From: Lentisphaerota bacterium
GTDB lineage: Bacteria; Verrucomicrobiota; Kiritimatiellia; UBA8416; JAUUYL01
Direction of reading: 5' to 3'
Assembly (NCBI GenBank): GCA_030590485.1
Contig: JAUUYL010000013.1
Coordinates: 1 to 42,599 of the forward strand
DNA: 42,599 nt
Part shown: piece by piece, positions 1-42,599 of the stretch
Layout: each line of letters begins with the position of its first letter
How positions within the stretch are numbered: the stretch's first letter is position 1
The notes under the pieces: generated by a model
Databases searched by the model: none
Seen by the model: only the letters and a program-made list of their open reading frames with translations
Told to the model about the DNA's origin: nothing
Translations under genes and position numbers: made by a program

Positions 1-2805
1 AATTTTGAGCTGATTGTTACTTATTCCGATGGCTCGTCATCGACCCTTGGAAGCACTGGCGGCGGCGAGATAACGCTCGCCAATGGTGTGTTCAGCTATG
101 AGTGGAAAGATATACCGAACAGGCTTGGTATAACTTCGATGACGGCAACTAACCTGGTTGATCCGTTGATTGTTGATACGGTTACGAATTTCAACATAGC
201 GCCTACATTCCAGATTCCGACTTTCAGCACAGATCTGTATGCATTGAAGAATTACAATGTTTACTTTACTACAAAGGGTTCGGTGTCAAGTGGTGTCGAT
301 TTCTATTACACTACTGATGAGACTCGCAATCCGGCTTCATGGGTACATGTTAATCCGGGTGCAGCGTTCTCAGTCGCTCATAACGAAACACTGTATTTCC
401 CCTGGGAAGTTGCGGATGCACGTGATCCAAGTGTGTATTTCAGGATTCAGGACCACAGCTATACGCAGGCGTTCGATTCGGCTGTTGACGGGCCTTTTGA
501 TGATTATGGGCCTTTCCCAATTTATTATTACAGAGTTGTGTGGGAAGTGTATGATTCGGTTAACACGCAGCAGCTTAATAATCTGAGCATGAATGATAAC
601 CTAGGTTTTTCCTCAGCGGGTATGTCATCGCCGATAGTACATTATTATCCGTACGGGAATTGGGACTCGCTCTGGTTTAGAGAGTTCTTCCATGATCAGG
701 CTGTGCTGGGGTGGCAGCCTTCGGTGGATCTGACGAATGTTGTTGTGCTGGAGCGGTCGCAGATTGAGCCTGATTATAATGTGATGGCGAACTTTACGTA
801 TGATGGTGACGCGTCAAAGTTCCTGATGCATTCGTGGCTGGAACGCGGCGGTTCAATTACCGAGGGTGCGACGAATTGCACTATCCGTATTTTTGACGGG
901 GAGGGTACTTGGATTACCGATCGGACAAAGACAACCACTGATAATGGTATCTTCTGGCAGGAATGGGATATTGCGGGGTTGGGTTATACTCCGTCAGATG
1001 TGTTCTTTGCGAAGGTTTACATAACGTACTCCGGTGTTGAGTATTCGTCCGGTCTGACGTTTATGCTGCGCCTTGCTGCCACGGTAGAGGAGATTGGTGA
1101 GGCGATTAATGTTGAGTCGACCTATACTTTTTCGTCTGGCGGAACGAATTTTGCCATCATTTCGTGGCTGGAGCGTGGCGGGATTATTCTTGGCGATTCG
1201 ACTAACTGTGTTGTGATTATTAATGATACGGGTTCAGGAACGATATTTTCTTCATTGTCGGGCGCGGCCAATGTCAATGGCATTTATCAGCAGACATGGA
1301 CCGTGCCGGGAGGCTATACGGAATCGGATGTGTTCTTTGGCCGTACTGAGATTGATTATCTTGGCAAAACCTATTCTTCGGGTGACACGTTTATGATGCG
1401 TCTGGCGGCTACGGACGCTATTACCAATATGATGGGTGACGTTTCACAGATATTGTCCGATATGAATGTGGTTACGTCGGGGATGGATACGGTGAGGGGT
1501 GATCTTGATTACCTTCGCAATACCGCCTTGCCGGGATTGAGTAATGAGCTCAGTGGCGTATCGAACGGACTCTCTACAGCGATTACTTCCGCACGGGTTG
1601 ATATCCTCGCTGCTGTATACACAAATACTACTATACTGGGGACAGTCAGAACCGATATATCGGGTGTCTCCAACGAGCTGGTCAGTGTTATCGGGCCGGC
1701 AGTAACAAGTATATGGGATGAGGTGTCGGGTATCTCTTCGAATGTGTCTGCGGATGTATCTCGTATTCTTACAAGACCTACAACCGTTCAGGACGGAACT
1801 ACAATAAAGATACTGTACAAGACGCGGCCTAATCAGGCTTCGGTCAGGATCAGTGTCTCGCCGAGTGGTTATGATCAGCCTATGGCGCCTATTGTGGCGG
1901 GTAGCGGAGTCTATACGAGGGATGTACCGTTCACTTTCGGAGTAGGGACATATGTCGTTACCTGTTATGATTCGCCCAGGTCGGATAGTATGATTATTGA
2001 AAGTGTTGGCACGGCTACTGATGAGGCGTTGAGCATGATTGCCGGGGTCAGCAATGTTCTGGACGCTGTGGCGGCGGATGTAGCGGCGCTTTCAGGGTTG
2101 AGCGCTTTGACCAATAGTGTTGCCGACCTTCAGGCAGTTGCCACTGATCTTGCAGGAATCGGCCCGCAGATGACGGCTATTAAAACCGAGGTGGGCGGTT
2201 TGGAGGCGAAGCTGACTGCGATTCAGGCCAGTGTGAGTGGTATTGATACGGCATCAATCGAAAGCGGACTCAGTGAGGTCAAGACGGCTGTTGCGTCGAT
2301 AGACACTTCCGGTCTGGACCAGATTGCGAATCTGGCCAATCAGATGGGGCAGATTGCCAGTGATTCGTCATCTGCGTCACAGAATTCTCAACAGGCTAAA
2401 ACGTCAGCCAAGGATGCTGCGGATGGTATTCAGGCTCTGAAGGATGCGTTGACTGTTGATGATGTTGACCAGTCGCTCGAGGCTATAGAAGGGATTAGAA
2501 GAGCCCTTATTGATGCTCAATCCAGTATTAGCGCCTTGTCGGAGTTGAGTATTGGCGGACGTATGTCGGATATGATTGATATGATTAAGGAGCTTGGTAC
2601 GAACAAGGGACTTGATGGGTTTATCAAGTCTGCCGAGAATACTCTCATTGAGGGCGGTGCGGGCGGCGATGCTGAAAACGTAGACTTTGATGACCTGGCC
2701 AGGACGCTTGAGGAGACAAAGGGTAAAATGATTCATATGGAGAAACTTCTGGAAGAAGCAGCCTATGAGCCGGTTGTTACTGAAGTGCTTATTGGGGAGA
2801 AGTAG
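1..2805 (+). CDS. Large extracellular coiled-coil protein, 3' part (5' end outside window)
   Basis: The frame is open from base 1, so the gene starts upstream; 934 codons are visible. A GTG at 88 is in frame but there is no reason to treat it as the start. The N-terminal half is beta-rich with many aromatic residues, as in surface proteins. Two tandem copies of a module of about 95 residues lie near nt 790-1090 and 1110-1420. Both contain SWLERGG, an NC pair, an SDVFF stretch, YSSG.TFM and RLAAT. After nt 1430 the protein turns into long Ser/Ala/Leu/Val-rich amphipathic stretches (GVSNELS-type), interrupted near nt 1800-2000 by a short beta domain, and probably forms a coiled coil to the end. 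I see no C-terminal membrane anchor or sorting motif. The function is unknown. It is followed by another envelope protein and then the ATPase cluster on the same strand. An adhesin, fibre or stalk role is only a guess. Confidence 0.75.
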   Translation, partial: NFELIVTYSDGSSSTLGSTGGGEITLANGVFSYEWKDIPNRLGITSMTATNLVDPLIVDTVTNFNIAPTFQIPTFSTDLYALKNYNVYFTTKGSVSSGVDFYYTTDETRNPASWVHVNPGAAFSVAHNETLYFPWEVADARDPSVYFRIQDHSYTQAFDSAVDGPFDDYGPFPIYYYRVVWEVYDSVNTQQLNNLSMNDNLGFSSAGMSSPIVHYYPYGNWDSLWFREFFHDQAVLGWQPSVDLTNVVVLERSQIEPDYNVMANFTYDGDASKFLMHSWLERGGSITEGATNCTIRIFDGEGTWITDRTKTTTDNGIFWQEWDIAGLGYTPSDVFFAKVYITYSGVEYSSGLTFMLRLAATVEEIGEAINVESTYTFSSGGTNFAIISWLERGGIILGDSTNCVVIINDTGSGTIFSSLSGAANVNGIYQQTWTVPGGYTESDVFFGRTEIDYLGKTYSSGDTFMMRLAATDAITNMMGDVSQILSDMNVVTSGMDTVRGDLDYLRNTALPGLSNELSGVSNGLSTAITSARVDILAAVYTNTTILGTVRTDISGVSNELVSVIGPAVTSIWDEVSGISSNVSADVSRILTRPTTVQDGTTIKILYKTRPNQASVRISVSPSGYDQPMAPIVAGSGVYTRDVPFTFGVGTYVVTCYDSPRSDSMIIESVGTATDEALSMIAGVSNVLDAVAADVAALSGLSALTNSVADLQAVATDLAGIGPQMTAIKTEVGGLEAKLTAIQASVSGIDTASIESGLSEVKTAVASIDTSGLDQIANLANQMGQIASDSSSASQNSQQAKTSAKDAADGIQALKDALTVDDVDQSLEAIEGIRRALIDAQSSISALSELSIGGRMSDMIDMIKELGTNKGLDGFIKSAENTLIEGGAGGDAENVDFDDLARTLEETKGKMIHMEKLLEEAAYEPVVTEVLIGEK

Positions 2806-2806
2806 G

Positions 2807-2821
2807 ACGGCCTTCGGCCGT
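2807..2821. repeat. Perfect hairpin just after a stop codon
   Basis: ACGGCC-TTC-GGCCGT forms a 6-bp stem with a 3-nt loop one base after the stop at 2803-2805. No T-run follows, so an intrinsic terminator is not clear. Confidence 0.6.
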
Positions 2822-2830
2822 GGAGATTGG

Positions 2831-2870
2831 AGAGAATTAGCCGCCGATGAACGCCGATGAACGCCGATGG
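2831..2870. repeat. GCCGATG decamer tandem repeat
   Basis: AGAGAATTAG is followed by three units of the 10-bp word GCCGATGAAC (last copy incomplete). The same composite occurs five times at 7547-7866 and once at 15080-15162, always between genes. Confidence 0.8.
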
Positions 2871-2895
2871 AGAGGATGAATTGGATGGGCTGTGG

Positions 2896-3052
2896 AGAGA
2901 ACCCACCCCGCCTGACGGCACCCCTCCAGGGAGGGGATGGGAAGACTTAAGATCCCCTCCTTGGAGGGGTGGATTTGACAGCCTGTCCGCCGTAGCTCGC
3001 AAAGCGAAGGAGGAATCCTCTAGCGAGTCAAAGACGGAGTGGGTTAGGGTAT
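2896..3052. repeat. Dispersed palindromic element (CCCACCCC...CCCCTCC/GGAGGGG)
   Basis: The stretch holds CCCACCCCGCC, then TGACGGCACCCCTCC against GAGGGGAT, then an inverted copy around CCCCTCC-TT-GGAGGGG, then GTCCGCCGTAGCTCG and AAAGCGAAGGAGGA. Related copies lie at 8174-8250 and 9585-9628 in this window. It fills most of the 278-bp gap between two genes; no coding potential is credible here. Confidence 0.75.
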
Positions 3053-3083
3053 TTTATTGATTCTTTAGGGAAGCCTTTATACT

Positions 3084-4436
3084 ATGTGTTTCATGCGAAG
3101 GGTGTTAATACTGTTTTTGTTGGTGGGGATGGCTTTGTCGGCTGATGCCGGCAAGGTGACTTTGTTGATTATGGCCACAAACCCGCGCCGCGAAGCGCAG
3201 TCGTGCGAAATTAAATCTAACCTGCCTGCGGGTATCGGAACGAACGATATAATCAATATCGGCGACCTGGAACTGAAGTACGACATTCATAATGACAGGT
3301 ATTATGTTTACAAGAAGGTGGATCTTGGAGCCGCGGGGTCGGGTAATGAGCATGCCGAGTACCGGATAGATCTGAAGGATATATGGCTCATTCCCGAGGA
3401 GGAGATAGAGATCATGGATGCGCAGGCGAAAGCGCTTGCTGACATGCTTGTTGCCTCGCCTCACGAGGAAACGGCACAAGGACTTCTTTCTTTCATCAAG
3501 GAAAAACTTGCAGGTGTCAGGACGATGCAGGAGGAGAACCTGGTCGGCAAGGTTGACGTCATGAAGCATATTCGGATGTATCAGGCCTGCGCCGAGGATC
3601 TGGACCGGGTAAAGCATGATGTGGGGCTCATGGAGAATCTCGTGCTGAGCACGGGGAAGGATCCGGGCCAGCTTATAGGCAAGGTGAAGGATATACCAAA
3701 GCCGGATAGGGATTTTGTCCTGCCTGAGGATGAGTATAAAACGGCGCTCATTGTCATTAAGGTTGAAAACACGTCGCCCACAGAGACTCGTGTGATCCCA
3801 AACAACACAACGCCCGCTTTGCGTCGCAGCCTGCCTGCGGAAATCAAACCCCGGGATGTTCTTAATCAGGATGAACTTAAGGCGCTTGGCATGGAAGTCA
3901 GGACAGACATGGATAAAGGGATCTCGTATCTTTATGTGACAAAACTGGAGATTCCTCCTCTTGGCTCACCTGGTAATCCAAAGGTATTTAATGTTAAAAT
4001 AAGGGATAAGTGGAATGTCAACGGACCGCGGATCAAGTCTCTGCAGGGAAGGTCAGAGCTTCTCCTTGGTCAGGTACAGGCTGCTCGCACCACGGTGCCT
4101 TCTGTAGAGGCTCTTGTAAGGAAAATAACCGAAAGGCTTGCGGCTATAGAGACAGAGGAGCATCCCACTGAGCTGAATAGTAAATACGTGGCATTCTTCA
4201 GGGATCAGTCAACAAGGCTGGATGTTGTTGAGGAGCAGCTGAATCGTATTCTCTCAGCCTTGAAACCCATGTCAAGTAACACGAAACTGGGGTTTAAGGC
4301 CAAACCACCAAGTATGAAGTCCACCTGGATGATCATTTATATTGTTCTTGGCTTTCTTGCCTTAGTTAGTCTATTATTCTTCCTACGCTGGTATGGAAAA
4401 TCGAAGGATGAAGAACTTGAGGAAATGGAACAGTAG
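3084..4436 (+). CDS. Membrane-anchored exported protein with duplicated domain
   Basis: The 450-residue protein has a signal peptide (MRRVLILFLLVGMALSADA, so ATG 3093 is an equally good start). It ends in one transmembrane helix near residues 413-433 followed by a charged cytoplasmic tail, so most of it faces the periplasm. The body is an internal duplication. Residues ~25-190 and ~220-400 each carry a beta-type unit with LPAxI, a later DxxxxxYYV or GxSYLYV strand, and a KDIWxI or RDKWNV motif, followed by a helical, probably coiled-coil segment. I do not recognise the family. It lies between the large coiled-coil protein and the ATPase cluster, all on one strand, but a strong hairpin separates it from atpA. 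No enzyme motif is visible; a structural envelope role is the most that can be inferred. Confidence 0.8.
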   Translation: MCFMRRVLILFLLVGMALSADAGKVTLLIMATNPRREAQSCEIKSNLPAGIGTNDIINIGDLELKYDIHNDRYYVYKKVDLGAAGSGNEHAEYRIDLKDIWLIPEEEIEIMDAQAKALADMLVASPHEETAQGLLSFIKEKLAGVRTMQEENLVGKVDVMKHIRMYQACAEDLDRVKHDVGLMENLVLSTGKDPGQLIGKVKDIPKPDRDFVLPEDEYKTALIVIKVENTSPTETRVIPNNTTPALRRSLPAEIKPRDVLNQDELKALGMEVRTDMDKGISYLYVTKLEIPPLGSPGNPKVFNVKIRDKWNVNGPRIKSLQGRSELLLGQVQAARTTVPSVEALVRKITERLAAIETEEHPTELNSKYVAFFRDQSTRLDVVEEQLNRILSALKPMSSNTKLGFKAKPPSMKSTWMIIYIVLGFLALVSLLFFLRWYGKSKDEELEEMEQ

Positions 4437-4437
4437 C

Positions 4438-4462
4438 CCATTCGAGATGTAATCTCGAATGG
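4438..4462 (+). terminator. Terminator-like hairpin before the ATPase cluster
   Basis: CCATTCGAGAT, loop GTA, ATCTCGAATGG: a perfect 11-bp stem beginning two bases after the stop of the upstream gene. The downstream bases (TTGCTTGCC) are only weakly T-rich, so termination is possible but unproven. Confidence 0.5.
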
Positions 4463-4499
4463 TTGCTTGCCCGCCTTAGCTTTAGCGGCGGAGGGATGG

Positions 4500-4527
4500 T
4501 TGCTGTTGATTTATTCTGAAGTATCTT
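4500..4527 (+). promoter_or_regulatory. Possible sigma70-type promoter for the ATPase cluster
   Basis: TTGCTG and TATCTT are separated by 16 bp, about 37 bp upstream of the atpA start and downstream of the 4438-4462 hairpin. The match is weak and based only on consensus resemblance. Just upstream (4471-4491) lies the palindrome CCGCC-TTAGCTTTAGC-GGCGG. Confidence 0.25.
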
Positions 4528-4563
4528 GTTTTGCCTGAGACGTTCCGGCGCGGGAGGGAAGGA

Positions 4564-6024
4564 ATGTCCATAAAGATTAATCTGCTCCAACTCAAGGAGC
4601 ATGGTTCTGTTGCTGAGGTCAAGCAGGACGTGGTTCACGTTACAGGCCTGACCAATTGTATGAACGGTCAGCTGGTGACCATAGGTGATGCCACGCAGGG
4701 CGTAATTCTGGGGTTCGATGGCGAGTATGTACTTGTTCTTATCGTTAAGAGTCTGTCCAAGATCAAGCCTGGCGACAAGGTTATCACCAAAATAGACGAT
4801 TTCAGGGTCCCGGTGGGCGATGAGTTTATCGGGCGGCAGGTTAATGCGCTTGCCGAGCCGATCGATGGCGACGGTCCGATCAAGGAATCCATGACAGGCC
4901 CGATATTTGCAAAAGCCCCGGGGGTGCTTGAGCGCGACCCGTTGAATGAAGTTCTGGCTACCGGTATTAAGATGGTCGACATGACTCTTCCTATAGGTAA
5001 GGGGCAGAGAATGCTTATTATCGGGGATCGAATGACAGGCAAGACTGCCGTTGCCGTTGATACTATCATTAATCAAAAAGGTAAAAATGTTATCTGTATA
5101 TATTGCTGTATCGGTAAGTCTGAAGCGTCTCTGACCAAGGTTACTGACACATTTGACAGACACGGGGTATGGGATTATACAATGGTGGTTTCTGCTTCGG
5201 CTGCGGATCCAATGGGGCAGCAGTATCTGGTGCCTTATGTCGCCTGTAGTTTTGGCGAGTATTTCATGCACGAGAAACAGGCTGATGTTCTGGTTGTGTT
5301 CGATGACTTTACCAAGCATGCCTGGGCGTATCGCCAAATCTCTTTATTGCTGGAACGTGCGCCAGGACGCGATGCGTATCCCGGTGATATATTCTACATC
5401 CATTCTCAGCTTGTTGAGCGCGCGGGCAAGATGAAACCGGAAAAGGGCGGTGGCACCATGACACATCTGCCTATCGTTGAGACATTACAGGGTGACTTCG
5501 CCGGCTATATTCCATCAAACATTATTTCAATGACTGATGGGCAGATATTTCTTAATACAATGCTTTTTGGTGAAGGATTCAAGCCTGCCATTGATATGGG
5601 GCTGTCGGTTTCTCGTATTGGAAGCAAGGTGCAATGGCCTGCCATGAAGAAACCAACGGGCATGCTGAAGTTGGATTTTATCCGCTATAAGGAGCTGGAG
5701 AAGCTGACACGTATTAAAGCTGGTGTTTCCGCGGAGGTGGAGGCGCGACTTGCCGCTGGCCGGACATTGGAGGAGTTTCTTAAGCAGGATGAGAATGCAC
5801 CCGTTGCGCTGGAGAATCAGGTGATTGCACTTTACGCTCTGCAGAACGGTTTTCTTGAGGGCGTGGTGCCTGCTGATGTACGTGGCAGGCTCGAGCAATT
5901 ATTGAATCAAATCAGAATGAATTGCTCTGATACAGTCAAAAAACTGGTGGAATCAGGGAAAATGACGGATGACATCACGGAGGTGCTTGATGAGCAAATC
6001 GCTAAGTTCAATCCCGCTGTTTAA
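4564..6024 (+). CDS. atpA: F-type ATPase subunit alpha, copy 1 (arginine finger present)
   Basis: The 486-residue protein aligns along its length with F1 alpha subunits. It has the P-loop GDRMTGKT (Lys160; the usual form is GDRQTGKT), IGK where IGQ is usual, DDFTKHAWAYRQ, PGRDAYPGDIFY, SMTDGQIFL, and GLSVSRIG with the arginine finger at Arg351. It ends with a normal alpha C-terminal helical domain. ATG 4564 is chosen because GGGAGGGAAGG lies directly upstream; a TTG 33 bp earlier would only add unrelated residues. Only about 13 residues precede the beta-barrel motif GSVAEV, against about 28 in E. coli, so the N-terminal helix that binds delta is missing or very short. The gene overlaps copy 2 by 35 bp. 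With Arg351 it can complete catalytic sites on beta, so it is probably the functional alpha. Confidence 0.95.
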   Translation: MSIKINLLQLKEHGSVAEVKQDVVHVTGLTNCMNGQLVTIGDATQGVILGFDGEYVLVLIVKSLSKIKPGDKVITKIDDFRVPVGDEFIGRQVNALAEPIDGDGPIKESMTGPIFAKAPGVLERDPLNEVLATGIKMVDMTLPIGKGQRMLIIGDRMTGKTAVAVDTIINQKGKNVICIYCCIGKSEASLTKVTDTFDRHGVWDYTMVVSASAADPMGQQYLVPYVACSFGEYFMHEKQADVLVVFDDFTKHAWAYRQISLLLERAPGRDAYPGDIFYIHSQLVERAGKMKPEKGGGTMTHLPIVETLQGDFAGYIPSNIISMTDGQIFLNTMLFGEGFKPAIDMGLSVSRIGSKVQWPAMKKPTGMLKLDFIRYKELEKLTRIKAGVSAEVEARLAAGRTLEEFLKQDENAPVALENQVIALYALQNGFLEGVVPADVRGRLEQLLNQIRMNCSDTVKKLVESGKMTDDITEVLDEQIAKFNPAV

Positions 6025-7546
6025 GATGAAGGTCGAGGAAAAGGGGCAGATTAAGGACATTAAGGAGATTATTGTCCGTATTGATGGTTTGCCTACTTGC
6101 CTGAATGGTCAGATTATCGATATGGGCGATGGGGTCAAGGGCATCATAATGGGTTATGATGAAGATGACGTTCTGGTGCTTGTACTTGGTGATCCCGGTA
6201 AGCTCAAGATGGGCAAGGAAATTAAGGGCATAAGCGAACCGTTTGAGATTCCTGTGTCAAATGCGCTTGTCGGCAGAATGATCGGTGCCATGGGCGAGCC
6301 GTACGATCAGGGCGGTGAGATTGAAGCGGAAAAAATGGTTCCGGTCTTCAGGGATTCCCCGCCGATCACGAAGAGGGCACAGATCGATGAGTTTATTCCT
6401 AGCGGCACTAAGATCATTGATATGCTTATTCCTCTGGCAAAGGGGCAGCGGCAGTTGATTCTCGGCGACAGGATGACGGGAAAGACCGTTATAGGTGTTG
6501 ATGCTATATTGAGCCAGAAGGGACGCGATGTGCTTTGCATCTATTGCGCTATCGGTAAATCTCTTGCCAATTTGACCAAGGTAATAGGAACTCTTCGTGA
6601 TGCTGACGCTCTGGAATATACCACGCTTGTTGTGGCTACCGACAATTCGCCAGTGGGCGAACAGTATATCGTGCCGTATTCAGCTGCTGCTGTGGCAGAG
6701 TATTTTGCGGCGCAGGATAAAGATGTGCTTGTTGTTATTGATGATTTGACGAAGCATGCATGGGCGTACCGTCAGCTTTCGTTGCTTCTTGAACGACCGC
6801 CCGGACGCGAGGCGTATCCCGGTGATATATTCTATGTCCAGACACAGTTGATGGAGCGGGCCGGAAAGTTCAGCGATGACCATGGCGGCGGATCAATAAC
6901 GTTTCTTGGCGTGGCGGAGACGCTCCAGAGCGATCTGACGGGGTTTATTCCTTCTAATCTGGCGTCAATGTGTGATGGACAGATATTCCTGAGTAGTGCG
7001 ATTTATGCTGAGGGATTCCGACCTGCCATCGATGCTAATGTCTCGCTGTCTATTGTTGGAGGCAAAACACAACCACCAGCTTTGAAGGAGTTGAGTAGAA
7101 GTTTAAGGACAGATTATGCCAAGTTTAATGAGGTTGTAAAGCTGAGCAAGCTGTCGTCCGGTCTCACAGGTGAGGCCGCCAGGGTGGTTGCTAAAGGTAA
7201 TGTGATTCAAGCAGTTTTTCAGCAGATGGAGTATAAGCCAATATCGTTGCAGGAGGATATTGTCCTGCTTTATGCTGTGGAAAAAGGGATATTGGTTCCT
7301 CTCTCCGATGATGACAGAACAAAGTTTTGCAATGAAATATTTGCATTTGCCACGGCGGGACATGCGTCCCTGATTGACGGCATAAGTGAAAGTACGGAAT
7401 TGACAGATGAACTCAGTCGGGGATTGGATGGGCTTATGGAGGATTATTTTGCCCAGGTGGGCGTGTCGACTGAGGTGGCGGCTGAGACGGAAAAGGGGGC
7501 AGATGCAACAGAAGGAGAAGAAACCGCTGAAACGCCTGCAGAATGA
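5990..7546 (+). CDS. atpA: F-type ATPase alpha-like subunit, copy 2 (arginine finger lost)
   Basis: This 518-residue alpha paralogue keeps the P-loop GDRMTGKT (Lys165), IGK, DDLTKHAWAYRQ, PPGREAYPGDIFY and SMCDGQIFL. The segment that is normally LSVSRVG reads VSLSIVGG, so the arginine finger is Ile355 (codon ATT at 7052-7054). It shares the Q-to-M P-loop change, IGK and TKHAWAYRQ with copy 1, which suggests duplication of an already divergent alpha. The start at ATG 5990 is set by GGAGGT six bases upstream and lies inside the end of copy 1 (translational coupling); ATG 6026 is an alternative. The C-terminus adds an acidic tail of about 30 residues rich in Glu, Ala and Thr. If it enters the hexamer, the beta site it faces should hydrolyse poorly. 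Its role could be regulatory or structural; that is inference. Confidence 0.92.
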   Translation: MSKSLSSIPLFKMKVEEKGQIKDIKEIIVRIDGLPTCLNGQIIDMGDGVKGIIMGYDEDDVLVLVLGDPGKLKMGKEIKGISEPFEIPVSNALVGRMIGAMGEPYDQGGEIEAEKMVPVFRDSPPITKRAQIDEFIPSGTKIIDMLIPLAKGQRQLILGDRMTGKTVIGVDAILSQKGRDVLCIYCAIGKSLANLTKVIGTLRDADALEYTTLVVATDNSPVGEQYIVPYSAAAVAEYFAAQDKDVLVVIDDLTKHAWAYRQLSLLLERPPGREAYPGDIFYVQTQLMERAGKFSDDHGGGSITFLGVAETLQSDLTGFIPSNLASMCDGQIFLSSAIYAEGFRPAIDANVSLSIVGGKTQPPALKELSRSLRTDYAKFNEVVKLSKLSSGLTGEAARVVAKGNVIQAVFQQMEYKPISLQEDIVLLYAVEKGILVPLSDDDRTKFCNEIFAFATAGHASLIDGISESTELTDELSRGLDGLMEDYFAQVGVSTEVAAETEKGADATEGEETAETPAE

Positions 7547-7866
7547 TTGGGGGGATTGTGGGCTTATGGGAGAAGAGAATTAGCCGCCGATGGCCGCCGA
7601 TGGACGCTGATGGGGACTTGTGGGCTTAGGGATGAAGAGAATTTGCCGCCGATGGACGCCGATGGCCGCCGATGGGGAGGATTTGATTGTGGGCTTATGG
7701 GAGAAGAGAATTGGCCGCCGATGGACGCTGATGGGGAGGATGGGGGGATTGTGGGCTTAGGGATGAAGAGAATTGGCCGCCGATGGACGCTGATGGGGAG
7801 GATGGGGGGATTGTGGGCTTAGGGATGAAGAGAATTAGCCGCCGATGGGGAGGATTTGATTGTGGG
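7547..7866. repeat. Tandem array of a ~60-70 bp composite repeat between atpA2 and atpC
   Basis: Five imperfect units follow the plan GATTGTGGGCTTAGGGATGA, then AGAGAATTRGCCGCCGATGG, then ACGCTGATGGGGAGGATGG. The array fills nearly all of the 345-bp gap between the alpha2 and epsilon genes. It is open in one frame and would give a repetitive GRRELAADGRRW-type peptide, but this is a by-product of the repeat. Single copies of the same composite are at 2831-2870 and 15080-15162. Confidence 0.85.
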
Positions 7867-7867
7867 C

Positions 7868-7891
7868 TTTGACGATTTGAACGACTAAAAC
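7868..7891 (+). repeat. AACGA-type heptamer word abutting the epsilon start
   Basis: TTTGACGATTTGAACGACTA runs almost into the ATG at 7892. No Shine-Dalgarno sequence is visible. Similar words precede the starts at 8778 and 13846. Confidence 0.5.
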
Positions 7892-8119
7892 ATGAAATTG
7901 ACTATATTAAATCCGAAGCATGTTATTTTTGAGGGGGAAGCTAAGAATATATTTATTCCGGGCGATATGGCTGAATTTGAGCTGATGGATTATCATGCAC
8001 CAATAGTCAGTTTGCTGAGACCGGGAAATGTGGTTGTCGATTGGAAGAAGAAAATTCCAATCAAGCAGGGGATGGTCAAGTTTGACCATAATGAGTGTAT
8101 GATTCTTGTTGAAGAATAA
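7892..8119 (+). CDS. atpC: F-type ATPase epsilon subunit, beta-barrel domain only
   Basis: At 75 residues this is little more than half of a normal epsilon (about 130-140). It matches the N-terminal beta-sandwich: KLTILNPKHVIFEGEAKNIF, then GDMAEFELMDYHAPIVSLL, corresponding to the usual G.fgvlpnHap.v..L region, and ends at the last strand (CMILVEE). The C-terminal two-helix domain, which in other bacteria binds ATP or inhibits F1, is absent. No Shine-Dalgarno is visible and the start codon follows a repeat. The stop codon lies in the loop of a perfect hairpin (8105-8132). It should link gamma to the c-ring but cannot perform the usual epsilon inhibition. Confidence 0.85.
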   Translation: MKLTILNPKHVIFEGEAKNIFIPGDMAEFELMDYHAPIVSLLRPGNVVVDWKKKIPIKQGMVKFDHNECMILVEE

Positions 8120-8132
8120 ATTCTTCAACAAG
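8105..8132 (+). terminator. Perfect 12-bp hairpin with the epsilon stop codon in its loop
   Basis: CTTGTTGAAGAA-TAAA-TTCTTCAACAAG; the stop TAA (8117-8119) sits in the 4-nt loop. No T-run follows. It may act as an attenuator, an RNA-stability element or a weak terminator inside the operon. Confidence 0.5.
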
Positions 8133-8159
8133 GGAACAGGGAACAGGGAATAGGGAACA
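8132..8159. repeat. Heptanucleotide tandem repeat GGGAACA x4
   Basis: Four consecutive 7-bp units (GGGAACA, GGGAACA, GGGAATA, GGGAACA) start at the end of the preceding hairpin. Confidence 0.9.
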
Positions 8160-8173
8160 GTGAGTAAAAAGGC

Positions 8174-8250
8174 CAGATCCCCTCCTTGGAGGGGTGCCCG
8201 TCTTGTCCGCCGTAGCTCGTAGAGCGAAGGAGGAAGGGTGGGGTGGGTTG
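8174..8250. repeat. Dispersed palindromic element, second copy
   Basis: GATCCCCTCCTTGGAGGGGT is followed by TTGTCCGCCGTAGCTCG, AGAGCGAAGGAGGA and GGGTGGGGTGGGTTG. The parts match the inverted half of the element at 2896-3052. Confidence 0.75.
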
Positions 8251-8272
8251 ACATAAAGTGGAAGAGAGTTAG

Positions 8273-8488
8273 ATGGATAATTTTGTAATATTTATGGTCA
8301 TGTTTGTGACTATTATTGGGCCGTCAGCAGTTATTGCAGCTATTGGTTATGCCAGTATCAGGGCGCTTGGCAGGAATCCGTCAGCGGCACCAAAGATATT
8401 GCAGGCAATGATTGTTGCGCTGCTGTTTGCAGAGTCAATAGCGGTGATAGCTCTGTTGATACTGTTTCAGCTGTTTGGAAGAGGATGA
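8273..8488 (+). CDS. atpE: F-type ATPase subunit c (proteolipid)
   Basis: This 71-residue hairpin of two membrane helices has the polar loop RNP (34-36) and the ion-binding carboxylate Glu54 in the second helix (LLFAESIAVIALL). Aligned on the R-N/Q-P loop with the sodium-type c of Ilyobacter, Pro17, Glu54 and Ser55 match. The position of the Na+ ligand Gln is Ile21 and that of Thr67 is Ile56, so Na+ specificity is not supported and H+ is more likely. The usual GxGxGxGxG packing motif of helix 1 is degraded to GPSAVIAAIG, which may alter ring packing. GGAAGAGAG upstream is a plausible ribosome binding site. A hairpin follows the stop at once. No subunit a, the stator half of the ion channel, is found nearby. 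Confidence 0.9.
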   Translation: MDNFVIFMVMFVTIIGPSAVIAAIGYASIRALGRNPSAAPKILQAMIVALLFAESIAVIALLILFQLFGRG

Positions 8489-8525
8489 GGTGCCAAAGGC
8501 ACCGATGGTTAATGGTTGATGGTTT
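8489..8525. repeat. Hairpin plus ATGGTTR heptamers after atpE
   Basis: GGTGCC-AAA-GGCACC (8489-8503) begins at the base after the stop. It is followed by three 7-bp units ATGGTTA, ATGGTTG, ATGGTTT (8505-8525). Confidence 0.75.
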
Positions 8526-8628
8526 TGGGACAAGGTTAGCGGCGCAATGAAGAGTTTTGACCGCCCGCGCCCCCGCGCTAGATGCCCGGGATAATGCGGG
8601 TCAGATGGGAGAGTATAGGCTTTGGAAA

Positions 8629-8680
8629 TGCGCTCATAGAGCGCACGCTACATTGATGTAGAGTCGGCTCTGTGAGCCGA
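8629..8680. repeat. Three consecutive perfect hairpins between atpE and atpF
   Basis: TGCGCTC-ATA-GAGCGCA (8629-8645), CTACAT-TG-ATGTAG (8648-8661) and TCGGCTC-TGT-GAGCCGA (8664-8680) stand in a row. The 289-bp spacer 8489-8777 contains only such repeats and no credible gene. Confidence 0.8.
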
Positions 8681-8696
8681 TGGTATGATGAGGGAT

Positions 8697-8744
8697 TTAC
8701 GATTTTGAACGATTTAAACGACTATTAACTAATAACTAATAACT
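8697..8744. repeat. Heptamer repeats (AACGATT/TAAACGA, then CTAATAA)
   Basis: TACGATTTTGAACGATTTAA leads into CGACTATTAA and then TAACTAATAACTAATAACT. A 7-bp period is kept across most of the run, about 35 bp before the b/delta start. Confidence 0.7.
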
Positions 8745-8777
8745 GCAGAGGCTGAAAGCCGATGCATTGGGGGGAAC

Positions 8778-9515
8778 ATGGATACGTTGATGATATTGGT
8801 GCCGATAGTGGTCGTGAATGTTGTTATTCTCGGGCTTATTGTTTTTGTCGTAAAGAAATTACTTTTAAGCGATACAATGAAGGCTGTTGGCACAATCAAG
8901 CAGGTGGAAGCGGAGGTGCGTAAGAAGGAAGAAACGATCCGTATGGAAATCGATGTTCATGAGAAGGAATTTCTGACAAAGAAGACCGAAGCTGAAGCCG
9001 CGCTGGAGGAAAAACGTAAGGTATCGGAAGCGGAAGTTACCAAAATGAAGGAAAACGTCCTGAATGAGGCCAAGAAAGAGGGCAGCAACATTATAGAACA
9101 GGCGAAGAAGAATGAAGAGAAGTTCCGTCAGCAACTGGCTTTGGATATGGAAGATAAGGCTGTGGACTATGCCGGACAGGTGTTTCAAATGGTCAGCAGC
9201 GACATGATGAGCGTTGAGTTGAACAAGGCGTTGATTAGCGAACTGCTTGACGCACTTGAGGAAATAGATGCCAGCTCGATTACTATCGATGGTGATGGGG
9301 CCGAATTCACCTCCAGCCATCCTATAGAGCCTGATCAGAAAAATCGCCTGGAGGGATTGATAAAGGATAAGTTTGGACTGGAAATCAAGGTCGAGGAGAA
9401 GGTCGATGAGGCGGTTCTGGGCGGTTTGATACTTAAACTGGGAAGCCTGGAGATAGATGGAAGTCTCAGAAACAGGTATCAGGAAGCCGTGACGGAAGTA
9501 AAGAAATCAGCATAG
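8778..9515 (+). CDS. atpF: F-type ATPase b/delta fusion subunit (no delta N-terminal domain)
   Basis: The 245-residue protein starts with a hydrophobic helix (residues ~5-27), continues as a charged coiled coil (35-150) typical of stator subunit b, and ends in a delta C-terminal domain. The delta part shows SSHPIEPDQKNRLEGLI, FGLEIKVEEKVDEAVLGG and IDGSLRNRYQEAV, matching the usual VDPSLIGG...IDGSVR pattern. It is therefore a b-delta fusion, but it lacks the six-helix delta N-terminal domain that normally holds the top of F1. b-delta fusions are known in Actinobacteria, where the delta N-domain is kept. GGGGGGAAC upstream is a possible ribosome binding site. The stop lies in the loop of a 13-bp hairpin. 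How the stator holds F1 without the delta N-domain is unclear. Confidence 0.88.
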   Translation: MDTLMILVPIVVVNVVILGLIVFVVKKLLLSDTMKAVGTIKQVEAEVRKKEETIRMEIDVHEKEFLTKKTEAEAALEEKRKVSEAEVTKMKENVLNEAKKEGSNIIEQAKKNEEKFRQQLALDMEDKAVDYAGQVFQMVSSDMMSVELNKALISELLDALEEIDASSITIDGDGAEFTSSHPIEPDQKNRLEGLIKDKFGLEIKVEEKVDEAVLGGLILKLGSLEIDGSLRNRYQEAVTEVKKSA

Positions 9516-9527
9516 CTGATTTCTTTA
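9499..9527 (+). terminator. Perfect 13-bp hairpin spanning the b/delta stop codon
   Basis: TAAAGAAATCAGC-ATA-GCTGATTTCTTTA. The stop TAG (9513-9515) lies mainly in the loop. The descending arm is T-rich, so partial termination or attenuation before atpG is possible. Confidence 0.5.
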
Positions 9528-9584
9528 GCCAAGAGGGAGTAGAGATGAGACCGCATTTTAGATTTGATGATTGGGGTTGTGGGG

Positions 9585-9628
9585 GAGAACCCACCCCGCC
9601 TGACGGCACCCCTCCAAGGAGGGGATGG
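9585..9628. repeat. Dispersed palindromic element, third copy
   Basis: GAGAACCCACCCCGCC, TGACGGCACCCCTCC, AAGGAGGGGATGG; this is nearly identical to the left half of the element at 2896-3052. Confidence 0.8.
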
Positions 9629-9651
9629 ATTGTGGGCTCTGGGAAAGGCAT

Positions 9652-9680
9652 CGCGCAGAGGCGCAGAGGACGCAGAGAAG
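9652..9680. repeat. GCGCAGAG repeat used as leader of atpG
   Basis: CGCGCAGAGGCGCAGAGGACGC and a following AGAGAAG repeat an 8-9 bp word. The purine-rich tail (AGAGGAGAGGAGAG, to 9696) supplies the ribosome binding site of the gamma gene. Confidence 0.7.
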
Positions 9681-9702
9681 AGAAGAGGAGAGGAGAGTAT
9701 TT

Positions 9703-10668
9703 GTGCTGCTAAGTGAGCTAAAGAAAGAACTCGATTTCAGTACGGATCTGCTTAGCCTTATTGATACGCTCAAGAATGTTGCCGGAGCAAAGTATCATAT
9801 GCTCGAGAAACAGAAGGAGCGTTTTGATGAGTTCATGGATGCGTTCTCTGATTTCTTTCGTATTGTTAATCTTGTGGAAGTGAGCAGTCCTCTCGTTGAT
9901 ATCGAGTCAGACGTTCTTGGTGTCATAGTTGTGACTTCTGATTCGGGTTTTATGGGCGGCCTTAATAACGGGGTAATACGTGCTGCTTTGGCTTTGCAGG
10001 GAGATCGTCCGCCCGAACAGATGTCCTTCGTGGTTCTGGGAGACAAGGGTGCTGGAAGTTTTAGTGATGCGGGACGGGATTTCAAATTCTTCCCTGGGGC
10101 AACGGAGGAGACCATTTATGAACAGGCGGTAGAGATTAAGGACTATATTGTCAATGAAGTCCTTGAGGGCAGGATGGGGAAGGTCGTAATGGTTTATCCG
10201 CGCCCTATCTCGTTTACCGCGCAGGAAGTAGCGACTGTCGACATATTGCCTTGCTCTGAGCTTTTCGATAAGGATTCGGATACAGGTATTGCTGCGCGAA
10301 TAGAAGGTAAAGGGCTGATCGCCGAATCCAGCAAGGTGATAGTTGAATCGTCTTACAGTGATATGTTGAGCTATCTGGTTGGGGTCTGGGTCACTTCGAT
10401 ATTGGCGCTGCTGTTCGAGGATAGTAAATTGTCAGAGTATTCGGCGCGCGCGATGCACCTTGAAGGAAGCTTTCAGAAGATCGAGGAGTCTCATGGCAAA
10501 CTGAAGCATAAGGTCTCAAAAGCTACTCATGAACTTATCGATAAGGGTATGAGGGAATGTCATGCCGCCAAGCAGATCAAGGAAAAGAAGAAAAAGAAGA
10601 AAAAGAAATTGAAGGATCAGGAATCTCGTCTTGCCGCCGAGGAAAGAGAGAATAAGGCTGCAGCATAG
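9703..10668 (+). CDS. atpG: F-type ATPase gamma subunit, divergent, Lys-rich C-terminal tail
   Basis: A GTG start at 9703 is chosen because GGAGAGGAGAG lies seven bases upstream; the frame is open further back but only through repeat DNA. The 321-residue product has the gamma layout: an N-terminal helix (LKKELDFSTDLLSLIDTLKN, then VAGAKYHML), a Rossmann-like middle with SDSGFMGGLNNGVI (usually SDRGLCGGFN), and a C-terminal helix from SARAMHLEGSF onward. The highly conserved RQAxITxE stretch of the C-terminal helix is not recognisable. Instead the helix continues into a run of lysines (KEKKKKKKKK) and ends about 28 residues later than normal. The rotor is conserved in outline but its upper bearing end is remodelled. 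Confidence 0.85.
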   Translation: MLLSELKKELDFSTDLLSLIDTLKNVAGAKYHMLEKQKERFDEFMDAFSDFFRIVNLVEVSSPLVDIESDVLGVIVVTSDSGFMGGLNNGVIRAALALQGDRPPEQMSFVVLGDKGAGSFSDAGRDFKFFPGATEETIYEQAVEIKDYIVNEVLEGRMGKVVMVYPRPISFTAQEVATVDILPCSELFDKDSDTGIAARIEGKGLIAESSKVIVESSYSDMLSYLVGVWVTSILALLFEDSKLSEYSARAMHLEGSFQKIEESHGKLKHKVSKATHELIDKGMRECHAAKQIKEKKKKKKKKLKDQESRLAAEERENKAAA

Positions 10669-10672
10669 ATTT

Positions 10673-12102
<1,430 letters not shown>

Positions 12103-12108
12103 GGAGGT

Positions 12109-12137
12109 AGGTTTTAGGGGTGCAGGCACTTAAAACC
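12109..12137 (+). terminator. Imperfect hairpin after atpD
   Basis: AGGTTTTA pairs with TAAAACCT, and an inner GTGC pairs with GCAC. It lies seven bases after the stop and directly before gspE. Without a T-run it may not stop transcription into the secretion genes. Confidence 0.4.
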
Positions 12138-12152
12138 TGATGTGGTGATATT

Positions 12153-13784
12153 ATGAAACTTGCTGATAGATTGGTAGAGAAGGGGTTGTTGACGAAGGCG
12201 CAGCTTGAAAAGGCTTCGACGTTGTCGCGGGAGACCTATAAGCCGTTGCCTCAGATTATTCGTGAAGAGAATCTGGTCAGTGAAGCGGATCTTCTTGGCG
12301 TAATGGCAGAACATCATGGCATGGATTTTGTCGTTCTTGCCGATATAGCCATTAACCAGAAGGCGATTAAGAGCGTCTCGGCCAAGCTGGCTGCGCATTA
12401 TTCCGTTATGCCAACTGACCTGGATGGCTCTACATTGACACTTGCGGTGTCTAATCCTTTGGACATGGGGCCGGTTGAGGATATAGAGACTAATCTGGGT
12501 CTGCGTGTTCGGCGCGTGCTTGCATGTCACGAAGACATAATGAAGGCATTACGCAAGCATTATGGCGTTGGCGCCGATACCGTTGAGAAAATACTCGCTG
12601 GAACATCTGATCATGATGATGTCATTGTGCTCGAGGAATCTCATGATCTTGAGAAGATGGCTGAGGATGCGTCTGTCGTAAAACTGGTTAATCAGCTTCT
12701 GCAGGAGGCTATCAAGGATCGTGCTACTGATATTCATTTCGAAATGCACCGGGGTGAGATTGTTGTGCGTCGCAGGATTGATGGTATCATGTACGACACA
12801 AGCATTCCCAAGAATATGCTTCTGCTTTATCCGGCAATCGTCTCGAGGATAAAGTTGATGTCCGGCTTGAATATTGTGGAGAGACGAATGCCGCAGGATG
12901 GCCGTGCAAGGGTCAAGATACAAAGCGCAAACTATGACTTACGGATATCTATCGTTCCCGCTATCCATGGCGAGGATATCGTTATCAGGATATTGCCGTC
13001 CACAATGCTGTTCGATATAGGGAAGCTCGGGTATTCCGATGAGCATCAGAAGTTGCTGTCTCATTATATCAACCAGCCGCACGGTATCATCTTTGTGACA
13101 GGTCCGACGGGAAGCGGCAAGAGTACCACTCTGTACGCCTGCATGAGTCAGCTTAACACCAGGGATCGAAAGATTATTACGATTGAAGATCCTGTGGAGT
13201 ATGAGCTGAGGGGGATAACTCAGACTCAGGTCAATACGAAGATAGGATTGACGTTCGCTCATTCCCTGCGAAGTATGTTAAGGCATGATCCAGATATAAT
13301 GATGGTCGGTGAGGTTAGAGATAAGGAGACCGCAGAAATAGCCACAGCCACCGCGATGACCGGACACCTTGTGCTGAGCACATTGCATACAAATGACGCG
13401 GCTGGAGGTGCTGTACGTTTGATCGATATGGGCATCGATCCCTATCTGGTCACTTCAACAGTACAGCTGTTTATCGCGCAGAGACTCGTCAGGGTGATTT
13501 GTCCTGATTGCAGGGAGAGTTATGAGGCTGGAGGCAGGACTCTTTACAGGGGTGCTGGATGTAAGAAATGTAATAAAAGCGGGTTCCAGGGGCGCGTGGC
13601 GATAGCTGAGTTTCTGCCGTTGATTCCGGAGATACAGGAACTGATCATAGCAAGATCATCGGCAAAGGAAATCCGTGAGAAAGCAAATTCGCTTGGAATG
13701 AAAACCCTGAGTCAGGATGGCGAGGACAAGGTAACGCAGGGTATCACAACGGTCGAAGAACTTTTACGAGTAACATCGATTTAG
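12153..13784 (+). CDS. gspE: Type II secretion / type IV pilus assembly ATPase GspE/PilB
   Basis: The 543-residue cytoplasmic hexameric ATPase drives pseudopilus extension. The N-terminal T2SSE/MshEN domain (1-140) begins LADRLVEKGLLTKAQLEKA. The catalytic core has Walker A GPTGSGKST, the Asp box ITIEDPVE, Walker B MMVGEVRDKETAE and the His box HLVLSTLHTNDA. Two zinc-binding pairs, CPDC and CKKC, follow near residues 450-475, then the GRVAIAEFL stretch typical of GspE/PilB. All catalytic motifs are intact. It heads a run of pseudopilin and assembly genes on the same strand. The lack of PilT- or PilC-type partners leaves secretion system versus pilus open. Confidence 0.96.
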   Translation: MKLADRLVEKGLLTKAQLEKASTLSRETYKPLPQIIREENLVSEADLLGVMAEHHGMDFVVLADIAINQKAIKSVSAKLAAHYSVMPTDLDGSTLTLAVSNPLDMGPVEDIETNLGLRVRRVLACHEDIMKALRKHYGVGADTVEKILAGTSDHDDVIVLEESHDLEKMAEDASVVKLVNQLLQEAIKDRATDIHFEMHRGEIVVRRRIDGIMYDTSIPKNMLLLYPAIVSRIKLMSGLNIVERRMPQDGRARVKIQSANYDLRISIVPAIHGEDIVIRILPSTMLFDIGKLGYSDEHQKLLSHYINQPHGIIFVTGPTGSGKSTTLYACMSQLNTRDRKIITIEDPVEYELRGITQTQVNTKIGLTFAHSLRSMLRHDPDIMMVGEVRDKETAEIATATAMTGHLVLSTLHTNDAAGGAVRLIDMGIDPYLVTSTVQLFIAQRLVRVICPDCRESYEAGGRTLYRGAGCKKCNKSGFQGRVAIAEFLPLIPEIQELIIARSSAKEIREKANSLGMKTLSQDGEDKVTQGITTVEELLRVTSI

Positions 13785-13800
13785 GCGGGCTGCGCCCGCC
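13784..13800. repeat. Perfect hairpin at the gspE stop
   Basis: GGCGGGC-TGC-GCCCGCC, a 7-bp stem whose first base is the last base of the stop codon. Confidence 0.65.
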
Positions 13801-13803
13801 GAC

Positions 13804-13845
13804 GGTGGACGGTGGACGGTGGACTAACGACTCAAACGATTTACA
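13804..13845. repeat. Heptamer repeat GGTGGAC x3 and AACGACT/CAAACGA before gspF
   Basis: Three exact GGTGGAC units (13804-13824) lead into TAACGACTCAAACGATTTAC directly before the gspF ATG. No Shine-Dalgarno is visible. Confidence 0.85.
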
Positions 13846-15054
13846 ATGAAAACATACATCTATAAAGCTAAGGTTGGGCCCGGCAAGGAAGTGGAGGGCG
13901 AGTTACAGGCTGAGTCCAGCGATGCTGCGGCGGCGAGTCTGGATGCTTTAGGTTATGTGCCGGTTTCGGTGAAGGAGAAGCCTGTTGGCTCTGGCGGATC
14001 GGTAAAAAGTGCTTTCCGCCGCAGGGTCAGCTTCAGGGATGTCACGGTCTTTACGCGTCAGCTGGCGAGTCTTACCAAATCGGGTGTCCCGATATTGAGG
14101 GCGTTATCAACTATAGCGGAACAGACCGAGAACCCGGAGTTTGCCGTTGTCGTTCAGGATATAGAAGGTATTGTGAGGGATGGTAATATGCTCTCCGGGG
14201 CGCTCAAGAAATATCCAGAACTTTTTCCAGAGTTGTATGTCAGCATGATTCGAGCCGGGGAGTCTGGCGGGGTATTGGAAAACATTCTTTTCCGGCTTTC
14301 CGAGGCACGGGAAAGTGAGGACGAGCTGACGAGGAAAGTGAAGTCCGCAGTCGCGTATCCTCTGCTTATTGTAATCGTGGGAATAATAACGGTTGGCGTG
14401 CTGTTGACATTCTTTTTGCCTAAGATTGTGGTTCTTTTTAAGGATTATGATGATTTGCCTCTGCCTACCAGGATGATAATGGGGTTGAGCGATTTCTTTG
14501 CAGGCTATTGGGCATGGATGATTGTGATCGTAATGCTTATGGCTGTGATTTTCAAGAAGCTGGCGTCGATGGAAAAGGGCCGCACATTTGTCGATAGAAT
14601 AAAAATACGCTTTCCGCTGGTAGGAAAGTTTATTCTGCTTTCTGATATTGCCCGTTTCGCAAGGACTCTGGCACTCTTAATCGATGCGGGAATCTCTATA
14701 GACAGGGCTCTTGACCTCAGTGCTGATACACTGAGTAATTCTTTGCTTAGAGAAGAAATTAAAATCCTGAAGCGAAAGACGGTTCAGGAAGGAGCGTCAG
14801 TATCGAGTGGCTTGAAGAACTCTGAATATTTCCCACCGCTTGTCTCTAATATGACGGCTGTGGGCGAAGAGGGCGGACGCATGGATGAATCTTTACTGGA
14901 AGTGGCAGACTTCTACGACAAGGAGATTGATACGTTGAGCAAAATGGCTACGAGCCTGTTGGAGCCAATACTTATTCTGGTTGTAGGGCTTATTGTCGGG
15001 TTTATTGTCGCTTCCATGTTGTTGCCAATATTCCAGCTGGGAACGTCGTTGTAG
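13846..15054 (+). CDS. gspF: Type II secretion / pilus inner-membrane platform protein GspF/PilC
   Basis: The 402-residue polytopic protein organises the inner-membrane platform and interacts with GspE. It opens with the short YKAKVGPGKEVEGELQAES domain, then has two T2SSF helical repeats. The first contains FTRQLASLTKSGVPILRAL and SMIRAGESGG; the second contains FARTLALLIDAGISIDRAL and MTAVGEEGGRMDESL. Membrane helices lie near residues 170-195, 220-240 and 370-395. Length and motifs are normal for the family. Confidence 0.96.
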   Translation: MKTYIYKAKVGPGKEVEGELQAESSDAAAASLDALGYVPVSVKEKPVGSGGSVKSAFRRRVSFRDVTVFTRQLASLTKSGVPILRALSTIAEQTENPEFAVVVQDIEGIVRDGNMLSGALKKYPELFPELYVSMIRAGESGGVLENILFRLSEARESEDELTRKVKSAVAYPLLIVIVGIITVGVLLTFFLPKIVVLFKDYDDLPLPTRMIMGLSDFFAGYWAWMIVIVMLMAVIFKKLASMEKGRTFVDRIKIRFPLVGKFILLSDIARFARTLALLIDAGISIDRALDLSADTLSNSLLREEIKILKRKTVQEGASVSSGLKNSEYFPPLVSNMTAVGEEGGRMDESLLEVADFYDKEIDTLSKMATSLLEPILILVVGLIVGFIVASMLLPIFQLGTSL

Positions 15055-15075
15055 GCGGGTGTCGGGTGTTGAGGG
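15055..15075. repeat. Heptamer repeat at the gspF 3' end
   Basis: GCGGGTG, TCGGGTG, TTGAGGG: three 7-bp units directly after the stop codon. Confidence 0.6.
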
Positions 15076-15079
15076 AAGA

Positions 15080-15162
15080 GACTTATGGGCTTAGGAATGA
15101 AGAGAATTAGCCGCCGATGAACGCCGATGAACGCCGATGGGAAGGGATTTGATTGTGGGCTC
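15080..15162. repeat. GCCGATG composite repeat, single copy
   Basis: GACTTATGGGCTTAGGAATGA, AGAGAATTAG, three GCCGATG-type units, then GATTTGATTGTGGGCTCGG. It is the same composite as the array at 7547-7866. Confidence 0.8.
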
Positions 15163-15191
15163 GGTGCTGATGGGTTTAGAAAAATTTACAG

Positions 15192-15262
15192 AAGGTAACA
15201 AAGGTAATGAAGGTAGAGACTTGTGGGCTCTGTTCACGTTTTACGTTTCACGTTTCACTCTT
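15192..15262. repeat. 9-bp (AAGGTAAYR) and 7-bp (CACGTTT) repeats overlapping a gene start
   Basis: AAGGTAACA, AAGGTAATG, AAGGTAGAG (15192-15218) contain the ATG at 15207. CACGTTT, TACGTTT, CACGTTT, CACTCTT (15235-15262) encode part of the signal peptide of the same gene. Confidence 0.75.
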
Positions 15263-16025
15263 CGTTTCACTCTTCTTGTTTTCTTCGCAGGTTCTTTTTG
15301 CGGGGTCCGAGTGGAAGCTGACTAAGGGTAAGCATTTCGTAATCCATTACAAAGAGGATAAGAAATTCTCTGAGCAGGTTCTGCGACAGGCGGAGAAGCA
15401 TTATAAGCGAATCACTCATGATCTCGGATATACCAAGCATGGGAATTTCTGGCTGTGGGATAATAGAGCAAATATATATCTTTATTCAACAAGGGAGAAG
15501 TTTGTTAAGGCGGTGGGGGCCCCGAAATGGGCGACAGGAAAGGCGGATTACGAGAAAAGGACCATAGCTGGAGTCGAAACCAGTCAGACCTTCCTCGAGT
15601 CCGTGCTTCCGCATGAGATGGGGCATTTGGTGTTCAGGGATTTTATAGGCTTTAAGAATAAGGCACCCCTGTGGCTGGATGAAGGTGTTGCCCAGTGGGC
15701 GGACAAAGAAACCAATATCAGGGCTGAAAGAGCCGCTGTTCGTTTATATAAAAAGAAGCAATTGATGTCTCTTGCCGCTTTGACTGCCATGGATGTCAGA
15801 AAAGTCACTGATACAGGGAAAGCCGCTGAATTTTATGCTCAGGCTGCCAGCCTGGTCGGGTTTATGATCGAGAAATATGGAGCAGAAAGGTTCACTAAGT
15901 TTTGCAGAAAACTCAGGGATGAGAGTTCCATTGACGATGCTTTAAGATTTACATATCCAGAAGGATTGCGTAGTATAGACGAGCTTGAACGACAGTGGTT
16001 AAAAAGTTTCGGAGGTGCAAAATGA
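15207..16025 (+). CDS. Exported gluzincin-type zinc metallopeptidase (peptidase MA / DUF1570-like)
   Basis: The 272-residue protein has an N-terminal hydrophobic export signal (VSLFVSLFLFSSQVLFA, cleavage near residue 33). Its zinc site is HEMGH, with a downstream Glu in LWLDEGVAQW, as in the peptidase MA clan, so it should be an active periplasmic or envelope peptidase. The start is ATG 15207. This start and the signal peptide are encoded in 9-bp and 7-bp repeats of the kind otherwise found between genes. It lies between gspF and gspG and its stop overlaps the gspG start (ATGA), so it is co-expressed with the secretion genes. It has no prepilin peptidase (GspO/PilD) features; the substrate is unknown. 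Confidence 0.82.
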   Translation: MKVETCGLCSRFTFHVSLFVSLFLFSSQVLFAGSEWKLTKGKHFVIHYKEDKKFSEQVLRQAEKHYKRITHDLGYTKHGNFWLWDNRANIYLYSTREKFVKAVGAPKWATGKADYEKRTIAGVETSQTFLESVLPHEMGHLVFRDFIGFKNKAPLWLDEGVAQWADKETNIRAERAAVRLYKKKQLMSLAALTAMDVRKVTDTGKAAEFYAQAASLVGFMIEKYGAERFTKFCRKLRDESSIDDALRFTYPEGLRSIDELERQWLKSFGGAK

Positions 16026-16417
16026 TTAAGGATAGAGCTAGATCGGGCTTCACGTTAATTGAGCTTATGGTGGTCGTGATTATTATTGCGGCACTTGCAG
16101 GTATGGTGCTTCCGAGAGTGTTGCCAGCATCTGACGCGGCTAAGGCCAAGATTGCCAGAGGTGACATTGCAAATATAACTACCTCAATACAGCTTTACAA
16201 ACTTCATGAAGGTTCGTATCCCAAGAGTCTTGCGGACCTGCGCAAGAAATCGACATCCGGGGATTGGAAGGGTTCTTATCTGGAAAAGGCGGCTATTGAC
16301 CCCTGGAAACGCATGTATCATTACAAATATCCCGGCGGGCACGATAGCACGTTTGATTTGTGGTCAGACGGTGCCGAGACGTTAACTGCTGACGACAACA
16401 TAAACAGCTGGGAGTGA
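16022..16417 (+). CDS. gspG: Major pseudopilin GspG
   Basis: The 131-residue pseudopilin has a short leader, prepilin cleavage at G|FTLIELMVVVIII with Glu at +5, and the GspG pattern (DIANITTSIQLYKLHEGSYP, AAIDPWKRMYHY, FDLWSDGAE). ATG 16022 is preferred over an earlier ATG at 15995 because GGAGGT precedes it by six bases and it overlaps the previous stop by four bases. It forms the shaft of the pseudopilus. The C-terminal calcium-site region of GspG (Asp-rich) is represented by SDGAETLTADD. Confidence 0.95.
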   Translation: MIKDRARSGFTLIELMVVVIIIAALAGMVLPRVLPASDAAKAKIARGDIANITTSIQLYKLHEGSYPKSLADLRKKSTSGDWKGSYLEKAAIDPWKRMYHYKYPGGHDSTFDLWSDGAETLTADDNINSWE

Positions 16418-16836
16418 GCGCTCTGTTGCCTAAACGATTAATGCATGCGCGGAGTCGGAGTGGTTTCACTCTGGTCGAACTTCTTATTTCCGTAGTAATA
16501 CTCTCTATTGGTGTTGTTGCTGTGTTGCATGCCTTTGAGAGATCCTTGTTTGCCCTTGGCTCCGCACGTGACCATCTCTGGTCCAATCTCCTGATTCGAG
16601 AGAAAATATCCGAGATAGAGGTCGGGCTGATTACTGGCGACAGTGAATCTATTGATTCCGGCATGGGCGATTTCGATGAGCCGTATGAAGGCTTTGCCTG
16701 GGAGTCATCTAATGAAGAGTTTGCCATACAGGAGTCGGCAGAAGGCGTCACAAACAAGGTCTTGTCTATAGAGCTGACGATATGGCGTCGCGGTGTTAAC
16801 AGGGATTATGTGGTGCAAACCCTTAGAGCTTATTGA
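16414..16836 (+). CDS. gspI: Minor pseudopilin GspI-like
   Basis: The 140-residue protein (132 if ATG 16441 is used) has the prepilin motif SGFTLVELLISVVIL, a LLIREKISEIE stretch typical of GspI, and a small beta domain with a Trp near WESSNEEF. The listed start is a GTG overlapping the gspG stop; ATG 16441 gives a more usual leader (MHARSRSG). Its place between gspG and gspJ supports GspI over GspH. Confidence 0.82.
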   Translation: MSALLPKRLMHARSRSGFTLVELLISVVILSIGVVAVLHAFERSLFALGSARDHLWSNLLIREKISEIEVGLITGDSESIDSGMGDFDEPYEGFAWESSNEEFAIQESAEGVTNKVLSIELTIWRRGVNRDYVVQTLRAY

Positions 16837-16838
16837 TA

Positions 16839-17462
16839 ATGAAAAATCTGCAAAAACAAAAATCTTCCTCAACTTCGGCGTTTACGCTTATTGAGCTTTT
16901 GGTTGTGACGTTGATGCTTGGTCTTGTGGCTGGCGCCATTTCGGCCTGTCTGACCGGCGGGATGAGGGCGTGGGAAAGTGTACAGAATTTCAATTCACTC
17001 GAACTGAATGTTCTGCCGCCATTGCTGTCCATTGAGCGGGAAATGAGAAACTCCATGGATTTCTATGGCATAGAGGTTGAGGGCGGTGAGCAGGGGATAC
17101 AATTCGCCGCATTGGTCCCTGTCAGCAACGACCCGGATTCGCCACTGCATATCGGGACGGTTAAATATTATTTTGAGTCCAGCAGGAAGGTACTGCTTCG
17201 CAAGGCGTGGGTGTATAAGGAAGCAGAACCTGACAGGCCGGAAATAATCATTTCCGGTCTTGGTGATATCGGTTTTGAATATTTCTACACATCGGAAGCT
17301 GATGGTGTTACGTCGGGAGTTTGGGATGAGTACAGGGAATCGGGCACGAATTACTTAAATGCCGTCAGGATCAGATTGACGTCAGGGGTTGGCCGGAGTG
17401 AGACGGAGTTGGTGCGGACTATCGTTCTGCCCGTAACACGATACGTGAAGAGTGAAACGTGA
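16839..17462 (+). CDS. gspJ: Minor pseudopilin GspJ-like
   Basis: The 207-residue protein begins MKNLQKQKSSSTS followed by A|FTLIELLVVTLML, so position -1 of the prepilin site is Ala rather than the usual Gly. The middle contains LPPLLSIEREMRNSMDF and FAALVPVSND, and a later part GDIGFEYFY, as in GspJ. ATG 16839 is two bases after the gspI stop. The last codons and stop lie inside a heptamer repeat (17444-17478), so the C-terminal YVKSET is encoded by repeat DNA. Confidence 0.85.
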   Translation: MKNLQKQKSSSTSAFTLIELLVVTLMLGLVAGAISACLTGGMRAWESVQNFNSLELNVLPPLLSIEREMRNSMDFYGIEVEGGEQGIQFAALVPVSNDPDSPLHIGTVKYYFESSRKVLLRKAWVYKEAEPDRPEIIISGLGDIGFEYFYTSEADGVTSGVWDEYRESGTNYLNAVRIRLTSGVGRSETELVRTIVLPVTRYVKSET

Positions 17463-17533
17463 AGCATGATGCGTGATCCGGCTTCGCCAAAAGGCTTCGC
17501 CGGGACAAGAACGTGATGTGTGATGTGTGATGC
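17444..17533. repeat. Degenerate heptamer repeats around the gspJ stop
   Basis: CGTGAAG, AGTGAAA, CGTGAAG, CATGATG, CGTGATC (17444-17478) run across the stop codon. Then comes a repeated GGCTTCGCC pair, then GTGATGT, GTGATGT, GTGATGC (17513-17533). Confidence 0.8.
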
Positions 17534-17560
17534 GTTTAAATCGTTTAAGGCGTTGGAGTT

Positions 17561-18277
17561 ATGAGAGTTGATGATATGAAAAAAGGAAGTGTACTGATTG
17601 TGGTCTTGTGGGCGCTTTTCTTTCTGGGGGCGCTTGCGGTTTCGATAGGCACAAAGGCTGCGGCGAGTATTCGGCTGGCAGAGCACTTAAAGGCGGCTTC
17701 AATGGTGAACCATGTTGCGAGCGCGGGAGTTGCCCGGGCGGTGGCGGCAATAAGGTCGGGTAATGAGGAGATCCTGGCTGGTTCCGGCTCAGAGTATTGG
17801 AGTCGTGATAATCCTGCGGTTGAAGGGGGCGTTTTTTCTGTTGTTTTTCTGGATATGTATGACGATCAGCAATCTGTTACCAACTATGGCGTGATATGCG
17901 AGTCGTCGAGGACCAATATCAATAATATGACTCAAGTCAGGGGGCTTTTGCAGAATATGGCAGATAGAGCGTCGGCGGAGGGGCTAGTGGAAAATGTCAG
18001 GCAGTACAGGTTGGCCAAGAAAGCATTGACAAAAGGCCGTTCAAACGGCAAATTTGAGTCTATTTACGAAATTTTACTTGTGGATGGAATGAACGACGAA
18101 CTGTTTGAGGAGATGGAGCCATCTGTAACGGTTTTTGATTGCGATTGTTTCAGCGGTATTTCAAGGGCCAGGATTTTTTCTGGTTCCGGCGATGATGATG
18201 CGTTTGTTATAGCAGAGGGTCAGATAGAATTTGTGTTTAACAGGAAAAAAGACAAGATAGTTTACTGGAAGCAGTAG
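17561..18277 (+). CDS. gspK: Minor pseudopilin GspK-like
   Basis: The 238-residue protein has the start KK|GSVLIVVLWALFFLGALAV of GspK, which lacks the +5 Glu as usual for this tip pseudopilin. A later stretch GKFESIYEILLVDGMNDELFE corresponds to the GspK helical (SAM-like) domain, and DCDCFSGISRARI to the following strands. It is shorter than typical GspK (about 300-330). TTGGAG precedes ATG 17561; ATG 17576 is an alternative. It would cap the pseudopilus together with GspI and GspJ. Confidence 0.85.
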   Translation: MRVDDMKKGSVLIVVLWALFFLGALAVSIGTKAAASIRLAEHLKAASMVNHVASAGVARAVAAIRSGNEEILAGSGSEYWSRDNPAVEGGVFSVVFLDMYDDQQSVTNYGVICESSRTNINNMTQVRGLLQNMADRASAEGLVENVRQYRLAKKALTKGRSNGKFESIYEILLVDGMNDELFEEMEPSVTVFDCDCFSGISRARIFSGSGDDDAFVIAEGQIEFVFNRKKDKIVYWKQ

Positions 18278-18278
18278 T

Positions 18279-19733
18279 ATGGCGAAAAAGTTAATTTCAG
18301 GAGAGTTCTCCACGGTATTTGTCGAGACGGGTAGTAACTGGTTCAAGATCATTGAAGCTGAACAGTCCGCCAAGGGTCTTCGTGTGTCCAGGGTGCATCT
18401 GGAAAAATTTGAAGATATAGGTCGAGGTTTGTCTCAGTCTATAGCTGCAGCTTTTAAAAAGAAGAAATTCTCAAAAACACCCGTTGTTTCCTGCATCCCC
18501 AGGCAGATGGTCAACATTCGAATGTTGGAGCTGCCTTCTACCGATACGGATGAAATCGTAGATATGGTTGGCTTTCAGGCTGGCAAGCAAACGCCGTATT
18601 CTAAAGATGAGATTGCTTTTGATTATAAGATGCTGGCGAGCGCGAGGGATGGCTATACCAGAGTCCTGTTGGCAATCGTTCAAAGAAGTGTGCTTAGACA
18701 GAGATTCAGCATTCTTGAGGAGGCCGGTCTCGAAATAGCGAGAATGTCCGTCAGTTCCGAAGGTGTTCTTAGCTGGTATGAGCAATCGGTAAAGAGTGAG
18801 CAGACGGCACCCGGTGCAACGGTGCTGCTGGATATTGATTCGACCTATTCGGATTTTATGGTTATCTCAAGAGGCGTGCCCGTGTTTACTAGAAGTATTC
18901 TGATCGGCGCAGATCAGTTGACGGGGAATTTTGATGTTGCTAAGGATGAGTTTCTTCAGGAAATTAACAGGTCAATGGACGCCTGTCGTGGCGAATCGTC
19001 AGAATTGGAGATAGGCAGCATGGTTCTTAGCGGTGCGGCACCTCAAATCGCCGGATTGAGTGAGCATCTGGCTGGTCAGCTTGGCTTTTCAGTAAAGAAC
19101 AGAGATTGTCTGCATGATGTATCGAAGATGCCTGCGCAGCCGGTAATGAGTGAGTATCCTACTGTGTCGTTGACATCGCTCATGGGTATGGCATCCGCGC
19201 CTGATCAATTGGAATTCAATATGATTCCAGACTCAGTAAAACTCCGTAAGGAGCTCGTGGAGAAGGCTCAAAACCTGACGTCTTTCGGGATATTGGTGAT
19301 GACTCTGATGATTTGCGCTTCCACGCTCATCGTTGCGAAACTTTTCTATAAGGAGGCGAGACTAAAGACGCTTAAACATTTGGTTGGCAAGACTGACTCG
19401 CATGCCAGTGAAGTTGATAGGCAGGAGGCGATTATAGATGTGGTCGATAAGCGCAGTGATCCTACATTTGCAGTCATCAATATCCTTTCCGAGGTTCATG
19501 TCTGCGTGCCGGACGGCACGGTGCTTGAGGAGATAGAGGTTAAAACCGGAGACGCTACAGTCCGTCTGCGGGGATCCGCTCTGGCACGGGCTGATGTCCG
19601 GACTTTAGTTGCTCATCTGGAGCGGTCTAAGCTGTTTATAAATGCCAAGAGCGAATCCGAATCGAGGGATCCAAAGACACGCAGGGTTGTATTTGATGTA
19701 GTCTGCCTGCTGGAGAAAAAACCTGATGCTTGA
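18279..19733 (+). CDS. gspL: GspL-type protein (PilM actin-like domain joined to PilN-like part)
   Basis: The 484-residue bitopic protein has an N-terminal actin-like domain of the PilM/GspL type (residues ~10-320, with VVSCIPRQMVNIRMLELPS, TVLLDIDSTYSDFMVISRG and LSGAAPQIAGL). One membrane helix follows near 332-356, and a periplasmic PilN-like domain lies at 370-484 (SEVHVCVPDGTVLEEIEV). It starts one base after gspK and overlaps the next gene by eight bases. Together with GspF and GspM it forms the platform that couples GspE to the pseudopilus. Confidence 0.88.
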   Translation: MAKKLISGEFSTVFVETGSNWFKIIEAEQSAKGLRVSRVHLEKFEDIGRGLSQSIAAAFKKKKFSKTPVVSCIPRQMVNIRMLELPSTDTDEIVDMVGFQAGKQTPYSKDEIAFDYKMLASARDGYTRVLLAIVQRSVLRQRFSILEEAGLEIARMSVSSEGVLSWYEQSVKSEQTAPGATVLLDIDSTYSDFMVISRGVPVFTRSILIGADQLTGNFDVAKDEFLQEINRSMDACRGESSELEIGSMVLSGAAPQIAGLSEHLAGQLGFSVKNRDCLHDVSKMPAQPVMSEYPTVSLTSLMGMASAPDQLEFNMIPDSVKLRKELVEKAQNLTSFGILVMTLMICASTLIVAKLFYKEARLKTLKHLVGKTDSHASEVDRQEAIIDVVDKRSDPTFAVINILSEVHVCVPDGTVLEEIEVKTGDATVRLRGSALARADVRTLVAHLERSKLFINAKSESESRDPKTRRVVFDVVCLLEKKPDA

Positions 19734-20328
19734 TAAATTAAAAAATCTGGGGACAAAGGAGAAGTTTTTTATAGGCGTTATTGTGGCAATGATATTGTTG
19801 CCTGTTATAGGTTCTTTTGTGATAGCTCCCGCTTTAAAGCGCTATGAAGTATTGGACGCGGCAATACTGGAAGCATCTGCCGTACTCGAGGAGAATAGGA
19901 CCCGAATCGGAAGAAAGCAGAGCACCCAGCAGCAGTATGACGCTATACGCGGCCGATTGGCGAAGGCGACATTGGCGACTGAGGATATAGCCACCATGAA
20001 GGGGAGTATAGACGAACTGGCAGAGCTGTCGAACTTGACCTACGCGAAAATGTCACATCAGGAACCTGCACCGCTAAGTGAATTCTGTGATGAGTATGTA
20101 GTGGATGTCGGCAATTTCCGGACTGACATGAAGAGTCTCTTGACGTTTGTGAGGGAATTACATTCTACGCCAGGAATGATGAGGGTTGTCGGTTTGAGCA
20201 TCAAACCGGTTAAAGGCGAGAACAGGGTTACCGGTTCCATAACCATATCGAAAGTTATGATTGCCGATCCTGAGCGCAAGACCGAGAATGAGCCGGGAGA
20301 TGCTGTTGTAGCTGAAGGCGAAAAGTAG
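19726..20328 (+). CDS. PilO/GspM-like inner-membrane platform protein
   Basis: The 200-residue protein has a short cytoplasmic start, a membrane helix (residues ~14-35, FFIGVIVAMILLPVIGSFVI), a coiled-coil stretch (36-90) and a small periplasmic alpha/beta domain, the layout of PilO and GspM. Identification relies on this layout and on its position after the GspL-type gene, with an eight-base overlap. The last ~25 residues are charged and probably disordered. Confidence 0.75.
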   Translation: MLDKLKNLGTKEKFFIGVIVAMILLPVIGSFVIAPALKRYEVLDAAILEASAVLEENRTRIGRKQSTQQQYDAIRGRLAKATLATEDIATMKGSIDELAELSNLTYAKMSHQEPAPLSEFCDEYVVDVGNFRTDMKSLLTFVRELHSTPGMMRVVGLSIKPVKGENRVTGSITISKVMIADPERKTENEPGDAVVAEGEK

Positions 20329-20329
20329 A

Positions 20330-21730
20330 ATGAGTACAGATGACATCCCTGATGTAGCACCGGAGTACGCACCCAGCAATGAAACTGACTGGGAATCGGT
20401 GGGGCGGGCGTTACCGGAGACTCTTGATCCTGTAATGACAAAGGCCTTGATTCAGAGGTATATCGAGACAGAACGACACAGGAACAGGCGTGTTCTTCTA
20501 TGGATAAGCGGTATATTTCTCTTTGTGGTGCTTCTGATACTTGTAATGTTTATTTCGATAGGTGTGGTTGTTCTCAAGAAGTCCGTTTCCGCCGCCGATA
20601 CGGCCGAAAAGATGACCCTTCAAACGTCAGCCTATGCTGCGGAAGTAGTGGGTATGTCTAATAAACTGGGCCTCCTTGAACGGAACACTGAGGGCATTAA
20701 GAGTTTAGTGGATGAAAAGGAGATGCTGGCAAAAAAGAAACAAAAGATTCTCCAATCTGACCTGAAGCGTTTCAGTGCGTGGGTTTCTAAAAAGAATAAG
20801 AGTGAGAAGGACGCCATTATATTGATGGAGGGGAAAATCAAGGAGCTCGAAGCAACCTCCGCCATTCGGCAAAAAGAGCTTGAGCAGATCAGAGTGAAGT
20901 ACGCCGCAGTTATGGAGGTTGCAGCAGGAATGGGCGCTCAGGCCTTTACGATGGCGTCAGTTGCATCGGAGAAAGACGAGCCGGATGACGTTGTTACTAC
21001 TGTTTTGAGTGAAAAGGATACTGCGTCTGACGGCGCCACGGTTGCGTCTGCCAGTACATCGCAGGGCAAGACTGCCAGGTTGTCTGCCGGAGCTGTATCT
21101 GTAGTGTCGTTCCCCGACGGGGACAGGTACAGGGGGTCGTTCAAGGGCGGACTGTTTCATGGATGGGGGGTATATACTTATGCCAGTGGAGACAGGTACG
21201 AGGGGGATTTTGAAAGCGATATGAAAAGCGGAAGCGGAACTTTGTTTTTTGCGAATGGCGATAAGTATGTCGGGAGATTTAAGAACGACATGCAGAACGG
21301 ACAAGGTACGTTCTATATCAGCGACGGGGAACGTTATGTAGGTGCGTTTGTGAACAGCAGGATGACAGGGAAGGGGACTCGCTTTTATAATTCGGGAAAT
21401 AAATATGAGGGCGATTTCAGAAACGATTTACGGCATGGCAATGGAATTTTAACGTTTCAAAACGGCGATATATACAAGGGCGAATTGCGTGACGACAAGA
21501 GAACTGGGAAGGGTACGTATATCTTTACTGATGGAGCCAGATATATCGGCGACTTCGATGATGGCCGGAGACATGGCCGGGGACGATATATTTATTCTGG
21601 CGGCGAAGAATTCATTGGCGAGTTCCGGGACGGAAAAAGAGAGGGTGTAGGCCTTTGTATTTATCCTAACGGTCAGCAGCTCAATGGGTTATGGAAAAAC
21701 GATGAGTTTGTTCGCGTAATAGAGAAGTAG
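20330..21730 (+). CDS. Membrane-anchored MORN-repeat protein in secretion operon
   Basis: The 466-residue protein has an acidic cytoplasmic N-terminus, a transmembrane helix (residues ~53-77), a charged coiled coil (~90-205), a low-complexity linker, and eight tandem 23-residue MORN repeats plus part of a ninth (~262-460). Each repeat follows the pattern (D/E)xYxGxF, then GxGTxxxxxG. MORN repeats form elongated beta-hairpin rods that bind lipid or protein. The gene starts one base after the GspM-like stop, so it is probably part of the secretion operon and stands where GspC or PilP might be expected. With the single membrane helix, the repeats should be periplasmic; that orientation is inferred. 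Confidence 0.88.
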   Translation: MSTDDIPDVAPEYAPSNETDWESVGRALPETLDPVMTKALIQRYIETERHRNRRVLLWISGIFLFVVLLILVMFISIGVVVLKKSVSAADTAEKMTLQTSAYAAEVVGMSNKLGLLERNTEGIKSLVDEKEMLAKKKQKILQSDLKRFSAWVSKKNKSEKDAIILMEGKIKELEATSAIRQKELEQIRVKYAAVMEVAAGMGAQAFTMASVASEKDEPDDVVTTVLSEKDTASDGATVASASTSQGKTARLSAGAVSVVSFPDGDRYRGSFKGGLFHGWGVYTYASGDRYEGDFESDMKSGSGTLFFANGDKYVGRFKNDMQNGQGTFYISDGERYVGAFVNSRMTGKGTRFYNSGNKYEGDFRNDLRHGNGILTFQNGDIYKGELRDDKRTGKGTYIFTDGARYIGDFDDGRRHGRGRYIYSGGEEFIGEFRDGKREGVGLCIYPNGQQLNGLWKNDEFVRVIEK

Positions 21731-21813
21731 CCCTTTTCGCCAATAAAACCCAGAATTACCTTGACGAAATCACCATTTTTCGAGATAATCACTCCATAAA
21801 TAGGAGATGTTTC

Positions 21814-23895
21814 ATGGTATGTCGTGGTTTCAAGTATAGCCTTATTCTGGTGTTGCTGGCAGGAATGTTCAGCCTGTCAGTTCAGGCCGCCGCCACTCTG
21901 CCTTTCAATGAGACGTTCGAGGATATTAACAGTTCTGATGGTGTATCAGGACTTAATGGATGGCTTGCAACTACTGCGGTTGTTGCCACAAATGCTACAG
22001 CGTTCGCTGGCACCAACTCTGCATATATTCCCGATACCGAATCGCTGACGAATGAAGCTACGGTGGCAGTGGATCAGAATGTATGGATTGAAGTTTATGC
22101 GAAGGTGACCTTGGAGGGTGTCGGTGTTTCGGGTCTGGTTCCGGCGTCGGATGTGGTTGCACAATTTTACTTCAATTCCGATGGTTACCCTGTAGTGCTT
22201 AATGGATCAACGACTAATTGGGTGATTTTGAGTCAGACCATGGCTGGTAATGCCTTTACTAATGTTGTCGTGGAAGGTGATTGGGTTCGGCTTTCAGTTT
22301 TCATGAACTACACGGATGAAACCTGGGCGCTGTTTGTTGACGGCGAGATGCTCGATGACGATATAGAATTCAATAAATCAACCAACAAGTATCAGGGGTT
22401 TGTCGTTGAAAACGAGACCTATATTGATAATTTCTGGATGAATACAGAACGTCCGGACGGTGACACTTCTAATTCGCTACCGCGTCTGCTTAGTGATACT
22501 GATGGGGATGGTATGGGCGATGCCTTCGAGTTGGATTATTGGGGCAATGTGACGTATGAGACAGGTACTGGTGATGCCGATGATGACGGACGCTCCAATG
22601 CTGAAGAATATAATATCACTCCGGATAGCAGCGATCCAACGAGTGCAGATAATTCGGATCAGTCAATCCCCTATAGGGAAGACTTTGAAAATGCCACGCT
22701 TGGCAGTAGTTATACGAATAGCAGCGGTTGGCATGCTATAGCGAACACCGGAATCATGAAAGTCGTGTCGGATACTTTCGAACTCCAGCAGGCCATGTCG
22801 CTGAGTAATGGCTTCATGAGTGTAGGGCTTTCGGGTACCAATGGAACGAATGTATGGATACAGATTTATATGAAACCTGTGGTACCGGAAAATGCCGCGG
22901 TGCCAGTTATAGGAGCCGCAGCAGTTGCAACGTTTTATGTTGCGAGTGGAGGTGTTCTCAGGGCTTCATCTGGTGGCGTTTTCTCGAACTGCGCGGAAAA
23001 TATACCGGCGGATACGTGGCTTGGGTTTGTCACTCATCTTGATTATACCACCGAGACTTGGGATCTTTATGTCGCAACCAACGGTGTTTTTGGTGAGAAT
23101 TTGGTTCGGGCTAACGATACGCCATTGGATTTTAGTAAGAGTTCATCACATCTGACAAACGTGATTATTGAGCTTTTTGCGGATGAGACCATGTATGTTG
23201 ATGTTCTGGCCGTCTCGCTCGCTCATACAAATATTGTTCCGGCATATTCCAATGTCGTTGCCTATGACAGGCTTGTGGGTGAGGCCAGAACCGCGTCAAT
23301 GCCACCATACACTTTTGCCTCCAATACTGTGGCCAGCACGCCAGCTGGTGATCTTGGTGAATACCTGTTGTGGGGGATGACCACCAATGATGAGTTGGTT
23401 GTCACTGTACCTACAAACATTCCGCAGGCAAGTCTGTATACTGTTGCTAATCAGGATGGAACAAATTATTGGCAGGGTGATGGCGCAGCTCCGGCGGCGA
23501 CCAATATATTCATAAACAAGGCCACAGCTTTGACGATGATGAAGAAATCCGGTCGCGATGAAGTTGTCTTTTATCCTTACAGTAATTATGTCGCTGAGGT
23601 TGGGAGTGTTGTCATTCTGGGGAATGCGGGCGTTTCAAATGGATGGAGTTACACAGGAACACCGTTTACTAATGATCGTGTGGTTAATCATGCATCGAAT
23701 GGGCTTATGCTTACCAATTTGGCAACGGCTGGCGACAGGATTTATCTCAGGGAATCAATAAGGCTTGTATTCACGTCAGACAAAAAGTGGCTGTACGGAA
23801 GGGGCGAGTCTAGTCACGTCATTGGTAAAGACGAGAAGTTCTGGTATTATAATCTGTCGGCCACGAGTTTTACTTGGACAGCTACAGGACCGTAG
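21814..23895 (+). CDS. Secreted protein with two LamG-like domains and calcium-binding linker
   Basis: The 693-residue protein has a clear signal peptide (YSLILVLLAGMFSLSVQA). Two related beta-sandwich domains (residues ~33-215 and ~288-470) both begin with (N/R)E(T/D)FE and contain VWI(E/Q)(V/I)Y.K, VAxFY and YT(D/T)ETW; they resemble LamG/concanavalin-type modules. Between them lie calcium-binding stretches DTDGDGMGDAFE (from residue 228) and DADDDGRSNAEEY. The C-terminal part is a further beta-rich region. AGGAG upstream of ATG 21814 is a good ribosome binding site. No sorting signal is seen at the C-terminus. It begins a group of three secreted proteins after the secretion operon. Confidence 0.85.
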   Translation: MVCRGFKYSLILVLLAGMFSLSVQAAATLPFNETFEDINSSDGVSGLNGWLATTAVVATNATAFAGTNSAYIPDTESLTNEATVAVDQNVWIEVYAKVTLEGVGVSGLVPASDVVAQFYFNSDGYPVVLNGSTTNWVILSQTMAGNAFTNVVVEGDWVRLSVFMNYTDETWALFVDGEMLDDDIEFNKSTNKYQGFVVENETYIDNFWMNTERPDGDTSNSLPRLLSDTDGDGMGDAFELDYWGNVTYETGTGDADDDGRSNAEEYNITPDSSDPTSADNSDQSIPYREDFENATLGSSYTNSSGWHAIANTGIMKVVSDTFELQQAMSLSNGFMSVGLSGTNGTNVWIQIYMKPVVPENAAVPVIGAAAVATFYVASGGVLRASSGGVFSNCAENIPADTWLGFVTHLDYTTETWDLYVATNGVFGENLVRANDTPLDFSKSSSHLTNVIIELFADETMYVDVLAVSLAHTNIVPAYSNVVAYDRLVGEARTASMPPYTFASNTVASTPAGDLGEYLLWGMTTNDELVVTVPTNIPQASLYTVANQDGTNYWQGDGAAPAATNIFINKATALTMMKKSGRDEVVFYPYSNYVAEVGSVVILGNAGVSNGWSYTGTPFTNDRVVNHASNGLMLTNLATAGDRIYLRESIRLVFTSDKKWLYGRGESSHVIGKDEKFWYYNLSATSFTWTATGP

Positions 23896-23897
23896 AT

Positions 23898-24887
23898 ATG
23901 AGAAAAATTAAAACTACATATATATTACTGACTTGTCTAGGGCTGTTAACTGCATCCCTTGGATTTAGTGCGGATGTTGATGTTATCGCCGCTGGCTTAA
24001 AGGGCACTGATGCAGAGAATGCTAGTTTTTCTTTTACGCCCGAGGGCTATATCACGATAATGTTTGGAGCAACTGGCGCGTTTCCAGCGCGTACGGCTGG
24101 GACAGTGCTGGCTGACGGCGGTGTGTTCTCAGGCGACTATACGGCCGCAGGAATTCATAAGGTTGGGTTCAGGATACGAAGCGAGTTACAGGTTGATGGC
24201 CCTGTTGTTGCGAGTGTTGTTTTTAAGAGCGGAAGTGGCAGAATCTGGATCAACAGGAATGTTGAGGTGTCGAATCAGGCCGGACTTTGGGTTGCCAATA
24301 ATATTGAGTTTACCAGGGCCGCAGGATGGGAACGTGATGGGCCAGGCAATCCTGATGTTCTTTGGGACATAGATATAAAAGATGTCGTAAATATAGGGAT
24401 ACGGTTGGCTCAGGTAGGAAGCCAGGCGCAATCCTACAGCATCGGCACGTTTGTCTTGCTCGACAGTAGCGGTACGGTTGTTGGGGCGGCTGGGCTTATG
24501 CCGTCCAGGGTGATGGACTTTTTTGCCACTGTCTATGGAATTTCAGATATCAATGATATTACCGATGAATTGAAAGACAAGGATAGCGATAGCGATGGGA
24601 TGAGCGACTGGTTAGAACTTATGGCTGGAACTGACCCTGAGGATAGCAACTCTATATTTGTCGCGAAAATAGTGGATTACGCGGCTGATGGAATTACGGT
24701 CAGCTGGCCTTGCGTGTCGGATGGTGTGTATAAGATCATGAGGCGAGAGGGGTTTGGTTCTGACTTTGGAGTGATAACGCTAGGCCTTGAACCTACACTT
24801 TCGGATATTGCTAATGGCAAAATGGAGCATAAAGACAGTTTTGCCCCAGGCCGTGGGCCATACATGTATAAGATTGTTAAGCAGTAG
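23898..24887 (+). CDS. Secreted protein with thrombospondin-type calcium-binding motif
   Basis: The 329-residue protein has a signal peptide (TTYILLTCLGLLTASLGFSA), a beta-rich body with many Gly and Val residues, and DKDSDSDGMSDWLELMAGTD near residue 228, a thrombospondin type 3-like calcium-binding stretch common in PVC surface proteins. A final beta domain (ITVSWPCVSDGVYKI) follows. ATG 23898 is two bases after the previous stop; an in-frame ATG at 23874 lies inside the previous gene and adds nothing. The function is unknown; it is probably co-transcribed with its neighbours. Confidence 0.8.
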   Translation: MRKIKTTYILLTCLGLLTASLGFSADVDVIAAGLKGTDAENASFSFTPEGYITIMFGATGAFPARTAGTVLADGGVFSGDYTAAGIHKVGFRIRSELQVDGPVVASVVFKSGSGRIWINRNVEVSNQAGLWVANNIEFTRAAGWERDGPGNPDVLWDIDIKDVVNIGIRLAQVGSQAQSYSIGTFVLLDSSGTVVGAAGLMPSRVMDFFATVYGISDINDITDELKDKDSDSDGMSDWLELMAGTDPEDSNSIFVAKIVDYAADGITVSWPCVSDGVYKIMRREGFGSDFGVITLGLEPTLSDIANGKMEHKDSFAPGRGPYMYKIVKQ

Positions 24888-24889
24888 TT

Positions 24890-25585
24890 ATGAATATTTT
24901 GAAAAGGAAAATATCACTGTTGGCCGTTGTTGCAGTATGCCTGCTGATAGGCACTGTTTTTTGTGATGCTACGGTGTATCTTGAGACATGGGATAGTGGT
25001 ACTTCCGGTTGGCAGATCAAGTCCGAGTTTGAGGGGGCTGCAGAAGGAACTCTAGCCAATTCGAGTGGATATCTCTCTATAAGCGCTTCGCCTGGATCGG
25101 CTGTTTTAACGGATATTATATTCGCTGACAGTAGTGCGGACGGCTCACTCATCGAGACGCATTTTTCTACTCAGGCGATATTCTTTACTTTTTATTCTAA
25201 TATGGATCCGACGTATCTTTATGCTTATGTTAAGGGTACGAATGTTTCTGGTGGTGATATTCTTTGGCTGAACGAATTATCATCGACCGCGGGATCAAAG
25301 TATGTTCAGTTGGGGTATGACAGCGGCAACGGCTGGGAAAATATGCTCGCTGCGTCAACTTTGGCGGATTGGACGGAGACACTGACTAAGTTTGATGAGG
25401 TTGGTATTGCAATCTGGTACCCCGGTGATGCCGGTCAGGAGTACGGAATAGACAATTTCACCATTGATGCAATGATTCCTGAACCGGAGACCTGGCTGAT
25501 GCTTGGGTTCGCGCTTCTATCTATTACGATTACTTTCCGACAGCAAATCAATGAAGCCGTGGTTAAAGTTCGGTCGGATACTTGA
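24890..25585 (+). CDS. PEP-CTERM protein
   Basis: The 231-residue protein has a signal peptide (ISLLAVVAVCLLIGTVFC) and a beta-sandwich body (VYLETWDSGTSGWQI, with a later GIDNFTIDA). The C-terminal sorting signal is a PEP motif at 197-199 (PEPETWLML), a hydrophobic segment (GFALLSITITF) and an Arg. PEP-CTERM proteins are processed by exosortase in the inner membrane; no exosortase gene is in this window. The tail after the Arg is about 15 residues longer than usual, and its last 23 bp overlap the end of the convergent parvulin gene, so read-through extension of the 3' end is possible. Confidence 0.85.
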   Translation: MNILKRKISLLAVVAVCLLIGTVFCDATVYLETWDSGTSGWQIKSEFEGAAEGTLANSSGYLSISASPGSAVLTDIIFADSSADGSLIETHFSTQAIFFTFYSNMDPTYLYAYVKGTNVSGGDILWLNELSSTAGSKYVQLGYDSGNGWENMLAASTLADWTETLTKFDEVGIAIWYPGDAGQEYGIDNFTIDAMIPEPETWLMLGFALLSITITFRQQINEAVVKVRSDT

Positions 25586-26612
25586 TGTCGGCTTTTTCTC
25601 TGAGGCCGGCAATAAAGTCCTTGATTATCGCGCCTTGCTTCTGACGTCGAACAATTTCAATAATCTCTTCCCTCGGCATGGATTGTGCAGGTTTTTTCTC
25701 TGTAATTTTAATGATGTGATATCCAAATTGGGTTTCTACTACCGGGCCAAGATCATTAAGTTTCTGCTTGAATGCGGCGTCCTTGAAGCCCGGGTCAAAT
25801 GGGCTTTCACGATGGAGCTCGCCCAAAACACCGCCAACCTTACTGCTTGAACAGTTTGAATGTTGCTTTGCCATGTCAGCAAAGTCGGCGCCATCTGCAA
25901 TCTTCTGGCGGATGTCGTCGAGCTGCTTCTTCTTCTCAGCCTTTATCTCCGCGGTGTCCTCTTTGTCTATCATTATAAGGATATGGCTGACATTTATTCG
26001 GTCAGGCTTATCAAGTTGCGCTTTATTAGTTTCATAAAACTTGTCGGCTTCTTCGTCCGTTACAGGTAAGTCTTTCTGAATCAGTTGATCAATCAGCTTC
26101 TTGGTTTTTATGCTGGCAGTCATTTCGAGCATGAGGTTTTTCTTTCCCCATGGACTCTGTTCGATGGCCTGCTCGATTGTGACGTCGGGAGGCAGCTGTT
26201 TAGTAATTTCCTCAAGAGCTTTTCTCTCGTCTTCGGCGGTTGCTACGATTTTTCGTCTGTCGGCTTCATTCAGAAGAACACTTTTCTCGATGAATTGCTC
26301 AACAGTGCTTTTCAACATGCTTGCCTTGATCGAGTCAGCGCGATCGGGCGGAATCTGGTTTATTATGCTGGCGATACGGAATTCGATGAGCATCTTTACG
26401 GTGCCGGCGGTCAGTTTAGTGTCTCCTATCTGTGCAATTACAGTATCTGGCGGCATCTCACCGCGTACAACCTTCATGGCTCGTGAGTCGGGCAATGCGG
26501 ACATGTTCATCGGCGTCATGCTGGTCTCAGTCGGCTCCGCTTCTTTGGTCTTTTTGCCGCAACCCAGAACGGCCAAAGTTACAAATAGTCCAATAGCTAT
26601 ACGTTTAATCAT
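25563..26612 (-). CDS. Peptidyl-prolyl isomerase lipoprotein (parvulin, SurA/PrsA-like)
   Basis: The 349-residue protein has a lipoprotein signal (LAVLGC, lipid-carrying Cys18). An N-terminal helical chaperone region with VIAQIGDTKLTAGTVKML (residues ~55-200) resembles SurA_N. A parvulin domain follows (~205-310: INVSHILIMID, DGADFADMAKQHS, FGYHIIKITEKKP). It should fold exported proteins in the periplasm. AGGAGCG lies upstream of the ATG. It is the last gene of the minus-strand operon, 15 bp after recO, and overlaps the convergent PEP-CTERM gene. Confidence 0.92.
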   Translation of the reverse strand: MIKRIAIGLFVTLAVLGCGKKTKEAEPTETSMTPMNMSALPDSRAMKVVRGEMPPDTVIAQIGDTKLTAGTVKMLIEFRIASIINQIPPDRADSIKASMLKSTVEQFIEKSVLLNEADRRKIVATAEDERKALEEITKQLPPDVTIEQAIEQSPWGKKNLMLEMTASIKTKKLIDQLIQKDLPVTDEEADKFYETNKAQLDKPDRINVSHILIMIDKEDTAEIKAEKKKQLDDIRQKIADGADFADMAKQHSNCSSSKVGGVLGELHRESPFDPGFKDAAFKQKLNDLGPVVETQFGYHIIKITEKKPAQSMPREEIIEIVRRQKQGAIIKDFIAGLREKADIKYPTEL

Positions 26613-26627
26613 AATCCTACGCTCCTG

Positions 26628-27404
26628 TTATTTGTTAAGTTCCATGATCTCAAAAGCCTTTTCACGGCTTTGTGAACTTATATCCAAGTGGAAGTCCATG
26701 AATGTACCAAGAATATCCTTTAAAGCAAGCACTTGGTTTTTGCTGCAGCGCACATTCTGAAGCGATCGGGGGGATGGTGCGGATTGCCATGCTTTGATCA
26801 TGGATACTATATCAGGCCCTAAACGCTTGGTTTTGCTTGTGTTTATCGATTCAGACCTCATACATTCCCCGCAAATCAAGCCGCCATTATCGAATGAGAT
26901 GACCGGGATCGAGCCATCGGGTATTTTCTTCTTACAGCTGGAACAATTGTTGAAGTGAGGTGATACACCAAGCAATTGAGCCAGATGGAGTTCAAACCAG
27001 AAGATATATTGCGTTCTCGCCGACTGCTCTGCAAGCGCGTCGAGAGTCAGGTCTGCCAGCTCATAAAGCTCTGTCTGATGACCGCCTGGAAAGCTTACTC
27101 GCTGGAACATATCGCAGACGTATGATGCACATGCTGAAGCCCGCCAGTCTGTACGGAAATTTCTTCTTATTTTGATTGGAGCGCATTCTTTTGCGATGTG
27201 TAAGCCGTTACGCTCTTTCCGGTAATAGAGAAGTTCGCATGTGTAAAAGAGGTCGTATTGTCCCGAAAAAAGGCTTTTGGGGCGAAGGGCGCCTTTGATG
27301 ATAGTCGTTATCTTTCCTGCTTCAGGTGTGAGCCAGACAACAATATGGGAAGATTTGGAATAGGGTATTATTCTGAGTACAATTGCTTCTGTCTTATCGA
27401 TCAT
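26628..27404 (-). CDS. recO: DNA repair protein RecO
   Basis: The 258-residue protein loads RecA in the RecFOR pathway. It starts TEAIVLRIIPYSKSSHIVVW, typical of the RecO OB-fold, continues with FSGQYDLFYTCELLYYRK, and has a helical domain with a zinc-binding pair of motifs, CSSC and CGEC. The ATG overlaps the mgtE stop by one base (TAATG), so translation is coupled. Confidence 0.93.
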   Translation of the reverse strand: MIDKTEAIVLRIIPYSKSSHIVVWLTPEAGKITTIIKGALRPKSLFSGQYDLFYTCELLYYRKERNGLHIAKECAPIKIRRNFRTDWRASACASYVCDMFQRVSFPGGHQTELYELADLTLDALAEQSARTQYIFWFELHLAQLLGVSPHFNNCSSCKKKIPDGSIPVISFDNGGLICGECMRSESINTSKTKRLGPDIVSMIKAWQSAPSPRSLQNVRCSKNQVLALKDILGTFMDFHLDISSQSREKAFEIMELNK

Positions 27405-28774
27405 TATGCTGCAAATTTTTCCAGGAGAAGGACGGTGATGGCGAAATAAATAAGCAGGGCTGCAATGTCGTTTGTAATGGTGATAAAAGGTCCTGCGGCA
27501 ATTGCAGGGTCGACACCGATTTTATTGAGGGTCACTGGTACAAATGCGCCAAATGCGGCTGCGAAGGTCATGGCGCAGAACAGTGCGAATCCAACAATGA
27601 ACGCGAGATTGTGAGGGGCTATGGTTGTGTCGCCAAGCCCCAGTACATAAGCTCCTGCGCCGATGATAAGCCCGCAGACAATGCCCATAATTATGCCGGT
27701 GCTGATTTCGCGCATAAGCATCTTTCCTACATTGGTGTCTTTCAACGTGCCAAGTGCTATTTTGCGAACCACAAGAGTGGAAGACTGGATCCCCGTATTT
27801 CCGCCCATAGCCAGGATTGATGGAACAAATGCGGCTAGAAGGGCGATGCCCACAATATGCTGCTGATAGGACTTATGTATCAGAGCTATTGCAAACCCTC
27901 CGAAAAGAGTAATAAGCAACCATGGCAGGCGTATCATGCTTCTTCTGAATGCGGAATAATTCTCCAGCTCCATGTCGTCCGAACCTGCGAGTCTGAAGAT
28001 ATCTTCGGAGGCCTCTTCTTCCATAACATCAATAACATCATCAGCGGTGATACGACCGAGCAGTTTGCCTTCTCCGTCAATAACAGGTATGACGTTGAGG
28101 TCGTATTGGTTGATCAAGCGAACAACCTCTTCCTGGTCAATGTTTACATTTGCGGCTATGAAGTCCTTGTTGGAAAGTTCACCCAGGATCCGGCTTTTGT
28201 CCTGTTCGCGCAGGAGCTCCCATATACTCACGTAACCGGTAAGAGCATGCTTGTCATCAACTATGTAAGCATAGATAAACTTCTCGTCTGGTTCCAGGGA
28301 TGCAATAGCGTGCAATGCTTCGTCAACTGTCTGGGTCTTGTGCATGGCCACGACATCCGTGGTCATGATTCCGCCGGCTGATTCTTCGTCGTACTTGAGA
28401 AGTTCTCTAACATCCTCAGAGTCTTCTGTTTCCATCATATCGAGGACCTTGCTGGATCGCTCTTTCGGGAGATCAGCGATAACATCAGCTGCGTCATCAG
28501 GAGCCATATCCTCGACGATATCGGAGAGTTCCTCGAGGGAGAGTGATGCCAGAACATCAATCTCGGCGTCGATTTCCAGCTCAGCCAGCACGTCAGGTTT
28601 CAGTTCGTCAGACAGAAGGGAAAACAGCTTCTCGTGGTGGTCTTTCGGAGAATGGTCAATGATATCGGCGATATCAGCAGGATGCAGATCGGCAAAAGAA
28701 ATACGTACTTTGTCCCATTCTTCGGTCTGGATAAAGTTGCGTATTTCAGGTTCAGGTTTTTGGTGTCTTGGCAT
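27404..28774 (-). CDS. mgtE: Magnesium transporter MgtE
   Basis: The 456-residue protein has the MgtE layout: an N-terminal superhelical Mg2+-sensing domain (LHPADIADIIDHSP, DMAPDDAADVIADLP), two CBS domains (~residues 125-255, from GGIMTTDVVAMH to GRITADDVIDVM), and a five-helix pore region with the signature FVPSILAMGGNTGIQSSTL and the later GPFITITNDIAALLIYF. ATG 28774 (MPRHQK) is preferred; an ATG at 28807 would increase overlap with the upstream DUF502 gene from 23 to 56 bp. Fold and length are normal for the family. Confidence 0.94.
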   Translation of the reverse strand: MPRHQKPEPEIRNFIQTEEWDKVRISFADLHPADIADIIDHSPKDHHEKLFSLLSDELKPDVLAELEIDAEIDVLASLSLEELSDIVEDMAPDDAADVIADLPKERSSKVLDMMETEDSEDVRELLKYDEESAGGIMTTDVVAMHKTQTVDEALHAIASLEPDEKFIYAYIVDDKHALTGYVSIWELLREQDKSRILGELSNKDFIAANVNIDQEEVVRLINQYDLNVIPVIDGEGKLLGRITADDVIDVMEEEASEDIFRLAGSDDMELENYSAFRRSMIRLPWLLITLFGGFAIALIHKSYQQHIVGIALLAAFVPSILAMGGNTGIQSSTLVVRKIALGTLKDTNVGKMLMREISTGIIMGIVCGLIIGAGAYVLGLGDTTIAPHNLAFIVGFALFCAMTFAAAFGAFVPVTLNKIGVDPAIAAGPFITITNDIAALLIYFAITVLLLEKFAA

Positions 28775-29495
28775 CGCTATTTTCCGTTGTTTCAGGGGTT
28801 GGATCATGTCTCAGCCAGGTTTCGAGCTTATCCAGAAGTGTTGGCGCGTTCGACCCTTGCTCGTCTGCGGAAACGGCTCCGGCTGACATGATGAAAGTAA
28901 GGGCATCAGCAACGGGCATTTTCAGGGGGGTGACCTTTGATCTTGGCACCAGGATGAATATGCCTGAAGTTGGATTAGGCGTTGTTGAAATAAAAAGGCT
29001 TACGCATGGCTCGTTTTTTTTGCCGGCAGTTATAATCCTGGCAACGCTTTCAGGCGCGTTGGCGGTCACGAAAGCCAGAGAGAAGAGACCTTCTTTAGGA
29101 TATTCGACAAGAACCACTTCCTTGAAGAGTGTCTTTCGCTGGGTGAAAAGTGATTCGCTTATTTGTCTGACCGAGACGTATATGTTTTTTATGATTGGTA
29201 TTTTCGTCAGAAGTTTGTCGCCCCATTTGTATATGTACCTTCCGAGGAAGTTGCGAGTGAATATACCAACGAGATAGAAAATGATCATGACGAATATCAG
29301 AGCCAGGACCTGAAGTACATAATCGCCGTACCAGTGACTTCTTAATGGCGACATGAGGCTTTCTCTCTTTAGTGCCCAGTCTGTTGCCAGCCCGAACAGG
29401 AAGTTTACGATGAGGACAGTGACCATGATGGGGACGGTCAGGAACAGTCCGACTAAAGTGTTGTTCCTGATGGATTTAAGTAGTTTTTTAATCAT
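28752..29495 (-). CDS. DUF502 family membrane protein
   Basis: The 247-residue protein has two membrane helices (residues ~14-36 and ~60-84) and the DUF502 core: IPIIKNIYVSVRQISESL, NPTSGIFILVPRSKVTPLKM and ALTFIMSAGAV. The biochemical role of the family is unknown. It lies nine bases after ybeY and overlaps mgtE. The C-terminal 25 residues are hydrophilic and charged. Confidence 0.9.
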   Translation of the reverse strand: MIKKLLKSIRNNTLVGLFLTVPIMVTVLIVNFLFGLATDWALKRESLMSPLRSHWYGDYVLQVLALIFVMIIFYLVGIFTRNFLGRYIYKWGDKLLTKIPIIKNIYVSVRQISESLFTQRKTLFKEVVLVEYPKEGLFSLAFVTANAPESVARIITAGKKNEPCVSLFISTTPNPTSGIFILVPRSKVTPLKMPVADALTFIMSAGAVSADEQGSNAPTLLDKLETWLRHDPTPETTENSDAKTPKT

Positions 29496-29504
29496 AATAG
29501 TTCC

Positions 29505-29987
29505 TTATGCCTGCAAAAGATTTTCTACCAATGTTACGTCTTGCTCCGAGATGGATTTCAGCCATCTCAATTCCCTGCGTCTCATTCGATTCCGCCCGCT
29601 CAGCTCATAGTCCGTTTCTCCATGCATGTGGTCGCAGCCGTGTGCTATGTACAGGGCAAGCTCACGAGATGGTGTTGTTCCATGTCTTCGTTCACCTTCC
29701 GTAACGGCCAGCTGAACGTTTACAATAATTTCTCCTGTAAATTGGTTGTCTTCTCCTGGAATAGGAGAGTAGCAGAAGCTGAGAACGTCCGTTACATCTG
29801 TCTTGTCCAGGTGTTTCCTGTTCAACTCAGTAATAGCAGTGTTATCTGTAAGGACGATTGATATTTCGTCCCAAGTCCTCTCCGGCTTAATTCTCCGGGC
29901 CTTGTCCATTATTCTGTTTGTCAGGGCTTTTATTTTTCTGCTGCTCACTTGGTGCAGGTTTTGATTGTTGTTTATCTCTATTTTCAT
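29505..29987 (-). CDS. ybeY: Endoribonuclease YbeY
   Basis: The 160-residue rRNA maturation nuclease has the family core: ISIVLTDNTAITELNRKHL, KTDVTDVLSF, GEIIVNV, and the metal motif AHGCDHMHGETD. The usual HGxLHxxGYDH has His at position 11; here it is Asp, as I recall for Bacteroidota and some PVC members, so the metal site is probably still functional. The full-length start at 29987 fits the family N-terminus (IEINNNQNL) and overlaps the end of the HD gene by 101 bp in another frame. A later Met at 29909 would cut into the conserved N-terminus. Confidence 0.92.
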   Translation of the reverse strand: MKIEINNNQNLHQVSSRKIKALTNRIMDKARRIKPERTWDEISIVLTDNTAITELNRKHLDKTDVTDVLSFCYSPIPGEDNQFTGEIIVNVQLAVTEGERRHGTTPSRELALYIAHGCDHMHGETDYELSGRNRMRRRELRWLKSISEQDVTLVENLLQA

Positions 29988-31515
29988 CTTCGGGATACGG
30001 CACTCGGCCGTGCATCATGTTTGTCAGGGTAAAGACGAATGACCGTTTTATCTTAGTCAATTCTGAAAGTGTAAGGCAGCAGTCGTCGAGTTGACCGTCG
30101 CTCAGTCTGGTCAATACGATATCATTGATCATGCTCTCAATATGACCGGGTGTTTTCTTTTTCATTGAGCGTGACGCGGCTTCGACAGGGTCTGCAAGGC
30201 AAATGATGCCTGATTCACGTGTTGTGGGTTTTGGGCCAGGGTAGCGGAAATCACCTTCGTCAAGTTTTGTTTGTCCGTTTTTGGATGCGTCTTCTGCTTG
30301 TCCCAGTTCGAATTCAAGCTGAGATTTTGCTTTGTGATGGAAGTATGAAAGCAGGCTTGTTCCGTGGTGTTCCCGGATAACGTCAAGAATTGGCGGGGGG
30401 AGTTTGTTTAGTATGGCCAAGCTTAGACCTTCTTTTACATGCGCGGTAATTACAAGTGTGCTCATGCTGGGCGGAAGATTGTCGTGTGGATTCTCTTCCA
30501 GTTGGATGTTTTCGGCAAAGAAATCCGGTTTTGTCAATTTGCCGACATCGTGAAAGTAGGAGCATATTCTGGTCAGTAACGAATTAGCTTCGATCTCGTC
30601 GGCTGCTGCTTGCGCCAGGTTGGCAACGACAAGGCTGTGGTGATATGTGCCTGGTGCCTCAATAGCCAGCCTCTGGAGAAGAGGATGGCCGAGATCTGTC
30701 AGTTCAAAGAGGGTGATGTTCGTTGTAATGCGAAACAGAGATTCGAATAGGGGTAGAAGAATCAGAACAACAACGGCAGATAACAGGCCACCTGCGATGC
30801 ATGTGATTGTCTGGTGCAGGACTGTCGACACCTCGGAAGTCTGCCAGTTTACGGCTGTTTCGGAAAATACGAGAATAAATTTACAGAGTCCCAATAGAAG
30901 ACCTGTTTTGATTATTTTGGTTCGGGTTTTCACGTTTCGAGCTGTCTGGGCTGATACGGTAGTGGCGATCACTCCAATCAGAAGCACCCTGAAATCGCCC
31001 CCCATAAGGAATGAAATAGCTATGCTGTTCCAGCAGCCTGTGACTATTCCTGTCTTGCTGCCAAGTAATATGGTTGTAAGCAACGGGGTGATGCAGAGCG
31101 GAATAATGAATATTATCAGATCGTCGGACAGAAATGCGAATTGGCTGTTGACGAATAAGATTGCTCTGACGGATGCGAGAGATAGAATTGAGATAATCGA
31201 AATCAGGAGAATCCGTGAATTCTGTTTCAGTATCCCGGGCTTTACAATCTGTAGCCCTAAGCTGGTTCCTAATAGTGCTGCAAGCAGAAGGATTGACATG
31301 CCTGCAAGGGGCAGAAAAGATGCATTTTCGCCGGGAGATGTAAATGTTTCTTCCGTAGCGATTATCACAACCGAGAGAACCCATAGGATCATGGCAATTG
31401 CCATGCCTGTGAATGGACTCTGCGTCAAGGGCAGTTTCTCAGACGATGCCTTTGACGCTTGCTTCTCGCGCGTTTTAGTTGTTCTCGCGCGGACTTTTGA
31501 GACTAGACCTTTCAT
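29887..31515 (-). CDS. 7TM-HD phosphohydrolase (PgpH-like)
   Basis: The 542-residue protein has six or seven membrane helices between residues ~38 and 260, then a cytoplasmic HD domain with GTYHHSLVVANLAQAAADEI, YFHDVGK, REHHGTSLLSYFHHKA and ADPVEAASRSM. PgpH-type enzymes hydrolyse c-di-AMP. The large extracellular domain usually placed before the first or second helix is absent (542 against ~700 residues), so ligand sensing may differ. The C-terminal ~35 residues are Gln/Lys/Pro-rich and overlap ybeY by 101 bp. The pairing with ybeY is common in bacteria, often with phoH, which is not seen here. The substrate is inferred. Confidence 0.88.
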   Translation of the reverse strand: MKGLVSKVRARTTKTREKQASKASSEKLPLTQSPFTGMAIAMILWVLSVVIIATEETFTSPGENASFLPLAGMSILLLAALLGTSLGLQIVKPGILKQNSRILLISIISILSLASVRAILFVNSQFAFLSDDLIIFIIPLCITPLLTTILLGSKTGIVTGCWNSIAISFLMGGDFRVLLIGVIATTVSAQTARNVKTRTKIIKTGLLLGLCKFILVFSETAVNWQTSEVSTVLHQTITCIAGGLLSAVVVLILLPLFESLFRITTNITLFELTDLGHPLLQRLAIEAPGTYHHSLVVANLAQAAADEIEANSLLTRICSYFHDVGKLTKPDFFAENIQLEENPHDNLPPSMSTLVITAHVKEGLSLAILNKLPPPILDVIREHHGTSLLSYFHHKAKSQLEFELGQAEDASKNGQTKLDEGDFRYPGPKPTTRESGIICLADPVEAASRSMKKKTPGHIESMINDIVLTRLSDGQLDDCCLTLSELTKIKRSFVFTLTNMMHGRVPYPEDENRDKQQSKPAPSEQQKNKSPDKQNNGQGPEN

Positions 31516-31676
31516 ACATCACTCCAATGGTGCATATAATAGAGTAAATAAATGTCGTTTGTCAGTAATATTATTGGACCCGATCCAACGTCTATTTATG
31601 TGTTTATGTAATAGTATCGCCCCCGTTGTTGGATGTGGTTGTGTATTGGTAGTAGAATCAGGTGAAAAGAGGAATT

Positions 31677-31832
31677 ATGAACGCAGGTGATATGAAAATT
31701 CACAAAGACTGCCGAATTTTTAATCGTGCGAGAAGACTGTTGTTTGGCAGAGCGCAAGGTGATGCAAATGCATCTAGCAACTTGAACTATGATGTGTTGC
31801 TCCGATTGTTGTCCAGGAAAGACGATCTTTAG
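31677..31832 (+). CDS. Possible small protein, 51 residues
   Basis: ATG 31677 is preceded by GAAAAGAGGAATT, a good ribosome binding site at normal spacing. The reading gives a basic peptide (MNAGDMKIHKDCRIF... ending LLRLLSRKDDL) without signal or membrane segment. It is the only + strand candidate in the right third of the window and would be divergent from the HD operon. No family is recognised; it could also be chance. Confidence 0.3.
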   Translation: MNAGDMKIHKDCRIFNRARRLLFGRAQGDANASSNLNYDVLLRLLSRKDDL

Positions 31833-31900
31833 CGCCTGCATAACCTGAGTAACTGATTGAACGTCTTGGGCGCATCTTGCCTGCTTGGCACATTGCATGA

Positions 31901-31937
31901 GATCTTTCGATTCCGCTTCGCTCCACTCAAAATGACA
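31901..31937. repeat. Dispersed word GATCTTTCGATTCCGCTTCG
   Basis: The stretch GATCTTTCGATTCCGCTTCG, followed by CTCCACTCAAAATGACA, resembles a short sequence found between genes in many unrelated bacterial genomes. Only this copy is visible here. Confidence 0.4.
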
Positions 31938-32007
31938 TGATGCGCCAGAGTAGGTGGGCCGCCAGCTCTACCTACCTGTCCTTCGGGGAGCAAAGTGACA
32001 GGTTGCA

Positions 32008-34677
32008 TTATTTCTTCTCGTCAAAATAGCACAGAACTTCTTGTTCTGCGGCGTTGGCGTGAAGGGATATATTTTTCATTTCGTCGGGCAGGCATGATGC
32101 TGAGACGACCTTAATGATCTCTTGCCATTTCTCGGAAGCGGGCACAAGTTTATTCAGACTGTTGGGTGAGTTGAGAAAGAAGTCCTCGTTCAGAAGGTTT
32201 TTGCCTTCTTCAGGAAGCATTGCGAGGTAAAGGATGTTCATTTCTACGAGCTCGTTCAGGAAGTGTGTGCCGAGTGAGACGTCAGGAACGAGGTCCTTTC
32301 TCATGGTGACGATTTCGCAAAGTACGGAAATGTGGTTGATGTGTGAGAAGGTCACAGGGATGCCAAGCGACGGTGTGCTTGTTCCCCATCTGCCTGGACC
32401 GAGCAGCATGATGTTACCTCCCGGGCCTTTGGCTATTGAGTGATTGATCTTACCCAGCATATTGGCGATATCGTATCTGTCGCGAAGTGGCAGGTTTCCG
32501 TATATTGAAGGCACGACGTAAACGAAGTGGTCTATGTTCATGATACGGCTCTGTCCTATTACCGCGCCATGCGATTTGATAATGGCTTTCTCTTCAGGAA
32601 CGTCTATATCCGGCATTTCCGGTATTTCGGTGCCTTGCACCTGGAGAGGGCGGCATTGAACGAGATTGATCTTGTATTCTTTGTCCGATGTGCAGTTAAC
32701 GGTGAACTCTATGTCGACAGGATAATTGTATGCTTCTTCGAGAATGGAGAGCATGTTTTTCATGTCTGTTACAAATTCTGTGTTGGTGAGGAGGTTGTCG
32801 AAAGTCACTATCCATGGCTTTGTTTGCGGGCCGGAGCCGGGGCGCCTTCCTTCTCTCTCCTGCATACGAGTCTTATCGAGCGAGGCGAAGAGCTCAATCG
32901 GTATATTTTTGCATGCAGGGAGAAGCTTGAGAAAATCACCACTCACCAGTTGGTTGCATTCGAGATCCAGATAATCAACCTTCTTTTGTGAGTACTGTGC
33001 TACCTCCTCAAAGTTGGATTCAGGTCGTCTTGACGGCTCGTTGAGGGCGACCACTCGGGTGTAATCTTCATCAAACCTTTCGACGGCCCGCGTACCCAGT
33101 CCGAACACGATGCGAATTACGCCCGCCTTAGGGTCTATGCTTTTGTGCCATGCGTAGGGGTTGAAAGAGAATCCGACACCAGCGGCGTCGGGGAAGAAGT
33201 TTCTTTCGTGCATTTGCCCGGACACGCGCATTACAAGTAGAGCCATTTGTTCGTCATGCTCAAGCATGCCGCGCCTGTTACGGTATTCAAGTGCCTTTTC
33301 GCTCATTGTGCTGGCGTAGATCGTTCTTATGGCTGCGATAAAATTGTCCAGTCGGCGTTGCCTGGGACCCTGATTAGTGCAGAACACACTGTCGTATTTG
33401 CCTGCAAACGAGTTTCCGAAATTGTCTTCCAGTAATGAGCTTGAACGGACAATGAACGGGGCTTGCCCGAAATAGTCCAGCATATCTTCGAGCTGCCTAA
33501 CGATGTAGTTCGGGAATTCGCCAGTGAGGATGCGCCGTCGTGCCTGTTCAGAATCCTGCATAAACGTTTCCGGATTCTTCTGCTTCTGCCGCACCCACCA
33601 TATACCGTTTTGCACCAGGAATGAGTAGAATACATCCGAGCCTATATAGAAGTTATCGTGGTCTTCCAGTAATCCGGCAAATCTTTCGTTCTTTTGTTTG
33701 AGTATCGCTCCGGCTAAAAGCATGCCGACTGCTTTGCCCCCGATTAGTCCTGTGCCGATCATCCTGTTGGCGACTTGTATAATGTCGTGAAGCGAGAAGT
33801 GTTCGGATAGCATTGGGAGGATTGCGTCGTCTCTTGATAGCAACATTCTGCATAGCCGGCTTCTAATAGCGGTTTCTTCCTCTGGGGGCAGTTCGTTTGC
33901 GACTTTTCTTTCTAATGCTTCATTTGCTTCCAGTAGGGCTCTGTCCCAAAGACCGACTTTTCTGTCGGCACCCAGGACGGACCAGGATGTATTGCTACGT
34001 ATCTCTGATATTACAACGCTTGATGATACGGGCGTAAAGTCATCGCCGGACCATTTGTGCATCATGTTCATTGTCGGAGAGAAACGGTGGAGACATTTTA
34101 TGGGTCTTATGTAGATGTTGTCCTTGTGGTGGACAACATCAAGAAACAGCTGTGTTGTGTTGACGATGGGGTCGATTGCCCGGTTTGAATGCATGTTCCT
34201 GGACAGAGCAAAATATGTAACTGTTTCCAAGTCGTACAGGTACGGGCAGGTCAGCATGAAAAAGTTGCCCAGCATTTGATCGGAAGACCAGTCGCCGGCA
34301 AGCTCGGATAGGCAGTCGAAAACGTAGTATGCACCATAACCGGCTTTTTCGATTACATCGTGGATTGTAGTAATGAAAGATTCGAAACCGTCTGCTGGGT
34401 CGATTTTGTATATCTCTGCACCATGGTCATCAGGCAAGAGCTGCCCGTGACTTGCAAATCGAAAGTAGATAAGCTTGCGACCGCTATCAAGAGCGAATTT
34501 AGAATAGGGAAGAACAAGTGCCTTGTAGTCATCTATGGAGTCAACTTGCCAGACAATATTGTCCCCAGGTAAAACACCCTTCAGAATGTCGTCCAGTCCC
34601 GGTAAGCCGGTTGAAGGTTTTTCATCTCTTGCGCTCATGTTAGCCGCGTATCGTAGCATTTTAAAGAGAGATGCCAA
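32008..34677 (-). CDS. KaiC-like / PEP-pyruvate-binding (PPDK_N) fusion protein
   Basis: The 889-residue cytoplasmic protein has two parts. Residues ~15-240 follow the RecA/KaiC plan (STGLPGLDDILKGVLPGDNI), but the P-loop that should come next is replaced by VWQVDSIDDYKAL, so this domain probably cannot hydrolyse ATP. Residues ~300-700 are a PPDK_N / PEP synthase-type ATP-grasp domain (GGKAVGMLLAGAIL, PFIVRSSSLLEDNFG, NSFAGKYDSVF, and QCRPLQ near residue 700). The His-carrying swivel domain and the PEP-binding barrel of PEP synthase are absent, so it is not a complete PEP synthase. It starts ten bases after the ABC transporter ATPase and is likely co-transcribed with that importer. The family is seen in PVC and deltaproteobacterial genomes; the function is unknown. 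Confidence 0.85.
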   Translation of the reverse strand: MASLFKMLRYAANMSARDEKPSTGLPGLDDILKGVLPGDNIVWQVDSIDDYKALVLPYSKFALDSGRKLIYFRFASHGQLLPDDHGAEIYKIDPADGFESFITTIHDVIEKAGYGAYYVFDCLSELAGDWSSDQMLGNFFMLTCPYLYDLETVTYFALSRNMHSNRAIDPIVNTTQLFLDVVHHKDNIYIRPIKCLHRFSPTMNMMHKWSGDDFTPVSSSVVISEIRSNTSWSVLGADRKVGLWDRALLEANEALERKVANELPPEEETAIRSRLCRMLLSRDDAILPMLSEHFSLHDIIQVANRMIGTGLIGGKAVGMLLAGAILKQKNERFAGLLEDHDNFYIGSDVFYSFLVQNGIWWVRQKQKNPETFMQDSEQARRRILTGEFPNYIVRQLEDMLDYFGQAPFIVRSSSLLEDNFGNSFAGKYDSVFCTNQGPRQRRLDNFIAAIRTIYASTMSEKALEYRNRRGMLEHDEQMALLVMRVSGQMHERNFFPDAAGVGFSFNPYAWHKSIDPKAGVIRIVFGLGTRAVERFDEDYTRVVALNEPSRRPESNFEEVAQYSQKKVDYLDLECNQLVSGDFLKLLPACKNIPIELFASLDKTRMQEREGRRPGSGPQTKPWIVTFDNLLTNTEFVTDMKNMLSILEEAYNYPVDIEFTVNCTSDKEYKINLVQCRPLQVQGTEIPEMPDIDVPEEKAIIKSHGAVIGQSRIMNIDHFVYVVPSIYGNLPLRDRYDIANMLGKINHSIAKGPGGNIMLLGPGRWGTSTPSLGIPVTFSHINHISVLCEIVTMRKDLVPDVSLGTHFLNELVEMNILYLAMLPEEGKNLLNEDFFLNSPNSLNKLVPASEKWQEIIKVVSASCLPDEMKNISLHANAAEQEVLCYFDEKK

Positions 34678-34687
34678 TGATTATTTT

Positions 34688-35413
34688 TTATTGTGCACCC
34701 TTCGTTGTCGTTCCAAGTAAGCGGATGATTTCCGGATGTTTACTTTCTTTCTCCAGTTCATCGATAAGCCCAGTCTCGAGAAGCTCACCTTTTGCCATAA
34801 CCCCGATAGTATCAGAAACGGAACGCGCTTCTTCACGACTATGGCATACGTGTATTGTAGTGATCTTGAATTCGGTCTGGATATCGCTGAGCACTGCGCA
34901 TATCTCTTTTCTTGTCGGCTCATCAACAGCGCTGACAGGCTCGTCCAGGATAAGAAGCTGTGGGTTTCTCGCTAAGGCTCTCGCTAAAGCTACTTTTTGA
35001 GTTTCTCCGCCACTGAGATTAACGACGCTTCGGCCCAGCAGATGAGCAATCTCCAGCTTGGCAATTGCATTCTTGGAGTCTTTCAACGCATCCTCGTGAC
35101 TCTCGCCCGCAACTATCGCAGAAAAGGTAATGTTGTCCAATACCGACAAATGAGGGAACAGCCCTGAGTTCTGCGGAACATAACCTATCTCCCGGTCTTT
35201 AGGTTCCAGTTTTGTTATTTCCCTGTCTCTCATATGAATAGAACCGGCCTCAACAGGCATTAGCCCGCATATGGCTTTCAGGAGAAGACTCTTGCCTGAA
35301 CCAGTCGGCCCCATAAGCACAAAGTACTGATGGTCATCTATATCAAGATTTACATCTTTGACCTTAAACTTTCCGGCGGTCAAATGAAGATCAGTGATTT
35401 TCAGTCGGCTCAT
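34688..35413 (-). CDS. ABC importer ATPase, molybdate/tungstate type (ModC/WtpC-like)
   Basis: The 241-residue ATPase has Walker A GPTGSGKS, Q-loop YVPQNSGLFPHLSV, signature LSGGETQKVALARA, Walker B LLILDEPVSAVD and H-loop HVCHS. ATG 35413 overlaps the permease stop by four bases (ATGA); an earlier ATG at 35440 lies inside the permease gene. It lacks the C-terminal TOBE/Mop domain of longer ModC proteins. Its partners are the permease and double binding protein upstream. Confidence 0.9.
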   Translation of the reverse strand: MSRLKITDLHLTAGKFKVKDVNLDIDDHQYFVLMGPTGSGKSLLLKAICGLMPVEAGSIHMRDREITKLEPKDREIGYVPQNSGLFPHLSVLDNITFSAIVAGESHEDALKDSKNAIAKLEIAHLLGRSVVNLSGGETQKVALARALARNPQLLILDEPVSAVDEPTRKEICAVLSDIQTEFKITTIHVCHSREEARSVSDTIGVMAKGELLETGLIDELEKESKHPEIIRLLGTTTKGAQ

Positions 35414-36303
35414 TGCCAATGCCTCCCATGTGCAAACCAATGGACAAAAGTAATGGCCATTCCAGCAATCAACATCGTCACCATGGAAACCACGAGCGCG
35501 GCCTCTACATTGCCTATGTTAAGATGAAGCCACATATGGGTTGGCATTACCTGAACACTCCGACCTGTGCCGACAAAGACCATTAGAGGCCCGAATACAC
35601 CTATAGCTCTTGCCCAGGCCATTATGCCCCCGGCAATAATTCCGTTCTTTGCCAACGGCAGAGTAACCTTCTTGAACGCCATTCCTTCTGAACATCCAAG
35701 CGTGAGCGCAACATCCTCGTAATTTCTCGGTACCTGCTCAAATGCGGACTTGGCGGAGCGGATACAGTAGGATACCGACACCAGATATTGACACATGATA
35801 ATCCCAAAAGCGCCATCAACACCAAGATCTATCCCAGACCAGAACCAGACGAAGTGCCCGCCAATCGAGGTGCCCTTAGTTAAGTTCAGGACAGACATGA
35901 TGGTCACATGCAAACCATCGCAGAATTTATTTATGATTTCCTTCACCACCCCGCCGAATGGTGTGCCGAAGAAAGCAAGCAGTGAAAGACCAAGGACAAT
36001 AGGGGGGAGTACAATAGGAACATCAACAAAGGTGTTTACAAAACTATGACCCTTGAATTTGTATCTGCTCAGTGCGTAGCCGACAGGTATCGCAGTCAGG
36101 AGAATCAAAACAAGCGTAATAAGGGAAGTGAAGATGCTCAAGTGAAATGCGCTTATAACCTCTTTCGATGAAAGAATCTCAAATATCTCTTTCGGTCCGA
36201 CATCCCAGGAAATCATGTAAAGCACATCTGCGGCAATCAAAAGCACAATCATGCCTATGAATAGAGCCAGAGACGACATTGTGTAATTTTTCAACTTGCT
36301 CAT
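35410..36303 (-). CDS. ABC importer permease, molybdate/tungstate type (ModB/WtpB-like)
   Basis: The 297-residue protein has about six membrane helices, VDVPIVLPPIVLGLSLLAFF (characteristic of ModB/CysT-type permeases), and the EAA loop EDVALTLGCSEGMAFKKVTL that contacts the ATPase. It follows the binding protein after 18 bp. A longer loop around residues 118-150 is unusual for ModB. Confidence 0.9.
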   Translation of the reverse strand: MSKLKNYTMSSLALFIGMIVLLIAADVLYMISWDVGPKEIFEILSSKEVISAFHLSIFTSLITLVLILLTAIPVGYALSRYKFKGHSFVNTFVDVPIVLPPIVLGLSLLAFFGTPFGGVVKEIINKFCDGLHVTIMSVLNLTKGTSIGGHFVWFWSGIDLGVDGAFGIIMCQYLVSVSYCIRSAKSAFEQVPRNYEDVALTLGCSEGMAFKKVTLPLAKNGIIAGGIMAWARAIGVFGPLMVFVGTGRSVQVMPTHMWLHLNIGNVEAALVVSMVTMLIAGMAITFVHWFAHGRHWQ

Positions 36304-36321
36304 GATTATGTCTTAGAAGAA

Positions 36322-37911
36322 CTATTTGACTGCCGTATTATAACCGTTCTTTTCTAGGATATCACGACCTTTATCTCCAGCGAGGTACTCAATAAATTGC
36401 TTTGCACCTGATTGGTTTTTGCCTGTATCAAGAAGTGATATTGTAACCTGTGAGTTGATGGTCTGTTCCTCCGGTATCTGTATTACATCAACATGGTTGC
36501 TGATATTGTTGGCAATAGCTTCCCATACAACCGCTAGATCAACATTCTTCATTTTGACCCACACACCAAGCTCGTTAACAGTAGTGCTTTCCTTTGCATC
36601 TATCTTTGATATATCAATTCCGTTTTTTTTCAACACCTGAGCAGTGAGTCTTCCGATCTGACATGTCTTTGCCGCACCAAGCCCGACCTTGAGGTCTGAT
36701 CGCAAAAGATCATTCAAACCTTTAACATTCTTGGGGTTGCCTTTTGCTGTGATCAATACAGGAACAAATCGAGCCACTGGTTTCTCGTCGATGACGCGAG
36801 TCGCTATTTTCTCTTTTAATCTGTCAATATACCATTGGTCAGCAGGCATAAACAGGTCGGTATTGTCGGTTGTTACAGCACGCGCTAGGATAACACCACT
36901 ACCACCGTAATCAGGGCCAACCGTTATGCCTGTGTCAGCCTTAAAACTCTCTATAACCTCATCTAACGCTTTCCTCATTCCTGCGGCCGCAAGAATCTTT
37001 ATCTTGCCCGTTGCGTCCGGCGCAGGAATAACCTCCCCGCTTTCATTAGTGAGCTTGACTCCGTCTTCGTAAAGTTTCTTGTTGCCGCTCATGGTGAACC
37101 CGTACTCGTCAAGAATCTGCCCGACACGCGGAGACGCTATGAACTCGGCAAACTTTTCTGCTTCATCAAGCTGCTTAGAACATGTCAAAGTTGCAATCGT
37201 TACTCGCATGGGCGTCAGGTAATAATCCTTGCCGGTAGCAGATGTTACAGCATCAATATATGGCACGGGGAGGTATGGAGTGATGGGAACGAAATCCAAA
37301 GCATCATCGCGCAGTTTCCAGACTGCCTTCCAGACCAGCCCTGCGTCTGCATTGTTCATCTTTACGTAGTTAGCTGTGTAACCACCACTTTTATTTGTCA
37401 CGATTTTTTTCTTTTTATTGAGCTCTTTGAAATCAATTCCGGCTTTCGTGAAGATCGTATTCATCATTCGACCAAGACTGGATAGTTCGTAGTCAGTCAG
37501 GATGAGTCTAACATCAGCCCGGGTCAGGTCCTTGATGTCGTGGATCTTCTTCGGATTGCCTTTTTGAATTACGATAACAGGTGTGAGTTCCGCAAGTAAC
37601 CATCCATCAATACCCAGCTTCCATTTCTGCATCAGTATGTCAATGAACGGATCATGGCAGACATAAAGGTCGCCCTTTTTCTGGCCTTCGATATACGCGA
37701 GCAATTCCCCCGAGCCGGCTGAGTTAATAACAACAGGCTGACCTGTCTCTTCATGATAAAGATCGCCCAGAACCTTCATCACGGGCGTCATTGTCCCGCC
37801 AACATGGCAAATCAGAGGAGTTTTGGCTCCATCTGTCTTCTCACTGTTTACGATTATTAACGCCAAAACGGCGACGGCGACGGCTGCCCATATAATTGTG
37901 CTTTTTTTCAT
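36322..37911 (-). CDS. Double substrate-binding protein of the ABC importer (two ModA-like domains)
   Basis: The 529-residue protein has an N-terminal signal or anchor (IIWAAVAVAVLALIIVNS), then two consecutive ModA-type binding domains. Residues ~33-275 have NSAGSGELLAYIE, GDLYVCHDPFIDIL and VIVIQKGNPKKI; residues ~305-529 have DYGGSGVILARAV, DLFMPADQWYID and VLITAKGNPKNV. Each has its own oxyanion-type SxGSGxLL motif, so one polypeptide may present two binding sites to a single permease. ModA proteins are normally single-domain (~250). Substrate (molybdate, tungstate or another oxyanion) cannot be fixed from sequence; no molybdenum-cofactor riboswitch is apparent in the 92-bp leader. Confidence 0.9.
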   Translation of the reverse strand: MKKSTIIWAAVAVAVLALIIVNSEKTDGAKTPLICHVGGTMTPVMKVLGDLYHEETGQPVVINSAGSGELLAYIEGQKKGDLYVCHDPFIDILMQKWKLGIDGWLLAELTPVIVIQKGNPKKIHDIKDLTRADVRLILTDYELSSLGRMMNTIFTKAGIDFKELNKKKKIVTNKSGGYTANYVKMNNADAGLVWKAVWKLRDDALDFVPITPYLPVPYIDAVTSATGKDYYLTPMRVTIATLTCSKQLDEAEKFAEFIASPRVGQILDEYGFTMSGNKKLYEDGVKLTNESGEVIPAPDATGKIKILAAAGMRKALDEVIESFKADTGITVGPDYGGSGVILARAVTTDNTDLFMPADQWYIDRLKEKIATRVIDEKPVARFVPVLITAKGNPKNVKGLNDLLRSDLKVGLGAAKTCQIGRLTAQVLKKNGIDISKIDAKESTTVNELGVWVKMKNVDLAVVWEAIANNISNHVDVIQIPEEQTINSQVTISLLDTGKNQSGAKQFIEYLAGDKGRDILEKNGYNTAVK

Positions 37912-38003
37912 GATTTATATTGCTAGAAAGACATCTCAACGCCCGCCATAACCCCGTATATTATTTTCGCGAAGTACTCTCTTCTCATCCCTCTTAACTC
38001 TCC

Positions 38004-38678
38004 TTATTGTTGAATGATCTTTCCGTCGACCATATCAACATGGCGGAACGCGTAGTCGCCGGCATTATGGTCGTGCGTTACCATAAGTACTGCGCCGCCG
38101 TTCTTCGCAAAATCCGCTAAGTATTCCAATACTCTCTTCCCGTTTTCTGTATCCAGATTCCCTGTGGGCTCATCAGCAAGAATGATTGATGCGCCACTGC
38201 ATATAGCACGAGCGAGTGCGACCCTTTGCTGTTCGCCAACACTCAATTCAGACGGCAGATGTTTCAGCCGCTTAGTCAGTCCGAATTTCTCCAGCAATTC
38301 CGTCACGCAGGTCTTTATATCTTTTCCGCTTCCCGCAAGTTCGCAAAGCATCACATTTTCCATAACAGTGAGGTAGGGGACCAGATGAAAGCTCTGGAAA
38401 ACGAAACCTAGATTTTCGGCTCTGAATGCTGACCGTTCAGGCTGTGATAGTTTGTACGGATTCCGCCCTTTAATAAGCACCTCGCCAGCGTCAGGCGACA
38501 GCAATGCACCCGCGGCCAGCAGTAGAGTCGTCTTGCCGCAGCCACTCGGCCCCTTGAGGGCAATGAAATCGCCTTTATTGAGTTCCAAGTCAACATTCTG
38601 CACCGCCAGGACTTTACCCACGGCCTTACTGGAGTAGGATTTTGTCAGGCCTTTAATATGTATTAATGCATCAGTCAT
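38004..38678 (-). CDS. ABC transporter ATPase, LolD/MacB type
   Basis: The 224-residue ATPase has Walker A GPSGCGKTT, Q-loop FVFQSFHLVPYLTV, signature LSVGEQQRVALARA (Val for the first Gly of LSGGE), Walker B IILADEPTGNLD and H-loop VTHDH. These mark the LolD/FtsE/MacB group, which powers mechanotransmission rather than simple transport. It overlaps its permease by eight bases. Confidence 0.92.
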   Translation of the reverse strand: MTDALIHIKGLTKSYSSKAVGKVLAVQNVDLELNKGDFIALKGPSGCGKTTLLLAAGALLSPDAGEVLIKGRNPYKLSQPERSAFRAENLGFVFQSFHLVPYLTVMENVMLCELAGSGKDIKTCVTELLEKFGLTKRLKHLPSELSVGEQQRVALARAICSGASIILADEPTGNLDTENGKRVLEYLADFAKNGGAVLMVTHDHNAGDYAFRHVDMVDGKIIQQ

Positions 38679-39951
38679 TTCTTAAAATCTCCGCTGGGTC
38701 CTGTCGGGACGCCCAAAACGAGGGAATCCACGATGCGAGACAGGCAAAAACAGGCATTGCAATAATGATGACCAGCGACAATTCGACGGACATCAGCTGC
38801 TGAACCGTGTAATTATTAAAGTATGTACCGCCAGCGACGCGAATTATAAACGCTGAGGAGAGAACTCCAAGTATACCACCACCAAGCCCGACAATGAATG
38901 ACCTGACCAGGAATAGGGCGAGAATAGCGCCTGACTTTATACCTATGGCAAGGAAGAGTCCTACCTCCGAAATGCGATCCTTGGTATTAATGAACGTGAG
39001 CAGGCATATTCCGGCCAGCGACATGATTCCAATAAAGGGAACAAGCATCGCCGCAAGTGATTCGCGCTTCGCTCTGAGCGCATCTCTTTGACTCTTTAGT
39101 ATGGCAATCTGCTTTGCGGCTGTCTGCTTGGCACTCATCCTCGCTTCCGCACGAGCCAGTGCCTGACTTCCTTTTTCAATAATCTTTGTGCCGGGCAGGA
39201 TAGCTGACAACTCTTTCCTTATTTCAGCCAGCCGGTCAATAGTTGCGCAATTACACTCGAGAGCCAGAATAGCATTGATGCGCCCTTTTTTATCGAGGAG
39301 CTCCTGGCATTCAGTAAGATTCATCCATATTGTTATGTCATCCTTACTGCCTCGTTCATCATGACACATCTTTACTGTAAACTCCTTTTCGAGCAACATG
39401 ATCTTGTCGCCAACCTTCAGTTTGAGAGCATTATGAAGTTCATAACCCAGCGCGATAAAACCTTGTTCCACAGGATCGACAAGCGGCTTCATGGGATTTC
39501 TATGCGCCATCGGAACTTCTCCCCGTATTCCTATCAGAATGACAGTCCGCTGCTGCTCCGGCCATGTAACCTTTTGCGTGAGGGTAGGGAGTAAATGGTT
39601 TATCATCACTATGGACGAGTTGGCGAGTTTGGTGACATACTCTTCCGGCATTGTCTTTGAGGCAAAACCTTTGTCGTACACCTCGCTCATGTCCTGACCT
39701 TCAGGAAATATATAGATATTGAACCCCAGGCCTTTCATATGCTTCCGCATATCGTCTTCGAGGCTTGCCATATGGTTCCTGGTCTCGATTTCCTTCTGAG
39801 CAATAATTTCTTCAGTCTGAAGGCTGGTGCTTTCAAGAAGTCCGTTCGCAAGAATAAACACCGAAGCCGCGACAGCTACAGAAAGACAGGAGAGCAGGAA
39901 GTTAACTTTCCTGTGTGCTATCTCCTTTAGCGCGATACCCGTAATTTTCAT
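38671..39951 (-). CDS. ABC permease, FtsX/MacB type
   Basis: The 426-residue permease has one N-terminal membrane helix (~17-38), a large periplasmic domain (~39-295), and three C-terminal helices (~300-415) ending in SRQDPAEILRND, typical of FtsX/LolC/MacB. It overlaps both neighbours by 4-8 bases. Substrate is unknown; candidates are lipoproteins or envelope components. The periplasmic domain has its own coiled-coil part (ALARAEARMSAKQTAAKQIA). Confidence 0.9.
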   Translation of the reverse strand: MKITGIALKEIAHRKVNFLLSCLSVAVAASVFILANGLLESTSLQTEEIIAQKEIETRNHMASLEDDMRKHMKGLGFNIYIFPEGQDMSEVYDKGFASKTMPEEYVTKLANSSIVMINHLLPTLTQKVTWPEQQRTVILIGIRGEVPMAHRNPMKPLVDPVEQGFIALGYELHNALKLKVGDKIMLLEKEFTVKMCHDERGSKDDITIWMNLTECQELLDKKGRINAILALECNCATIDRLAEIRKELSAILPGTKIIEKGSQALARAEARMSAKQTAAKQIAILKSQRDALRAKRESLAAMLVPFIGIMSLAGICLLTFINTKDRISEVGLFLAIGIKSGAILALFLVRSFIVGLGGGILGVLSSAFIIRVAGGTYFNNYTVQQLMSVELSLVIIIAMPVFACLASWIPSFWASRQDPAEILRND

Positions 39952-41126
39952 GTGTTTTTTCTTAATATCGCCGCAGAAGATCCTGCAAGCAAAAGAATGA
40001 CTAACATTACCACAATAGCGATATTACGTCTCATGGGGGAGGCTGTGGACACTTCCGGTCCTGGTGCTACCGGCTCTTCAACTTCTTCAATTTCCTCTGG
40101 CTTATCTTCCGGTACAGGGGCTGGTTCCTGACCGATGATGTCTGCTATTCCGCTCAGAGGCGGAAGTTCGCGATCCTCGACCACAGTATAGCCGTCAAGC
40201 CGTGAATCCCAATTTACATTAAACAGGAGATCTATGCCCGGGTTCTGCGCCTTTACTTCGCAGGAGCATGCTCCGCCAAGATAATAGGTCATATCGGTAA
40301 TATTATCCTCGGTAATACCTTCGCCGATTAAAGGTTTAAGAATTCTGCCGCGCCCGAATACAGGGTAGACCATAGTCTGGTCGGCATACTCATGAAGATC
40401 ATCTTTCATGTTTATAAGCATTCTGCGCAGCACCTCTTCGTCTTTATTGTCCTTCGCGAGCTTTACAATCGAAAAGGAAATCTGAAGTGGTATCGAAAAG
40501 CGCAGTTGATTGATGGGGTCTATATAGGCCTCTTCGCCTTCAGGCACTCCCGTCACATCACCTGAAGTAGTTGCAACCCCGGCAGGAAGCACTATTGCTT
40601 CCTGCAAGATCGTAAGAGTTTTCTTCATGGTATTGTAAGCCTTGTCGTCCTGTTCCTTGTCGCCTGACTCGACCAGAAGCCACGTTGTGGTTCTGCCACG
40701 AAGAATCTCGTCAGTCAGTTCCTGACGTAGCTTTGAGCTTACAATTTTCTCTGCATTGTTCTTATTGAGCTCAGCTTGCCAGATGATCTTTGGCTTTCCA
40801 AAACTTCTCGGGTAAAACAAAAACATCGCCGGATAGGCCGGATGCTTTTCGGGGATATATCTCAAGACTGGCGAATTGGTTTCAGCCAGTATGTTTACTG
40901 TCGTCGCATATACATTGGCAAAACCGCCTTCGTCCCGTGTGAAAGAATTGACAACATCGACCGCCTTCTTCTGTGTATCGGTCAACGCCTTGACATGGAC
41001 AACTATGAGCGCATAGCTGTCAGCCTGCCACCGTTCAAGAGCATAACGAAATACCGGCACACTGCATGCCACAACTATCGTAACGAAAGCAAATACATAT
41101 AAAGCGGTTAGCCATATCTTTTTCAT
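39948..41126 (-). CDS. Accessory bitopic membrane protein of the LolD/MacB-type module
   Basis: The 392-residue protein has an N-terminal hydrophobic segment (residues ~5-25) whose VVAC stretch would also fit a lipobox. A long soluble domain of alpha/beta character follows, then a Pro/Glu-rich linker (~345-368) and a C-terminal membrane helix (~370-388) with a short basic tail. The soluble part therefore lies in the periplasm, close to the inner membrane. It overlaps the permease gene by four bases, so it belongs to the module. I recognise no family. Confidence 0.78.
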   Translation of the reverse strand: MKKIWLTALYVFAFVTIVVACSVPVFRYALERWQADSYALIVVHVKALTDTQKKAVDVVNSFTRDEGGFANVYATTVNILAETNSPVLRYIPEKHPAYPAMFLFYPRSFGKPKIIWQAELNKNNAEKIVSSKLRQELTDEILRGRTTTWLLVESGDKEQDDKAYNTMKKTLTILQEAIVLPAGVATTSGDVTGVPEGEEAYIDPINQLRFSIPLQISFSIVKLAKDNKDEEVLRRMLINMKDDLHEYADQTMVYPVFGRGRILKPLIGEGITEDNITDMTYYLGGACSCEVKAQNPGIDLLFNVNWDSRLDGYTVVEDRELPPLSGIADIIGQEPAPVPEDKPEEIEEVEEPVAPGPEVSTASPMRRNIAIVVMLVILLLAGSSAAILRKNT

Positions 41127-41202
41127 ACCATTATCCTAGTTGATTATCTAAATTCCTTCAACATCTATTTAGTGAGGATTTTACCGCTGTGGCGCAAAAT
41201 CC

Positions 41203-41230
41203 AGTTAACAGTTAACAGTTAAAGGTTAAT
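41203..41230. repeat. Heptamer repeat AGTTAAC x4
   Basis: AGTTAAC, AGTTAAC, AGTTAAA, GGTTAAT: four adjacent 7-bp units in the 147-bp gap between the membrane protein and the PHP gene. Confidence 0.85.
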
Positions 41231-41273
41231 TGTTATTAGTAGCTCTAGTCAAGTAGGTTGCGACATAATAGCT

Positions 41274-42599
41274 CTATAGGAATATTGTTGTACGAAACCA
41301 TTCCAGTGCTTTATCGGAACCCATATCGGATAGCTCCTGAGCTTGCACCAACGTCATGGGCTTCAATCCGCCTACAGCCTCGAAGAAACTGTTTTTATCC
41401 TTAACAGTAGAAAACTCAGCCTTCGCCTGATTGCCGATATATGAATAGTCTGCATAACGTAATAGCAGGGTGTGGCCAACCATGATCTTTGCGCCACTTA
41501 GGAAGATTTCCTTATGCGGACGCAATGCATCGCAATCCAGGTCATCAAGAAACGGTAATCCAAGTTTGTTCATTTCCGTTCCTATATTTATGGGCAAATC
41601 CATATCGTTCGCAATTGCGACTATGTCGTTTAGCTTACCAAGCTTCAGCGCTTTCGTGTCCGGGTCTGCAATGTTCCAGTTTCTGTCAGGAATAATATTC
41701 AACGCCGCACCACCTTTGGATCTCAAGCATTCTAGAAGAGCTTTTGGATCAGATTCGCCGGAGGTCGTACCGTCCAGCCAGGCTATCATAGGAATCGCAC
41801 CGCACGATGCTATCCAGTTAAGGAAATCCTCAGCAGACGGAAATGTATCGGGTGACGGCTGTTGATATCCCAAGCCACCGCTTTTGACCAACTTAGCACG
41901 AACCTTCTCTTCCATATTCGGCAGGATGGCAATCATCGCCTCTGTATCATCAGGCGATAGACCTAACACATCAGACCAAAACGCAGTCAGCTTGTCGCTG
42001 TCTTCAAAAACGCTCTTTGCCTTATTGATGTAGGCCGTGATTATATGACGTTCCGTGGCTGCGCCCGTTGGGGTCAGAGGAACAACATCATCTTCGTAGC
42101 TGATAGCTATATCTGCAATTTTGGGATTAACCCGGTCTATGAGTTCCACGTTGCGTCTGCGTGCGCCATTTCTTAAATCAGCCTGCCCCTTCATCTGCGG
42201 TGAGTCTTCAGGAAATGCCTTCGCAAATCCACCGCCCATTATATAAGTAACACCAGGTTCGCCGGGTGAGGAGATTTCATGCTCAGCATACTCAGTGACA
42301 TAAGCGCGGGTTTCTACGTTGATAGAAGTTCTCAGCCCAAGCGTGAGCCCGGCGTTCAGGAACTCGTCCTGACCGTCCAAAACATCGAAATCGCAAAGTC
42401 CTGCAGCATACATACCTGCATTACGTGCTTCCCAGGCAAGCCGCGATGGGGAGTAACCCTCGGCGTTATAAGAGAAGAAGGAGTGTAGATGCATATTAAC
42501 GTTAGTCCCCAAAGGCGGAAGCTCGCTCTTTGCGAGAGTTTCAAGCGCTGAAGAGCGCTCAGATGGGTCGAATGAGTTAAGTTTTTCAATTGTAGTAGT
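41274..42599 (-). CDS. PHP-domain metal-dependent phosphoesterase-like protein (5' end outside window)
   Basis: The frame is open to the right edge; reading on from TTG 42512 upstream gives a protein-like stretch (LNSFDPSERSSALETLAK), so the real start lies outside. 441 residues are visible. The PHP fold is shown by NMHLHSFFSYN near the N-terminus, GLCDFDVLDGQDEF (the common DHD is DFD here, apparently a feature of this PVC subfamily), NVETRAYVTEY and a later GH in VGHTLLLRYADYSYIGN. Reaction and substrate are unknown. It is separated from the next gene by 147 bp including a heptamer repeat. Confidence 0.85.
   Translation of the reverse strand, partial: TTTIEKLNSFDPSERSSALETLAKSELPPLGTNVNMHLHSFFSYNAEGYSPSRLAWEARNAGMYAAGLCDFDVLDGQDEFLNAGLTLGLRTSINVETRAYVTEYAEHEISSPGEPGVTYIMGGGFAKAFPEDSPQMKGQADLRNGARRRNVELIDRVNPKIADIAISYEDDVVPLTPTGAATERHIITAYINKAKSVFEDSDKLTAFWSDVLGLSPDDTEAMIAILPNMEEKVRAKLVKSGGLGYQQPSPDTFPSAEDFLNWIASCGAIPMIAWLDGTTSGESDPKALLECLRSKGGAALNIIPDRNWNIADPDTKALKLGKLNDIVAIANDMDLPINIGTEMNKLGLPFLDDLDCDALRPHKEIFLSGAKIMVGHTLLLRYADYSYIGNQAKAEFSTVKDKNSFFEAVGGLKPMTLVQAQELSDMGSDKALEWFRTTIFL

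Follow-up and report, generated by a model that had tools for sequence, protein, structure and literature searches.

A type II-like secretion operon of Kiritimatiellae-type bacteria ends with a gene for a conserved MORN-repeat membrane protein

The window, the whole stretch of 42,599 nucleotides analyzed here, is contig C77 of a 2.63-Mb, 134-contig genome with an estimated completeness of 90.8%. A secretion operon with the gene order gspE-F-G-I-J-K-L(pilM/N)-M lies within it, and a gene for a MORN-repeat membrane protein closes the operon (Table 1). GspE, GspF, GspG, the minor pseudopilins and GspL/PilM-N, taken together, mark the operon as type II secretion, with weak matches for GspK and GspJ. 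The letters I and J of two pseudopilin genes are our assumption from the usual operon order. A homologue of the Peptidase_MA gene within the operon was present in 7 of 31 relative loci. An earlier note on this DNA had named a GspL/GspM pair in front of the MORN gene. The GspL half holds in the form of a PilM-PilN fusion, while the GspM call is weak, with no Pfam family above cut-off in this protein. The position of the MORN gene was correctly described: open reading frames, Pfam and hydropathy confirm a MORN membrane protein behind the GspM-like gene, with exactly one base between the end of the GspM-like frame (20328) and the start of the MORN frame (20330).

An ATP synthase operon with two alpha-like genes sits directly upstream of gspE. 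The two genes (4531-6024 and 5969-7546) are neighboring, overlapping and full-length, and both carry a GDRMTGKT P-loop. Short degenerate direct repeats, gccgatggacgctgatgggg-like, were seen by eye in a gap between ATP synthase genes (7560-7880). On the other side of the MORN gene, three genes often found there in relatives may encode substrates or surface partners. The last of them resembles PEP-CTERM proteins in a match below cut-off.

Table 1 Features of the secretion operon and of the MORN-repeat protein, in positions of the window.
Feature	Position	Strand	Basis
gspE with MshEN domain	12153..13784	+	T2SSE 3.1e-130, MshEN 6.2e-16
gspF	13846..15054	+	T2SSF 4.1e-60
Peptidase MA-like (Peptidase_MA_2) zinc peptidase gene within operon	15207..16025	+	PF13485 3.6e-15
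gspG, major pseudopilin	16022..16417	+	T2SSG 2.9e-20
gspI-like pseudopilin	16414..16836	+	N_methyl 3.6e-8; position
gspJ-like pseudopilin	16833..17462	+	N_methyl 0.001, below cut-off; position
gspK-like minor pseudopilin	17561..18277	+	T2SSK_1st 1.6e-5, just under cut-off
PilM-PilN fusion (GspL equivalent), 484 aa	18279..19733	+	PilM_2 1.2e-15, PilN 8.1e-7
GspM-like gene, 200 aa	19726..20328	+	NCBIfam T2SS_GspM E 9.6e-4, below cut-off; position
MORN-repeat membrane protein, 466 aa	20330..21730	+	ATG start; ORF, Pfam, hydropathy, AlphaFold2, synteny
Predicted transmembrane segment, about residues 57-83	20498..20578	+	hydropathy; K/R flank bias
Putative periplasmic part of long helix, residues 84-198	20579..20923	+	AlphaFold2 helix 34-198
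Low-confidence linker, residues 199-256	20924..21097	+	pLDDT < 50 over residues 197-253
Eight MORN repeats, 23 aa each, residues 267-450	21128..21679	+	Pfam; pLDDT ~97; MORN1 crystal structure match
Three genes often after MORN gene (starts 21814, 23874, 24890)	21814..25585	+	relative loci

Pfam MORN (PF02493) was matched in eight stretches of the 466-aa protein with an E value of 2.4e-42 (140.7 bits against a cut-off of 22.5). The repeats start at residues 267, 290, 313, 336, 359, 382, 405 and 428, in an exact 23-aa register, and repeats 1, 5 and 7 vary less than the other five. One transmembrane stretch was found by hydropathy (window 52-90). These results bear out the earlier description of a single-pass protein with eight MORN repeats. 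The note also called MORN repeats rare in bacterial secretion loci; as a repeat type they are not rare here, and the window's own genome has 16 MORN matches in four proteins. A 470-aa open reading frame on contig C112 of this genome (L081, 90-1502) shows ankyrin-like repeats, judged by eye, followed by MORN repeats.

AlphaFold2, run with 16 homologues, predicted one continuous helix over residues 34-198 with a pLDDT of about 75-90 for most of it, and a MORN sheet over residues 257-463 with a pLDDT of about 97. The pTM of the model was 0.48, and the relative placement of the parts is not fixed by it. If straight, the putative periplasmic part of the helix would be about 17 nm long (an estimate from 115 residues at 0.15 nm each). 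The heptad score was 0.52 against a shuffle mean of 0.37, a value reached by 31 of 500 shuffles. The label of a coiled coil is therefore fair with respect to the predicted helix, and the sequence signal behind it is weak. Lysine and arginine were more frequent before than after the transmembrane stretch in 26 of 31 homologues and equal in 2; the window protein has 4 before and 3 after. Because of this bias, which is a statistical rule, a topology with the N-terminus inside and the C-terminus in the periplasm is suggested.

The Pfam scan (E <= 1) gave MORN and four unrelated families below cut-off. HR-type domains of T2SSC or T2SSB, PDZ and PilP were not among the matches. By its domains, as far as sequence profiles can tell, the MORN protein is not GspC, GspB or PilP. 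Comparison with solved structures aligned 201 residues of the MORN part with MORN1 crystal structures (Z 24.8, rmsd 1.1), while the N-terminal part gave weak coiled-coil-like matches and nothing more.

Relatives were searched in 115 related genomes with residues 1-254 as the query, which is free of MORN repeats and avoids general MORN-repeat matches. Thirty-two genomes matched. The number became 31, the window's included, once G111 was left out (E 2.9e-5, no synteny); its protein, L071, has zero MORN repeats. All homologues not cut by a contig end carry 4 to 8 MORN repeats, though they were found through the N-terminus alone. Eight repeats are present in sixteen homologues, the window's included, and fourteen of these keep the strict 23-aa register without an indel. 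Contig ends truncate L045, L059 and L074, whose repeats were not countable; L054 and L056, with 3 and 5 repeats, run up to a contig end and may have more. A scan of the genome contigs with the whole MORN protein returned no relative because its patterns were too specific, although relatives exist.

The MORN gene follows a gspM homologue on the same strand in 29 of the 30 relative loci, and the 30th contig begins at the MORN gene. Strand and position were thus identical in 29 of 29 scorable loci, and the synteny with pilMNO/gsp genes that had been proposed as a check was found. An orthologue of the operon's pilM/N gene was recognized in 34 of 115 genomes at an E value of 1.9e-60 or better, with all others at 4e-24 or weaker. 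A syntenic MORN gene occurred in 31 of the 34 genomes with this pilM/N gene and in 0 of the 81 genomes without it. The MORN gene is conserved at a fixed place, and this is not chance. Three genomes (G018, G071 and G097) have the operon and the GspC-like locus described below but no MORN gene, and other genes follow gspM there (L112-L114). Since these genomes keep the machine genes, the MORN gene is not essential to the machine.

Named relatives with the operon are metagenome-assembled genomes titled Kiritimatiellae, Kiritimatiellia, Lentisphaerae or Verrucomicrobia. When a phylum-wide sample was searched with an N-terminal profile, 14 of 387 genomes matched strongly (E < 1e-15), all in the window's order and class. 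The other 32 of the 46 matching genomes had E values between 2.4e-10 and 1e-3 and were left out of the orthologue count. Seven weak-match regions were inspected (G000, G015, G019, G264, G271, G289 and G328). Six of them hold a protein with a similar transmembrane/coiled-coil start and no MORN repeats, and no protein with such a start was seen in the region from G271 (L222). On contig C28 of the window's own genome (L218, 9012-10022), a MORN-less protein with an N-terminus like that of the MORN gene product adjoins a 1451-aa GYF_2 protein. Genes similar to this MORN-less protein occur in several families of the class.

The slot after gspM was also followed through 65 named loci found with a PilM/N profile. 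The MORN gene stood there in 19 of the 65, none of them titled Omnitrophota. One of the 19 is a full MORN gene with eight repeats on a 3.5-kb contig titled Phycisphaeraceae bacterium (L162, 1935-3374), which may reflect mis-binning or transfer. Another transmembrane/coiled-coil protein, A4, filled the slot in 8 of the 28 loci in which gspM is followed by 1 kb or more of DNA and no MORN gene; the remaining 20 have neither protein. A4, from Omnitrophota, resembles the MORN protein in its slot after gspM, its N-terminal transmembrane segment, its long helices and its small C-terminal beta domain; it differs in having no MORN repeats. This beta domain weakly resembles FlgT_C, is itself poorly modeled and belongs to a poor overall model (pTM 0.22). 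A test for homology of A4 and the MORN protein over their whole length did not show it, as hhalign paired only 19 coiled-coil columns. The two proteins are apparently unrelated, and their shared slot may be an analogy.

The neighborhood of the window operon showed neither a secretin nor a GspC, as the earlier note had stated. Five secretin matches were found in the window's own genome; all lie on other contigs, and none is tied to the window operon. On C9 the match belongs to a complete type II-like operon, on C88 to a type IV pilus-like locus, on C79 to a PilM/N locus that lacks E/F nearby and on C62 to a D-E-F cluster; the match on C42 is a short secretin-like protein. A search with T2SSC returned no match in this genome, and no locus of the GspC-like type described below was found in the assembly. 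An ExeA-like ATPase was found only on C88, with type IV pilus-like pilM-Q genes; therefore, there is no trace of a missing GspC-like locus in this genome. A genome-wide search for PilP was uninformative, as its positive control gave no match. Besides the short secretin-like protein, the C42 neighborhood (L079, 2516-6311) encodes a protein kinase and a tandem pair of 250-aa proteins with an 'RKPFG' motif. The tandem proteins (FSRYDIILSRKPFG) were tried as the GspC of this system and rejected as not specific to it: they do not align with the GspC-like family, and their own family is found in 44 of 55 genomes, whether or not these have the operon.

Many secretins of about 530-630 aa are found in the window's order, and 20 such loci were read. 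A bitopic protein of one family, A1, lies directly upstream of the secretin in 15 of the 20, a coiled-coil/TPR protein lies downstream in 13, and an ExeA-like ATPase, recognized by motif, lies upstream in at least 8. A1 was named GspC-like because its member in G001 scores 27.2 bits with Pfam T2SSC, where the cut-off is 27, the G018 member matches below this cut-off and three other members have no Pfam match at all. A search of solved structures with the A1 profile returned none that was relevant. The T2SSB-type protein L125 was rejected as a relative of A1 (probability 1.1%).

A1 was found in 29 of 115 genomes at E < 1e-13, a count that drops seven weak genomes (G052, G067, G077, G091, G106, G109 and G110; E 1.7e-7 to 0.006). 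Of the 34 genomes with the operon, 27 have A1, as do 2 of the 81 that lack the operon. Outside the window's order, 7 genomes have both loci, 0 and 0 have one of them and 77 have neither, for which Fisher's test gives p 2.2e-10 with kinship ignored; the seven genomes with both fall in five families. Both loci lie on one contig, 12-39 kb apart, in 5 of the 27 genomes that have both. Because the A1 locus and the operon co-occur and share a contig in five genomes, the operon and the GspC-like/secretin/TPR locus look like one type II system encoded in two places. On this reading of the gene content, the MORN protein is therefore an extra part. The operon without an A1 match was seen in seven genomes: 000, 002, 004, 017, 022, 025 and 030, the window's own among them. 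All are metagenome-assembled genomes, 68-92% complete, and the absence may reflect loss or incomplete assembly.

The earlier note had proposed that the MORN protein stands in for GspC or PilP in the connection to the outer membrane, by which the inner-membrane platform would be tied to the secretin. The predicted shape of the protein suits a link: it has an anchor, a long helix and a head. The window's own genome, with neither a T2SSC match nor a GspC-like locus, and the 7 of 34 operon genomes without a GspC-like match agree with such a replacement. However, a GspC-like protein accompanies the operon in the other 27 genomes and adjoins the secretin in most of the loci read, one of its members passes the T2SSC cut-off, the seven genomes without it are incomplete and the MORN protein has no GspC-type domain. 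Of the two observations named beforehand as counting against replacement, a gspC-like gene beside a secretin elsewhere was found in the relatives, and the synteny of the MORN gene was kept. Replacement of GspC fails for the family and is not supported; it could apply solely to genomes like the window's, and we regard it as quite improbable. A link role as such would fit the predicted shape.

The MORN protein may instead be an envelope protein that shares the transcript and works elsewhere, for example with the downstream PEP-CTERM-type genes. This would fit the three genomes that keep the operon without the MORN gene, the MORN-less protein with a similar N-terminus beside the GYF_2 protein, and the conservation of the downstream genes as neighbors: of 17 relative loci that extend at least 3.5 kb downstream, 12 have two or all three of them. 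Yet no syntenic MORN copy without the pilM/N gene was found among the 115 genomes, and 4 of the 17 loci with room show none of the three downstream genes and nonetheless keep gspM. We consider such a passenger unlikely. It is more doubtful still that the MORN part is cytoplasmic and acts from inside as a regulator or tether of the assembly ATPase or of the membrane. The N-terminal anchor is uncleaved, and the solved MORN proteins among the fold matches are largely cytosolic or axonemal; against this, the charge bias across the transmembrane stretch in 26 of 31 homologues favors the periplasm, and a cytoplasmic MORN part is very improbable.

We propose that the MORN protein is probably an additional, lineage-specific, inner-membrane-anchored periplasmic scaffold or spacer of the Kiritimatiellota type II-like system, present beside GspC. 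It would be anchored in the inner membrane and expose its MORN part to the periplasm, where the roughly 17-nm helix together with the linker would place the MORN head far from the membrane anchor. As a protein-protein module, this head would self-associate through its last repeats and/or bind a partner, for which the secretin, the TPR protein, the pseudopilus and peptidoglycan are candidates. Lying between the inner-membrane platform and the pore in the outer membrane, such a protein would have a spacer or scaffold role and would not take over that of GspC. The proposal of an anchored spacer with a protein-binding head was based on the predicted helix, the charge bias and the published behavior of MORN arrays. 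MORN1 structures are described as dimerizing through their C-termini, and MORN arrays are termed protein-protein modules, with lipid binding doubted (PMC7725318).

There is a bolder model, though we would not bet on it. The protein, anchored in the inner-membrane platform, would then be a trans-envelope strut resembling junctophilin in mirror image, and its helix of about 17 nm would let the MORN head grip the outer membrane, the secretin or the TPR partner of the secretin. It might be the main link in lineages like the window's, where no GspC-like gene was found, and in some Omnitrophota an unrelated coiled-coil protein with another head might do the same job.

The proposed scaffold was compared with known systems. 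GspC and GspB of type II systems are single-pass inner-membrane proteins with a periplasmic part, as predicted for the MORN protein, and GspB is described as anchoring the secretin to the inner membrane and peptidoglycan (PMC9239104). In contrast, the MORN protein has a helix and a MORN head with no HR or PDZ domain detected, its gene lies at the gspL/M end and not beside the secretin, and its family has a separate GspC-like protein. Junctophilins have eight MORN motifs, a helical region and one membrane anchor, and are described as tethering two membranes (PMC8934682). The MORN part matches junctophilin-2 in fold (Z 20.4, rmsd 2.5, 211 aligned). In junctophilin the MORN motifs are N-terminal (6+2 with a joining region) and the anchor is C-terminal, whereas this order is reversed in the MORN protein, with an N-terminal anchor and eight contiguous C-terminal repeats. 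The MORN protein perhaps works like a junctophilin; the likeness is an analogy and not homology of the whole proteins.

TIC100, a MORN-domain protein of a chloroplast protein translocon, is described as associated with the inner envelope and as most likely located in the intermembrane space (PMC9338805). It has three recognized MORN motifs, serves import and not export, and has no shared architecture shown with the MORN protein, which makes it a distant parallel. TIC/TOC-TIC chains, which we take to be TIC100, were among the weak fold matches of the MORN part (Z 7.9-8.9). MORN1 of protists has the MORN-array fold in common with the MORN protein (35-38% identity, Z about 24). Unlike the MORN protein, MORN1 has no transmembrane helix; it is a soluble cytoskeletal protein.

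The limited open-access literature searched yielded nothing on MORN proteins as parts of type II or type IV pilus systems. The MORN gene is real, conserved and unreported in that literature, and the mechanism proposed for it is modest. What is known of how type II systems bridge the periplasm comes from a few proteobacterial models. An additional conserved component from a deep lineage that is mostly uncultured would be a concrete new part of type II systems, built on a fold otherwise known from eukaryotic membrane tethers and the chloroplast translocon. The occupants of the slot after gspM hint that it was perhaps filled independently by different anchor-spacer-head proteins. In Kiritimatiellae-type genomes, where several other secretin systems occur beside this one, the MORN gene can serve as a marker for this system.
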